From Coniferiporia sulphurascens (taxonomy: Eukaryota > Basidiomycota > Agaricomycetes > Hymenochaetales > Hymenochaetaceae): a stretch of DNA of 64,000 nucleotides. Positions 1 through 64,000 of this stretch are shown piece by piece. Both the position numbers and the translations under genes were made by a program. The DNA lies in the NCBI GenBank assembly GCA_002794785.1, contig NBBA01000023.1, positions 186,001-250,000 on the forward strand. Direction: 5' to 3'. Positions within the stretch are counted from its first letter, which is position 1. Each line of letters starts with the position of its first letter. The notes beneath the pieces are model-generated. The model ran no database searches. It worked only from the letters and a program-made list of their open reading frames with translations, and had not been told where the DNA came from.

Positions 1-1387
1 CCACTGCGATGCACTCTGTGCACATGTGGGAGGCGTAGGCTGCGGAGTGACGATCAATGATCGTTTCTGTGGTCGGGTTAGCCGAGGATGGTCCCGCTGC
101 AAATGTGGTCACAATGTTCCCCTTTACGTTGTATGAAGAGGACAAGACCGGGACTTGGTCTGCAGTGGGGAGGGAAGCGAAGAACTCACGGGATGTCTTG
201 GTCAGGGCCATTGCTGACTTCTGGTTTTCGGCCCGTATGCCAACTGTGGGGGTGAGGACCAAGGTTGGGTCCTTGGCATACATTGTGGGTGGTGGGGGCA
301 CCTTCCTCTGGTGTTTCTTCTTTTTCTGTACTGGGTTGATGACTGCTCCTGTAGCTGGGGCCACTGGAGTTGGGTTGGTGGCTGTTGGGGGGGGGGGGGG
401 GGGTGGGGGGGCCGCTGCTGCGGCGACCTGCACATAGGAGGTGGGGGCTGCCTGGGGGGCTGCCTGGGGGGCGGGCTGTTGTTGTTGTTGCTGTTGTTGG
501 GGGGTGGGCCTAGAATTGATGGAAGACATCTGCCGGGAGATAGAAGCCACGTCAGTAGTCAGGCGCTTGACTGCCTCGGTCAGCGCCTTCATTTCTGGGG
601 TCACAGGGGCGGTGTTAGGGGTCCCGGTTGCGGCCGGGGTCCTCTGGGGGGGGGGGGAGCTGGGGCGAAGGGTGCCGGGAGAGCGATTACCACCCCCTCC
701 CTCGCAAAGTTGTAGGTCATCACTGCATTGCGATAGATGATGTCTTGGGGGTAGGTCCTGTCTTGTTGTATGTTGGCAATGGTCTGTTGGATGTTCCAGA
801 GGAGGTCACCCACAAACTGTGCCGCCTTGACGTCTATTGTCTCGGTGGTGGCGTCCCTGGTTTGCTGGTCGAAGTCGTCCAGGGCACAGGTAAGGGAGTA
901 CATGAACCCTGCTGTGTGCAGTTCATGTTGTTGGGCAGGGGGACCTCTCGGTGTGAGGGGTGACATGGCGGCTGAGGAGCGTTTCTGCCTGAGGCTTGCG
1001 TCTCCCACCTGTCGCAGGGGGGGTATGGGGGTCAACCGCCATTTCTGGGGCCATTTCACCGAATTCGTTGGAGCCTTGTATCGACCCTGCCGGGGTTGCT
1101 GGGGAGCCCGTGCGGGATGCCTGCCTAGACTCCAGACACACTTGGGTGGTGAAGTCATAGGCTGACACCAGTTGGGAGTCGTTGATGCTGGGGGAGGGTG
1201 CTAGAACATCTGGGGAGGAGGTCGGGGCCAGAAGGGGGTTTTGCAAGTAGGGGGCAGGGGTTGTCTCACGCTGAGTGGAGGTGGCTGCTTCGGCGGCTTG
1301 TGCAGCGGCTAGACTCGCTGACGAGGTTGAGGGGACGGTGGGTCGGGTATGACGAGAGGCGTTCCGGTAATCACTGTGGGTTGACAT
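1..1387 (-). pseudogene. LINE ORF1 (Gag-like), N-terminal two thirds, frameshifted
   Basis: The start is the ATG at 1387, 55 bases inside the element's 5' end, and the protein begins MSTHSDYRNAS. A frameshift near 1000 moves the frame to one containing GFMYSLTCALDDFDQQ and QFVGDLLWNIQQTIANI, the conserved N-terminal Gag block seen in every ORF1 here. Further shifts accompany G/C homopolymers (646-657 and 387-402). A glutamine-rich tract is encoded near 475-500, followed by the lysine-rich KKKK stretch near 320. The product would be the RNA-binding chaperone of the retrotransposition particle. It is not expressible as one protein. The C-terminal knuckles lie beyond base 1. Confidence 0.8.
387..402. 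repeat. G16 homopolymer inside ORF1
   Basis: A run of about 16 G interrupts the proline/alanine-rich part of ORF1 in copy 1. Other copies have short GCAGC/CCCCCC sequence here. It breaks the reading frame and could be slippage in vivo or a sequencing error. Confidence 0.7.
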
Positions 1388-1442
1388 GGGGGAGTTTTAG
1401 CTGCCCACGCTAGTCGATGGTGGTGGTTACTGGTCAAGAAGG

Positions 1443-1896
1443 TGTTGAGTGCCGAGGGGAGCGGGAAGAGGAATAACTCACCTGGGTACTGTGGGGGGGC
1501 CCCAACACAGTCTGGGGGTGACATGCCATAGTAGTTGCACACCCGGACTGTGAGGGAGGATCAGATTTCCACAGTGAGGATGTCGGTGCCATGAGAGGCA
1601 GTTCCAAGAACTGACCATGAGGTTGGGGGGAGGGAGCATGCCACGTAGGTGACTACCCGAGGGCAGGAGTCAGGGGGTAGGACCAGTGTGTAGCCCAGGA
1701 TGTTGGGGATGTTGAACACTGGTGTACCAGTGGGGTCAGTGAGGGATGGTTGCAAGCCTATTTGGTACCAGGGTGGTTCCTGAATAAGAATTAGGTGCAG
1801 TGGGGAGGGAGTGTCAGTGAGAAGTGGAATCAGGGAATTTATTGCTGTGAGTGAGCGGGCAGCATTCCACTGCATGACAGAGATGTCCCCAATCAT
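1443..1896 (-). pseudogene. LINE ORF2 N-terminal fragment (endonuclease)
   Basis: The start ATG at 1896 gives MIGDISVMQWNAARS, followed by LILIQEPPWYQ (catalytic Glu of APE endonucleases) and, in another frame, MCNYYGMSPPD. The frame breaks at the stop near 1561, and the fragment is cut at 1443 by copy 1 before the GDFN motif. No RT sequence remains in this piece. Confidence 0.75.
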
Positions 1897-3075
1897 GACT
1901 CCTCCATTAGTTCAAAGGTGGGCTCGTCCCCAAAGGCCTCCAGGATTTGGCGGTATTGCTTCTTCTTGGGGCAGGATGGGAGGGTGATGGGGTGGTCGCC
2001 TTTGCAGTTGGTGCAGTGGTGAGGATGAGGGCATGGGTCGGCTTTGGCTACGGCATCGGTGGCGCAGTGGGTGCAGTTCTTGCGGTGGTTGTGGGTAAGG
2101 TGATTACCCCTGCAGTCCACACAGCAGGCTTGAGCATGGCACCCCTTGGTCCCATGTCCGAGGCCTTGGCAGCGCTCACATTGGGTGAGGCTGGGGCGCA
2201 TGGGAGGCACAGAGAGGTGGAGGGAGGATCCGAAGAGCCAGACCCATGGGCGCTTGAGGAGGCGCTCTCGGATGGACCCATCGGGGTCGATGAAGGAGAA
2301 GGCGACCAGGCACTTGCTCAGGGAGGGCAGGTGTTCGGGTGTTGCTGCGAAGTGGGGGGCGACTATAAAGTCCAGGAGGCGAAGTGCCGGGTTGTTGGTG
2401 ACTTCGGCCAGGAGGACGGCCTTGGAGATGGTGTGTTCATTCTGGCCGAAGTGGTAGTCCTTGCAGGGTACCATCGATATCTGTAGGGAGGACCTAGGCT
2501 GGATGCAGGAGGGGGTTAGTTGGAATACCTCAGGGGCCTCGGCCCCTTTAGTAGTGCATCTGTCATGCATGTGGTGTGAGAATGCTTCCACATGCCTGTT
2601 GATGATCGTGGCTGTGGAAGGGTTAGCCGAGTATGGTCACTGTGCGAACGTGGTCACGAAGTTTCCTTTCATGTTAAATGAAGAGGAGAGGACCATGACT
2701 TGGTCTGCAGTGGGGAGAGAGGCAAAGAAATCATGTGCTATTTTTGTGAGGACCATGGCAGGTTTCTGGAGGTGTGCCGAGAGGCCGGTGACTGGTGAGA
2801 GGACCAGTGTTGGGTCCTTAGTGTACATTGTGGGTGGGGGGGGGCACCTGTCATGTGCACTTCTTCTTCTTCTTCTTCTTCTGCACCAGGTTGATGACCG
2901 CCCCTGCAGCAGGTGCCACTGGGGTGGGGTTGGTGGATGTAGGGGGGCTGCTGCTGCAGCCACCTGGGCATAGGAGGTGGGGGCGGCTTGAATTGTCACC
3001 TGGGGGGTGGGCTGTTGCTGTTGCTGTTGCTGCTGCTGTTGTCGAGGGGTGGGCCTAGAGCTGAGGGAAGACATC
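1893..3075 (-). pseudogene. LINE ORF1 C-terminal half with CCHC knuckles
   Basis: Two open pieces (3074-2637 and 2591-1893) cover the glutamine tract (about 3012-3042), the K/R-rich stretch, the SLPTADQV block and the RNA-binding C-terminus. CCHC-type knuckles are visible: CERCQGLGHGTKGC (C-x2-C-x4-H-x4-C) near 2180 and CTNCKGDHPITLPSC near 1990. One stop separates the pieces at about 2592. The end overlaps the ORF2 start at 1896 by an ATGA arrangement. It is a decayed Gag-like ORF. Confidence 0.8.
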
Positions 3076-3109
3076 TTTTTTATTTTATTTTATTATTATT
3101 ATTATTATT

Positions 3110-3403
3110 CCTGCAGTATTACATAATTACAAGCTGCCCCCCCGAAGGGGGGCCCTAACTACATAACAACAGAGGCACCCGCCATTGCACATCGCACAAA
3201 ACTGGGTGGGGGCTCTGCTCCCCAAGGGGTGCTGGTGTGTGAAGAGCCCCTATTTAGTTAATGGAACTGAGAGAGGGAGGGATACATATCGCTACGAACA
3301 AACCATGCGGTTGAGGTCAGGTTAAAGTAGGAAGCTTAGAAGTGGAAAGGGAGGGCGAGAGCACTGGCTGGGACGTATCATGGGGGATACCGAAAGGCAG
3401 GCT
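3110..3403 (-). other. 3' UTR of LINE copy 3
   Basis: About 290 bases between the ORF2 stop and the tail. It contains motifs shared by all copies (sense TTGTTATGTAGTTAGGG and TGTAATTATGTAATACTG). No ORF is seen. Confidence 0.7.
3137..3152 (-). promoter_or_regulatory. Conserved 3'-terminal hairpin of LINE copy 3
   Basis: In sense orientation a C run, a TTC loop and a G run lie about 30 bases before the tail. The same structure occurs at every 3' end in the window. Confidence 0.7.
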
Positions 3404-4586
3404 TTACTCGAGTGGGAAGGGAGGGAGTGTACCTGAAGCTCCAAAAGGGCTAGGTCCGAGTCCTGGGTTCAGGGTCCAAGCATATGACACATGTAATCCC
3501 ATAGGAGGTCCAAGTCCATATCCTTGTCGGTGGGGTGCCTGTCAAGGTCCATCATGGCGAAAGACAGCTGTATGGCGCCCACGGCATGTTCTGAGAGGCA
3601 GTTAAGGTGCCCTGTCAGCTTTAGCCAATGGCGCAGAACTGGGAGGCGGTTTTCGTCAGCCCACTCGGAATGGTGGACTGGGAGAGGGTCTCGTGGTGGC
3701 CACATGCGTCGTATCCATGGATGGAAGGTGCTACAGCTGCCGAGGATGTGGGCAGTCGACTGCGTGGGCCAGGGAGGGTGGTTGTGCCATCTGCAATGTG
3801 AGATCAGGCCATGCCTGCGGCAGTAGGCTGAGTCAAAACTCAGCCAGTATCCCCCGTAGGGACCGGCACGGCAGAGGACCTGAGCGACTGCAGATAGCTC
3901 GTTGCGTGGGTGGTCAACCGAATGCATGAGGAGCTTTCAAGGTCGGCGTGATGGTAGGCCATGGACCACCAGGTATTTATTGGCAGTCGAGGCGAGGGGG
4001 CGGGCTAGTGAGAGTGTCCATTGTTCCATGAGGGTGCGGACAGCGACCTCTTTTAGAGCGGAGGTGGAAGGTTTAAGGTCAGATGGGGGGAGCTCAGTCG
4101 CCAGCTTTGCTTCCATGTCAGCCCATTCATTTCCGGGGATGTCCGAGTGTCTGGGGCACCATATGAAATGGATGGTGAGCTGGGGGTATGAATCCAGCAG
4201 AGTCTCCACACCTGCTTTCCAAATGTGCAGGAGGTGGGCACCAGGGGCGGCGGCCCAGGTTTGGAAAAGGTGGAGAGCAGTCAGCAAATCGGACAAAAAG
4301 AAGATATCCGATGTGACACGCAGTTGTGCTGGGAGGCGGTGTGCTACCCAGCCCAGGGCCATGGCGAGGGAGAACTCCTCAGTGTCCATGGCTGTGGCGC
4401 AGTTGGGGGACTCCAGTCGGTGTGACCAGAGTTGGGTGTTGCCCAGCATTGCGCAGATGGCTGAGCCTGACTTATTGTCAATGCAGGAGCCGTCAGTGAA
4501 TACCTGGATGTGGGGGGTGGAGCCTAATTGGCGTGCAGCTGTTACAAATGATCTCTGGGTGTCGGTGCTAACCGGGGTGTTGGGGG
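3404..4586 (-). pseudogene. LINE ORF2 C-terminal part (RNase H and C-terminal Cys/His region)
   Basis: Pieces 4449-3937 and 3927-3469 encode ...RHSDIPGNEWADMEAK, the RNase H block with catalytic His/Asp, then SHCRWHNHPPWPAQSTAHI and the conserved tail MDLDLLWDYM. A CGA-to-TGA stop at 3469-3471 truncates the last 20 residues. The original stop is at 3404. The N-terminal part of the same ORF2 is at 10987-13222. Confidence 0.8.
4574..4586. repeat. Target-site duplication, left, of copy 4
   Basis: GGGGTGTTGGGGG immediately precedes the T-rich tail of copy 4. Confidence 0.8.
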
Positions 4587-4639
4587 TTTTTTTTTTTTTA
4601 AATTTTATTATTCCTGCAGTATTACATAATTACAAGCTG

Positions 4640-4656
4640 CCCCCCCGAAGGGGGGG
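4640..4656 (-). promoter_or_regulatory. 3'-terminal hairpin of LINE copy 4
   Basis: Seven C, GAA (sense TTC) loop, seven G, next to the T-rich tail at 4587-4610. In sense this can fold as an extra-stable C(UUCG)G loop. Confidence 0.7.
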
Positions 4657-4901
4657 CCCTAACTACATAACAACAGAGGCACCCGTCATTGCACAATGCA
4701 CGAAACTGGGCGGGGGCCCTGCTCCCCAAGGGGAGCCAGAGTGGGAAGGGCCCCTATTAGTAAATAGACGGAAGGAGGGAGGAATATGTGTTACTACGGC
4801 CAAGCCAAACGGACGACATCAGGCAAAAGGGGGTAGCTTAGAATAGGAAAGGGAGGGTGAGAGCACTGGCCGGGACATACACAGGAGAGTCCGAAAGGCA
4901 T

Positions 4902-6211
4902 TCATAGATCAGAGGGAAAGGGGGGAAGCGTACCTGAAAGCTCCAAGAGAGCCAGGTCCGGGTCCTGGGTACGGGGTCCAAGCATATGACTCATGTAATC
5001 CTGGAGGAGGTCCAAGTCCATATCTTCGTCAGTTGGGTGTCCCTCCTGCTCCATCGCCACATAAGCCAGGCGGATGGCAGCGGAGGTGCAGTCTGAAAGG
5101 CGGTTCAGGTGTCCTGTCAGCTTAAGCCAGTGGTGTAGAACCTGGGGACGGTTTTCATCGGCCCATTCAGCATGGTGGGTCGGAAGTGGGTCACAGGGGG
5201 GCCAGACTTTGCGGATCCATGGGCAGAAGGTGGAGCATCCTCCCAGAACATGTGCCGTCGACTGGGCCAGCCAGGGGGGGTGGTTGTGCCATCGGCAGTG
5301 CGAGATCAGGCCATGCCTGTGTCGGTAGGCTGAGTCAAAGCTCAGCCAGTAACCCCCATAGGGACTGGCATGACAGAGAACCTGGGCAACTGCGGAGAGC
5401 TCCCGGTGGGGGTGGTCGACCGACTGTGTGATGAGCTTTCGGGGGCGGCGAGAAGGGGCACTATTGACAGCTAGGTATTTGTTGGCTGTCGAGGCTAGGG
5501 GGTGGGCAAGTGAGAGGGACCATTGCTCCATAAGGGTGTTGGCGGTGACCTCTTTCAAAGCTGAGGTGGAGGGTGCTAGGGGGGACGGGGGGAGATTCAT
5601 TGCAAACTTTGCCTCGTGGTCTGCCCATTCATTCCCAGGGATGTCCGAGTGACCCAGACACCAAACGAAGTGAACGGAAAGATCTGGGTATGAGTCCAAG
5701 AGAGTCTGGACCCCTGCCTTCCATTGATGGAGGAGGTGCGCACCTGGAACTGGTGCCCATGTGCAGATCAGGTGGAGTGCTGTCAGCAAATCCAAGAGGA
5801 AAAAGATGTCAGATGCGGCGAGCAGGTGCTCTCAGAGATGGTGTGCAGCCCAGCTTGGTGCGGAGGTGAGGGAGAAAATCTCGGCATCCATGGTGGTTGC
5901 GCAGGTGGGGGAGGCAAGCTGGCGGGACTTAAGGCGGGTGAGGCCTTCCATGGCACAGACTGCTGATCCAGATTTTGAGCCGATGCAGGAGCCATCAGTG
6001 AAGACCTGGAGGTGGGGGAGGGTGCTCAGGGAGCATGCAGCACCCACAAATTCCTTGTGGGTATCTTCACTAACTGGAGTGATAGGAGTGGCAAACGAGA
6101 CTCAACCATTTGTAAATGCCAGAGGATCCGTCCATGGGGGATGAGTGTATGCAGGGACCAGTTGTACCCGAGGGACCCAAACCTGCAGAGAAGTGGAAAA
6201 TGGACAGTTAG
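4902..6211 (-). pseudogene. LINE ORF2 C-terminal part of copy 4 (RNase H)
   Basis: It continues the ORF2 of 6212-8908 after a frameshift near 6212-6250. Pieces 6047-5832 and 5795-4902 encode LPHLQVFTDGS (RNase H first Asp), DAEIFSL (Glu), then WCLGHSDIPGNEWADHEAK (His and last Asp) and the C-terminal SHCRWHNHPPW...AHVLGGC Cys/His region. A stop lies between the pieces, at about 5830. The natural end is ...LPPFPSDL at 4902. A single-base repair would not suffice to reopen it, so this copy's RNase H is decoupled from its RT. Confidence 0.8.
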
Positions 6212-8908
6212 TTATGTTTTTATAATATTGCTTTCTACCAATGGAGTGTGGGTGCGCCAGAGGCACAGAGAGTGGAGAGTCTTAGTGTATTCGAAATAGT
6301 ATGAAAGGGGGGGGAGGGAACAAAGGAAATTTGTGGAGTATGGGGAGGCGCCTTTATAGACGCCCAGAATCCACCTGCATGCTGTGTTTTGCACTGTCTG
6401 CAGGCGGCTTACTAGTGTTTTTTGGCATCGGCCATGGTACCATACTGGGGCACCCCATGTGAGGACAGAGCGGACGCAGGCGGTGTATAGTCGACGGAGG
6501 AGGAGGGCCGAGATTCCGTGTTCAGTGTTGCCCAGGATGTGGAGGGCAGTGAGGGTGGAGAGGCCTTTGGAGCGCATGCGCTCCACATGGGCTTTGAAGG
6601 TGAGGGCGGGATCCCACCATATTCCCAGCCAACAGAGGGGGATAGATGGTTGGATAAGTGTGGTGGGGGCGACCCAGACTCCGGTGGTGTCCCAGTCGGT
6701 ATATGCGGTGGAGCGGCGTTGGGGTGGGTGAAAGTGAAGGGCTTCCGTTTTGGCGGCTTCGATGTTGAGACCGATGGCCCCAAAGTGGGCATTGAGTTGG
6801 TGGTATGCGTTGGACAATTGCTGGCAGTTGGATGCCACGCTGGGTCCCACGCACACAAGGAGGTGGTCGTCAACATACACGAGGGCAGTGGTGCCAGTTT
6901 GGTGGAACTTCCGGAGGACCACGCCCGCAAATATGGTTGATAAGATAGGGGATACTGGCGACCCTTGGGGGGTGCCTAGGTCGGGTTTCTGGGCAGTTGG
7001 GAGGGTGGTGCCATCGAAGGCGATAGCTACCTGCCTATCTGTCATGAAGGACAAGCACCAGTCCGCCATGTCTGGTGGGCACTGGAGGTCCAGCAGTTGC
7101 TGGTGGAGGAGTTGTGGGTGTACTGAGTCAAAGAAACCTTGTATGTCGACCGCAAGGACCGAACATATGTGGCCCTCGGCATGGGCTCTTTCCACAATCT
7201 GTAGGAGGTGCTGGGTGGCGTCGTAGACAGAGTGTCCTTGGCGCCCCCCATATTGGTTAGGTGGCAGCCAGTCCCTCATGTTAGCGAGGAACCGGAGCTG
7301 GTTAGCTATTATCTTTTCGAGGAGTTTCCCTAAGGTCTCCTCGAGGGAGATGGGCCAGTACGAGCATGGTGAGAAAGGGTCCTTCTTGTTTGGCTTCTGG
7401 AGCATTACCACTTTTGCCAACCGCCAACACTTGGGGTGGTGCCCCATGCGCAGACAGTCGTTGAAAAGGGTGAGGATCTCCTTGGGGTAGGTGTCCACCA
7501 CCCATTTAAGAGGGCGGTAGCCGATCCCCGAGAGGCCTGGGGCCGACAAGTTGGAGGTGTCGGTCAGTGCCCCCATAAGCTCTGAGAGGAGTATGGGTGG
7601 GACAGCTGGTTGGGGGGGAGGTGGCGGCGTTTCGGTCGCTTGTTGGGGTGGTGGGGGCATGAAGAAAGTAGTGCAGAAGAGCTCACCTTTCTCATCGTCT
7701 GATTGGGTGAAGGTGCCGTCTCGTTTTTTAAGCGAGGGGATCGGTGATGGTCGGTTGCCAAGGCCTCGTTTGGCCCAGCCCCAGATGTTGGAGGCATCTG
7801 CTTGGTCTGCTTGTTCCACGTAAAAATTTCGCTTTGCTGCCCAGATGCCTCGCTTGAATGTGCGGCGGGCTGCTGACTGTTGAAGGGGGGTGGGGGCTGC
7901 TGAGATCGCCTGGAGGAGCGTTTTGCATGTCGGGGTCCACCATGGGACCTCGGTTTTGGACGGCTTGCTGATGCAGGTGAAGGGGGCGAGAGCGGCGATC
8001 ATGGAGTCGACCACTGTCTGCGCTTTGGTGTCAAGGGTGAGGGTGTCATTCGCTTGTATTAAGAAGGTGGCTTCAAGTAGTGGAAAGGTGATGTCGGTCC
8101 ACTCCTCCTTGTTGGCCGGTAGTAGCCGGTGGGTTTTGACAGTGGGAGGTGGAGACCGAGATGGCAAGGACCATCGTAGAATAACGTGGTCGGACAAGGC
8201 AGAGGCGGTTGAAGTGCCCGAGTCTAGGATTGTGTCAGGATTAATCACGGGGGGGGACCAGATCATGTCAATTGGGCACTGCCGACGATTGTCGACAGGC
8301 CTAGAGTCTGAATCCAGAAGGTGAGCTGGCACAAGGCCGTGCCCCTGGAAGAAGCCATCGAGGGGTTGGGCCCTCGAGTTCTCCTGCTGGGTAGCGAGGA
8401 GTTCGGACCAAGAGTGGTGACGGTGGTTGAAGTCGCCAGCCACCACGAGAGTAGAGGCCAAAGCCAGTGGGAGTGTAAAAAGGAACAACTCACCGGGGTA
8501 GAGGGGGGTGGTGGTGGTACGATCCGGTGCGTGCATGCCATAGTAGTTGCAGAGGTGGATCGTCAGTTGTGATCGGATTTCGATGGTGAGGATGTTGGTG
8601 CCGAAGGATGCGGCGCCTAAGACTGACCAGGCAGTTATTGGGATGGTTCGGGATACATACGTCACTACCCTAGGCCGGGTGGCTGGGGGGAGGACAGCTA
8701 TGTATCCTGGGAGGGACAGGACATTGAATACCGGCATGCCGGCTGGGTCAGTGAGTGAGGGTTGGAGGCCAATTTGATACCACAGCAGTTCCTGGATCAA
8801 AATAATGGAGGGTGGGGATGGGTCAGTGGTGAGGATCAGAATGAGGGAATGGACCATGGCTAGTGAGCGGGCAGCATTCCACTGAAGAATAGAGATGTCT
8901 CTATTCAT
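6212..8908 (-). CDS. LINE ORF2 N-terminal 898 residues: APE endonuclease and reverse transcriptase
   Basis: This is the longest RT frame in the window. The endonuclease occupies residues 1-250: QWN at 9-11, catalytic E40, NYYG at 121-124, GDFN at 158-161, SDH at 239-241. The RT spans about 440-800: KPNKKDPFSP (505), AVDIQGFFDSV (586-596, first catalytic Asp), LGTPQGSPVSP (644-654) and YVDD (678-681). The protein would nick target DNA and copy its own RNA from the nick. The start at 8908 is fixed by the TAATG overlap with the ORF1 stop. The frame ends early at 6212, just after the WRTHTPLV segment. Copies 12 and 17 show that it should continue into RNase H. Confidence 0.85.
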   Translation of the reverse strand: MNRDISILQWNAARSLAMVHSLILILTTDPSPPSIILIQELLWYQIGLQPSLTDPAGMPVFNVLSLPGYIAVLPPATRPRVVTYVSRTIPITAWSVLGAASFGTNILTIEIRSQLTIHLCNYYGMHAPDRTTTTPLYPGELFLFTLPLALASTLVVAGDFNHRHHSWSELLATQQENSRAQPLDGFFQGHGLVPAHLLDSDSRPVDNRRQCPIDMIWSPPVINPDTILDSGTSTASALSDHVILRWSLPSRSPPPTVKTHRLLPANKEEWTDITFPLLEATFLIQANDTLTLDTKAQTVVDSMIAALAPFTCISKPSKTEVPWWTPTCKTLLQAISAAPTPLQQSAARRTFKRGIWAAKRNFYVEQADQADASNIWGWAKRGLGNRPSPIPSLKKRDGTFTQSDDEKGELFCTTFFMPPPPQQATETPPPPPQPAVPPILLSELMGALTDTSNLSAPGLSGIGYRPLKWVVDTYPKEILTLFNDCLRMGHHPKCWRLAKVVMLQKPNKKDPFSPCSYWPISLEETLGKLLEKIIANQLRFLANMRDWLPPNQYGGRQGHSVYDATQHLLQIVERAHAEGHICSVLAVDIQGFFDSVHPQLLHQQLLDLQCPPDMADWCLSFMTDRQVAIAFDGTTLPTAQKPDLGTPQGSPVSPILSTIFAGVVLRKFHQTGTTALVYVDDHLLVCVGPSVASNCQQLSNAYHQLNAHFGAIGLNIEAAKTEALHFHPPQRRSTAYTDWDTTGVWVAPTTLIQPSIPLCWLGIWWDPALTFKAHVERMRSKGLSTLTALHILGNTEHGISALLLRRLYTACVRSVLTWGAPVWYHGRCQKTLVSRLQTVQNTACRWILGVYKGASPYSTNFLCSLPPLSYYFEYTKTLHSLCLWRTHTPLVESNIIKT
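8888..8905 (-). promoter_or_regulatory. Hairpin directly after the ORF2 start codon (TAATG junction)
   Basis: AATAGAGACATCTCTATT follows the ORF2 ATG without a gap and forms an 8 bp perfect stem. The stop TAA of ORF1 and the ATG of ORF2 share base 8908. Overlapping stop-start codons with downstream RNA structure are known to couple ORF1 and ORF2 translation in the insect LINE SART1. The same role here is inferred. Confidence 0.6.
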
Positions 8909-10928
8909 TAGTCCTCCATGTGTTCGTCTTCGGGTCCCTCAACTGCCTCTAGGATCTGGCGGAATCGCCGTTTCTTGGGGCATTGAGGGAGGGTAGCGGG
9001 GTGGTCGCCCTTGCAGTTAGTGCAGTAGCGGGGATGAGGGCAATGGTCGCCCTCAATGGCTTCGGTAGCGCATGATGCACACGACTTACGGTGGTTGTGG
9101 GATAAATGTCCCCCTCCACAATCTGCACAGCAGGGCTGGGCACGGCAGCCTTTCGTCCCATGTCCTAGGCCCTGACAGCGTTCACATTGGGTGAGGCTGG
9201 GGCAATAGGGTGGGACAGAGAGTGAGAGGGTGGAGCCAAACAGCCAAACTCATGGGTGCTTGAGGAGCTGAGCACAGATTGATCCATCAGGGTCAGAGAA
9301 GGAGAAGGCCATGGGGCATTTCTGGAGGGTCGGTAGGTGATCCTCTGTGGCGGCGAAGTGGGGGTCGACTACGAAGTCGAGGGGACGGAGCGCTGGGTTG
9401 TTCCAGATTTTGGCCATGAGGGCCTTCGGGGAAATGGTGTGTCCGTTTTGGCCGAAGAGGTAGTCCACGCATGGCACCATGGAGATGTGGAGGGCGGACC
9501 TTGGGCAGACCTGGACTAGGGTGAGGGTGAAGTGGGCCGAAATTTGTTCAGCCATCGCAGATAGGCATCTGTTGCGCATATGGGCCGCAAACGCCGCTGA
9601 GTGACGATCTATGATCATGTCGGTGGCTGGAGAGGCGGAGGCTGGTCGCTTGGCAAAGGAGGTCACAAGGTTCCCCTTCACATTGAAGGAGGATGCAAGG
9701 ACTGTGACCTGGTCAGCAGTGGGAAGGGAAGAGAAAAACTCACATGCTGTGGCCATGAGGCACATGGCTGGGAGCTGGAGTTCTGTTTTGGGGATGACAG
9801 CCAGGATGAGGACCAGGGTTGGGTCCTTGGCATAGACCGGGGGCGGGGGCGGGACCTGGTGTTGCTTTTTCTTCTTTTTGTGGGTCACTGTGGTGAACAC
9901 AGCGCCCTGGGTTGGGGCAGTGGGGCTGGGGTTGGGTGTGGTAGGTGGGGCTGGGGCGGCTGCCACCTGTGCATAGGAGCCTGTCAGCACCACGGTGATA
10001 GCGGGCTGGGCGGTGGTGGTGGTGGCCTGGGCCTTCTGGGCCTGTGGGGCACAGGGCGTGGGCCGGTTGACAAGTGTGGAGACTTGCCGGGAGATGGAGG
10101 CCACTTCTGTGGAGAGCTGTTTGACAATATTAGTCAGAGCAGTTACACCAGGTGACACGTTAGTGGTTCCGGGGGTCCTTATCGGGGCAGAGGGTTGTGG
10201 GGTGGGGGCCGGGGTCCGTTGTTGGGGGTGAGCTGGGGCAAAGGGTGCTGGTAGGGAGGCTTCCGCCCCCCCCTCACGATGTTGTAGGCCATCTCAATGT
10301 TGTGTGAGATGATGTATTGGGGGTCCTTCTCATCCCTCAAAACGCCGGCGATGGTCTGTTGGATGTTCCAGAGGAGGTCGCCCACAAACTTAGCCGCAGC
10401 TCGGTCGATCTCTGCGGGATTGTAGCAGTGGGTCTTCCTGTCGAAGTCCTCTAGCGCTCTGGAGATGGCGTACATAAATCCCGATGTGTGCGGTTCGAAC
10501 TGGGCTCGAGGGCGGGGTCAGGGGGTGTGCAGGGAGAGGTTTTCGGATGAGCACTTATTGGTGAGTGGTGGCAAGGGAGTGTGTGGATTCTCAAGAATAG
10601 CCTCCATCTCCCCTTGCTCATTAGAGCTGGCAGGGGGGTTGGAGCCTTCAGATGGGGGGCGGCCGACATGCCCAAACATGTGGGTGAATTCCGTGTTCAA
10701 GACTCCAATGACAGGGGATGGGGTGAGATGGCATGCGTCCAGAGATGATGCCGGGAGGCCTGGGTCGATTTGGGCAGGGGTGGGGGTCATGCCATGCAAA
10801 GCGGCAGCAATGTTGCCAGCAGCCACCCAGTTGGTGGCCCTGTCGGCATCGGTGCTGGCCGATGAGGGAGGTGGGAGGGGTGGTTGAGTCGATTGGAGAG
10901 CATTCCTGTATCCACTGGGGTTCGACAT
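8908..10928 (-). pseudogene. LINE ORF1 (Gag-like) of copy 4, broken
   Basis: It starts MSNPSGYRNALQS at 10928. A CGA-to-TGA stop at 10518-10520 ends the first 136 residues. The next block, 10475-10179, carries FMYAISRALEDFDRK and QFVGDLLWNIQQTIAGV-like sequence, then shifts frame in a C run near 10270. Block 10158-9250 has the basic KKKKK stretch, SLPTADQV and the RNA-binding region, and ends at another CGA-to-TGA stop (9250-9252). The last part (9249-8908) holds the three Cys/His knuckles: CERCQGLGHGTKGC, CASCATE...HCPHPRY and CTNCKGDHPATLPQC. The intact form is about 650 residues. Confidence 0.8.
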
Positions 10929-10954
10929 GGGGGAGTTTTAGCTGCCCGCACTAG

Positions 10955-10986
10955 TTGATGGTGGTGGTTACTGGTCAAGAAGGATG
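10955..10986 (-). promoter_or_regulatory. 5' terminal block (putative internal promoter) of LINE copy 4
   Basis: Sense CATCCTTCTTGACCAG followed by CCACCACCATCGACTAG. It is identical or nearly so at the 5' ends of copies 1, 4, 5, 12 and 17. LINEs of this kind usually start transcription at their first base, so this is the likely initiator region. That role is inferred. Confidence 0.55.
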
Positions 10987-10999
10987 GGGGCGTTGGGGG
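10987..10999. repeat. Target-site duplication, right, of copy 4
   Basis: GGGGCGTTGGGGG immediately follows the 5' end of copy 4. It has one mismatch to the left copy. Confidence 0.8.
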
Positions 11000-13222
11000 T
11001 GGTAAAGCGAACCCGGCCATTCGTGAAAGCCAGTGGGTCCATCCATGGGGGATGCGTGTATGTGGGGACCTGTTGGACCCGGGGGGCTCGGACCTGCAAA
11101 GAAAGGGAGAAGGGTCTATTAGTTACATTTTTAAAAAGTTTATGGCCAATGGAGTGTGGGGTGCGCCAGAGGTGCAGAGAATGGGTGGTCTTTATATATT
11201 CAAAATAGAAAGAGAGAGGGGGAACGGAACAAAGGAAATTAGTGGAGTGGGGGGAGGCGCCTTTGAAGACGCCCAGGATCCAGCGACAGGCCGTGTTTTG
11301 CACAGCCTGAAGGCAGTTTACCAGGGTTTTTTGGTGGCGGCTGTGGTACCATACTGGCGCTCCCCATGACAGGACAGAGCAAACGCAGGAGGTATATAGG
11401 TGGCGAAGTAGGAGGGCCGATATGCCGCATTGGGTGTTACCTAGTATGCGGAGTGCAGCGAGGGTGGAGAGCCCCTTGGAGCGCATACACTCAATGTGGG
11501 GCTTGAAGGAGAGGCCTGGGTCCCACCATATCCCCAGCCACCGGAGTGGGATTGAGGGGCAGATAAGGGTGTTAGGGTCGACCTGTACGCCAGCCATGTC
11601 CCAGCCGTTATAGCCGGTATGCTGCCGAGGGGGGTGGAAGTGGAGACACTCTGTCTTGGCAGCTTCGATGTTGAGACCGATGGTGCCAAAGAGGGTGTCG
11701 AGTTGTTGGTAGGTGCATGCGAGCTCGTGGCAGTTGGATGCTACTGAAGGTCCTATGCAGATAAGTAAGTGGTCGTCAACATATGCCAGGGCAGTTGTGC
11801 TGGCTTGGTGAAAGTGCTGGAGGACCACCCCTGTGAATATAGTTGACAGGATGGGGGAGACTGGCGATCCCTGGGGGGTGCCGAGGTCGGGTTTGGGGGC
11901 GGTGGGGAGGGTAGTGCCGTCGAAGGCAACGGCTACCTGCCAATCCATCATGAAGGACAGACACCAGTTGGCTATGTCTGGGGCACAACTGAGGTCCAAC
12001 AGTTGTTGGTGGAGGAGGTGTGGATGCACTGAGTCGAAGAAGCCCTGAATGTTGACCGCAAGGACCGAACACACACAGCCCTCTGAGTGGGCGCATTCCG
12101 CAATCTGTAAAAGGTGTTGGGCGGCGTCGTAAACCGAATGGCCCTGATGCCCCCCATATTGGTTAGGTGGCAACCAGTCTCTCATGTTTGCGAGGTACTG
12201 GAGCCGGTTAGCGATAATCTTTTCGAGGAGTTTCCCTAGGGTCTCCTCAAGGGTGATGGGTCAATATGAGCGCGGCAAGAAGGGGTCCTTCTTGTTTGAC
12301 TTCCGGAGCATTACAACTTTTGCTGCCTGCCAGCATTTGGGTGGTGCCCCAAGCACAGACAGTCATTGAAAAGTGTAAGAATCTCATCGGGGTAGGCATC
12401 CACCACCCATTTCAGGGGGTGGTAACCTATTCCCAATAGGCCCAGAGCTGACAAGTTGGATGTGTCGGACAGTGCCCCCGTTAGCTCCAAAAGGAGTATG
12501 GGCGGGGCAGCTGGTTGGGGTGGTGGGAGCAGGGTGTTGGCCACTGCCTGGGGTGGGGGGGGCATGAAGAAAGTTTCACGAAAAAGCTCACCTTTCTCCT
12601 TGTCCATCTGGGTGAAGGTACCATCTCGCCTTTTCAGCGATGGGATGGGAGTGGGTCAGTTGCCGAGGCCGTGTTTGGCCCAGTTCCAGATGTTGGAGGC
12701 ATCTGCTTCCAATGCCTGGTTGGCATAGAACTGTCGTTTGGCCGTCTGTATGCACCTTTTGAAGGCTCTTCTTGCTGATGCACGCTGGAGGGGGGTGGTT
12801 GCTGTTGTGATGGCAGATAGGAGGGTCTTGCAGTGGGGTGACCACCATGGGACTTCTGTTTTCAATGGCTTTGAGAGGCGGGTGAATGGCTGGAGGGCAG
12901 CGACCATGGAGTCGATGACCGCTTTAGGCTGTTTCAAGGAGAGGGAAGGCTATGTTGGTCCATTCCTCCTTGTCAGCTGGGAGTAGCCGGCATGTCTTTA
13001 GGACAGGAGGGGGAGGCCAAAATGGCACTGACCACCGTAGGATGACATGGTCGGACAGTGGTGAGGGGTCGGAGGTGCCCGAATCTAGAATAGAGTCAGG
13101 GTTGACTGCAGGTGGGGCCCATATCATGTCAATGGGGCACCGACGGCAGTTACTGTCAGGCCACAAGTCAGAGTCAGGGATGTGAGCAGGTGCCAGGCCA
13201 TGCCCACAGAAGAAATCATCAA
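10987..13222 (-). mobile_element. LINE copy 3, 5' portion (subfamily B), truncated in the endonuclease
   Basis: It is the upstream half of the copy interrupted by copy 4. Its 5' limit is at 13222, inside the endonuclease domain, where it directly abuts the 5' end of copy 5 in head-to-head orientation. No TSD for that boundary was found. Confidence 0.85.
10987..13222 (-). pseudogene. LINE ORF2 endonuclease C-end and RT (copy 3)
   Basis: Frame 12185-10987 encodes RT from MRDWLPPNQYGGHQGHSVYD through GFFDSVHP, GTPQGSPVSP and YVDDHLL to FEYIKTTHSLHLW and the HPPWMDPLAF linker. It continues at 4586 after copy 4. Upstream pieces (12607-12311, 12937-12656, 13166-12924) carry the linker MPPPPQ...PILLLELTGAL and the endonuclease C-end IDMIWAPPAVNPDS...SDH. 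Frameshifts near 12340, 12655 and 12930 and several stops disable it. Confidence 0.8.
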
Positions 13223-13252
13223 CATCCTTCTTGACCAGTAACCACCACCATC
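13223..13252 (+). promoter_or_regulatory. 5' terminal block of LINE copy 5
   Basis: CATCCTTCTTG then ACCAGTAACC and ACCACCATCG, the same block as in copies 4, 12 and 17. Confidence 0.55.
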
Positions 13253-13280
13253 GACTAGTGCGGGCAGCTAAAACTCCCCC

Positions 13281-14397
13281 ATGTCGAACCCCAGTGGATA
13301 CAGGAATGCTCTACATTCGACTCAACCACCCCTCCCACCCCCCTCATCGGCCAGCGCCAATGCCGACAGGGCCTCCAGAGCCACCGCCAATTGGGTGGCT
13401 GCTGGCAACGTTGCTGCCGCTTTGCACGGCACAACCCCCACCCCCGCCCAAATCGACCCAGGCCTCTCAGCATCGTCTCCAGATGCCCTCCGGCTCACAC
13501 CATCCCCATCTATTGGCATCTCGAACACAGAGTTTACTCACAGCTTTGCGCACATAAGCTGTCCCCCCTCCGAAGGCTCCAACCACCCGGCCGGCTCCAA
13601 TGAGTCGGGCGCGATGGAGGACATCCTAGAGAACCCTCACACTCCCTCACCCCCACTTACCCACAAGTGCTCCACAGAGAGCCTCTCCCCACACACCCCC
13701 GCCCCTGCCCTCGAGACCAGTTTGAGCCACACACAGTGGGCTTTATGTACTCCCTCTCCCATGCCTTGGAGGACTTCGACCGGAAGACCCTCCGCACCAA
13801 CATCGCTGAGACCAACACGGCTGCCGCCCAGTTTGTAGGGGACCTCTTCTGGAACCTCCAGCAGACCATCGCTGGCGTCATTAGGGATGAGAAGGACCCC
13901 CAGTACATCGTCTCCCACAATATGGAGATGGCCTATAACTTTGCGAGGAAGGGGGCGGAAGCCTCCCTCCCAGCACCCTTTGCCCCAGCCCCCCCCCCGT
14001 CAAAGGACTCCAGCCACCGCCCCCCAACCCTCCGCCCAGATCAGGACCCCCAGAACCACTAACATCTCGCCCAATGTGGCTGCAATGACTAACATTGTTA
14101 AGCAGCTCTCCACAGAGGTCACCTCCATCTCCCAACAGGTTTCAACCCTCGTCAACCGGCCCGCCCCCCGCACCCCATCGGCCCAGAAGGCCCAGGCCCA
14201 CTCGCAACCACTGTAAGTCATGCACATCCTGCGCTTCCGAAGCCGTTGAGGGCGACCACTGCCCTCACCCTTGCTACTGCACAAACTGCAAAGGCAACCA
14301 CCCTGCCACCCTACCTCAATGCCCCAAGAAATGGCGTTTCCGCCAAATCGAGGCGGCCATTGATGGACCCGACGACAACCACATGGAGGACCAATGA
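13281..14397 (+). pseudogene. LINE ORF1 of copy 5 with large internal deletion
   Basis: It starts MSNPSGYRNALHS at 13281, shifts frame near 13700, and continues with GFMYSLSHALEDFDRK and QFVGDLFWNLQQTIAGV (13740-13870). Near 14200 the sequence jumps from PSAQKAQAH, before the Q/A-rich spacer, straight to the second knuckle (NHCKSCTSCASE...). This removes roughly 0.9 kb including the RNA-binding region and the first CCHC knuckle. The end HMEDQ overlaps the ORF2 start (ATGA at 14394-14397). The product could not bind RNA normally. Confidence 0.8.
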
Positions 14398-14414
14398 ATA
14401 GAGACATCTCTATT
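14397..14414 (+). promoter_or_regulatory. Start-codon hairpin of ORF2, copy 5
   Basis: AATAGAGACATCTCTATT follows the ORF2 ATG (14394-14396). The ORF1 stop TGA overlaps the ATG as ATGA. Confidence 0.6.
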
Positions 14415-17400
14415 CTTCAGTGGAATGCCATGCGCTCTTTGGCCACAGTCCATTCCCTCATCCCAATCCTCACTACTGACCCATCCCCACCCACTGTCAT
14501 ATTGATTCAGGAACCCCCCTGGTACCAAATTGGCCTCCAACCATCCCTTACCGACCCCACCGGAACACTGGTCCTCAACATACCCTCCCTCCCCGGGTAC
14601 ATAGCAGTCCTACCCCCAGCCACTCGGCCCTGGGTGGTCACCTATGTTTCCCATGCCATCCCCACCACCTCATGGTCTGTCCTCGGGGCTGCCTCATCCG
14701 GCACCAACGTCCTCACTATCGAAATCCATGCCCACCTGACGATCTGCCTATGCAACTTTTACAGGATGCACGCGCCGGACCGTACCACCACCACCCCACA
14801 ATACCCGGGTGAGTCTTTCCTCTATACGATCCCACCAGCCTTGGCCTCCACCCTCCTAGTGGCAGGTGACTTCAACCATCGCCACCACTCATGGTCCGAA
14901 CTCCTTGCTTCCCGGCAGGAGGATTTGAGGGCGCAACCCCTCAATGACTTCTTCTGAGAGCATGGCCTTGTGCCAGCTCACCTCCCAGACTCTGACTCAT
15001 GGCCCATCGACAATCGTTGGCAGTGCCCTATTGACATGATCTGGGCCCCACCCGCCATCAACCCCGACTCCATCATAGATTCGGGCTCTTCAACCACCTC
15101 CCCACTGTCCGACCATGCTATGCTACGCTGGTCCTTGCCATCTCGACCCCCACCCCCTGTCACAAAAACACACTGGCTCCTCCCAGACAACAGAGAAATG
15201 TGGACCGATATTGCCTTTCCATTACTTGAAACTGCTTTCCGCCTCCCAGTAGGCGACACCCTCACCCTAGACACCAAAGCACAGGCAGTGGTCGACTCCA
15301 TGATCACCGCCCTCACCCCCTTCACCCGACTCGCCAAGCCGTGCAAAACCGAGGTCCCCTGGTGGACCCCGACATGCAAATCGCTCCTCCAGGCGATATC
15401 GACGGCCACCACCCCCCTTCAGTGATCAGTAGCTCGCCGCACTTTCAAGCGTGGCATACAAGCGGCCAAGCGGCACTTCTACACCGACCAAGCCGACACT
15501 GCAGACGCCTCCAACATCTGGAGCTGGGCCAAACGCGGCCTCAGCAACCGACCCACACCTATACCATCGCTAAAAAAGGGTGATGGCACCTTCACCCAAT
15601 CAGACAATGAGAAAGGTGAGCTTTTTTGCACGACCTTCTTCATGCCCCCCCCACCCCCGGTAGCAGCCGTCACCCCACCCCCCCCCCCAACCAGCTGCCC
15701 CGCCTATACTCCTTGTGGAGCTTATGGGGGCACTGGCCGACACCTCCAACTTGTCAGTGCCAGGCCTCTCAGGGATCGGCTATTGCCCACTCAAATAGGT
15801 GGTAGATGCTTACCTGGAAGAGATACTTACCCTTTTCAACAACTGCCTGTGCATGGGGCACCACCCCAAGTGTTGGCGGGCGGCAAAGGTGGTAATGCTG
15901 CAGAAGCCTAACAAGAAGGATCTGTTCTCGCCAAGATCATATTGGCCCATCACCCTCGAGGAGACCTTAGGGAAACTCCTCGAAAAGATCATAGCTAACT
16001 GGCTCCAGTTCCTCACTAACATGTGGGACTGGTTGCCACCTAACCAATACAGGGGGCATCAGGGACACTCAGTCTATGACGCTGCCCAGCACCTCCTACA
16101 GATTGCAGAACGCGCCCATGCAGAGGGCCTTGTATGCTCGGTCCTCACGGTCGACATACAGGGTTTCTTTGACTCAGTGCACCCACAACTCCTCCACCAA
16201 CAACTGCTGGACCTCTAGTGCCCGCCTGACATGGCGGACTGGTGCCTGTCCTTCATGACAGATCGGCAGGTCGCCATTGCCTTCGACAGCACCACCCTCC
16301 CAACTGCCCAGAAACCCGACCTCGGCACCCCCCAGGGATCGCCAGTATCCCCTATCCTCTCCACCATATTCGCAGGAGTGGTCCTCCGGAAATTTCACCA
16401 AACCGGCACCACTGCCCTCGCATATGTAGACAATCACCTCCTGGTGCACATTGGCCCCAGTGTGGCATCCAACTGCCAGCAACTCGCCACCACCTACCAC
16501 CAACTCGATGCTCTCTTTGGCGACATCAGTCTCAACATCGAGGCTGCCAAGACAGAGTGCCTACACTTCCACCTGCCTCGGTGCCACTCCTCAGCATACA
16601 CCAACTGGGACTCAGCCAGGGTTCAGGTCGACCCGACCACGCTCATCTGACCTTCTATCCCCCTCCGCTGGCTAGGGATTTGGTGGGACCCCACCCTCAC
16701 CTTCAAGGCCCATGTTGAGTGAATGTGCTCCAAAGGCCTCTCCACCCTCGCCACCCTCCGCATTCTCGGTAACACCAAACACGGCATCTCGGCCCTCCTC
16801 CTTCGTCGCCTATACATTGCCTGCGTCCACTCTGTCCTCACATGGGGGGCACCGGTCTGGTACCATGGGCGATGCCAAAAAACCCTAGTAAGCCCCCTGC
16901 AGGCTGTGCAAAACATGGCATGCAGATGGATCCTCAGCATCTATAAAGGTGCCTCTCCATTTTCCACAAATTTCCTTTGTTCCCTTCCCCCTCTCTCATA
17001 TTATTTTGAATATGCTAAGACCATACACTCTCTGCATCTCTGGCACACCCTGCACTCTGTTGGTAGAAAACGTTATTATAAAACTGTAGCTAACTGTCCC
17101 TTCTCCACTTCTCTGCAGGTCTGGGTCCCCCGGGTTCAACCGGTTCCTGCATACACTCATCCCCCATGGACGGATCCTCTGGCATTTACGAACGGCCGAG
17201 TATCATTTGCCTCTCCCATCACTCCGGTTAGCAAGGACACCCGCGAACAATTTGTGGAAGCCGCACACTCTCTGAGCACCCTCCCCCACCTCCAGGTCTT
17301 CACCAATGGCTCCCACATAGGGACAAAGTCTGGTTCTGCTGTCTGCGCCATGATGGGCCTCACCTGCCTTAAATCTCGCTGACTCGCCTCCCCTACATGT

Positions 17401-17524
17401 GCCACAGCAATGGACGCAGAGATTTTCTCCCTCACCTCCACGCCTATGTGGGCCACACACCACCTCCAGGAACTTCTGCCTGTCGCATCTGACATCTTCT
17501 TCCTGTCAGATTTGCTGATGCCAC

Positions 17525-17582
17525 TCCGACATACCAGGCGATCTTTTTTTTTTTTTTTTTTTTTTTTTTCCGACATACCAGG
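17525..17582. repeat. Poly(T) tract with flanking 14 bp direct repeats in ORF2 of copy 5
   Basis: TCCGACATACCAGG at 17525-17538 is repeated at 17569-17582 around CGATC plus 26 T. The right repeat corresponds to the normal ORF2 sequence. About 150 bases of RNase H are missing just to the left. It looks like a minimal, tail-only retrotransposition event on the minus strand. Confidence 0.6.
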
Positions 17583-18315
17583 GAATGAATGGGCTGACCA
17601 TGAGGCCAAGTTTGCAACAAATCTCCCCCCGTCCTCCCTCACCCCCTCCACCTCTGCCCTGAAGGAAGCCGCCATCAACACCCTAATGGAACGATGGTCC
17701 CTTTCTCTCACCCGCCCCCTGGCCTCAACAGCTGACAAGTACTTGGCTGTCAATGGCATCCCCTCACACAGACCACAGAAGCTACTCAACCAGTCGGTTG
17801 ACCATCCCCGCCAGGAGCTAGTGGCAGTTGCCCAGGTCCTCTGTTGTGCCGGTCCCTATGGGGGCCACTGGCTGAGCTTCGACTCAGTCTACCGGCACAG
17901 ACACAGCCTGATCTCACACTGCAGATGGCACAACCACCCCCCCTGGCCAGCCCAATCCACTGCCCATGTCCTGGGCGGGTGCCATACATTCCGGCCATGG
18001 ATCCGCAAGGTCTGGCCCCCACGCGACCCACTCCCAACCCACCACACCAAGTGGGCCGAGGAAAACCATCTCCAGGTTCTGCGCCACTGGCTGAAATTGA
18101 CCAGGCACTTGAACCGCCTCTCTGACTGCACCTCTGCCACCATCCGCCTGGCCTTTGCAGCGATGGACTTAGAGGGGCACCCTACCAACGAAGATATGGA
18201 CTTGGACCTCCTCAGGGGATACATGAGTCGTATGCTTGGACCCCGAACCCAGGACCCAGACCCAGCTCTCTTGGAGCTTTCAGGTATGCTCCCTCCCTTT
18301 TCCTCTACTCAGTGA

Positions 18316-18559
18316 CTGCCCTTCAGACTCTCCCATGTATGTCCCAGCCAGCACTCTCGCCCTCCCTTACCAATTCTAAGTTACCCCCATTACCTGCCCT
18401 CATCCACTTGGTTTCATTGTAGCGATATGTATTCCTCTCCCTGGCTTTTCTTTTACTAATAGGGACCATTCACACCTTGGCACCTTTTGGGGAGCAGGGT
18501 CCCTGCCCAGTTTCATGCATTGTGCGATGACGGGCACCTCTGTTGTTATGTAGTTAGGG
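18316..18559 (+). other. 3' UTR of LINE copy 5
   Basis: A pyrimidine-rich 3' UTR ending in TTGTTATGTAGTTAGGG before the hairpin. No ORF is seen. Confidence 0.7.
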
Positions 18560-18575
18560 CCCCCCTTCGGGGGGG
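18560..18575 (+). promoter_or_regulatory. 3'-terminal hairpin of LINE copy 5
   Basis: CCCCCCTTCGGGGGGG, then the conserved TGTAATTATGTAATACTG and the tail at 18601-18632. Confidence 0.7.
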
Positions 18576-18632
18576 CAGCTTGTAATTATGTAATACTGCA
18601 GGAATAATAATAATTTAAAAAAAAAAAAAAAA

Positions 18633-20652
18633 TGTCCCAACCATTCCAGGCTACATACCTGTTCTACCACCAGAGGTCTGCCCTTGAGTAGTAACATATG
18701 TAGCCCGGACCCTCCCCCCTACTTCATGGTCGATCCTCGGCACCGGCTCACATGGCACAGATGTACTGACAGTGGAGATATGAACCCAACTCACCCTCTG
18801 GGTGTGCAACTACTATGGCATGCACCCCCCGGACCGCGAGCACGCCCTCCCCCAGTACCCAGGTGAGTCATTCCTTTTTTCACTCCCCTCGGCGCTAGCC
18901 ACCACTCTACTCGTGGCAGGCGACTTCAACTGTCACCACCACACGTGGTCTGAACTCTCAGCCACATGGCAAGATGACTTGGGGGCGCAACCCCTCGATG
19001 ACTTTTTCCATGGGCATGGCCTGACACCTGCTCACATCCCTGACTCTGACTTGAGGCCCGATGGCAATCGCCACCAGTGCCCCATAGACATGATCTGGGC
19101 CCCACCCATGGTCAACCCCGATTCTATCTTAGATTCGGCTACCTCCGACCCCTCACTACTGTCCCACCATGCCATCCTGCATTGGTCGCTGCCATCTTGG
19201 CCCCCACCTCCTGTCCTAAAGACACACCGGCTGCTGCCAGCCGACAAGGAGAAATGGACTGACATCGCCTTCCCCCTCCTCAAAGAAGCCTTCTGACTCC
19301 CAAGGCTCAACACCCATGCCCTGAACATCAAAGCAAAGGTGGTTATTGACTCTATGGTTGCCGCACTCCAACTGTTCACCCGCATCTCGAAACCGTCAAA
19401 AACGGAAGTCCCATGGTGGTCACCCCACTGCAAGACTCTCTTATCCGCAATTATGATGGCCACCACCCCCCTCCAGCATTCATCAGCCCAGTGCGCCTTC
19501 AAAAGGGGCATTAGGACAGCCAAACAACAGTTCTACACCGACCAGGCAGCAGAAGCAGATGCCTCCAACATCTGGAACTGGGCCAAACAAGGCTTAGGCA
19601 ATTGACCCACCCCCATCCCCTCACTCAGACAATGAGACGGATCCTTCACCCAGACAGACACTGAGAAAGGTGAGCTTTTCCAAGAAACCTTCCTTATGCC
19701 CCCTCCACCCCAGGCAGCGACTGACACACCACTACCTCCCAACCAACCAGCTGCCCCACCCATACTCCTATCGGAGCTTACGGGGGCACTGGCCAATACA
19801 TCCAACCTGTCGGCTCCAGGCCTCTCAGGAATAGGTTATTGCCCCCTTAAATGGGTGGTGGATACCTACCCCAATGAGATACTCATGCTCTTCAATGACT
19901 GTCTGCGCTTGGGTCATCACCTGGAGTGCTGGCAGGCAGCAAAAGTCATGATGCTCAGGAAGCTGAACAAGAAGGACCCATTCTCACCACGATCTTACCG
20001 ACCCATCACCCTCGAAGAGACCCTAGGGAAACTCCTAGAAAAAATTATTGCTAACTGGCTCCAGTTCCTCGCTAACACGCGGGACTGGCTGCCACCCAAC
20101 CAGTACGGGGGGCGCCAAGGCCATTCGGTCTATGATGCTGCCCAACACCTCTTACAGATTGCGGAGCGCGCCCACTCAGAGGGCCTTGTCTGCTCGGTCC
20201 TAGCGGTTGACATCCAGGGCTTCTTTGACTTGGTACACCCCCACCTCCTCCACCGACAATTGTTGGATCTCGGCTGCGCCCCGGACATGGCCAGCTGGTG
20301 CCTATCCTTCATGATGGATCGGCAGGTCGCTGTCTCCTTCGACGGCACCACTCTCCCCACTGCCCCCAAACCTGACTTCGGCACCCCACAGGGATCGCCT
20401 GTCTCCCCCATCCTGTCAACGATCTTTGTGGGAATGGTCCTCCGGCACTTTCACCAAGCCGGCACCACAGCCCTCACATACATTGACGACCACTTACTTA
20501 TATGTGTAGGTCCCTCTGTGGCATCCAACTGCTGTGTGCTCGCACACACATACCAACAACTCGACACCCTCTTCAGCACCATTGGTCTCAGCATCAAAGC
20601 CGCCAAGACGAAGTGCCTCCACTTCCACCCCCCCTGGCGACGAACTGGCTAT
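18633..20652 (+). mobile_element. LINE copy 6, left part (subfamily B), 5'-truncated
   Basis: It begins abruptly within the endonuclease domain right after the tail of copy 5 and runs to 20652, where copy 7 has inserted. The rest resumes at 23798. The duplicated GAACTGGCTAT marks the insertion. Confidence 0.85.
18633..20652 (+). pseudogene. LINE ORF2 endonuclease and RT of copy 6
   Basis: Pieces 18802-19296, 19339-19605 and 19696-20652 encode NYYGMHPPD, GDFNCHHHTW, IDMIWAPPMVNPDS, the PP-rich linker, the RT motifs AVDIQGFFDLV and GTPQGSPVSP, and YIDDHLL (Ile variant of YVDD). Stops at 19294-19296, 19603-19605 (CGA to TGA) and about 19633 break the frame. The frame is cut inside LHFHPPWRRTGY by copy 7 and continues at 23809. 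Confidence 0.8.
20642..20652. repeat. Target-site duplication, left, of copy 7
   Basis: GAACTGGCTAT, then the T-rich tail of copy 7. Confidence 0.85.
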
Positions 20653-20702
20653 TTTTTATTTATTTATTTATTATTCCTGCAGTATTACATAATTACAAGC
20701 TG

Positions 20703-20721
20703 CCCCCCCCAAAGGGGGGGG
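20703..20721 (-). promoter_or_regulatory. 3'-terminal hairpin of copy 7
   Basis: Eight C, AAA, eight G (sense TTT loop), next to the T-rich tail at 20653-20672. Confidence 0.7.
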
Positions 20722-20977
20722 CCCTAACTACATAACAACGGAGGCGCCCATCATTGCGCATCACACAAAACTGGGTGGGGGCTCTGCTCCCCGAAGGGTG
20801 CCGAAGTGTGGAGAGCCCCTATTTAGTAGGAAAAGAGGGAAAATCCAGAAGGAGGGATACATATCACTACAAACCAACCAAGCGGGTGAGGGCAGGTTAA
20901 AGTAAGAAGCTTAGAAAAGGAAAGGGAGGGTGAGAGTGCCAGCCGAGACATATCATGGGGAATTCGAAAGGCAGGCA

Positions 20978-22561
20978 TTAGTCAGATGGAAAGGGGGGGA
21001 GCATACCTGTTAGCTCCAAAAGGGCTGGGTCCGAGTCCTGAGTTCAGGGTCCAAGCATACAGCGCATGTATTCCCTTAGGAGGTCCAGGTCCATATCCTC
21101 ATTGGTAGGGTGGCCATCCAGGTCCATTGCAGCAAATGCCAGCCGGATGGCGCCTGCAGCATGGTCAGAGAGGCAGTTAAGGTGCCCTGTCAGCTTTAGC
21201 CAGCGGTGCAAAACCGGGAGGCAGTTTTCATCAGCCCACTCTGAGTGGTGGACTGGGAGAGGGTCCCAAGGTGGCCACACATGCCATATCCATGAATGGA
21301 AGGTACTACAGCCACCAAGGATGTGGGCAGTCGACTGCACAGGCCAGGGGGGGTGGTTGTGCCATCTGCAGTGCGAAATCAGGCCATGCCTGCAGTGGTA
21401 GGCTGAGTCAAAACTCAGCCAGTATCCCCCATAGGGACCGGCACAGCAGAGGACCTGTGTGACTGCAGATAGCTCATTGTGTGGGTGGTCGACCAAGTGC
21501 ATGAGGAGCTTTTGAGGTCGGCGTGAGGGTAGGCCATGGACTGCCAGGTATTTGTTGGCGGTCGAGGCTAGGGGGTGGGCTAATGAGAGCGTCCATTGTT
21601 CCATAAGCGTGCAGACAGTGGCTTCTTTCAGTGCAGAGATGGAGGGTTTAAGGTCAGATGGAGGGAGCTCGGTCGCCAGCTTAGCTTCCCTGTCAGCCCA
21701 TTCATTTCCAGGGATGTCTGAGTGTCTGGGGCACCATACAAAATGAACAGTGAGTTGGGGGTATGAGTCTAGCAGAGTCTCCACACCCGCTTTCCAAATG
21801 TGTAGGAGGTGGGCGCCAGGGGCGGCGGTCCAGGTGCAGAAAAGGTGGAGAGCGGTCAGTGAATTGGACAAAAAGAAGATATCCAATGCGACATGCAGTT
21901 GGGCCAGGAGGCAGTGTGCAACCCAGCCTGGGGCCATGGCAAGAGAGAATTCCTTGGCGTCCATGGCTGTGGTGCAGGTGGGGGATTCCAGTCATCATGA
22001 CCAGAGTTGGGTGTGGCCAAGCATGGGGCAGATGGCCGAGCCCAACTTATTGTCCATGTGGGAGCCATCTGTGAAGACCTGTACGTGGGGGGTGAGGCCT
22101 AGTTGGCGCATGGTGGTCACGAATGACTTTTGGGTGTTGGCGCTCACTGGGGTGACAGGGGTGGTGAAACGGATGCAGTCCTTCATAAAGGCCAGGGGGT
22201 CCGTCCATGGGGGATGTGTGTATGCTGGGACCTGTTGAACCCGGGGGCTCGGACCTGCAACAAAAGTGAAAAGGGTCTATTAGCTATGTTTTTAAAAAGT
22301 TTTTCGGCTGATGGAGTGGGGGGTGCGCCATAGGTGCAGGGAATGGGTCGTCTTTATATATTTGAAATAGAAAGAAAGAGGGGGAACAGAGCAAAGAAAA
22401 TTAGTGGAGTGGGGGGAGGTGCCTTTGAAGACACCTAATATCCATCTGCAGGCTGTGTTTTGCACAGTCTGTAGGCAGTTTACCAAAGTTTTTTGGCAGC
22501 GGCCGTGGTACCATACTGGTGCCCCCCATGCAAGCACTGAGCAGATGCAGGAGGTGTATAG
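20978..22561 (-). pseudogene. LINE ORF2 C-terminal part in copy 7 (RT thumb to RNase H)
   Basis: It starts within the region after RT (YTSCICSVLAWGAPVWY) and runs through FKYIKTTHSLHLW, PHVQVFTDGSHMDNK, the DAKEFSL and DIFFLSNSLTA RNase H blocks, WCPRHSDIPGNEWAD and the Cys/His tail. Stops after CPMLGHTQLWS (about 21996) and after YMRCMLGP (21044) are shared with copy 6, showing recent common ancestry or conversion. The 306-residue frame 21964-21044 is identical in sequence to that at 24615-25535. Confidence 0.85.
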
Positions 22562-23797
22562 GCCAGAATTAAGAGCACCCTTGCAGGACTCAAACAACAT
22601 GTGTACCTTCCTCGGGATATGCAGCGACCGAAACTGCTCCCGCTGTCCTCTACGACATATGGGCGCTATATTGGAGCACTAGGGTAAGGCGTGCCATGCC
22701 GTAGGCACTACCCCACCCATATGGAACAACCCCCCTACCCTACACATTCCCTCCCCGACCATAGAGGTCCTGTAGAGTACTGCTGTGCTTCTGGGAATCA
22801 ACTTAAGCCCATAGTGGGAATTACCCCCACACGAACCGACAGAGGATTTAGTCCTCTGGAGCCACTGAGGGGAACTCTCCACAGCGCTACGGCCTGAGAC
22901 ACTACACTTCAGCATGCCGGGATGCCGACACATGCTCCATGCAGGCCCTTTCCCGTGCCCTGGCACGCGCTTCAGAAACAGCCATTACAGCCGGAATACT
23001 CAGGAACCAAGGTCATGGGACAAGCGCCCAGTCAACCCCCAGCCCCGCTTCTGGATCCGTGATCGTACCAGGATCTCCGTCTCGCATACTCGACCCTGGT
23101 GGCAAGGCTGTCCCAGGGAGTAGAGGATACTAACCACCTCAAGGGGGTCCAACCCACCCAAGAGGCCCATGGTGCCCTGTCACCTTTCAGCATTGGGTGG
23201 TTCTTACCGCCACGCCATGTGTTATGAGCCCCCTATCTCCTTTTAGCATGAGGTGCCATCATCAGAGACCCTTTCAGGAGTTTGGGGGGGCAGTTTTTGA
23301 TTTGTCATGCCAGGGACAACGTGGGCCCCGAGGTACCCAGGAGGGCATTGCTCAGCACCCGAAGGCGTGATCCGAGTTGCCCCAAACCAAGATCACCTGA
23401 CCGAAGTCACCTGCTGCGAGGCAGGGGGTTTCCCCCCCCCCTGTGAGGACGTTAATGTCGTGTCCCCCCCGCCTAGCCCACATACAATGCAGGCCCAACG
23501 AGCACGCCACCCCGAGAGGACAGCGCAGATGCCAGAAGGATGCAAGCTCACCGAGAATCCAACCAGAAGCAACATTTTCGACGGGTTGCCAAGACCGCCG
23601 GTGAGCTCTGTGCCCATTCCCCGCCACATTATGGTGACCAACGACCAACCCCAGCGCACCAGGGTGAGTCGGAACCTTCTCTCGTATGATGCCCAGTCCC
23701 AGAGAGTCCAGACAAGGTCGGGTAGCTGCAACTTCCCCCCAGCCAACCCCAGTTGCAAAACCGAGATGGTGGTGGTAAGAGGACAAGAAGGATGGAT
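22562..23797 (-). mobile_element. Sequence C, copy C1 (unknown 1.2 kb 5' module)
   Basis: It has no similarity to the LINE ORFs I can recognise. It begins with a block nearly matching the LINE 5' terminus (26 of 30 bases). It is colinear but diverged relative to C2 (54652-55352 plus 60070-60630). Conserved segments include sense CCTGAAAGGGTCTCTGATGA, CCATGGGCCTCTTGGGTGGG, GAGGACTAAATCCTC and CATATCCCGAGGAAGGT. No convincing ORF runs through it in sense, so it may derive from a non-coding transcript. Its 3' end is ...CCTGCAAGGGTGCTC then TTAATTCTGG, joined to LINE CCTATACACC. Confidence 0.7.
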
Positions 23798-23808
23798 GAA
23801 CTGGCTAT
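23798..23808. repeat. Target-site duplication, right, of copy 7
   Basis: GAACTGGCTAT, identical to the left copy, preceded by the 5' end of copy 7. Confidence 0.85.
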
Positions 23809-25601
23809 GAAGGCTGGGACACAGCCAGGGTTCAGGTCGACCCCAACACCCTGATCCACCCCTCAACCCCCTCCAGTGGCTGGGGATATGGTGGGACCCA
23901 GGCCTCTCCTTCAAGCCCCATGTTGAGCGCATGTGCTCCAAGGGACTCTCCACCCTTGCCACCCTCCGCATTTTAGGCAACACACAACACGGTATTTCGG
24001 CCCTCCTCCTCCACCGCCTATACACCTCCTGCATCTGCTCAGTGCTTGCATGGGGGGCACCAGTATGGTACCACGGCCGCTGCCAAAAAACTTTGGTAAA
24101 CTGCCTACAGACTGTGCAAAACACGGCCTGCAGATGGATATTAGGTGTCTTCAAAGGCACCTCCCCCCACTCCACTAATTTTCTTTGCTCTGTTCCCCCT
24201 CTTTCTTTCTATTTCAAATATATAAAGACGACCCATTCCCTGCACCTATGGCGCACCCCCCACTCCATCGGCCAAAAACTTTTTAAAAACATAGCTAATA
24301 GACCCTTTTCACTTTTGTTGCAGGTCCGAGCCCCCTGGGTTCAACAGGTCCCAGCATACACACATCCCCCATGGACGGACCCCCTGGCCTTTATGAAGGA
24401 CTGCGTCCGTTTCACCACCCCTGTCACCCCAGTGAGCGCCAACACCCAAAAGTCATTCGTGACCACCATGCGCCAACTAGGCCTCACCCCCCACGTACAG
24501 GTCTTCACAGATGGCTCCCACATGGACAATAAGTTGGGCTCGGCCATCTGCCCCATGCTTGGCCACACCCAACTCTGGTCATGATGACTGGAATCCCCCA
24601 CCTGCACCACAGCCATGGACGCCAAGGAATTCTCTCTTGCCATGGCCCCAGGCTGGGTTGCACACTGCCTCCTGGCCCAACTGCATGTCGCATTGGATAT
24701 CTTCTTTTTGTCCAATTCACTGACCGCTCTCCACCTTTTCTGCACCTGGACCGCCGCCCCTGGCGCCCACCTCCTACACATTTGGAAAGCGGGTGTGGAG
24801 ACTCTGCTAGACTCATACCCCCAACTCACTGTTCATTTTGTATGGTGCCCCAGACACTCAGACATCCCTGGAAATGAATGGGCTGACAGGGAAGCTAAGC
24901 TGGCGACCGAGCTCCCTCCATCTGACCTTAAACCCTCCATCTCTGCACTGAAAGAAGCCACTGTCTGCACGCTTATGGAACAATGGACGCTCTCATTAGC
25001 CCACCCCCTAGCCTCGACCGCCAACAAATACCTGGCAGTCCATGGCCTACCCTCACGCCGACCTCAAAAGCTCCTCATGCACTTGGTCGACCACCCACAC
25101 AATGAGCTATCTGCAGTCACACAGGTCCTCTGCTGTGCCGGTCCCTATGGGGGATACTGGCTGAGTTTTGACTCAGCCTACCACTGCAGGCATGGCCTGA
25201 TTTCGCACTGCAGATGGCACAACCACCCCCCCTGGCCCGTGCAGTCGACTGCCCACATCCTTGGTGGCTGTAGTACCTTCCATTCGTGGATATGGCATGT
25301 GTGGCCACCTTGGGACCCTCTCCCAGTCCACCACTCAGAGTGGGCTGATGAAAACTGCCTCCCGGTTTTGCACCGCTGGCTAAAGCTGACAGGGCACCTT
25401 AACTGCCTCTCTGACCATGCTGCAGGCGCCATCCGGCTGGCATTTGCTGCAATGGACCTGGATGGCCACCCTACCAATGAGGATATGGACCTGGACCTCC
25501 TAAGGGAATACATGCGCTGTATGCTTGGACCCTGAACTCAGGACTCGGACCCAGCCCTTTTGGAGCTAACAGGTATGCTCCCCCCCTTTCCATCTGACTA
25601 A
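23798..25601 (+). pseudogene. LINE ORF2 end of copy 6 (RT thumb, RNase H, Cys/His tail)
   Basis: Frames 23931-24584 and 24615-25535 encode ...LAWGAPVWYHGRC, YIKTTHSLHLWRTPHS, HVQVFTDGSHMDNKLGSA (first RNase H Asp), KEFSLAM (Glu), SNSLTALHLF (Ser-Asn where active copies have Ser-Asp), WCPRHSDIPGNEWADREAK, then CRWHNHPPWP...AHILGGC. TGA stops at 24582-24584 and 25533-25535 replace CGA. Loss of the third catalytic Asp suggests an inactive RNase H in the lineage shared with copy 7. Confidence 0.8.
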
Positions 25602-25902
25602 TGCCTGCCTTTCGAATTCCCCATGATATGTCTCGGCTGGCACTCTCACCCTCCCTTTCCTTTTCTAAGCTTCTTACTTTAACCTGCCCTCACCCGCTTG
25701 GTTGGTTTGTAGTGATATGTATCCCTCCTTCTGGATTTTCCCTCTTTTCCTACTAAATAGGGGCTCTCCACACTTCGGCACCCTTCGGGGAGCAGAGCCC
25801 CCACCCAGTTTTGTGTGATGCGCAATGATGGGCGCCTCCGTTGTTATGTAGTTAGGGCCCCCCCCTTTGGGGGGGGCAGCTTGTAATTATGTAATACTAC
25901 AG

Positions 25903-25920
<18 letters not shown>
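24017..25920. repeat. Right arm of the inverted repeat
   Basis: It is the 3' part of copy 6, the reverse complement of 20653-22561 with only scattered differences. Confidence 0.85.
25858..25876 (+). promoter_or_regulatory. 3'-terminal hairpin of LINE copy 6
   Basis: Eight C, TTT, eight G, before TGTAATTATGTAATACTAC and the tail. Confidence 0.7.

Positions 25921-25937
<17 letters not shown>
25904..25937 (+). repeat. (AAT)n tail of copy 6
   Basis: About eleven AAT/ATA units. Tandem-repeat tails instead of pure poly(A) are usual for several LINE clades. Confidence 0.8.
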
Positions 25938-25940
<3 letters not shown>

Positions 25941-25941
<1 letters not shown>

Positions 25942-27182
25942 GCCTTGGCCTCCACTCTGCTAGTGGCAGGCAACTTCAACCGTCGCCACTGCTCGTGGTC
26001 CGAACTCCTCACCGCCTGGCAGGAGGACTTGAGGGCACAACCCCTCGATGACTTCTTCAGGGAGCATGGCCTTGCGCCAGCCCACCTCCCAGATTCTGAC
26101 TTGCGGCCCATGGACAATCGGCGACAGTGCCCCATAGACATGATCTGGGCCCCACCCACAATCAACCCCGACACCATTATAGACTCGGGCTTATCAACCA
26201 TCTCCCCACTGTCTGGCCATGCGATGCTACGCTGGTCCCTGCCATCTTGGCCCCCCCCTCCAGTCATGAAAATGTGCCGGCTCCTCCCAGCCAACAGAGA
26301 GGAATGGTCCAACATAGCCTTTCCACTACTCAAATCTGCCTTTCTCTTATCAGCAGACAACCCCACCACCCTCGATGTCAAAGCGCAGGCTGTGGTCGAC
26401 TCTATGATCACCCCCCTCACACCATTCACCAGAATCGCCAAGCCATCAAAAACCGAGGTCCCCTGGTGGACCCCGACCTGCAAGTTGCTCCTCCAGGCGA
26501 TTTCAATGGCCACCACCCCCCTCCAGTGATCAGCAGCCCACCGTGCCTTCAAACACGGGGTTCAAGCGGCCAAACGGCACTTCTGTGCCGAACAAGCCGA
26601 CCAGGCAGACGCCTCCAACATATGGAGCTGGGCCAAGCGTGGCCTCAGCAACTGACCCACCCCAATCCCCTCGCTCAAGAAACAAGATGGCACCTTCACC
26701 CAGTTGGACATCGAGAAAGGTGAGCTCTTCCACACTACTTTCTTCACACCCCCCCCACCCCCAAAAGCGGCACCCACCCCACCGCCTCCCCTCCAACCAG
26801 CTGCCTTGCCCATACTCCTCATGGAGCTCACAGGGCACTGTCCGACACCTCCAACTTGTCGGCTCTGGGTCTCTCAGGAATTGGCTACCGCCCACTAAAA
26901 TGGGTGGTAGATGCCTACCCCGCCGAGATCCTTACCCTTTTCAATGACTGCCTATGCATGGGGCACCACCCCAAATGCTGGCGGGCGGCAAAAGTGGTAA
27001 TGCTACGGAAGCCCAACAAGAAGGACCCCTTCTCGCCAAGATCTTATTGACCCATCACCCTGGAGGAGACCCTAGGGAAACTCCTTGAAAAGATAATAGC
27101 TAACCGGCTCCAGTTCCTTGCTAACACAAGGGATTGGTTGCCACCCAACCAATATGGGGGGTGTCAGGGACATTCAGTCTAC
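25941..27182 (+). mobile_element. LINE copy 8, ORF2 fragment (subfamily A)
   Basis: It begins in the endonuclease (sense AGCCTTGGCCTCC) just after the tail of copy 6 and ends in RT at GHSVY, where a minus-strand tail (copy 9) starts. Neither continuation is present in the window. Confidence 0.8.
25941..27182 (+). pseudogene. LINE ORF2 endonuclease C-half and RT start (copy 8)
   Basis: Piece 25945-26529 encodes LLVAGNFNRRHCSW (GNFN where the active motif is GDFN, so the catalytic Asp is lost), IDMIWAPPTINPDT and SGHAMLRW (SDH to SGH). Later pieces give the proline-rich linker and WRAAKVVMLRKPNKKDPFSPRSY of RT. Stops at 26527-26529, about 26655 and 27048-27050 (all TGA for CGA). Two catalytic endonuclease positions are mutated. 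Confidence 0.75.
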
Positions 27183-27234
27183 TTTTTTTATTTTTTATTT
27201 TATTATTCCTGCAGTATTACCTAATTACAAGCTG

Positions 27235-27251
27235 CCCCCCCGAAGGGGGGG
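27235..27251 (-). promoter_or_regulatory. 3'-terminal hairpin of LINE copy 9
   Basis: Seven C, GAA, seven G. Confidence 0.7.
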
Positions 27252-27501
27252 CCCTAACTACATAACAACAGAGGCGCCCGTCATTGCGCATCACACAAAA
27301 CTGGGCGGGGGCTCTGCTCCCCAAGGGGTGCCAATGTGTGAAGAGCCCCTATTTGGTGATGAGACTGAGAGAGGGAGGGATACATATCGCTATGAACAAA
27401 CCAGGCGGTTGAGGGCAGGTTAAAGTAGGAAGCTTAGAAGTGGTAAGGGAGGGCGAGAGCGCTGGCCGGGACGTATCATGGGGGATACTGAAAGGCAGGC
27501 T

Positions 27502-28172
27502 TTACTCGAGCAGAAAAGGAGGGAGCATACCTGAGAGCTCCAAAAGGGCTGGGTCCGCGTCCTGAGTCCTGGATCCGAGCAACCTACGCACATAGCCCCT
27601 GAGGGTGTCCAAGTCCAGGTCGTTGTCAGTCAGTAGTCCGTCCAGGTCCATAGCTGCAAAAGCAAGGCGAATAGCTCCGGCTGTGCAGTTGGACATTCGG
27701 TTGAGGTGGCCTGTAAGATGTAGCCAGCGTCTGAGGACTAGGAGGTGGTTTTTGTCTGCCCATTCAGTGTGGTGGACAGGGAGGGGGTCGCTTCTAGGCC
27801 AGACTCATCATACCCAGGGCTGGAATGTTTTGCATCTGCCTAGGACATGAGAGGTTGACTGTGCTGGCCAGGGTGGGTGGTTGTGCCATCTGCAGTGGGA
27901 GATCAGGCCGTGTCTGTGCCGGTAGGCCGAGTCGAAGCTCAGCCAGTAGCCCCCATAGGGACCGGCTCGACAGAGGACCTGTGCCACCGCAGTGAGCTCC
28001 AAGTGGGGGTGGTCGACTGAGATGGTGATTAGCTTTCTTGGTCGCCGGGTGGGGGGCCCTGTTACTGCCAGGTATTTGTCGGCTGTAGAGGCTAGGGGGC
28101 AGGCCGTTTGCAGGGACCAATGCTCGCTGAGGGTGCGAGTCGCCACTTCCTTCAGAGCAGAGATAGAGGGGG
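27502..28172 (-). pseudogene. LINE ORF2 C-terminal fragment (copy 9)
   Basis: Frames 28185-27808 and 27696-27502 encode SALKEVATRTLSEHW, YGGYWLSFDSAYRHRHGL, SHCRWHNHPPWPAQSTSHVLGRC and the acidic tail ending LPPFLLE. A frameshift/stop near 27800 separates them. RNase H catalytic sequence is absent because the fragment starts downstream of it. Confidence 0.75.
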
Positions 28173-28757
28173 TCCATGGTGCCATGCAAGGACTTTTTGT
28201 TTGGCCAAAACGGACACACCATAAATGAGAAGGCCCTCATGGCCGAAATCCGGCACAACCCGGCACTCCACAACCTGGACTTTGTAGTCACCCCCCACTT
28301 CGCCGCCACCGAGGACCACCTGCCAACACTCGACAGATGCCCAGTGGCTTTCTCCTTTGTCGATCCCGACAGCTCCATCCGTGAGTGCCTCCTCAAGAGG
28401 CCACACATCTGGATGTTCAGATCTGCCCTCCGCCTCTCAGTCCCACTGGTCCATCCTACCCTCACACAATGTGAGCGGTGCCAGGGCCTCGGCCACGGAA
28501 CCAAGGGATGCCGAGCCCAACCCTGTTGCACCGATTGCGCAGGTTCCCACCTGACCCGCAATCACCATAAATCGTGTGCCCACTGCACAACAGATGCAGT
28601 GCCCGAAGGCGACACCTGCCCTCACCCCCACCTCTGCAACAACTGCAAGGGCGACCATCCCGCCACCCTACTGGCCTGCCCCAAGAAGAGGTGATACCGC
28701 CAAATCGAAGAGGCCCTCGCCACCAACCCCACCAACGACCAGATGGAGGAAATATGA
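28173..28757 (+). pseudogene. LINE ORF1 C-terminal part (copy 10)
   Basis: The frame open from 28176 carries MVPCKDFLFGQNGHT, VAFSFVDPDSSI and three Cys/His knuckles (CERCQGLGHGTKGC at about 28470, CAHCTTD, CNNCKGDHPATLLAC). A CGA-to-TGA-type stop at 28692-28694 precedes the original end at 28757, which overlaps the ORF2 start as ATGA. Confidence 0.75.
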
Positions 28758-31463
28758 TAGAGACAATCTCTATCCTGCAGTGGAACGCCACCCGCTCTCT
28801 AGCGGCAATACATTCCCTAATCCCTGTCCTTACAACTGACCCCTCCCCCCCACACCTAATTCTTATACAGGAACCCCCCTGGTATCAAATAGGTCTGCAA
28901 CCATCACTCACTGACCCGACCAGCACCCCAGTCCTCAATGTCCCCACCATCCCGGGCTACATTCCCGTCTTACCACCAGAGGTTTGCCCTCGGGTAGTGA
29001 CATATGTATCCAGGGCCCTCCCTCCCACCTCCTGGTCGATCCTCGGAGCCGCATCCTATGGCACTGATGTCCTGACAGTGGAAGTACGATCCCAACTCAC
29101 CCTCTGGGTGTGCAACTACTACGGCATGCACCCCCCGGATTGTGAGAACACCTCCCCTCAGTACCCCGGTGAGTCCTTCCTATTCTCACTCCCCTCGGCA
29201 CTAGTCACCACTCTACTTGTGGCAGGCAACTTCAACCGCTGCCACCACACATGGTCCGATTTCCCTGTCCCATGGGGGAGGACTTGGGGGCTCAACCCCT
29301 TGATGACTTCTTCTGTGGTCATGGCCTTGCGCCTGCCCACCTCCCTGACTCTGACTCAAGACCCGACGGTAACCACCGCTGGTGTCCCATTGACATGATC
29401 TGGGCCCCACCCGCAGTCAACCCAGACTCTATTCTAGACTCGGGCTCCTCCAACCCCTCACCTCTGTCTGACCACGCCATGTTACAGTGGATGGTGCCAT
29501 CTCGACCCCCCCCCCCCCCCCGGTCCTAAAGACACACCGGCTACTTACAGCCAACAAGGAGAAGTGGACCGAAATAGCCTTCCCTCTCCTCGAAACAGCC
29601 TTTGGTCTTCCAGGGCACAACACCCATGCCCTGGACATCAAAGTGAAAGCGATCCTCGAATCCATGGTCGCCACCTTACAGCAATTCACCCGCATCCCAA
29701 AGCCATCAAAAACGGAGGTCCCATGGTGGTCACCACACTGCAAGACCCTCCTATCTGCTATTACAACAGCAACCACCCCCCTCCAGCATGCAGCAGCAAG
29801 AAGAGCCTTCAAAAGGGGCATTAGGACGGCCAAACGACAGTTCTATGCCAACCAGGCATTGGAAGCAGACGCCTCCAACATCTGGAACTGGGCCAAGCGT
29901 GGCCTAGGCAATCGACCCACCCCCATCCCATTGCTGAAACGGCGAGACGGCACCTTCACCCAGATGGACGAGGAGAAAGGTGAGCTCTTCCGTGAAACCT
30001 TCTTCATGCCTCCCCCACCCCAGGTGGCGGCCAACACCCCACCGCCACCACCCCAACCAGCTGCCCCACCTATACTCCTCTCAGAGCTTATGGGGGCACT
30101 GTCCGACACATCCAACCTGTCAGCTCTGGGCCTCTCAGGAATAGGTTACTGCCCCCTGAAATGGGTGGTGGATGCCTACCCTGACGAGATTCTCACACTT
30201 TTCAATGACTGTCTGTGTTTGGGGCACCACCCCGAATGCTGGCGGGCGGCAAAGGTGGTAATGCTCCGAAAGCCAAACAAGAAGGATCCCTTCTTGCCAC
30301 GATCATACCGGCCCATCACCCTCGAGGAGACCCTAGGGAAACTCCTCGAAAAAGTTATTGCTAACAGGCTCCAGTACCTCGCGAACATGAGGGACTGGCT
30401 GCCACCTAACCAATATGGGGGACACCAGGGCCATTCGGTCTATGACGCCGCCCAACACCTTTTACAGATTGCGGAATGCGCCCACTCAGAGGGCCGTGTA
30501 TGCTCGGTCTTTGCGGTCGACATACAAGGTTTCTTCGACTCGGTGCACCCACAGCTCCTCCACCAACAATTGCAGGATCTCGGTTGCGCCCCTGACATGG
30601 CCAACTGGTGCCTATCCTTCATGACAGATCGGCAGGTAGCCGTTGCATTCGACAGCACCACCCTCCCAACTGCCCCAAAACCCGACCTCGGCACCCCCCA
30701 GGGATCGCCAGTCTCTCCCATCCTATCAACCATATTTGCAGGGGTAGTCCTCCGGCGCTTTCACCAAGCCGGCACCACCGCCCTTGCATATGTTGATGAC
30801 CACTTACTTATCTGCGTAGGACCCTCAGTAGTATCCAACTGCCGCAAGCTTGCACGTGCCTACCAACAACTCGACACTCTCTTCGGCACCATCGGTCTCA
30901 ACATCAAAGCTGCCAAGACAGAGTGCCTCCACTTCCACCCACCCTGGCAACACACCGGCTATAATGGCTGGGACACTGCCAGGGTTCAGGTGGACCCCAA
31001 TACACTTATCCGCCCCTCAATCCCACTTCGATGGTTAGGGATATGGTGGGACCCCGGCCTCTCCTTCAAGCCCCATGTCGAGTGAATGCGCTCCAAGGGG
31101 CTCTCCACCCTCGCCACACTCCGCATCCTGGGCAACACCCAATGCGGCATATCGGCCCTACTACTATGCCGCCTATACACCTCCTGCGTCCGCTCCATCC
31201 TTTCATGGGGAGCACCAGTATGGTACCATGGCTGCCGCCAAAAAACCCTGGTAAACCGCCTACAGGCTGTGCAAAACACGGCCTGCCGGTGGATCCTAGG
31301 TGTCTACCAAGGCGCCTCCCCCCACTCCACTAATTTCTTATGCTCCGTTCCCCCTCTCTCTTTCTATTTCGAATATATAAAGACTACCCATTCTCTTCGC
31401 CTCTGGTGCACCCCTCACTCTATTGGCCGTAAACTTTTTAAAAATGTAGCTAACAGACCCTTC
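28754..31463 (+). pseudogene. LINE ORF2 endonuclease and RT (copy 10)
   Basis: It starts MIETISILQWNATRS at 28754. The endonuclease block has LILIQEPPWYQ, NYYGMHPPD and GNFNRCHHTW (Asn for Asp). A frameshift near 29270 and a C14 run at 29508-29521 disturb the middle. The 532-residue frame 29487-31085 is then clean: KPNKKDPFLP, AVDIQGFFDSV, GTPQGSPVSPIL and YVDDHLLICVGP are intact, making this one of the best-preserved RT domains here. A CGA-to-TGA stop at 31083-31085 separates the thumb. The RNase H is missing. Confidence 0.8.
28756..28774 (+). promoter_or_regulatory. Start-codon hairpin of ORF2, copy 10
   Basis: GATAGAGACAATCTCTATC forms an 8 bp stem starting at the G of the ORF2 ATG. Relative to subfamily A the outermost pair is G-C instead of A-T, a compensatory change. 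Confidence 0.65.
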
Positions 31464-31517
31464 TTTTTTTTTTTTTTTTTTTAAATTATTCCTGCAGTAT
31501 TACATAATTACAAGCTG

Positions 31518-31534
31518 CCCCCCCAAAGGGGGGG
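31518..31534 (-). promoter_or_regulatory. 3'-terminal hairpin of LINE copy 11
   Basis: Seven C, AAA, seven G. Confidence 0.7.
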
Positions 31535-31782
31535 CCCTAACTACATAACAACGGAGGCGCCCGTCATCGCACAACGTGTGAAACTGGGCGGGAGCCCTGC
31601 TCCCCAAAGGGTGCCAAGGTGGGAAGGGCCCCTATTAATGAGAAGAGGAGGAGAAGGAGAGAGGAATACATATCGCTACGACTAAACCAAGCGGGTGAGG
31701 GCAGGTAAAGGGGGTAACTTAGAATAGGAAAGGGAGGGCGAGAGCGCCGGCTGGGACATACACAGGAGAGTCCGAAAGGCGG

Positions 31783-31956
31783 TCACAGAATAGAGGGAAG
31801 GGGGGGAAGCACACCTGAAAGCTCCAAGAGAGCCGGGTCCGGGTCCTGGGAATGGGGTCCAAGCATACGACTCATGTATTCCTGGAGGAGGTCCAAGTCC
31901 ATATCTTTGTCGGTCGGGTGTCCCTCCAGCTCCATCGAGGCGAAGGCCAGGTGGAT
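31783..31956 (-). pseudogene. ORF2 C-terminal stub (copy 11)
   Basis: It encodes about 58 residues including ...MELEGHPTDKDMDLDLLQEYMSRML and the end LPSIL. It corresponds to the extreme C-terminus of ORF2 only. Confidence 0.65.
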
Positions 31957-31986
31957 CATCCTTCTTGACCAGTAACCACCACCATC
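31957..31986 (+). promoter_or_regulatory. 5' terminal block of LINE copy 12
   Basis: Same CATCCTTCTTGACCAG start as copies 4, 5 and 17, although this is subfamily B. Confidence 0.55.
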
Positions 31987-32014
31987 GACTAGTGTGGGCA
32001 GCTAAAACTCCCCC

Positions 32015-34066
32015 ATGTCGAACCCAGGTGACTACAGGAACACTCTTCATTGTACAAACCGAACCAACCCCCCACCCACCCCATCGGCCAATGCCGATCC
32101 AGACCGGGTTGCCAGGATGGCCGCCAACTGGGCCTCCGCCGGCGCCGCAAGGTACAATATGGCCGCACCAACCACCCCCAATAACAACCCCCCCCTAGAC
32201 CAGACGTCCTCCCCAGACGTACTCGCCCCTTCCCCAGCCATTGTCGACTCCCAAATGATCTCCGCCTACGACTTCACCACCCAAGTGCGTGCGGAATCAA
32301 GGGCAGCATCCCACATCGGCTCCCCAGCTGCCTTGGTAGGGTCGACACATGGTTCCATTGAAACAGGTGAAACAGCCCCAGGAATGGTGGTTGACCCCCA
32401 TACCCCCCCTCAACAGGTAGGAGGCACAAGCCTTGAGTGGAAACGCTCCTCTGCCACCATGTCACCTCTCACCCCAAGAGGACCCCCCGCACGACAACAT
32501 GAACAGTACACTGCAGGGTTCATGTACTCCCTCACCCACACCTTGGACGATTTCGACCAGCAAACCAGGGATGCCAACACCGAGATGATCGACATCAAGG
32601 CTGTGCAATTTTTGGGCGACCTCTTCTGGAACGTTCAACAGACACTGGCAAATATAGAGCAAGACAGGACATACCCCGACCACATCATTCACCGCAATGC
32701 GGTGATGGCCTACAACTTTGCGAGGGAGGGGGCGGTAATAGCCCTCCCGGAACCCTTCGCCCCAGCTTGCCCCCCCCAAAGGGCCCCGGCCACCACCGGG
32801 ACCCCAGGCACCGCCCCCGTGACCCCAGAAATGAGGGCACTGACAGATGCAGTCAAGTGCCTGACAACTGATGTAGATTCCATTTCACATCAGATGGCCT
32901 CCATCAGCTCTAGGCCCGCCCCCCGTCAACAGCAACAACAACAACAACAACAGCAACCCGCCCCACAGGCCGCCACCCAGGCCGCCCCCACCTCCTATGC
33001 GCAAGTCGCTACAGCTGCAGCCCCCCCAACAACCAGCAACCCATCTCTGGTGGCCCCAGCCGCTGGAGCAGTCATCAACCCAGTGCAGAAAAAGAAGAAA
33101 CGCCAGAGGAAGGTGCCGCCACCACCCACAATGTATGCCAAGGACCCAACCTTGGTCCTCACCCCCACAGTCGGCATTCGGGCTGAGAACCAGAAGTCAG
33201 CAATGGCCCTAACAAAAACGTCCCGTGAGTTCTTCGCTTCCCTCCCCACTGCAGACCAAGTCCCGGTCCTGTCCTCCTCCTACAACATAAAGGGGAACAT
33301 TGTGACTACTTTTGCGGTGCGCCCATCCTCGGCTAACCCGACCATGGAAATGATCATTGATCGTCACTCCATGGCCTATGCCTCCCATATGCGCACAGAG
33401 TGCATTGCGGCGGGAATTAACATCCCAGCCACATTTTCCCTAACCCCCTCCAGAGTCCGCCCCAGGTCTGCACTATGCATCTCCATGGTGCCCTGCAAGG
33501 ACTTTCTGTTCGGCCAAAACGGACACACCATAAACAAGAAGGCCCTCATGGCTGAAATCCGGCACAACCCGGCACTCCGCAACCTCGACTTTGTAGTCAC
33601 CCCTCACTTCGCTGCCACCGAGGATCACCTGCCGGCACTCGACAGATGCCCAGTGGTATTCTCCTTCGTCGACCCCGATGGTTCCATCCGTGAGCGCCTC
33701 CTCAAGAGGCCATGTGTCTGGATGTTCAGATCCACCCTCTGCCTCTCAGTCCCACCCGTCCGCCCCACCCTCACACAATGTGAACGGTGCCAGGGCCTCG
33801 GCCACGGAACCAAGGGCTGCCGAGCCCAGCCATGCTGCGCTGACTGCGTGGGAGCTCACCTCTCCTGCAACCACCGCAAATCGTGCACCCACTGCACAAC
33901 GGACGCAGTGCCAGAAGGCGACACATGCCCACACCCCCGCCTCTGCAACAACTGCAAGGGCGACCACCCCGCCACCCTGCCGGCCTGCCCCAAGAAGAGG
34001 CGTTACTGCCAAATTGAAGAGGCCCTCGCTGCCGACCCTACTGACGACCAGATGGAGGAAATATGA
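32015..34066 (+). CDS. LINE ORF1, Gag-like RNA-binding protein, intact (683 aa)
   Basis: It is the only complete ORF1 in the window. The ATG at 32015 follows a 58-base 5' UTR and matches the start in copies 4, 5 and 17 (MSN...YRN). Order: variable N-terminus; conserved block FMYSLTHTLDDFDQQ and GDLFWNVQQTLANIEQD (residues about 170-220); glutamine run at about 304-315; basic KKKKRQRK near 360; a conserved fold with SLPTADQVPVL, a histidine-bearing DRHSMAYASHM segment and ISMVPCKDFLFGQNG; then knuckles CERCQGLGHGTKGC (from 589), CADC...CTHC and CNNCKGDHPATLPAC (644-658). It should coat the element RNA and assist target priming. Whether it is expressed is unknown. Confidence 0.85.
   Translation: MSNPGDYRNTLHCTNRTNPPPTPSANADPDRVARMAANWASAGAARYNMAAPTTPNNNPPLDQTSSPDVLAPSPAIVDSQMISAYDFTTQVRAESRAASHIGSPAALVGSTHGSIETGETAPGMVVDPHTPPQQVGGTSLEWKRSSATMSPLTPRGPPARQHEQYTAGFMYSLTHTLDDFDQQTRDANTEMIDIKAVQFLGDLFWNVQQTLANIEQDRTYPDHIIHRNAVMAYNFAREGAVIALPEPFAPACPPQRAPATTGTPGTAPVTPEMRALTDAVKCLTTDVDSISHQMASISSRPAPRQQQQQQQQQQPAPQAATQAAPTSYAQVATAAAPPTTSNPSLVAPAAGAVINPVQKKKKRQRKVPPPPTMYAKDPTLVLTPTVGIRAENQKSAMALTKTSREFFASLPTADQVPVLSSSYNIKGNIVTTFAVRPSSANPTMEMIIDRHSMAYASHMRTECIAAGINIPATFSLTPSRVRPRSALCISMVPCKDFLFGQNGHTINKKALMAEIRHNPALRNLDFVVTPHFAATEDHLPALDRCPVVFSFVDPDGSIRERLLKRPCVWMFRSTLCLSVPPVRPTLTQCERCQGLGHGTKGCRAQPCCADCVGAHLSCNHRKSCTHCTTDAVPEGDTCPHPRLCNNCKGDHPATLPACPKKRRYCQIEEALAADPTDDQMEEI
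32926..32956 (+). repeat. CAA/CAG microsatellite coding polyglutamine in ORF1
   Basis: CAACAGCAACAACAAC-type repeat coding about 11 Gln. The equivalent tracts at about 475-500, 3012-3042 and 63608-63640 differ in length. Confidence 0.75.
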
Positions 34067-37000
34067 TAGAGATGATCTCTGTCTTGCAGTGGAACGCTGC
34101 CCGCTCCCTAGCGGCAATACATTCCCTAATCCCTGTCCTTACAACTGACCCCTCCCCCCCACACCTAATTCTTATTCAGGAACCCCCCTGGTACCAAATA
34201 GGTCTGCAACCATCACTCACCGACCCAACCGGCACCCTGATTTGCAACATCCCCACCATCCTGGGCTACACACCAGTCCTACCACCAGAGGCTTGTCCTC
34301 GGGTAGTCACGTATGTATCCAGGGCCCTCCCCCCCACCTCTTGGTTGATCCTCGGAGCCGCATCCTATGGCACTGATGTACTGATGGTGGAGGTACGATC
34401 CCAACTCACCCTCTGGGTGTGCAACTACTACAGCATGCACCCCCCGGACAGAGAGAATGCCTCCCCCCAGTACCCCGGTGAGTCCTTTTTATTCTCACTC
34501 CCCTCGGTGCTAGCCACCACTCTACTCGTGGTGGGCAACTTCAACTGTCACCACCACACGTGGTCCGATTTCTCCATCCCACGATGGGACGACTTGGGGG
34601 CACAACCCCTCGATGACTTCTTCTGCGGGCATGGCCTTTCGCCTGCTCACCTTCCTGACTCTGATTCATGACCCGATGGTAACCGCCATCGGTGTCCCAT
34701 TGACATGATCTGGGCCCCACCCGCGGTCAACCTGGACTCGATTTTAGACTCGGGCTCCTCCGACCCCTCACCACTGTCCGACCACGCCATGCTGCGCTGG
34801 TCGGTGCCATATCGACTCCCCCCTCCTGTCCTAAAGACATGCCAGCTTCTTCCGGCCGACAAAGAGGAATGGACCGAAATAGCCTTCCCTCTCCTCAAAA
34901 CAGCCTTCGGTCTCCCGGGGCACAGCACCCATACCCTGGACATCAAAGCTAAAGCGGTTATCGACTCCATGGTCGCTGCCCTCCAGCCATTCACCCGCTT
35001 ATCAAAGCCATCAAAAACGGAAGTCCCATGGTGGTCACCCCACTGCAAGACCCTCTTATCTGCCATTACAATGGCAACCACCCCCCTTCAGCGTGCATCA
35101 GCAAGAAGAGCCTTTAAAAGAGGCGTCAGGACGGCAAAACGACAGTTCTACGCCAACCAGGCATTGGAAGCAGACGCCTCCAACATCTGGAACTGGGCCA
35201 AGCGTGGCCTAGGCAACCGACCCACCCCCATCCCATCGCTGAAAAAGTGAGATGGTACCTTCACCCAAATGGACAAGGAGAAAGGTGAGCTCTTCTGCGA
35301 AACTTTCTTCATGCCCCCCCCACCCAGAGCAGCGGCCAACACCCCACCGCCACCACCACAACCAGCTGCCCCGCCCATACTCCTTTCGGAGCTTATGGGG
35401 GCACTGTCCGACACATCCAACTTGTCAGCGCCAGGCCTCTCAGGAATAGGGTACCGCCCCCTGAAATGGGTCGTGGACACCTACCCTGACGAGATTCTTA
35501 CACTTTTCAATGACTGCTTGCGTTTGGGGCACCACCCCGAGTGCTGGCGGGCAGCAAAGGTGGTAATGCTCAGGAAGCCAAACAAGAAGGACCCCTTTTC
35601 GCCACAGTCATACTGGCCCATCACCCTCGAGGAAACCCTAGGGAAACTCCTCGAAAAAGTTATTGCTAACAGGCTCCAGTACCTCGCAAATATGAGGGAC
35701 TGGCTGCCACCCAACCAATACGGTGGACACCAAGGCCATTTGGTCTATGATGCCGCCCAACACCTCTTACAGATCGCGGAATGCACCCACTCAGAGGGCC
35801 TTGTGTGCTCGGTCCTTGCAGTCAACATTCAGGGCTTCTTCGACTCGGTACACCCACGACTCCTCCACCGACAACTGTTAGACCTCGGCTGCACCCCAGA
35901 CATGGCCAACTGGTGTCTGTCTTTCATGATGGACCAGCAGGTAGCTGTCACTTTCGACGGCACCACCCTCCCGACCACCCCTAAACCCGACCTTGGCACC
36001 CCCCAGGGATCGCCAGTCTCTCCCATCCTGTCAACAATATTCGCAGGGGTGGTCCTCCAGCGCTTTCACCAAGCCAGCACCACTGCCCTAGCATACATTG
36101 ATGACCACTTACTAATATGTGTAGGACCTTCAGTGGCATCCAACTGCCACGAGCTCGCACACGCCTACCAACAACTCGACACCCTCTTTGGCACCATTGG
36201 TCTCAACATTGAAGCCGCCAAGACAGAGTGCCTCCATTTCCACCCCCCTCAGCGACACACAGGCTACAATGGCTGGGACACCGCCGGCATACAGGTCGAC
36301 CCCAACACCCTCATCCGCCCCTCAATCCCACTCAGGTGGCTGGGGATATGGTGGGACCCAGGCCTCTCCTTCAAGCCCCACGTTGAGCAAATGCGCTCCA
36401 AGGGGCTCTCCACCCTCGCCACACTACGCATCCTGGGTAACACCCAACGCGGCATATCGGCCCTCCTACTCCGCCGCCTATACACCTCCTGTGTTCGCTC
36501 AGTACTTTCATGGGGAGCACCAGTATGGTACCATGGCCGCTGCCAAAAAACACTGATAAACCGCCTCCAGGCTGTACAAAACATGGCCTGCCACTGGATC
36601 CTGGGCGTCTTCAAAGGTGCCTCCCCCCATTCCACTAATTTCCTTTGCTCCATTCCCCCTCTTTCATTCTATTTCGAATATATAAAGACTACCCATTCTC
36701 TTTGCCTCTGGTGCACCCCTCACTCTATTGGTCAAAAAATTTTTAAAAACATAGCTAACAGACCCTTCTCCCTTTCTCTGCAGGTCCGAGCCCCCTGGGT
36801 TCAACAGGTCCCTGCATACACACATCCCCCATGGATGGACCCACTGGCCTTCATGAAGGGTAGAGTCCAGTTTACCACCCCCATCACCCCGGTTAGCGCG
36901 GACACCCGGAAGTCGTTCGTAACAGCCACTCGCCAACTAGGCTCCACCCCCCATGTCCAGGTCTTCACCGACGGCTCCTGCATAGACAATAAGTCGGGTT

Positions 37001-38060
37001 CGGCCATCTGTGCAATGCTGGGCAACACTCGTCTCTGGTCACGCTGACTGGAGTCCCCCACCTGCGCCACAGCCACAGACGCCGAGGAGTTCTCCCTCAC
37101 TACGGCCCCGGGCTGGGTAGCACACCGTCTCCCATCGCAACTGCATGTCGCATTGGACATCTTCTTTCTGTCCGATTCGCTGACTGCTCTCCACCTTTTC
37201 TGAACTTGGGCCACCGCTCCTGGCACCCACCTCCTCCACATCTGGAAAGCAGGTGTGGAGACTCTGCTGGATTCGTACCCCCAACTCACCGTCCATTTCA
37301 TATGGTGCCCCGGACACTCGGACATCCCCGGAAATGAATGGGCTGACACAGAAGCAAAGCTGGCGACTGAGCTCCCCCATCTGACCTAAAACCCTCCACC
37401 TCCGCACTAAAAGAAGTGGCCGTCTGCACCCTCATGGAACAATGGACACTCTCACTAGCCTGCCCCCTTGCCTCAACCGCCGATAAGTACCTGGCAGTCC
37501 ATGGCCTACCATCATGCCGACCTCGAAAGCTCCTGATGCATTCGGTCGACCACCCACGCAGCGAGCTATCCGCAGTCGCACAGGTCCTCTGCCATGCTGG
37601 TCCCTATGGGGGATACTGGCTGAGTTTTGACTCAGCCTACCACCGCAGGCACGGCCTGATCTCGCACTGCAGATGGCACAACCACCCCCCATGGCCAGCA
37701 CAGTCAACCGCCCACATCCTTGGCAGCTGTAGCACCTTCCACCCATGGATACAACACATGTGGCCACCTCGGGACCCTCTCCCAGTCCACCACTCAGAGT
37801 GGGCTGATGAAAACTGCCTCCCGGTTCTGTGCCGCTGGCTAAAGCTAACAGGGCACCTTAACCACCTCTCTGACCACGCCGCAGGCGCCATCCGACTGTC
37901 TTTCGCAGCGATGGACCTGAACGGACACCCCACCGATGAGGATATGGACTTGGACCTCCTACAGGAATACATGCGTCGTATGCTCAGACCATGAACCCAG
38001 GACTCGGACCCAGCCCTTTTGGAGCTTTCAGGTACACTTCCTCCCTTCCCACTCGAGTAA
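34063..38060 (+). pseudogene. LINE ORF2 of copy 12: endonuclease, RT, RNase H, nearly complete
   Basis: It starts MIEMISVLQWNAARS. The endonuclease has LILIQEPPWYQ and NYYSMHPPD but GNFN for GDFN. RT motifs in frame 35269-37047 are KPNKKDPFSP, AVNIQGFFDSV (Asn replaces the first catalytic Asp), GTPQGSPVSPIL and YIDDHLL. RNase H starts HVQVFTDGSCIDNKSG near 36960. Stops: 34669-34671, 35248-35250, 37045-37047, about 37202 and 37992, all TGA where relatives read CGA. A one-base loss near 37380 shifts the frame. The natural end is LPPFPLE, stop 38058-38060. Both catalytic substitutions indicate long inactivity despite the intact ORF1. Confidence 0.8.
34065..34083 (+). promoter_or_regulatory. Start-codon hairpin of ORF2, copy 12
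   Basis: GATAGAGATGATCTCTGTC pairs over 8 positions with one T-G wobble. It begins at the G of the ORF2 ATG, and ORF1 stop and ORF2 start overlap as ATGA (34063-34066). Confidence 0.6.
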
Positions 38061-38311
38061 AGCCTGCCTTTCGGAACCCCACATGATACGTCTCGGCCGG
38101 CGCCCTTGCCCCCCCTTTCCACTTCTAAGCTTCCTACTTTAACCTGCCCTCAACTGCTTGGTTTGTTCGTAGTGATATGTATCCCTCCTTCTTGCAGTTT
38201 CTCTTACTAAATAGGGGCTCTTCACACTTCGGCACCCCTCAGGGAGCAGAGCCCCCACCCAGTTTGGTGCGATGCGCCATGACGGGTGCCTCCGTTGTTA
38301 TGTAGTTAGGG
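38061..38311 (+). other. 3' UTR of LINE copy 12
   Basis: C/T-rich 3' UTR with the shared GTTGTTATGTAGTTAGGG segment before the hairpin. Confidence 0.7.
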
Positions 38312-38328
38312 CCCCCCCTTTGGGGGGG
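38312..38328 (+). promoter_or_regulatory. 3'-terminal hairpin of LINE copy 12
   Basis: CCCCCCCTTTGGGGGGG, then TGTAATTATGTAATACTG and the tail. Confidence 0.7.
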
Positions 38329-38385
38329 CAGCTTGTAATTATGTAATACTGCAGGAATAATAATAAAAAATAAAAAAAATAAAAA

Positions 38386-39246
38386 TGGCCGGCACCAAAA
38401 AACTTTAGTAAGCCACCTGCAGGCTGTGCAAAACACAGCATGCAGATGGATTCTCGGTGTCTACAAAGGTGCCTCCCCTTTCTCTACAAATTTCCTTTGT
38501 TCCCTTCCCCCCCTTTCTTATTATTTTGAATATGCTAAGACTCTCCACTCTCTGCACCTATGGCACACCCTGCACTCTGTCAGTAGAAAATGTTTTTATA
38601 AAAAAGTAACTAACCACCCCTTTACCACTTCTCTGCAGGTCCGGGTCCCTCGGGTTCAACTGGTCCCTGCATACACTCATCCCCCATGGACGGATCCTCT
38701 GGCATTTACAAATGGTCGAGTTTCGTTTGCCTCTCCTATCACTCCGGTCAGCAAAGACACCCGTGAGGAATTCGTGGAAGCCGCGCACTCCCTGAGCACC
38801 CTCCCCCACCTCCAGGTCTTCACCAATGGCTCACACATGGGCACGAAGTCTGGATCAGTGGTCTGTGCCATGCAGGGCATCACCTGTCTGAAGTCGCACC
38901 GACTAGCCTCCCCCACTTGTGCCACCACCATGGACGCAGATATTTTCTCCCTCACTTCTGCCCCAATGTGGGCCGCACACCACCTCCAGGAGCTACCGCC
39001 TGTCACATCAGATATCTTCTTCCTGTCTGATTCGCTGACGGCTCTTCACCTTATCCGCACATGGGTGCCAGCCCCAGGCGCCCACCTCCTTCATCAATGG
39101 AAGGCAGGGGTCCAGACTCTCCTGGACTCATACCCGGATCTTTCTGTTCACTTCGTCTGGTGCCCGGGTCACTCGGACATCCCCGGGAATGAATGGGCCA
39201 ATAGCAAGGCCAAGTTTGCCACAAACCTACCCCCATCTTCCCTCGC
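38386..39246 (+). mobile_element. LINE copy 13, left part (subfamily A), 5'-truncated
   Basis: It begins after the RT core (sense ATGGCCGGCACC) immediately after the tail of copy 12. At 39246 it is interrupted by a solo LTR and resumes at 40073. Confidence 0.85.
38386..39246 (+). pseudogene. LINE ORF2 RNase H region, left part (copy 13)
   Basis: Open frame 38426-39246 (and through the LTR junction) encodes FEYAKTLHSLHLW, LPHLQVFTNGSHMGTKSG (Asn at the first catalytic Asp), DADIFSL, SDSLTALHLI, WCPGHSDIPGNEWANSKAK (last Asp to Asn). Two active-site losses. It is interrupted at PPSSLA by the LTR. Confidence 0.8.
39242..39246. repeat. TSD, left, of the solo LTR
   Basis: CTCGC before TGTTACA. 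Confidence 0.85.
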
Positions 39247-39609
39247 TGTTACAATTTTCCTTTACTTCCTCTTATTGCGCTGACTCACTTCCTCTTCGTC
39301 ATCATCAGTCAGTGCAACTCCCCCATTTCTCTCCTTCATTCATCCTTATTCACCTTCCACCATAAGACGCCATGATGATGCCATATCGCACCATCATGAC
39401 GTGATTTGCTTACTGATACCTTCAACTGTATTACCAAGACCTTCCTTGGGTTTCCATGACCTTCCATAGTATTAAATAAATATAATGAACGATACAAATA
39501 TAGACATGGTCATATGAACAACCACCTTAGTAAGTAAACAATAACGCAACGATAACGCCATACAATATAGGAGCTAGATAGTTATAGTAATACTAGCCCA
39601 CGGAACGTG

Positions 39610-39617
39610 TATATAAG
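39610..39617 (+). promoter_or_regulatory. TATA box of the solo LTR
   Basis: TATATAAG followed by GGGGAGCTGG. It is the only clear TATA element in the LTR, about 360 bases from its start. Confidence 0.55.
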
Positions 39618-39943
39618 GGGAGCTGGTCTCGCCCTAGAAATACATCGGTTTACGCTGATAACCCACCTTGCCTGAACACTACCACTGCACCTCATCGTCT
39701 ACCACAACGTGCATAGATTTTAAGACATAGCCATGTAAATGACCTTATACAAGACCCTACAGTAGCAAACACATAGAGTAGCATATAAGCATGTAACATT
39801 GGTAGCACAAGTCCTAAGCTTGTGCTCTTTGTTCATACAAGCCCATTATATGCGCCTCAGTGCCCTCTGTGTGCTCCACTTCACCATCTGGCACTTCGTT
39901 GTAACCCGACACCTCTAAGAAGCTTACCGCATCCACATCGCCG

Positions 39944-40033
39944 ATCAGGAAGCCCCATCAACGATCATCTTCGACTTATGACATCTAGGAAGCCCCGTTG
40001 CCGTACTACCAGCCTCGACAATCAGGAAGCCCC
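39944..40033 (+). repeat. Three spaced AGGAAGCCCC repeats near the LTR 3' end
   Basis: ATCAGGAAGCCCC at 39944, ATCTAGGAAGCCCC at 39983 and ATCAGGAAGCCCC at 40021, spaced 38-39 bases. Function unknown. Confidence 0.6.
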
Positions 40034-40067
40034 GATGTTGATCCCCATGTAACTGTTGAGCTTAACA

Positions 40068-40072
40068 CTCGC
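40068..40072. repeat. TSD, right, of the solo LTR
   Basis: CTCGC after TTAACA. The LINE reading resumes directly with ACCCTCCACCTC. Confidence 0.85.
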
Positions 40073-40745
40073 ACCCTCCACCTCCGCACTGAAAGAGGCC
40101 ACCGTCAACACCTTGATGGAACATTGGTCACTCTCACTCGCCCGCCCTCTTGCCTTGACAGCCGACAAGTACCTCACTGTCAATGGGACCCCCTCCTGCC
40201 GACCCTGTAAGCTGTTAATGCAATTGGTTGACCACCCATGAAAAGAGCTCTCGGTGGTCGCCCAGATCCTCTGTCGCGCCGGTCCCTATGGGGGCTACTG
40301 GCTGAGCTTCAACTCAGTCTACCGTCGCAGGCATGGTCTGATCTCGCACTGCCAATGGCACAACCACCCCCCCTGGCCTGCCCAATCCACTGCCCACATC
40401 CTGGGTGGTTGCCATACTTTCTGGCCATGGATCCGTAAGGTCTGGCCCCCCCATGACCCTCTTCCGACCCACCACACCGAATGGGCCGGCGAAAACCGCC
40501 TCCAGGCTCTGCGTCACTGGCTAAAGCTGACAGGACACATGAACCGCCTCTCAGACCGCACCTCTGCCACCATCCGCTTGGCTTTCGCCACGATGGAGCT
40601 GGAGGGACACCCAACTGATGAAGATATGGACTTGGACCTCCTGCAGGATTACATGAGTCATATGCTTGGACCCCATCCCCAGGACCTGGACCCGGCTCTC
40701 TTGGAGCTTTCAGGTGTGCTTCCTCCCCTTTCCTCTACTCTGTGA
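40073..40745 (+). pseudogene. LINE ORF2 C-terminus (copy 13)
   Basis: It resumes STSALKEATVNTLMEHW, then LVDHP with a stop at 40239-40241, then 40254-40745 with YGGYWLSFNSVYRRRHGL, SHCQWHNHPPWPAQSTAHILGGC and the end LPPLSSTL. This is the region after RNase H with the conserved Cys/His cluster. Confidence 0.8.
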
Positions 40746-40997
40746 CCGCCTTTTGGACTCCCCCTGCATATGTCCTGGCCGGCGCTCTCACCCTCCCTTT
40801 CCAATTCTAAGTTACCCCTATTACCTGCCCTCATCTGCTTGGTTTTGTTGTAATGATATGTATTCCTCTCTCTCCTTCTCGTCCGCCCCCCCTAAATAGG
40901 GGCCCTTCCCACCTTGGCTCCCCCCGGGGAGCAGGGCCCCCACCCAGTTTCGTGCATTGTGCAATGATGGGCGCCTCTGTTGATATGTAGTTAGGGC

Positions 40998-41014
40998 CCC
41001 CCCTTTGGGGGGGC
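40998..41014 (+). promoter_or_regulatory. 3'-terminal hairpin of LINE copy 13
   Basis: CCCCCCCTTTGGGGGGG. Confidence 0.7.
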
Positions 41015-41039
41015 AGCTTGTAATTATGTAACACTACAG

Positions 41040-41040
<1 letters not shown>

Positions 41041-41076
<36 letters not shown>
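41041..41076 (+). repeat. (AAT)n tail of copy 13
   Basis: About twelve AAT units ending in AAAA. Confidence 0.8.
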
Positions 41077-41077
<1 letters not shown>

Positions 41078-43216
41078 CCCCCCTCCAACATGCATCTGCA
41101 TGCCGCACCTTCAAACACGGAGTGTGCATGGCCAAGTGGCAGTTCTATGCTGATCAGGTGGCTGAAGTGGATGCCTCCAACATCTGGACCTGGGCCAAAT
41201 GGGGCCTCGGCACCCACCCCACACCGCACCTGGGGCACCACCCTGAGGGCTGGCGGGCAGCAAAGGTTGTAATGCTCAGGAAACCAAATAAGAAGGACCC
41301 CTTCTCACCGCGGTCATACCAGCCCATCACTCTCAAGGAGACCCTAGGGAAACTCCTCAAAAAGATCATAGCTAACCGGCTCCAGTTCCTTGCCAACATG
41401 CAGGGCTGGCTGCCACCTAACCAGTATGGGGGGCGCCAAGGCCACTCGGTCTACGATGCTGCCCAACACCTTTTACAGATTGCAGAACATGCCCACTCAG
41501 AGGGCCTCGTCTGTTCGGTCCTTGCGGTCGACATTCAGGGCTTCTTTGACTCGGTACACCCTCATCTCCTTCACTGACAATTGCTGGATCTCGGTTGCGC
41601 CCCCAACATGGCCAACTGGTGCTTATCCTTCATGATGGACCGGCAGGTCGCTGTCGCCTTCAATGGCACCACCCTCCCCACCGCACCCAAACCCGACTTC
41701 GGCACCCCACAGGGATCGCCAGTCTCCCCCATCCTGTCAACGATCTTCACAGGGGTGGTCCTCCAGCACTTTCACCAAGCCGGCACCACCACCCTGGCAT
41801 ATGTTGATGACCACTTACTCATTTGTGTAGGTCCCTCAGTGGCATCCAACTGCTGCGCTCTCGCCCATGCATACCAACAACTCGACACCCTCTTCAGCAC
41901 TATCAGTCTCAACATTGAAGCCACCAAAACAGAGTGTCTCCACTTCCACCCCTCTCAGCGATGTACCGGCTATGACAGCTGGGACATGGCCAGCGTACAG
42001 GTCGACCCCAACACCCTCATCCGCCCCTCAATCCCCCTCCGGTGGTTGGGGATATGGTGGGACCCAGGCCTCTCCTTCAAGCCCCATGTCGAGCACATGC
42101 GCTCCAAAGGGCTCTCTACCCTCGCCACACTCCACATTCTGGGCAACACACAATGCGGCATCTCGGCCCTCCTCCTCTGCCGCCTGTACACCTCCTGTGT
42201 CCATTCTGTCTTCACATGGGGGGCGCCAGTCTGGTACCATGGCTGCCGCCAAAAAACTCTGGTAAACCACCTCCAAGCCATACAAAACACAGCCTGTCGC
42301 TGGATTTCGGGCATATTTAAAGGCACTTCCCCCCATTCCACAAATTTTCTTTGCTCAGTTCCCCCTCTCTCTTTCTATTTTGAATATATAAAGACTACCC
42401 ATTCTCTCCACCTCTGGCACACCCCCCACTCTATTGGCCATAAATTATTTAAAAACTTAGCTAATAGACCTTTCTCCCTTTCTTTGCAGGTCCAAGCCCC
42501 CTGGGTTCAACAGGTCCCTGCATACACACATCCCCCATGGACGGACCCACTGGCCTTCACACAAGACTGTGTCCGCTTCACCATACTGACCACCCCGGTT
42601 AGCACGGACACCTGAAAATCCTTCGTAACAGCTGCATGCCAACTAGGCCTCACCTTACATGTACAGGTATACATCGATGGCTCCCGCATTGACAATAAGT
42701 CAGGCTCAGCCATCTGTGCCATACTTGGCCAAACCCGACTTCGGTCTCACCGACTGGAGTCCCCTACATGTGCCACAGCCACAGACACCGAGGAATTTTC
42801 CCTCACCATGGCCCTGGGCTGGGTAGCACACCGCCTCCCAGTGCAACTGTGTGTCACATTGGATATCTTCTTTCTGTCCAATTTGCTGACTGCCCTCCAC
42901 CTTTTCTGCACCTGGGCTGCCGCCCCTGGCGCCCACCTCCTCCACATTTGGAAAGCAGGTGTGGAGACCCTGCTGGACTTGTACCCCCAGCTAACCGTTC
43001 ATTTCATATGGTGTCCCGGCCACTCGGACATTCCCAGTAATGAATGGGCTGACATGGAAGCGAAGCTGGTGACGGAGCTCCCCCCATCCAACCTTAAACC
43101 CTCCACCTCTGCACTGGAAGAGGTCACCATTTGCACCCTCATGGAACGGTGGATGTCCTCGCTAGCCTGCCCCCTTGCCTCACCTGCCAACAAGTACCTG
43201 GCAGTCCACGGCCTCC
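41078..43216 (+). mobile_element. LINE copy 15, ORF2 fragment with internal deletion (subfamily B)
   Basis: It starts in the spacer between endonuclease and RT (ACCCCCCTCCAAC) after the tail of copy 13 and ends in the RNase H C-side at CACGGCCTCC, where the poly(T) tail of copy 16 begins. Confidence 0.8.
41078..43216 (+). pseudogene. LINE ORF2 RT and RNase H (copy 15)
   Basis: Frame 41122-41577 has DASNIWTWAKWGLGTHPT joined directly to LGHHPEGWRAAKVVML. About 100 residues of the linker (PPPP...LSELMGAL...YPEEILTLF in relatives) are deleted in frame near 41220. RT motifs AVDIQGFFDSV, GTPQGSPVSP and YVDDHLL are present. A TGA for CGA at 41575-41577 splits RT. RNase H shows LHVQVYIDGSRIDNKSGS, DTEEFSL, SNLLTALH (Asn for the third Asp) and WCPGHSDIPSNEWADMEAK. 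A stop at 42613-42615 breaks it. Confidence 0.8.
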
Positions 43217-43270
43217 TTTTTTTTTTTTTTTTAAATTATTATTCCTGCAGTATTACATAATTACAAGCTG

Positions 43271-43287
43271 CCCCCCCGAAGGGGGGG
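43271..43287 (-). promoter_or_regulatory. 3'-terminal hairpin of LINE copy 16
   Basis: Seven C, GAA, seven G. Confidence 0.7.
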
Positions 43288-43535
43288 CCCTAACTACATA
43301 ACAACAGAGGCACCCATCATCGCACAATGCACGAAACTGGGCGGGAGCCCTGCTCCCCAAAGGGTGCCAAGGTGGGAAGGGCCCCTATTGATGAGAAGAG
43401 GAGGAGAAGGAGAGAGGAATACATATCATTACAACAAAACCAAGCGGATGAGGGCAGGTAAAGGGGGTAACTTAGAATTGGAAAGGGAGGGCGAGAGCGC
43501 CGGCCAGGACATACACAGGAGAGTCCGAAAGGCGG

Positions 43536-46500
43536 TCACAGAGTAGAGGAAAGGGGGGGAAGCACACCTGAAAGCTCCAAGAGAGCCGGGTCCGGGTCCT
43601 GGGAATGGGGTCCAAGCATATGACTCATGTAATCCCGGAGGAGGTCCAAGTCCATATCTTCATTGGTCGGGTGTCCCTCCAGCTCCATCGTGGCAAAGGC
43701 CAAGCAAATGGTGGTGGAGGTGCAGTCAGAGAGGCAGGTCATGTGTCCTGTCAGCTTTAGCCAGCGATGCAGAGCCTGGAGGTGGTTTTCGTCGGCCCAT
43801 TCAGTGTGGTGGGTTGGGAGAGGGTCACGTGGTGGCCAGACCTTATGGATCCATGGCCGGAAAGTACAGCAGCCACCCAGGATGTGGGTGGTGGATTGAG
43901 CAGGCCAGGGGGGGTGGTTGTGCCATCAGCAGTGCGAGATCAGACCATGTCTGCGTCGGTAGACTGAGTCAAAGCTCAGCCAGTAACCCCCGTAGGGACC
44001 GGCACGACATAGGATCTGGGCCACTGCCGAGAGCTCTTTTCGTGGGTGGTTGACCGTGTGCATTAACAGCTTACAGGGTCGGCGGGAGGGGGCCCTGTTG
44101 ATGGCAAGATACTTGTTGGCCATCGAGGCCAGGGGGCGGGTGAGTGAGAGTGACCAACGTTCCATCAGTGTGTTGACAGCGGCCTCTTTCAGTGCAGAGG
44201 TGGAGGGTGCTAGGGAAGATGGGGTAGGTTTGTGGCAAACTTGGCCTCACTGTCAGCCCATTCGTTCCCGGGGATGTCCGAGTGACCCGGGCACCATACA
44301 AAGTGAATGGAAAGATCCGGATATGAGTCCAAGAGGGTCTGGACCCCAGCCTTCCATTGATGAAGGAGGTGGGCGCCTGGGGCCGGCGCCCATGTGCGGA
44401 TAAGGTGGAGGGCTGTCAGCGAATCAGACAGAAAGAAGATGTCTGATGCAACAGGCAGTAGTTCCTGGAGGTGGTGTGCTGCCCATGTCGGAGCGGAGGT
44501 GAGGGAGAAAATCTCTGCATCCATGGTGGTGGCACAGGTGGGGGAGGCTAGTCGGCGCGATTTGAGGCAGGTGAGGCCCTGCATGGCGCAGACCACTGAT
44601 CCAGACTTCATGCCCATGTGCAAGCCATCGGTGAAGACCTGGAGGTGGGGGAGGGTGCTCAGGGAGCATGCGGCTTCCACAAATTCCTCACGGGTGTCTT
44701 TGCTGACTGGAGTGATAGGAGAGGCAAACGAAACTCGACCATTCATAAATGCCAGAGGATCCATCCATGGGGGATGAGTGTATGCAGGGACTGGTTGAAC
44801 CCAGGGGACCCAGACCTGTAGAGAAGTGGAAAAGGGATGGTTAGTTATGGTTTTATAAAAATGTTTTCTACCGATGGAGTGCGGGGTGCGCCATAGGTGC
44901 AGAGAATGGAGAGTTTTAGCATATTCAAGATAATAAGAAAGAGGGGGAAGGGAACAAAGGAAATTTGTAGAGAATGGAGAGGCGCCTTTGTAGACGCCGA
45001 GAATCCATCTGCATGCCATGTTTTGCACAGCCTGCAGACGGCTTACTAAAGTTTTTTGGTGCCGGCCATGGTACCAAACTGGCGTGCCCCATGTGAGGAT
45101 CGAGCGAATGCAGGCAATATATAGGCAGCATAGGAGAAGGGCCGAGATGCCGCGTTTGGTGTTACCGAGAATGCGGAGGGTGGCGAGGGTGGAGAGGCCC
45201 TTGGAACGCATTCGCTCTACATGGGCTTTAAAGGTGAGGGTGGGGTCCCACCAAATCCCAAGCCATCGGAGTGGGATGGAGGGTCGGACAAGGGTGGTAG
45301 GGTCGACTTGAACCCCGGCGGTGTCCCAATTGGTGTATGCTGGTGATCGACACCGGGGTGGGTGGAAGTGTAGGCACTCAGTCTTGGCAGCCTCGATGTT
45401 GAGACCAATGTCGCCAAAGTGAGCATTGAGTTAGTGATAGGTGTTGGACAGTTGTTGGCAGTTGGATGCCATGCTGGGTCCGACACACATGAGGAGGTGG
45501 TCGTTGACATATGCTAGGGCCGTGGTGCCGGTTTGGTGAAATTTCCGGAGGACCACACCTGCAAATATGGTGGAGAGGATCGGGGATACTGGCGATCCCT
45601 GGGGGGTGCCGAGGTCTGGTTTCTGGGTGGTTGGGAGGGTGGTGCCATCGAAAGCAATGGCAACCTGCCGGTCCGTCATGAAGGACAAACACTAGTCTGC
45701 CATGTCGGGCGGGCACTGGAGGTCCAGCAGTTGTCGGTGGAGGAGCTGTGGGTGTACTGAGTCAAAGAACCCCTGTATGTCGACTGCTAGGACCGAACAT
45801 ACACGGCCCTCTGCATGGGCATGCTCTGCAATCTGTAGAAGGTGTTGGGCAGCGTCATAGACTGAGTGTCCTTGATGCCCGCCATACTGGTTGGGTGGCA
45901 GCCAATCCCTCGTGTTAGCAAGGAACTGGAGCCTGTTAGCTATTATCTTTTCGAGGAGTTTCCCTAGGGTCTCCTCCAGGGTGATGGGCCGATAGGATCT
46001 CGGTGAGAAGGGGTCCTTCTTGTTAGGCTTCCATAGCATTACCACTTTTGCCACCCGCCAGCACTTGGGGTGGTGCCCCATGCATAGGCAATCATTGAAA
46101 AGGGTAAGGATCTCGTTGGGGTAGGCGTCTACCACCCATTTTAGTGGGCAGTAGCCGATCCCCAAGAGGCCTGGCGCTGACAGGTTGGAGGTGTCGGACA
46201 GTGCCCCTGTGAGCTCCGTGAGGAGTATGGGCGAGGCAGCTGGTTGGAGGGGAGGCAGTGGGGTGGGTGCCGCTTTTGGGGGTGGGGGGGTGCGAAGAAA
46301 GTAGTGTGGAAGAGCTCACCTTTCTCAATGTCCAACTGGGTGAAGGTGCCGTCACACTTCTTGAGCGAGGGGATTGGGGTGGGTCGGTTGCTGAGGCCTC
46401 ATTTGGCCCAGCTCCATATGTTGGAGGCGTCTGCCTGGTCAGCTTGTTCGGCATAAAAGTGCCATTTGGCCGCTCATACACCGCATTTAAAGGCATGGCA

Positions 46501-47541
46501 GGCTGCTGATCGCTGGAGGGGGGTGGTGGCTGTTGAAATCGCCTGGAGGAGCGATTTGCAGGTCGGGGTCCACCAGGGGACCTCGGTTTTTGACGGCTTG
46601 GCAATTCTGGTGAATGGGGTGAGGGCGGTGATCATCGTGTCAACCACTGCCTGTGCTTTGACGTCGAGGGTGGTGGGGTTGTCCACTAATATGAGGAAGG
46701 CAGATTTGAGTAGTGGAAAGGCAATGTTGGACCATTCCTCTCTGTCGGCTGGGAGCAGCCGGCATGTTTTCATGACTGGAGGGGGGGGCCGGGATGGCAG
46801 GGACCAGCATAGCATTGCATGGTCAGACAGTAGGGAGGTGGTTGATGAACCCGAGTCTATAATGGCATCGGGGTTGATAGCGGGTGGAGCCCAGATCATG
46901 TCAATGGGGCACCATCGACAATTGTCCACGGGCCACAAGTCAGAATCCGGGAGGTGGGCTGGCTCAAGGCCATGCTCCTGGAAGAAGTCATTGAGGGGTT
47001 GTGCCCTCAAGTCCTCCTGCCGAGTGGCAAGGAGTTTGGACCACAAGTGGTGATGATGGTTAAAGTCGCTGGCCATGAGCAGAGTGGAGGCCAAGACTGG
47101 CAGGAGTGTAAAAAGGAACGACTCACCAGGGTATTGTGGGGTGGTGGTGGTACGGTCCGGCGCATGCATTCCATAGTAGTTGCAGAGGCAGATGGTTATT
47201 TGGGAGCGGATTTCGATGGTAAGTACATCAGTGCCAGATGAGGTGGCACCAAGGACCAACCATGTGGTTGAGGGGATGGCGCGGGATACATAGGTGACTA
47301 CCCAAGGCCGCGTGGCTGGGGGTAGGACAGCTGTGTACCCTGGGAGGGAGGGTACGTTGAGGACCGGTGTGCCGGTTGGGCTGGTGAGGGATGGCTGGAG
47401 ACCAATTTGGTACCATGGTGGTTCCTGTATCAAAATGACGGTGGGTGGGGATGGGTCAGTGGTGAGGATAGGAATAAGGGAATGGACCGCAGCTAGAGAG
47501 TGGGTGGCATTCCACTGAAGAATGGAGATGTCTCTATTCAT
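43536..47541 (-). pseudogene. LINE ORF2 of copy 16, full extent
   Basis: It starts MNRDISILQWNATHS at 47541. Frame 47541-46474 (355 residues) covers the endonuclease: LILIQEPPWYQ, NYYGMHAPD, ASDFNHHHHLW (Gly to Ser before DFN) and SDH. The linker and RT follow in shifted frames (46604-46092, 46165-45692, 45688-45431) with KPNKKDPFSP, AVDIQGFFDSV, GTPQGSPVSP and YVND (third-position Asp of YVDD lost). RNase H in frame 45211-44210 has LPHLQVFTDGLHMGMKSG, DAEIFSL, SDSLTALH and WCPGHSDIPGNEWADSEAK, with all four acidic residues kept. A frameshift near 44215 precedes the C-terminus. It is the longest continuous thumb-to-RNase H frame on this strand. Confidence 0.8.
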
Positions 47542-48014
47542 TGATCCTCCATATGGTTGTCGTTGGGCCCGTCAAATGCCGCCTCGATTTGGCGAAAACG
47601 CCGTTTCTTGGGGCACTGAGGGAGGGTAGTGGGGTGGTCACCTTTGCAATTGGTGCAGTAGTGGGGATGAGGGCAGTGGTCGCCCTCGATGGCTTTGGAG
47701 GCGCACGATGTGCACGACTTATGGTGGTTGCAGGTGAGGTGTCCTCCCCTGCAGTCAGCGCAGCAGGGCTGGGCGCGGCACCCTCTTGTCCCGTGGCCAA
47801 GGCCCTGGCAGCATTCACATTGCGTGAGGCCGGGGCGGTAGGGTGGGACTGAGAGTGAGAGAGCAGAGCCGAAGAGCCACACTCATGGGCGCTTAAGTAG
47901 CTGAGCCCGGATGGATCTGTCGGGGTCGGAAAAGGAGAACACCACAGGGCACTTTTGGAGGGTCGGGAGGTGCTCCTCAGTGGCGGCAAAGTGGGGGTCG
48001 ACTACAAAGTCGAG
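47538..48014 (-). pseudogene. LINE ORF1 C-terminal part (copy 16)
   Basis: Frame 47882-47538 encodes LFGSALSLSVPPYRPGLTQ and the knuckles CECCQGLGHGTRGC, CTSCASK and CTNCKGDHPTTLPQC. A CGA-to-TGA stop sits at 47883-47885. It overlaps ORF2 as ATGA at 47538-47541. Confidence 0.75.
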
Positions 48015-48044
48015 CATCCTTCTTGACCAGTAACCACCACCATC
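48015..48044 (+). promoter_or_regulatory. 5' terminal block of LINE copy 17
   Basis: CATCCTTCTTGACCAG, followed by the shared CCACCACCATCGACTAG. Confidence 0.55.
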
Positions 48045-48072
48045 GACTAGTGCGGGTAGCTAAAACTCCCCC

Positions 48073-50077
48073 ATGTCAAACCCCAGTGGATACAGGAATG
48101 CTCTCCAATCGACTCAACCACCCCTCCCACCCCCCTCATTGGCCAGTGCCGATGCCGACAGGGCGCCAACTGGGTGGCCACTGGCAACGTTGCCACCGCT
48201 TTGCACGGCACAACCCCCACCCCCGCCCAAATCGACCCAGGCCTCCCAGCGTCGTCTTGCCCCATCCCCTGTCATCGGAGTCTCAAACACAGAATTCACC
48301 CGCACGTTCGAGCACGTCAGCCGCCCCCCATCTGAAGGCTCCAACCCCCCCGCCAGCTCTAATGAGCAAGGGGAGATGGAGGCTATCCTCGAGAATCCGC
48401 ACACTCCCTCGCCGCCGCTCACCAATAAGCGCTCATCCGAAAACCTCTCCCCACACACCCCCCGACCCCGCCCTCGAGCCCAGTTCGAACCACACACATC
48501 GGGATTTATGTACGCCATCTCCAGAGCACTAGAGGACTTTGACAGGAAGACCCACTGCTACAATCCGCAGAGATAGACTGAGCTGTGGCCAAGTTTGTGG
48601 GCGACCTCCTCTGGAACATCCAACAGACCATCGCCGGCGTTTTGAGGGATGAGAAGGACCCCCAATACATCATCTCACACAACATTGAGATGGCCTACAA
48701 CATCGCTAGGGGGGGGGTGGAAGCCTCCCTACCAGCGCCCTTTGCCCCAGCTCACCCCCAACAACAGACCCCGGCCACCGCCTCACAACCCTCTGCCCCG
48801 ATAAGGACCCCCGGAACCACTAACATGTCACCTGACGTAACTGCTCTGACTAATATTGTCAAACAGCTCTCCACAGAAGTGGCCTCCATCTCCCGCAAGT
48901 CTCCACGCTTGTCAACCGGCCCGTGCCCCGTGCCCCACAGGCCCAGAAGGCCCAGGCCACCACCACCACCACCGCCCAGCCTGCTATCACCGCAGCGCCA
49001 ACAGGCTCCTATGCACAGGTGGCGGCCGCCCTGGCCCCACCCACCACACCCAACCCCAGCCCCACTGCCCTAACCCAGGGCACTGTGTTTACCACAGTGA
49101 CCCATAAAAAGAAGAAAAAGCAATGCCAGGTCCCGCCCCCACCCCCGGTCTACACCAAGGACCCAACCCTGGTCCTCATCCCAGCCATCATCCCCAAAAC
49201 AGAACTCCAGCTCCCGGCCATGTGCCTCACGGCCACAGCATGTGAGTTTTTCTCTTCCCTTCCCACTGCTGACCAGGTCACGGTCCTTGCATCCTCCTTC
49301 AATGTGAAGGGGAACCTTGTGACCTCCTTTGCCAAGCGACCAGCCTCCGCCTCTCCAGCCACTGACACGATCATAGATCGTCACTCAGTGGTGTTTGCGG
49401 CCCATATGCGCGACAGATGCCTATCTGCAATGGCTAAACAAATCTCAGCCCACTTCACCCTCACCCCAGTCCAGGTCCACCCAAGGTCCACCCTCCGCAT
49501 CTCCATGGTGCCATGTGTGGACTACCTCTTCGGCCAAAACGGACACACCATTTCCCTGAAGGCCCTCATGGCCAAAATCCGGAATAACCCGGCACTCCAC
49601 ACCCTTGGCTTTGTAGTTGACCCACACTTTGCTGCCACAGAGGATCACCTACTGACCCTCCAGAAATGCCCTGTGGCCTTCTCCTTCTCTGACCCTGATG
49701 GCTCAATCCATGCACAGCTCCTTAGGCGCCCACGAGTTTGGCTGTTCGGATCCGCCCTCTCCCTCTCCATCCCGCCCTACCACCCCAGCCTCACCCAATG
49801 TGAATGCTGTCAGGGCCTAGGACATGGGACGAAAGGCTGCCGCGCCCAGCCCTGCTGTGCAGATTGTGGAGGGGGACATTTATCCCACAACCACCATAAG
49901 TCATGTGCATCATGTGCTACCGAAGCCATCGAGGGCGACCATTGCCCTCATCCCCGCTACTGCACTAACTGCAAGGGCGACCACCCCGCTACCCTCCCTC
50001 AATGCCCCAAGAAACAGCAATTCCGCCAGATCCTAGAGGCAGTTGAGGGACCTGAAGATGAACACATGGAGGACTAA
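48073..50077 (+). pseudogene. LINE ORF1 of copy 17, three lesions
   Basis: It starts MSNPSGYRNALQS (48073). The first frame runs to 48576 with FMYAISRALEDFDRK and breaks at a stop near 48574. The frame 48585-49073 has KFVGDLLWNIQQTIAGV. A shift near 48897 leads into the 384-residue frame 48923-50077 carrying the basic KKKKKQ stretch, SLPTADQVTVL, ISMVPCVDYLFGQNG and all knuckles (CECCQGLGHGTKGC, CASCATE, CTNCKGDHPATLPQC). The first knuckle has CECC rather than CERC but keeps the metal ligands. The end HMED-TAA shares base 50077 with the ORF2 ATG. Confidence 0.8.
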
Positions 50078-51420
50078 TGAATAGAGACATCTCTATTCTT
50101 CAGTGGAATGCCGCCTGCTCACTAGCTGCGGTCCATTCCCTCATTCCAATCCTCACCACTGACCCGTCCCCACCCTCCATTATTTTGATCCAGGAACTGC
50201 CATGGTATCAAATTGGCCTCCAACCCTCACTCACTGACCCAGCCGGCACGCCAGTATTCAATGTCCTGTCCCTCCCAGGATACATAGCCATCCTCCCCCC
50301 AGCCACCCGGCCTAGGGTAGTGACATATGTATCCCGAACCATCCCAATAACCGCCTGGTCAGTCTTAGGCGCCGCATCCTTTGGCACCGACATCCTCACC
50401 ATTGAAATCCGATCACAACTGATGATCCGCCTCTGCGACTACTATGGCATGCACGCACTGGATCGTACCACTGCCACCCCCCTCTACCCCGGTGAGTCGT
50501 TCCTTTTTACACTCCCACCGGCTTTGGCCTCTACTCTCGTGGTGGCTAGCGACTTCAACCACTGTCACCACTCATGGTCCGAACTCCTCGCTACCCAGCA
50601 GGAGAACTCGAGGGCCCAACCCCTCGATGGCTTCTTCCAGGGGCACAGCCTTGTGCCAGCTCACCTTCCGGATTCAGACTCTAGGCCTGTCGACAATTGT
50701 CGGCGGTGCCCAATTGACATGATCTGGTCCCCCCCCGTGATTAATCCTGACACAATCCTAGACTCGGGCACTTCAACCACCTCCACCTTGTCCAACCACA
50801 TTATTCTACGATGGTCCTTGCCATCTCGGTCTCCACCTCCCACCGTCAAAACCCACCAGCTACTACTGGCCGACAAGGAGGAGTGGACTGACATCGCCTT
50901 TCCACTACTCGAAGCCGCCTTCTTAATACAAGCAAATGACACCCTCACCCTTGACACCAAAGCGCAGACAGTGGTCGACTCCATGATCGCCGCTCTCGCC
51001 CCCTTCACCTGCATCAGCAAGCCGTCCAAAACCGAGGTCCCATGGTGGACCCCGACATGCAAAACGCTCCTCCAGGCGATCTCAGCAGCCCCCACCCCCC
51101 TCCAACGGTCAGCAGCCTGCCACACATTCAAGCAAGGCATCTGGGCAGCAAAGCGAAATTTTTACATGGAACAAGCAGACCAAGCAGATGCCTCCAACAT
51201 CTGGGGCTGGGCCAAACGAGGCCTCGGCAACCAACCATCACCGATCCCCTCACTTAAAAAACGAGACGGCACCTTCACCCAATTGGACGACGAGAAAGGT
51301 GAGCTCTTCCGCACTACTTTCTTCATGCCCCCACCACCCCAACAAGCGGCCGAAACACCGCCACCTCCCCCCCAACCAGCTGCCCTGCCCATACTCCTCT
51401 TGGAGCTTACGGGGCACTGA
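50077..51420 (+). CDS. LINE ORF2 part 1, APE endonuclease and linker (447 aa)
   Basis: MNRDISILQWNAACS start. QWN at 9-11, Glu40 in LIQE, DYYGMHALD near 121, SDFN near 158 (Gly to Ser but Asp and Asn kept), IDMIWSPP, and SNH where copy 4 has SDH (a possible active-site loss). Then KTEVPWWTPTCK and the proline-rich linker. A one-base deletion in GGGGCACTG near 51413 ends the frame at LELTGH. The RT continues in the next frame from 51435. Confidence 0.8.
   Translation: MNRDISILQWNAACSLAAVHSLIPILTTDPSPPSIILIQELPWYQIGLQPSLTDPAGTPVFNVLSLPGYIAILPPATRPRVVTYVSRTIPITAWSVLGAASFGTDILTIEIRSQLMIRLCDYYGMHALDRTTATPLYPGESFLFTLPPALASTLVVASDFNHCHHSWSELLATQQENSRAQPLDGFFQGHSLVPAHLPDSDSRPVDNCRRCPIDMIWSPPVINPDTILDSGTSTTSTLSNHIILRWSLPSRSPPPTVKTHQLLLADKEEWTDIAFPLLEAAFLIQANDTLTLDTKAQTVVDSMIAALAPFTCISKPSKTEVPWWTPTCKTLLQAISAAPTPLQRSAACHTFKQGIWAAKRNFYMEQADQADASNIWGWAKRGLGNQPSPIPSLKKRDGTFTQLDDEKGELFRTTFFMPPPPQQAAETPPPPPQPAALPILLLELTGH
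50080..50097 (+). promoter_or_regulatory. TAATG stop-start junction and hairpin, copy 17
   Basis: ORF1 TAA (50075-50077) and ORF2 ATG (50077-50079) share one A. AATAGAGACATCTCTATT follows immediately as an 8 bp stem. Confidence 0.65.
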
Positions 51421-52571
51421 CTGACACCTCCAACTTGTCGGCCCCAGGCCTCTCGGGGATCGGCTACTGCCCTCTTAAATGGGTGGTGGACACCTACCCC
51501 GAGGAGATCCTCACCCTTTTCAACAACTGTCTGTGCATGGGGCACCACCCCAAGTGTTGGCAGTCGGCAAAAGTGGTAATGCTCTGGAAGCCAAACAAGA
51601 AGGACCCTTTCTCACTGCGCTCATACCGGCCCATCTCCCTCGAGGAGACCTTAGGGAAACTCCTCGAAAAGATAATAGCTAACTGGCTCCAGTTCCTCGC
51701 TAACACGAGGGACTGGCTGCCACCTAACCAATATGGGGGGCGCCAAGGACACTCTGTCTACGACGCCACCCAGCACCTCCTACAGATTGTGGAAAGAGCC
51801 CATGCCGAGGGCCATGTATGTTCGGTCCTTGCGGTCGACATACAAGGTTTCTTTGACTCAGTACACCCACAACTCCTCCACCAGCAACTGCTGGACCTCC
51901 AGTGCCCGCCAGACATGGCGGACTGGTGCTTGTCCTTCATGACGGATAGGCAGGTAGCTATCGCCTTCGATGGCACCACCCTCCCAACCACCCAGAAACC
52001 CGACCTAGGCACCCCCCAAGGGTCGCTGGTATCCCCTATCTTATCAACCATATTTGCAGGCATGGTCCTCTGGAAGTTCCACCAAACTGGCACCACCGCC
52101 CTTGTGTATGTTGACGACCACCTCCTTGTGTGTGTGGGACCCAGCGTGGCATCCAACTGCCAGCAATTGTCCAACGCATACCACCAACTCAATGCCCACT
52201 TTGGGGCCATCAGTCTCAACATCGAAGCCACCAAAACGGAAGCCCTTCACTTTCACCCACCCCAACGCCGCTCCACCACATATACCGACTGGGACACTGC
52301 CGGAGTCTGGGTCGCCCCCACCACACTTACCCAACCATCTATCCCCCTCCATTGGCTGGGAATATGGTGGGATCCCACCCTCACCTTCAAAGCCCACATG
52401 GAGCGCATGTGCTCCAAAGGCCTCTCCACCCTCGCCGCCCTCCGCATCCTGGGCAACACTGAACACGGAATCTCGGCCCTCCTCCTCCATCGACTATACA
52501 CCGCCTGCGTCTGCTCTGTCCTCACATGGGGCGCCCGGTATGGTACCATGGCCGACGCCAAAAAACACTAG
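51421..52571 (+). CDS. LINE ORF2 part 2, reverse transcriptase (378 aa frame)
   Basis: Frame 51435-52571: MSAPGLSGIGYCPLKW, KPNKKDPFSLRSY, AVDIQGFFDSV, GTPQGSLVSPIL (Pro to Leu in an otherwise fixed motif), YVDDHLLVCVGP and SISLNIEATKTEALHFHPP. All RT catalytic aspartates are present. A small deletion at CGCCCGGTATGG (about 52526) shifts the frame at the thumb. It is a broken continuation of the endonuclease frame rather than a separate gene. Confidence 0.8.
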
Positions 52572-54076
52572 TAAGCCGCCTGCAGACAGTGCAAAACACG
52601 GCATGCAGGTGGATTCTGGGCATCTATAAAGGTGCCTCCCCATACTCCACAAATTTCCTTTGTTCCCTCCCCCCCTTTCGTACTATTTCAAATACGCTAA
52701 GACTCTCCACTCTCTGTGCCTCTGGCACACCCCACACTCCATTGGTAGAAAGCAATATTATAAAAACTAACCATCCATTTTCCACTTCTCTGCAGGTTCG
52801 GGTCCCTCGGGTACAACCGGTCCCTGCATACACTCATCCCCCATGGACGGATCCTCTGGCATTTACGAATGGTTGAGTCTCGTTTGCCACTCCTATCACT
52901 CCGGTTAGCGAAGATACCCACAAGGAATTTGTGGGCGCTGCATGCTCCCTGAGCACCCTCCCCCACCTCCAGGTCTTCACTGATGGCTCCCGCATCGGCT
53001 CAAAATCTGGATCAGCAGTCTGTGCCATGGAAGGCCTCACCTGCCTTAAGTCCTGCCGGCTTGCCTCCCCCACCTGCACAACTGCCACGGATGCCGAGAT
53101 TTTCTCCCTCACCTCCGCACCAAGCTGGGCCGCACACCATCTCCGAGAGCACCTGCTTGCCGCATCTGACATCTTTTTCCTCTCGGATTCACTGACAGCA
53201 CTCCACCTGATCCGCACATGGGCGCCAGTTCCAGGCGCACACCTCCTCCATCAATGGAAGGCGGGGGTCCAGACTCTCTTGGACTCATACCCAGATCTTT
53301 CCGTTCACTTCGTTTGGTGTCCGGGTCACTCGGACATCCCTGGGAATGAATGGGCAGACCACGAGGCAAAGTTTGCAATGAATCTCCCCCCGTCCCCCCT
53401 AGCACCCTCCACCTCAGCTTTGAAAGAGGTCGCCATCAACACCCTTATGGAGCGATGGTCCCTCTCACTTGCCCACCCCCTAGCCTCGACAGCCAACAAA
53501 TACCTAGCTGTCAATGGTGCCCCTTCTCGCCGCCCCCAAAAGCTCATGACGCAGTTGGTCGACCACCCCCGCCAGGAGCTCTCCACAGTCGCCCAGGTTC
53601 TCTGTCATGCCAGTCCCTATGGGGGTTACTGGCTGAGCTTTGACTCAGCCTACCAACACAGGCATGGCCTGATCTCGCACTGCCGATGGCACAACCACCC
53701 CCCCTGGCCGGCCCAGTCAATGGCACATGTTCTGGGAGGATGCTCCACCTTCCGCCCATGGATCCGCAAAGTCTGGCCCCCCCGCGACCCACTTCCGACC
53801 CACCACGCTGAATGGGCCGATGAAAACCGTCTCCAGGTTCTACACTGCTGGCTTAAGCTGACAGGACACCTGAACCGCCTTTCAGACTGCACCTCTGCTG
53901 CCATCCACCTGGCTTACGCGGCAATGGAGCAGGAGGGACACCCAACCGACAAAGGTATGGACTTGGAACTCCTCCGGGATTACATGAGTCGTATGCTTGG
54001 ACCCTGTACCCAGGACCCAGACCCGGCTCTCTTGGAGCTTTCAGGTACGCTTCCCCCCTTTCCCTCTGATCTATGA
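52572..54076 (+). CDS. LINE ORF2 part 3, thumb, RNase H and Cys/His tail
   Basis: Frame 52526-52876 covers WILGIYKGASPYSTN and the HPPWTDPLAF linker. A stop at 52874-52876 and a shift near 52700 intervene. Frame 52931-54076 (381 aa) is a complete RNase H: D18 (VFTDGS), E56 (DAEIFSL), D86 (SDSLTA), H133 and D143 (CPGHSDIPGNEWAD) are all present. It is followed by the Cys/His cluster SHCRWHNHPPWPAQSMAHVLGGC and the end LPPFPSDL. RNase H would remove template RNA during second-strand synthesis. Confidence 0.8.
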
Positions 54077-54321
54077 ATGCCTTTCGGACTCTCCTGCGTA
54101 TGTCCCGGCCGGTGCTCTCGCCCTCCCTTTCCTATTCTAAGCTACCCCCTTTTGCCTGATGTCGTCCGTTTGGCTTGGCCGTAGTAACACGTATTCCTCC
54201 CTCCTTCCATCTATTTACTAATAGGGGCCCTTCCCACTCTGGCTCCCCTTGGGGAGCAGGGCCCCTGCCCAGTTTCATGCGTTGTGTGATGACAGGCGCC
54301 TCTGTTGTTATGTAGTTAGGG

Positions 54322-54337
54322 CCCCCCCTTCGGGGGG
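54322..54337 (+). promoter_or_regulatory. 3'-terminal hairpin of LINE copy 17
   Basis: CCCCCCCTTCGGGGGG, then TGTAATTATGTAATACTG and the tail to 54392. Confidence 0.7.
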
Positions 54338-54392
54338 CAGCTTGTAATTATGTAATACTGCAGGAATAATAATAATTAAAAATTAAAAAAAA

Positions 54393-54651
54393 GACGTCCT
54401 GGCCCCCTCCCCAGCCATAGGCGACTCCCAAATGATATCGGCCTATGACTTCGCCGCCCAAGCATGCGCAGAATCAAGGGCAGCATCCCAAGTCGGCTCC
54501 CCAGCCGCCTCGGTAGGGTCGATCCACAGCTCCATTGAAACAGGTGAGACAGCCCCAGAAATGGCGGTTGACCCCCATACCCCCCTGCAACAGGTGGGAG
54601 GTGCAAGCCTCGGCAGAAACACTCCTCAGCCGCCATGTTGCCTCTCACCCC
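54393..54651 (+). mobile_element. LINE copy 18, left part (ORF1, subfamily B)
   Basis: It starts in the ORF1 N-terminal region (AGACGTCCTGGCC) after the tail of copy 17. It encodes DVLAPSPAIGDSQMISAYDF and ends at the copy 19 insertion. It resumes at 63147. Confidence 0.8.
54637..54651. repeat. Target-site duplication, left, of copy 19
   Basis: GTTGCCTCTCACCCC, one mismatch to 63147-63161. Confidence 0.85.
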
Positions 54652-55352
54652 CATCCTTCTTGTCCTCTTACCACCACCATCTCTGGTTTTTACTGGGGGT
54701 CATCTGGGGGTGCATTGCAGCAACCCATACTCTGGTCTGGTATACTACTGGGTCGATACAAGAGAAGGCTACCGACTGCACACCGGTCCTCTGGAGTGCA
54801 CACTCACTGGTCGTCCAGTCGCTGTAACAGCAGTTTCGAAGACGCAAAAGGGGCTCTAGGGCTCGCCAGAGGGTATGCAACCTGTCGTTAATGTTGCATT
54901 GGGGGGATAACTCGGTGAGGATGATTCCTCTTCACGTCTGCCACACCCTCTCGGGGTGTGGTGCCTTGACTGGTCTGCTGGTCGTGCCCTTGGGCCCGGT
55001 CAGTGGGGCAAGGTGCAAAGTGCGCCAGTCGGGGGGGGAACACGATGATAACGTTCCCATGGGAGTCGGGAAACCCTCTGCCCACTAGTGGTCAGTGAAA
55101 ACCGGGAAACCTCGGGTTCGGTGAAAGTCGGGTCTAACCTTCCGGGGTTGATGCACTTGCATTGAGGCCGTGATGACCGGCATGTCATACCAAAAACTGC
55201 TCCCCAAATTCCTGAAAGGGTCTCTGATGATGGCACTAGTTGCTAAAAGGAGATAGGGGTCTCATAACACAGGGTGTGGCGGTAATAACCATCCGACGCA
55301 GAAATGCAACAGGACACCATGGGCCTCTTGGGTGGGTCGGGCCCCCTTGAGG
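54652..55352 (+). mobile_element. Sequence C, copy C2, 5' part
   Basis: It begins CATCCTTCTTGTCCTC, as C1 does, and is colinear with C1 to the block CCATGGGCCTCTTGGGTGGG. It is diverged from C1 by many substitutions and indels. No sense-strand ORF is shared with C1. Confidence 0.7.
55339..55352. repeat. Target-site duplication, left, of copy 20
   Basis: GGGCCCCCTTGAGG before the T-rich tail. Confidence 0.9.
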
Positions 55353-55411
55353 TTTTTATTTATTTATTTATTTATTTTATTATTCCTGCAGTATTACATA
55401 ATTACAAGCCG

Positions 55412-55428
55412 CCCCCCCGAAGGGGGGG
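55412..55428 (-). promoter_or_regulatory. 3'-terminal hairpin of LINE copy 20
   Basis: Seven C, GAA, seven G. Confidence 0.7.
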
Positions 55429-55678
55429 CCCTAACTACATAACAACGGAGGCGCCTGTCATTGCACATCGCGCCAAACTGGGCAGGGGCTCTGCTCCCGG
55501 AGGGTGCTGTCGTGTGAAGAGCCCCTATTTAGCTAAGAAACGGAGAGAGGGAGGGATACATATCGCTACGAACAGAAACAAGCAGTTGGGGGCAGGTTAA
55601 AGTAGGAAGCTTAGAAGTGGAAAGGGAGGGCGAGAGCGCCAGCCGAGACGTGTCATGTGGGATACCGAAAGGCTGGCT

Positions 55679-58600
55679 TTACTCGAGTGGGAAGGGAGGG
55701 AGTGTACCTGAGAGCTCCAAAAGGGCTGGGTCCGAGTCCTGGGTTCGGGGTCCAAGCATACAACACATGTAATCCTGTAGGAGGTCCAAGTCCATATCCT
55801 CGTTGGTGGGGTGCCCATCAAGGTCCATCGCAGCAAAAGACAGCCGGATGGCGCCTGCAGCACATTCTGAGAGGCGGTTCAGGTGCCCCGTTAGCTTTAG
55901 CCAGCAGCGCAGAACCGGGAGGTGGTTTTCGTCAGCCCACTCAGAGTGGTGGACTGGGAGAGGGTCCCGGGGTGGCCACATGTGTCGTATCCATGGGTGG
56001 AAGGTGCTACAGCCGCCAAGGATGTGGGTGGTTGACTGTGCTGGCCAGGGGGGGTGGTTATGCCATCTGCAGTGTGAGATCAGGCCATGCCTGCGATAGT
56101 AGGCTGAGTCAAAGCTCAGCCAGTATCCCCCGTAGGGACCAGCGTGGCAGAGGACTTGCGTGACTGCTGATAGCTTGCTGCATGGGTGGTCAACCGAATG
56201 TGTGAGGAGCTTTCGAGGTTGGCGTGATGGTAGGCTGTGGACTGCCAGGTATTTATTGGTAGTCGAGGCGAGGGGGCGGGCTAGTGAGAGGGTCCATCAT
56301 TCCATGAGAGTGTGGATGGTGGCTTCTTTTTGTGCGGAGGTGGAAGGTTTGAGGTCGGATGGGGTGAGCTCCATTGCCAGCTTTGCCTCCGTGTCAGCCC
56401 ATTCATTTCCAGGGATGTCCGAGTGTCCGGGACACCATATGAAATGGATGGTGAGCTGGGGGTATGAGTCTAGCAGGGTCTCCACACCCACTTTCCAAAT
56501 GTGGAGGAGGTGGGCGCCAGGAGCGGCGGCCCATGGTCGGAAAAGGTGGAGAGCAGTCAGCGAATTGGACAGAAAGAAAATGTCCAATGCGACACGCAGT
56601 TGCGCTGGGAGATGGCGTGCTACCCAGCCTGGGGCCGTGGCGAGGGAGAACTCCTTGGCGTCCGTGGCTGTGGCACAGGTGGGGGACTCCAGTCGGCATG
56701 ACCGGAGTCGGGTGTTGCCCAGCATCGTGCAGATGGCCGAGCCCGACTTATTGTCTATGCGGGAGCCGTCGGTGAAGACCTGGACATGGGGAGTGGAACT
56801 TAGTTTGCGTGTGGCTGTTACAAATGACTTCCAGGTGTCGGTGCTAACCAGGGTGATGGGGGTGGTAAACTGGACTCTGCCCTTCATGAAAGCCAGTGGG
56901 TCTGTCCATGGGGGATGCGTGTATGCCAGGACCTGTTGAACCCAGGGGGCTCGGACCTGCAAAGAAAGGGAGAAGGGTCTGTTAGCTATGTTTTTAAATA
57001 ATTTGTGACCAATAGAGTGAGGGGTGCGCCATAGGTGAAGGGAATGGGTAGTCTTTATATATTCAAAATAGAAAGAGAGGGGGGGAACAGAGCAAAGAAA
57101 ATTAGTGGAGTGGGGGGAGGCGCCTTTGAAGACGCCCAGGATCCAGCGGCAGGCCGTGTTTTGTACAGCCTGGAGGCGGTTTACCAAGGTTTTTTGGCGG
57201 CGGCCGTGGTACCATACCGGTGCTCCCCATGACAGGACGGAGTGGATGCAGGAGGTGTAAAGGTGGTGGAGGAGTAGGGCCGATATGCCGCGTTGGGTGT
57301 TGCCCAGAATGCGGAGTGCGGTGAGGGTGGAGAGCCCCTTGGAGTGCATTCGCTCAACATGGGGCTTGAAGGAGAGGCCTGGGTCCCACCATATCCCTAG
57401 CCACCTGAGTGGGATTGAGGGGCAGATGAGAGTGTTGGGGTCGACCTGTACACCAGCGGTGTCTCAGCTGTTATAGCCGATGCATCGCTGAGGGGGGTGA
57501 AAATGGAGGCACTCTGTCTTGGTGGCTTCGATGTTGAGACCGATGGTGCTGAAGAGGTTGTCGAGTTGCTGGTAGGTGCGTGCGAGCTTGCGGCAGTTGG
57601 ATGCCACTGAGGGTCCTACACATATAAGTAAGTGGTCGTCAACGTATGCTAGGGTGGTGGTGCTGGCTTGGTGAAAACGCCAGAGGACCACCCCTGCGAA
57701 TATTGTTGACAGGATGGGGGAGACTGGCAATCCCTGGGGGTGCCGAGGTCGGGTTTAGGGGCGGTTGGGAGGGTAGTGCCATCAAAGGCGACAGCTACCT
57801 GCTGATCCATCATGAAGGACAGACACCAGTTGGCCATGTCTGGGGTGCAGCCGAGGTCCAACAGTTGTTGGTGGAGGAGTTGTGGGTGCACCGAGTCGAA
57901 AAAACCCTGAATGTCAACTGCAAGGACCGAGCACACAAGGCCCTCTGCATGGGCGTGTTCCGCTATCTGTAGAAGGTGTTGGGTGGCATCGTAGACCGAA
58001 TGGCCTTGGCACCCCCCATACTGGTTAGGTGGCAGCCAGTCCCTCGTGTTCACGAGGTACTGGAGCTGGTTAGCGATTATCTTTTCGAGTAGTTTCCCTA
58101 GGGTCTCCTCAAGGGTGATGGGCTGGTATGATTGCAGCAAGAAGGGATCCTTTTTGTTTGGCTTCCGTAGCATTACCACTTTTGCCACCCGCCAGCATTT
58201 GGGGTGGTGCCCCAGATGCAAGCAGTCGTTGAAAAGAGTAAGAATCTCGTCGGGGTAGGCGTCCACCACCCATTTCAGGGGGCGGTAACCTATTCCCGAG
58301 AGGCCCAGTGCCGACAAATTGGATGTATCGGACAGTGCCCCCATAAGCTCCGAAAGGAGTATGGGCGGGGCAGCTGGTTGGGGTGGTGGCAGCGGTGTGT
58401 TGGCCACTGCCTGGGGTGGGGGGGGCATGAAGAAAGTTTCGCGGAAGAGCTCACCTTTCTCCTTGTCTGTTTGGGTGAAGGTACTGTCTTGCTGTTTCAG
58501 CGATGGGATGGGGGTGGGTTGGTTGCCGAGGCCACGCTTGGCCCAGTTCCAGATGTTGGAGGCATCTGCTTCTGATGCCTGGTCGGCGTAGAACTGCCGT

Positions 58601-59675
58601 TTGGCTGTCCTGACACCCCTTTTAAAGGCTCTTCTTGCTGATGCATGCTGGAGGGGGGTGGTTGCCATTGTAATGGCAGATAAGAGGGTCTTGCAGTGGG
58701 GTGACCACCATGGGACTTCTGTTTTCGATGGCTTTGAGATGCAGGTGAATGGTTGGAGGGCGGCAACCATGGAGTCGATGACCGCTTTAGCTTTGGTGTC
58801 CAAGGTATGGGTGGTGTGCCCCGGAAGGTCGAAGGCTGCTTCGAGGAGAGGGAAGGCTATTTCGGTCCATTCCTCTTTGTTGGCTGGGAGTAGCCTGCAT
58901 GTCTTTAGGACCGGAGGGGGGGTCGAGATGGCACTGACCAGCGCAGAATGGTGTGGTTGGACAGTGGTGAAGGGTCGGAGGAGCCCATGTCTAGTATAGA
59001 GTCGGGGTTGACCGCGGGTGGGGCCCAGATCATGTCAATAGGGCACCAGCAGCGATTGCCGTCAGGCCATGAGTCAGAGTCCGGAAGGTGAGCAGGCGCC
59101 AGGCCATGCCCACAGAAGAAGTTGTCGAGGGGTTGTGCCCCCAAGTCATCCCATTGTGGGACAGAGAAGTCGGACCACATGTGGTGGCGATGGTTGAAGT
59201 CGCCCACCATGAGTAGTGTGGTGGCTAGTATCAAGGGGAGTGAAAATAAGAAGGACTCACCTGGGTACTGGGGGGAGGCATTCTCTCAGTCCGGGGGGTG
59301 CATGCCATAGTAGTTGCACACCCGGAGGGTGAGTTGTGATCGTACCTCTACCGTCAGTACATCGGTGCTGTAGGATGCAGCTCCGAGAATTGACCATGAG
59401 GTGGGAGGGAGGGCCTTGGATATATATGTGACTACTTGGGGGCGAACCTCTAGCAGTAGGACGGGTGTGTATCCCGGGATGGTAGGGACGTTGAAGACCG
59501 GGGTGCCTGTCGGGTTGGTGAGTGATGGTTGCAGGCCTATTTGGTACCAGGGGGGTTCCTGTATAAGAATTAGGTGTGGGGGGGAGGGGTCAGTTGTAAG
59601 GACAGGGATTAGGGAATGTATCACTGCTAGAGAGCGGGCGGCGTTCCACTGCAAGACAGAGATCTTCTCTATCAT
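55679..59675 (-). pseudogene. LINE ORF2 of copy 20, full extent
   Basis: Start MIEKISVLQWNAARS at 59675. Pieces: 59675-59286 (LILIQEPPWYQ, NYYGMHPPD), 59234-58905 (MVGDFNHRHHMW, intact GDFN, and IDMIWAPP), 58803-57649 (linker and RT: KPNKKDPFLL, AVDIQGFFDSV, GTPRD after a one-base loss in the GTPQGSP motif), 57730-57464 (YVDDHLL) and 57349-56297 (thumb and RNase H: HVQVFTDGSRIDNKSG, DAKEFSL, SNSLTALH, WCPGHSDIPGNEWADTEAK). C-terminus to LPPFPLE, 55679. RT catalytic Asp are kept, RNase H Asp3 is Asn. Single-base indels dominate, consistent with a relatively young insertion. Confidence 0.8.
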
Positions 59676-60055
59676 ATTTCCTCCATCTGGTCATCGGTAG
59701 GGTTGGCAGCAAGGGCCTCTTCGATTTGGCGGTAGCGCCTCTTCTTGGGGCAGGCTGGCAGGGTGGTGGGGTGGTCGCCCTTGCAGTTGTTGCAGAGGCG
59801 GGGGTGTGGGCATGTGTCGCCTTCGGGCACTGCGTCTGTCACGCAGTGGGCGCACAATTTGCGGTGGTTGTGGGTGAGGTGAGCTCCTGCACAGTCAGCG
59901 CAACATGGTTGGGCTCGGCAGCCTTTGGTTCCATGGCCGAGGCCCTGGCACCATTCACATTGCGTGAGGGTGGGGTGGACGGGTGGGACTGAGAGGTGGA
60001 GGGCAGATCCGAACATCCAGACACGCAGCCTCTTGAGGAGGCGTTCGCAGATGGT
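59672..60055 (-). pseudogene. LINE ORF1 C-terminal stub (copy 20)
   Basis: An open frame covers ERLLKRLRVWMFGSALHLSVPP, the knuckles CEWCQGLGHGTKGC, CADC...CAHCVTD and CNNCKGDHPTTLPAC, ending at 59672 with an ATGA overlap to ORF2. The remainder is lost by 5' truncation. The open frame continuing to 60364 upstream reads into sequence C and is fortuitous. Confidence 0.75.
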
Positions 60056-60069
60056 GGGCCCCCTTGAGG
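60056..60069. repeat. Target-site duplication, right, of copy 20
   Basis: GGGCCCCCTTGAGG, identical, after which C2 continues GTGGTTAGTA as in C1. Confidence 0.9.
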
Positions 60070-60630
60070 TGGTTAGTAAGAGGCGCTCCCTGGCGGCTGT
60101 AAAAAGCGTCGGGGTCCACCCCTCTGCGACATGGAGATTCTGGTATGCTGCGGATCCAGAAGCGGGAAAACCCTTAAATGTGGGCCCCGAGTATTCCCCA
60201 TGGAGTGTGTCGGGGTAACACCTGATGCTGATGTGGGTTCTGAAGCGTGTGCCGGGGCATGGGAAACTCAGTGCGCTGAGCGGGCCATAGTGGCAGGGGA
60301 TAGTTCCCTCTGTTGGCTTGAGAGGACTAAATCCTCCGTGGGTTCTAATGGGGGTAATTCCCATTCGGGCTTAAGTTGATTCCTTGACACGCAGTGGCGC
60401 TTCACATCACCAATCGGGTACGGGGGGGCGTGAGTCCAGGCGGCTGGGGGTGGTGGGGTAGTGCCTATGGCGCCCCGACCCTCACACTACACCTTTGGTG
60501 CGTCGGGTAGCTCTAATCTCACCTTTAGGCCTGTGCGGCATGAAGGACAGCAGGAGGGGTTTGTCGGGCCCCATATCCCGAGGAAGGTGCATGCGTATGT
60601 TGGGCCCTGCAAGGGCGTCCTTTAGTCAGG
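60070..60630 (+). mobile_element. Sequence C, copy C2, 3' part
   Basis: It resumes after copy 20 and is colinear with C1, including GAGGACTAAATCCTC, GGGCTTAAGTTGATTCC, GGTGGGGTAGTGCCTA and CATATCCCGAGGAAGGT. Its 3' end CCTGCAAGGGCGTCC then TTTAGTCAGG aligns with the C1 end. LINE sequence CCACCGACAACTG follows. Confidence 0.75.
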
Positions 60631-62826
60631 CCACCGACAACTGTTGGACCTCAGCTGCACCCCAGACATGGCCAACTGGTGCCTGTCTTTCATGATGGAC
60701 CGGCAGGTAGCCATTGCTTTCGACGGCACCACCCTCCCAACCGCCCCTAAACCCGACCTCGGCACCCCCCAGGGATCGCCAGTCTCTCCCATCCTGTCAA
60801 CAATATTCGCAGGGGTGGTCCTCTGGTGTTTTCACCAAGCCAGCACCACCGCCCTAGCATACATTGATGACCACTTACTTATATGTGTAGGACCCTCAGT
60901 GGCATCCAACTGCCGTGAGCTCGCACGCGCCTACCAACAACTCGACACCCTCTTCGGCACCATTGGTCTCAACATCGAAGCCACCAAGACAGAGTGTCTC
61001 CACTTCCACCCCCCTTGGCGATGCATCAGCTATAACAGCTGGGACACCGCCGGCATACAGGTCGACCCCAACACCCTCATCCACCCCTCAATCCCACTTA
61101 GGTGGCTGGGGATATGGTGGGACCCAGGCCTCTCCTTCAAGCCCCATGTTGAGCGAATGCACTCCAAGGGGCTCTCCACCCTCACCGCACTCCGCATTCT
61201 GGGCAACACCCAACGTGGCATATTCGGCCCTCCTACTCCGCTGCCTATACACCTCCTGCATTCGCTCCATCCTTTCATGGGGAGTGCCAGTATGGTACCA
61301 TGGCCACCGCCAAAAAACCTTGGTAAACCGCCTCCAGGCTGTACAAAACACGGCCTGCCGCTGGATCCTGGGCATCTTCAAAGGTGCCTCCCCCCATTCC
61401 ACTAATTTTCTTTGCTCCATTCCCCCTCTTTCATTCTATTTTGAATATATAAAGACTACCCATTCCCTTCGCCTCTGGCACACCCCTCACTCTATTGGTC
61501 GCAAATTATTTAAAAACATAGCTAACAGACCCTTCTCCCTTTCTTTGCAGGTCGAGCCCCCTGGGTTCAACAGGTCCTGGCATACACACATCCCCATGGA
61601 CGGGCCCACTGTCTTTCACGAAGGGCAGAGTCCGGTTCACCACCCCCATCACCCTGGTTAGCGCGGACACCCGGAAGTCTTTCGTAATGGCTGCATGCCA
61701 ACTAGGCTCCACCCCCCACGTCCAGGTCTTCACTGACGGCTCCCGCATAGACAATAAGTCAGGCTCGGCCATCTGTGCAATGCTGGGCAACACCCATCTC
61801 CGGTCACGCTGACTGGAGTCCCCCACCTGCGCCACAGCCACGGACGCTGAGGAGTTTTCCCTCGCTATGGCCCCGGGCTGGGTAGCACGCTGTCTCCCAG
61901 CGCAACTGCATGTTGCATCGGACATCTTCTTTCTATCCGATTCGCTGACTGCTCTTCACCTTTTCCGAACTTGGGCCACTGCCCCTGGCACCCACCTCCT
62001 CCACATTTGGAAAGCAGGTGTGGAGACTCTGCTGGATTTGTACCCCCAGCTCACCATCCATTTCGTATGGTGCCCTGGACACTTGGACATCCCCAGAAAT
62101 GAATGGGCTGACACAGAAGCAAAGCTGGCAACTGAGCTCCCCCCATCCGACCTCAAACCTTCCACCTCCGCCCTAAAAGAAGCAGCCATCCACACCCTCA
62201 TGGAACGATGGACCCTCTCACTAGCCCGCCCCCTCGCCTCGACTGCTGATAAGTACCTGGCGGTCCATGGCCTACCATCATGCTGACCTCGAAAGCTCCT
62301 GATGCATTCGGTTGACCACCCACGCAACGAACTATCCGCAGTCGCACAGGTCCTCTGCCACGCCGGTCCCTACAGGGGATACTGGCTGAGCTTCGACTCG
62401 GCCTACCGCCGCAGGCACGGCCTTATCTCGCACTGCAGATGGCACAACCACCCCCCATGGCCAGCACAGTCAACCACCCACATCCTCGGCGGCTGTAGCA
62501 CCTTCCACCTGTGGATACAACGCGTGTGGCCACCTTAGGACCCTCTCCCAGTCCACCACTCCGAGTGGGCTGACGAAAACCGCCTCCCAGTTCTGCGCTG
62601 TTGGCTCAAGCTAATGGGGCACCTTAACCACCTTTCGGAACGTGCTGCGGGCGCCATCCGGCTGTCTTTTGCCGCGATGGACCTGGATGGGCACCCCACC
62701 AACGAGGATATGGACTTGGACCTCCTACAGGATTACATGTGTTGTATGCTTGGACCCCGAACCCAGGACTCGGACCCAGCCCTTTTGGAGCTTTCAGGTA
62801 CACTCCCTCCCTTCCCCCTCGAGTAA
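60630..62826 (+). pseudogene. LINE ORF2 3' two-fifths in copy 19 (RT palm to C-terminus)
   Basis: Frame 60644-61405 begins MDLSCTPDMANWCLSFM and contains GTPQGSPVSPIL and YIDDHLL. An extra T near 61222 shifts the frame. 60915-61661 and later frames give the thumb, HVQVFTDGSRIDNKSG, DAEEFSLAM, SDSLTALHLF, WCPGHLDIPRNEWADTEAK and the Cys/His tail to LPPFPLE. TGA stops at about 61810, 62282-62284 (CGA in copy 12). It lacks the endonuclease and the first RT motifs, so the chimera depends on enzymes supplied in trans. Confidence 0.8.
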
Positions 62827-63077
62827 AAAGCCAGCCTTTCGGAATCCCACATGATACGTCTCGGCCAGCGCTCTCACCCCCCTTACCTCTTCTAAGCTTC
62901 TTATTTTAACCTGCCCTCAACTGCTTGGTTTGTTTGTAGCAATATGTATCCCTCCCTCTATCATTTTCTCTACTAAATAGGGGCTCTTCACATGTTGGCA
63001 CCCTCCAGGGAGCAGAGCCCCTGCCCAGTTTTGTGCAATGCGCCATGACAGGCGCCTCTGTTGTTATGTAGTTAGGG

Positions 63078-63094
63078 CCCCCCCTTCAGGGGGG
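63078..63094 (+). promoter_or_regulatory. 3'-terminal hairpin of copy 19
   Basis: Seven C, TTCA, six G, then TGTAATTATGTAGTACTG and poly(A) at 63129-63146. Confidence 0.7.
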
Positions 63095-63146
63095 CAGCTT
63101 GTAATTATGTAGTACTGCAGGAATAATTTAAAAAAAAAAAAAAAAA

Positions 63147-63161
63147 GTCGCCTCTCACCCC
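63147..63161. repeat. Target-site duplication, right, of copy 19
   Basis: GTCGCCTCTCACCCC after the A-tail. Confidence 0.85.
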
Positions 63162-64000
63162 GAGAGGACCCCCAGCCCACAACATGAACAGCACACCACA
63201 GGGTTCATGTACTCCCTCACCCACGCCCTGGATGACTTTGACCAGCAAACCAGGAACACCACTACCAAGACAATAGACATCAAGGCAGCACAGTTTGTAG
63301 GCGACCTCCTTTGGAACGTCCAACAGACACTGTCCAGCATTGAGCAAGACAGGACATACCCTGATCACATCATCTACCGCAATGCAGTGATGGCCTACAA
63401 CTTCGCAAGGGAGGGGGCAGTAATCACCCTCCCAGAACCCTTTGCACCAGCTTGCCCCCCCAAAGGGCCCCGGCCACCTCCGGGACCCCCAGCACCACCT
63501 CTGTGACCCCAGAAATGAGGGTGCTGACAGATGCAGTCAAGCGCCTGACAACTGACGTAGCTTCTATTTCACGTCAGATGGCTTCCATCAGCTCTAGGCC
63601 CGCCCCCCAACAACAACAACAACAACAACAACAACTGCAACCTGCCCCACAGGCCGCCATCCAGGCCGCCCCCAACTCCTACACACAGGTAGCCGCAGCA
63701 GCAGCCCCCCCAACATCCACCAACCCAACTCCAGTGGCCCCAGTCGCCAGAGCGGTCATCAACCCGGCACAGAAGAAGAAGAAATGCCAGAGGAAGGTGC
63801 CCCCACCACCCACTATGTACGCCAAGGACCCAACCTTGGTCCTCACCCCCACTGTCAGTATACGGGCCGAAAATCAGAAGTCTGCAATGGCCCTGACTAA
63901 AATGTCCCATGAGTTCTTTGCCTCCCTCCCCACCGCAGACCAAGTCCCGGTCCTCTCCTCTTCATACAATGTAAAGGGGAACATCATGACCACATTCGTG
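63147..64000 (+). pseudogene. LINE copy 18, ORF1 continuation, runs off the window
   Basis: It resumes at the TSD. Frame 63207-63506 has MYSLTHALDDFDQQ and QFVGDLLWNVQQTLSSIEQD. A frameshift in the C/G-rich stretch near 63480 leads to the frame from 63507 with LTDAVKRLTTDVASIS, a glutamine run (63608-63640), KKKKCQRK near 63775, and SLPTADQVPVLSSSYNVKGN up to the window edge. Together with 54393-54651 this is a 5'-truncated subfamily-B ORF1. Its knuckles and ORF2 would lie beyond 64000. Confidence 0.8.

Follow-up and report, generated by a model that had tools for sequence, protein, structure and literature searches.

SINEs are non-autonomous elements that are mobilised by LINEs, and RIME and NARTc of trypanosomatids are likewise non-autonomous, with a 5' end, the Pr77 hallmark, in common with an autonomous LINE. 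Pr77 comprises 77 nt and acts as a promoter. Other chimeras arise when the reverse transcriptase of a LINE jumps from the LINE RNA to a second RNA, as described for U6-L1 and related mammalian sequences (PMC2104539). In Magnaporthe grisea/oryzae, the element MINE joins the sequence WEIRD to the LINE MGL, and the report on it gives 28 joint sites in 33 elements (PMC2104539). Among open-licence papers, no second fungal case besides MINE could be recognised by title or by the opening of the abstract.

Here we describe composites of LINEs with a repeat, which we call C, starting from a window of 64,000 nucleotides (the whole stretch analysed) of the Coniferiporia sulphurascens genome. Like SINEs, C is non-autonomous and appears to be mobilised by LINEs, but its own 3' end is not in common with the partner LINE, and C gains a LINE 3' end only via the joint. 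In the manner of RIME and NARTc, the 5' end of C is common with autonomous LINEs (its first 31 nt match the 5' ends of full-length LINEs of families A and W at 26 of 30 nt); however, this segment spans about 30 nt instead of the 77 nt of Pr77, the 3' joint of C is variable, and the composites lack a fixed internal structure amplified as a unit. As in U6-L1, the LINE reverse transcriptase would have jumped to a second RNA, but there the acceptor is a known cellular RNA, whereas C is repeated, diversified and provided with a LINE-like 5' end (PMC2104539).

The closest known system by architecture is MINE (PMC2104539, PMC3978060), as the earlier note on this DNA had recognised. According to the available sections of the MINE report, both systems combine a noncoding 5' part of about 1.1-1.3 kb with a 5'-truncated LINE 3' part in the same orientation, both show flanking duplications and variable joints with recurrent sites, and in neither was a solo copy found (PMC2104539). 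In the C composites, the 5' part is non-LINE, apparently noncoding and has fixed ends, and it is joined directly to a LINE part of variable start. The two systems differ at the joint, since the context is YYGC with a GC overlap in C and GCC*A/U in MINE, for which those same sections report no microhomology (PMC2104539); the 68 mapped C joints do not share the consensus GCC*A/U. The sharing of a 5' end of about 30 nt with a LINE also sets C apart from WEIRD as described there (PMC2104539).

A single insertion with two parts

Positions 20653-23794 form a single minus-strand insertion, composed of a LINE 3' part and C (Table 1). The window contains the word GAACTGGCTAT at two places only, 20642 and 23798, where 0.03 occurrences would be expected. 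The earlier note had taken it for a perfect 11-bp duplication around an insertion of 20653-23797; the single unit is real and the repeated word holds, but the duplication is in fact 14 bp long, GA[C/T]GAACTGGCTAT, with one C/T transition between its copies, and bases 23795-23797 belong to its right copy and lie outside the insertion. With the insertion removed, the flanks span the junction in alignments with ten other LINEs of the window at 72-87% identity.

The LINE part can be aligned with other LINE 3' ends over its whole length, and the hairpin and tail announced for one end of the insertion are present. The remainder had been described as an unrelated 1.2-kb module, and this was borne out: within the window, the only LINE sequence that C matches is a segment of about 30 nt at LINE 5' ends, and its one other match there is a second C copy. 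That C might be the ordinary 5' region of a LINE is ruled out, as the 6,420-nt reference LINE has a 686-codon open frame in its 5' region and only about 30 nt in common with C.

Table 1. Positions of the features in the window, with strand
Feature	Positions	Strand	Remarks
Target LINE, 5' half	18635..20652	+	begins at LINE nt 2294
Left target-site duplication copy	20639..20652	.	14 bp; one C/T difference from right copy
LINE family A 3' part, 5'-truncated (LINE nt about 4520-6420)	20653..22561	-	ends in 3' hairpin and tail
LINE 3' hairpin and AT-rich tail	20653-20724	-	
Joint	22562..22563	-	bases GC attributable to C or LINE alike
C 3' end: GNRA-loop hairpin GAGUCCY-GCAA-GGGYRCUC and tail UUAAUUCUGGC	22562..22591	-	
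C, type C1, 1,233 nt	22562..23794	-	full length but for about 32 nt missing internally when compared with other copies
C 5' end, 31 nt	23764..23794	-	resembles 5' ends of full-length LINEs
Right target-site duplication copy	23795..23808	.	
Target LINE, 3' half	23809..25926	+	24016-25911 99.6% identical to inserted LINE part
Full-length LINE, coordinate reference, 6,420 nt	31957..38376	+	RT domain found
Second composite: 5' part of C2-type element	54652..55353	+	
LINE nested in that C2 element	55354..60055	-	15-bp duplication 55339-55353 / 60056-60070
Second composite: 3' part of C2-type element	60071..60630	+	
Second composite: LINE 3' part	60631..63146	+	joined at LINE nt 3909

The insertion lies within a LINE, and the two inverted LINE arms thus formed (20653-22561 and 24016-25911) are 99.6% identical, while the next best of 40 scored genomic copies reaches 89%. 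We first read this as a young LINE re-inserted into its own source. Such a reading is disfavoured by CpG decay, which is heavy and common to both arms (35-36% of CpG kept, compared with 46-58% in four further copies of family A, a fifth being at 36%) and ordinary in the C of the window. Because of this difference, gene conversion between the inverted arms is the likelier explanation of their identity, although not a proven one. A second composite, of C2 type and split by a later LINE insertion, occupies positions 54652-63146 of the window.

The LINEs carry endonuclease and reverse-transcriptase domains and fall into families A and W, which are 72% identical to each other, and B, which is 68-70% identical to both (2.6 kb of B compared). 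In Coniferiporia weirii, a basidiomycete of the order Hymenochaetales, 12 hypothetical proteins match ORF2 of a window LINE at 53-70% identity over 49-99% of the length of this ORF2. Among the places listed (the first 100 for C-type 5' ends and for LINE 5' ends), LINE and C ends crowd in one stretch per large contig (contig C1 at about 1.3-1.6 Mb, C3 at about 2.0-2.3 Mb, C7 at about 1.0-1.3 Mb), as expected of LINE-rich centromeres.

C is a diversified repeat family

In the 39.35-Mb assembly of 31 contigs, C constitutes a repeat family of about 1,268 nt. A search returned at least 46 matches (40 of 287 candidates scored), the full-length ones other than the window copy being 84-91% identical to it. 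In order to count copies, we used end and core patterns with up to 3 mismatches, for each of which the reversed-pattern control gave 0. The further copies that the earlier note had envisaged proved numerous: across the assembly there were 72 C 3' ends, 31 3' ends of a second type (C2), 126 core matches and 254 C-type 5' ends, next to 257 LINE 5' ends of the A/W pattern. A pattern for a third, LINE-like type of 5' end gave 86 matches, a figure on which we do not rely; many of them have 2-3 mismatches and are scattered outside LINE clusters (e.g., G000:C1:4061813 and C10:957063).

All 44 C-type 5' ends (up to 3 mismatches) in the DNA examined, in which some loci overlap, open into C-like sequence. 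Of the 72 copies, 57 had ample upstream sequence and 35 of these a recognised C 5' end, with a length of 1,264-1,275 nt in 29 of the 35. Later insertions interrupt several of the copies for which no 5' end was recognised; the 5' truncation that we had at first ascribed to C30-type copies was dismissed, as several of them are really interrupted by nested insertions. C shows no sign of coding capacity, its longest open frame being 115-214 codons (mean 153), compared with a mean of 136 and a 95% point of 195 in shuffled sequence. A comparison with Rfam (E up to 5) found nothing in C; in the LINE part it gave a single hit, at E 1.1, that fell short of its cut-off.

The types C1, C30, C38 and C2 are 63-87% identical in five comparisons (C1 and C2 about 66%), and at least two diverged lineages, C1 and C2, have many similar copies each. 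In the copies L036 and L042, and in L033 where covered, roughly the first 960 alignment columns are C1-like and columns 1,081-1,320, approximately, are C2-like. From these mosaics it appears that C lineages recombine, by jumping or by conversion. At 94 CpG-type sites, C copies retain 22-59% CG, the remainder being TG or CA, and at the other sites the identity among 31 C1-type copies averages 96%. This pattern indicates CpG hypermutation of C and LINE copies, either by methylation or by a RIP-like process.

The two ends of C

The last 30 nt of C form a hairpin with a GCAA loop, followed by a tail of 10-11 nt, and the position of this 3' end is constant to within a base. All seven hairpin pairs are retained in 70 of the 72 ends, a conservation that is partly imposed, given that the selecting pattern covers most of the hairpin; between C types, some pairs are altered on both sides. 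In a consensus fold of 17 copies, the conserved 5' end pairs with two conserved 3' blocks, although these pairs hardly vary and prove nothing. The C 3' end is unlike LINE ends, and in the window the likeness between C and LINEs is confined to the 5' segment of about 30 nt, which, by analogy with Pr77, could possibly act as a promoter.

Joints between C and LINEs

We read the sequence past all 72 C 3' ends (in 30 loci, in two sets of 13 and 16 regions and in 15 short regions, some overlapping). In 71, C passes straight into a LINE in sense orientation; the remaining end, L035, is followed by about ten bases and then by the inverted tail of another LINE. Six further C2-like or variant ends were all joined to a LINE; of the 31 C2-type 3' ends, two were read past the joint, plus one more diverged. 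LINEs are densely nested in this region, and a LINE might have come to lie beside C by chance, through nested insertion or an artefact of assembly. This is extremely improbable, in that a single duplication surrounds both parts of the window insertion and the fixed end of C meets a sense LINE in 71 of 72 cases.

Three near-identical duplicate loci (L031, L063 and L074; 97.6-100%) were dropped, which left 69 joints. The composites in question, L008 with L013/L031, L050 with L063 and L040 with L074, are near-identical on different contigs and apparently represent recent segmental duplications. The partner belongs to family A in 23 joints, W in 25 and B in 20, with one lacking an assigned family. 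The 68 joints that could be mapped fall on 57 LINE positions (counted as distinct when more than 2 nt apart) between nt 8 and 6,274 of 6,420, with 58 of the 68 beyond nt 4,200. Eight positions are used 2 to 4 times each; at two shared ones, 5922 and 6112, distant-family alignments stop short of the joint, and without them the count is 59 positions. A single ancestral deletion that left one joint genome-wide is ruled out by this spread.

The LINE bases upstream of the joints were decided by a vote among homologues, of which there were nine at most and fewer at some joints. Both bases at -4 and -3 are pyrimidines in 63 of 68 joints, against an expected fraction of 0.335; G occupies -2 in 41 and C occupies -1 in 51, so that the typical context is YYGC, with C or T as the next base in 64 of the 68. 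Where C ends in GC, the LINE also has GC in 37 of 70 joints (0.067 expected), 36 of these 37 being YGC. Accordingly, the acceptor RNA would end in GGC and overlap the LINE by 2 nt, or else it would end in GG and the enzyme would stop at YYG^C. Template jumping by the R2 reverse transcriptase is reported to require a short cDNA 3' overhang, and 2 nt rescue defective enzymes, a requirement with which a 2-nt overlap at the C joints would agree (PMC8857657). In seven plain LINE truncations, hand-picked from 31 tail-anchored duplications, YY occurs in 0 or 3 depending on the last-base convention, too few to judge the specificity of the motif. No A-run separates C from the LINE at the joints read, and there is thus no hint that the acceptor RNA carries a poly(A) tail.

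Flanking duplications were sought at the 21 loci with both a C 5' end and a LINE tail within the stretch examined. Duplications of 12-15 bp (score at least 9) were found at 8 of these, and in 0 of 420 mismatched pairs used as a control; none was detected at the other 13, where some of the tails used probably derive from other nested LINEs. Nine further copies, shortened or interrupted but close enough to a LINE tail, were put to an uncontrolled search over 65 boundary offsets per locus. Among these nine, L020 and L054, both with a 5'-shortened C, are clearly flanked by duplications, which would be expected of an enzyme that at times halts before the C 5' end; L033 has a possible duplication (13 bp, one mismatch) and L057 an A-run only.

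C lineages and LINE families

The kinship of C copies was compared with the LINE families of their partners, with CpG-type columns removed and L035 left out. In 12 of 40 cases a C copy and its nearest relative are joined to one and the same LINE family, compared with a shuffled mean of 13.9. On the C tree, the label B is clustered (1 of 500 shuffles as low), which reflects that older C types go with family B, while W and A show no such clustering (as low in 150 and 500 of 500); taken together, the three labels require 15 changes, whereas shuffled labels require 18.0 on average and as few as 15 in 10 of 200 shuffles. Judging from these trees, C kinship appears tied to LINE family at most weakly, albeit not wholly independent of it.

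Family A (twice) and family W have joints at position 4609, A and B at 5312, and W and A at 5508. The LINE parts of such cross-family pairs are only 70-78% identical, which argues that the joints are separate events. Same-position pairs within one family have LINE parts with 82-88% identity over the aligned portion. This is no more than members of a family show in general, and taken alone it would be compatible with old common descent. The C parts, however, are not nearest kin in any of the five same-position pairs tested, nor in one pair 3 nt apart. Joint sites thus recur, and amplification as a unit was not seen apart from the three duplicated loci.

These data bear on the proposal that the composite is one non-autonomous element, with a LINE 5' end, a foreign middle and a LINE 3' end as in NARTc, whose joints were moved by internal deletions during its amplification. 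The LINE resemblance at both ends, the eight recurrent positions and the identity of the same-family pairs could be accommodated by it. Yet the 57 joint positions stand against a C 3' end that hardly moves, three LINE families are involved with positions common to different families, and the C parts of the same-position pairs tested are not nearest kin, so that we consider this proposal very unlikely.

Probable template jumping and possible sources of C RNA

We are highly confident that the insertion is a bipartite chimera produced by template jumping during LINE retrotransposition, a reading grounded in what the sequence displays directly, namely the joints and how widely they spread, the sharply defined 3' end of C, the common orientation and the duplications. 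The earlier note had spoken of a non-autonomous parasite or a snapshot of template jumping; the joints strongly favour the jump, and the parasite is a matter of interpretation. In the proposed mechanism, the LINE reverse transcriptase would begin at the 3' end of the LINE RNA, halt at an internal YYG^C site and resume on the 3' end of a separate, structured and apparently non-polyadenylated C RNA, which it would often copy to the 5' end, and the chimeric product would then integrate with a target-site duplication. At least three LINE families would repeatedly have joined C in this way. New full-length C insertions could yield new C RNA if the LINE-like 5' segment is a promoter. We infer, accordingly with this scheme, a free C RNA, its 3' end, its promoter and its self-propagation.

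Among the sources of C RNA that we considered, a lineage parasitic on LINEs would rank first. Tentatively, C may represent a retroparasite of a new class, namely a lineage of noncoding RNA whose only means of spread is to act as an acceptor of template jumps, and we hold this possibility with somewhat less than even confidence. Such a C, devoid of a LINE 3' recognition sequence, might offer a hairpin-bounded 3' end to the reverse transcriptase, and its copying as far as a LINE-like 5' end might allow each new copy to be transcribed again; it might also have outlasted LINE families and switched between them. The same joining mechanism could also have acted on the RNA of a host noncoding gene missing from the assembly, with the composites as dead by-products, an origin that we likewise hold less likely than not, slightly behind the parasite. 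The conserved blocks and 3' hairpin of C speak for it, and the authors of the MINE report favoured a functional noncoding RNA for WEIRD, which also lacks a solo copy (PMC2104539). Three observations point instead to the parasitic lineage: L035 is the only one of the 72 ends without a demonstrated LINE partner; C1 and C2, with their many similar copies, would need at least two missing genes; and a host gene leaves the LINE-like C 5' end unexplained.

Altogether, the C composites add to MINE several diverged C lineages, three LINE partners, a 5' end of about 30 nt common with LINEs and a conserved 3' hairpin, in a basidiomycete host with at least 103 C 3' ends. More than 70 natural jump sites become available for the rules of LINE template jumping in vivo, with regard to sequence context, overlap length and the 3' structure of the acceptor. 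Being larger than MINE, diversified and found in a different phylum, the C system suggests that acceptors of template jumps can be lineages and not accidents. If true, the retroparasite reading would also account for the absence of a solo WEIRD gene in Magnaporthe.
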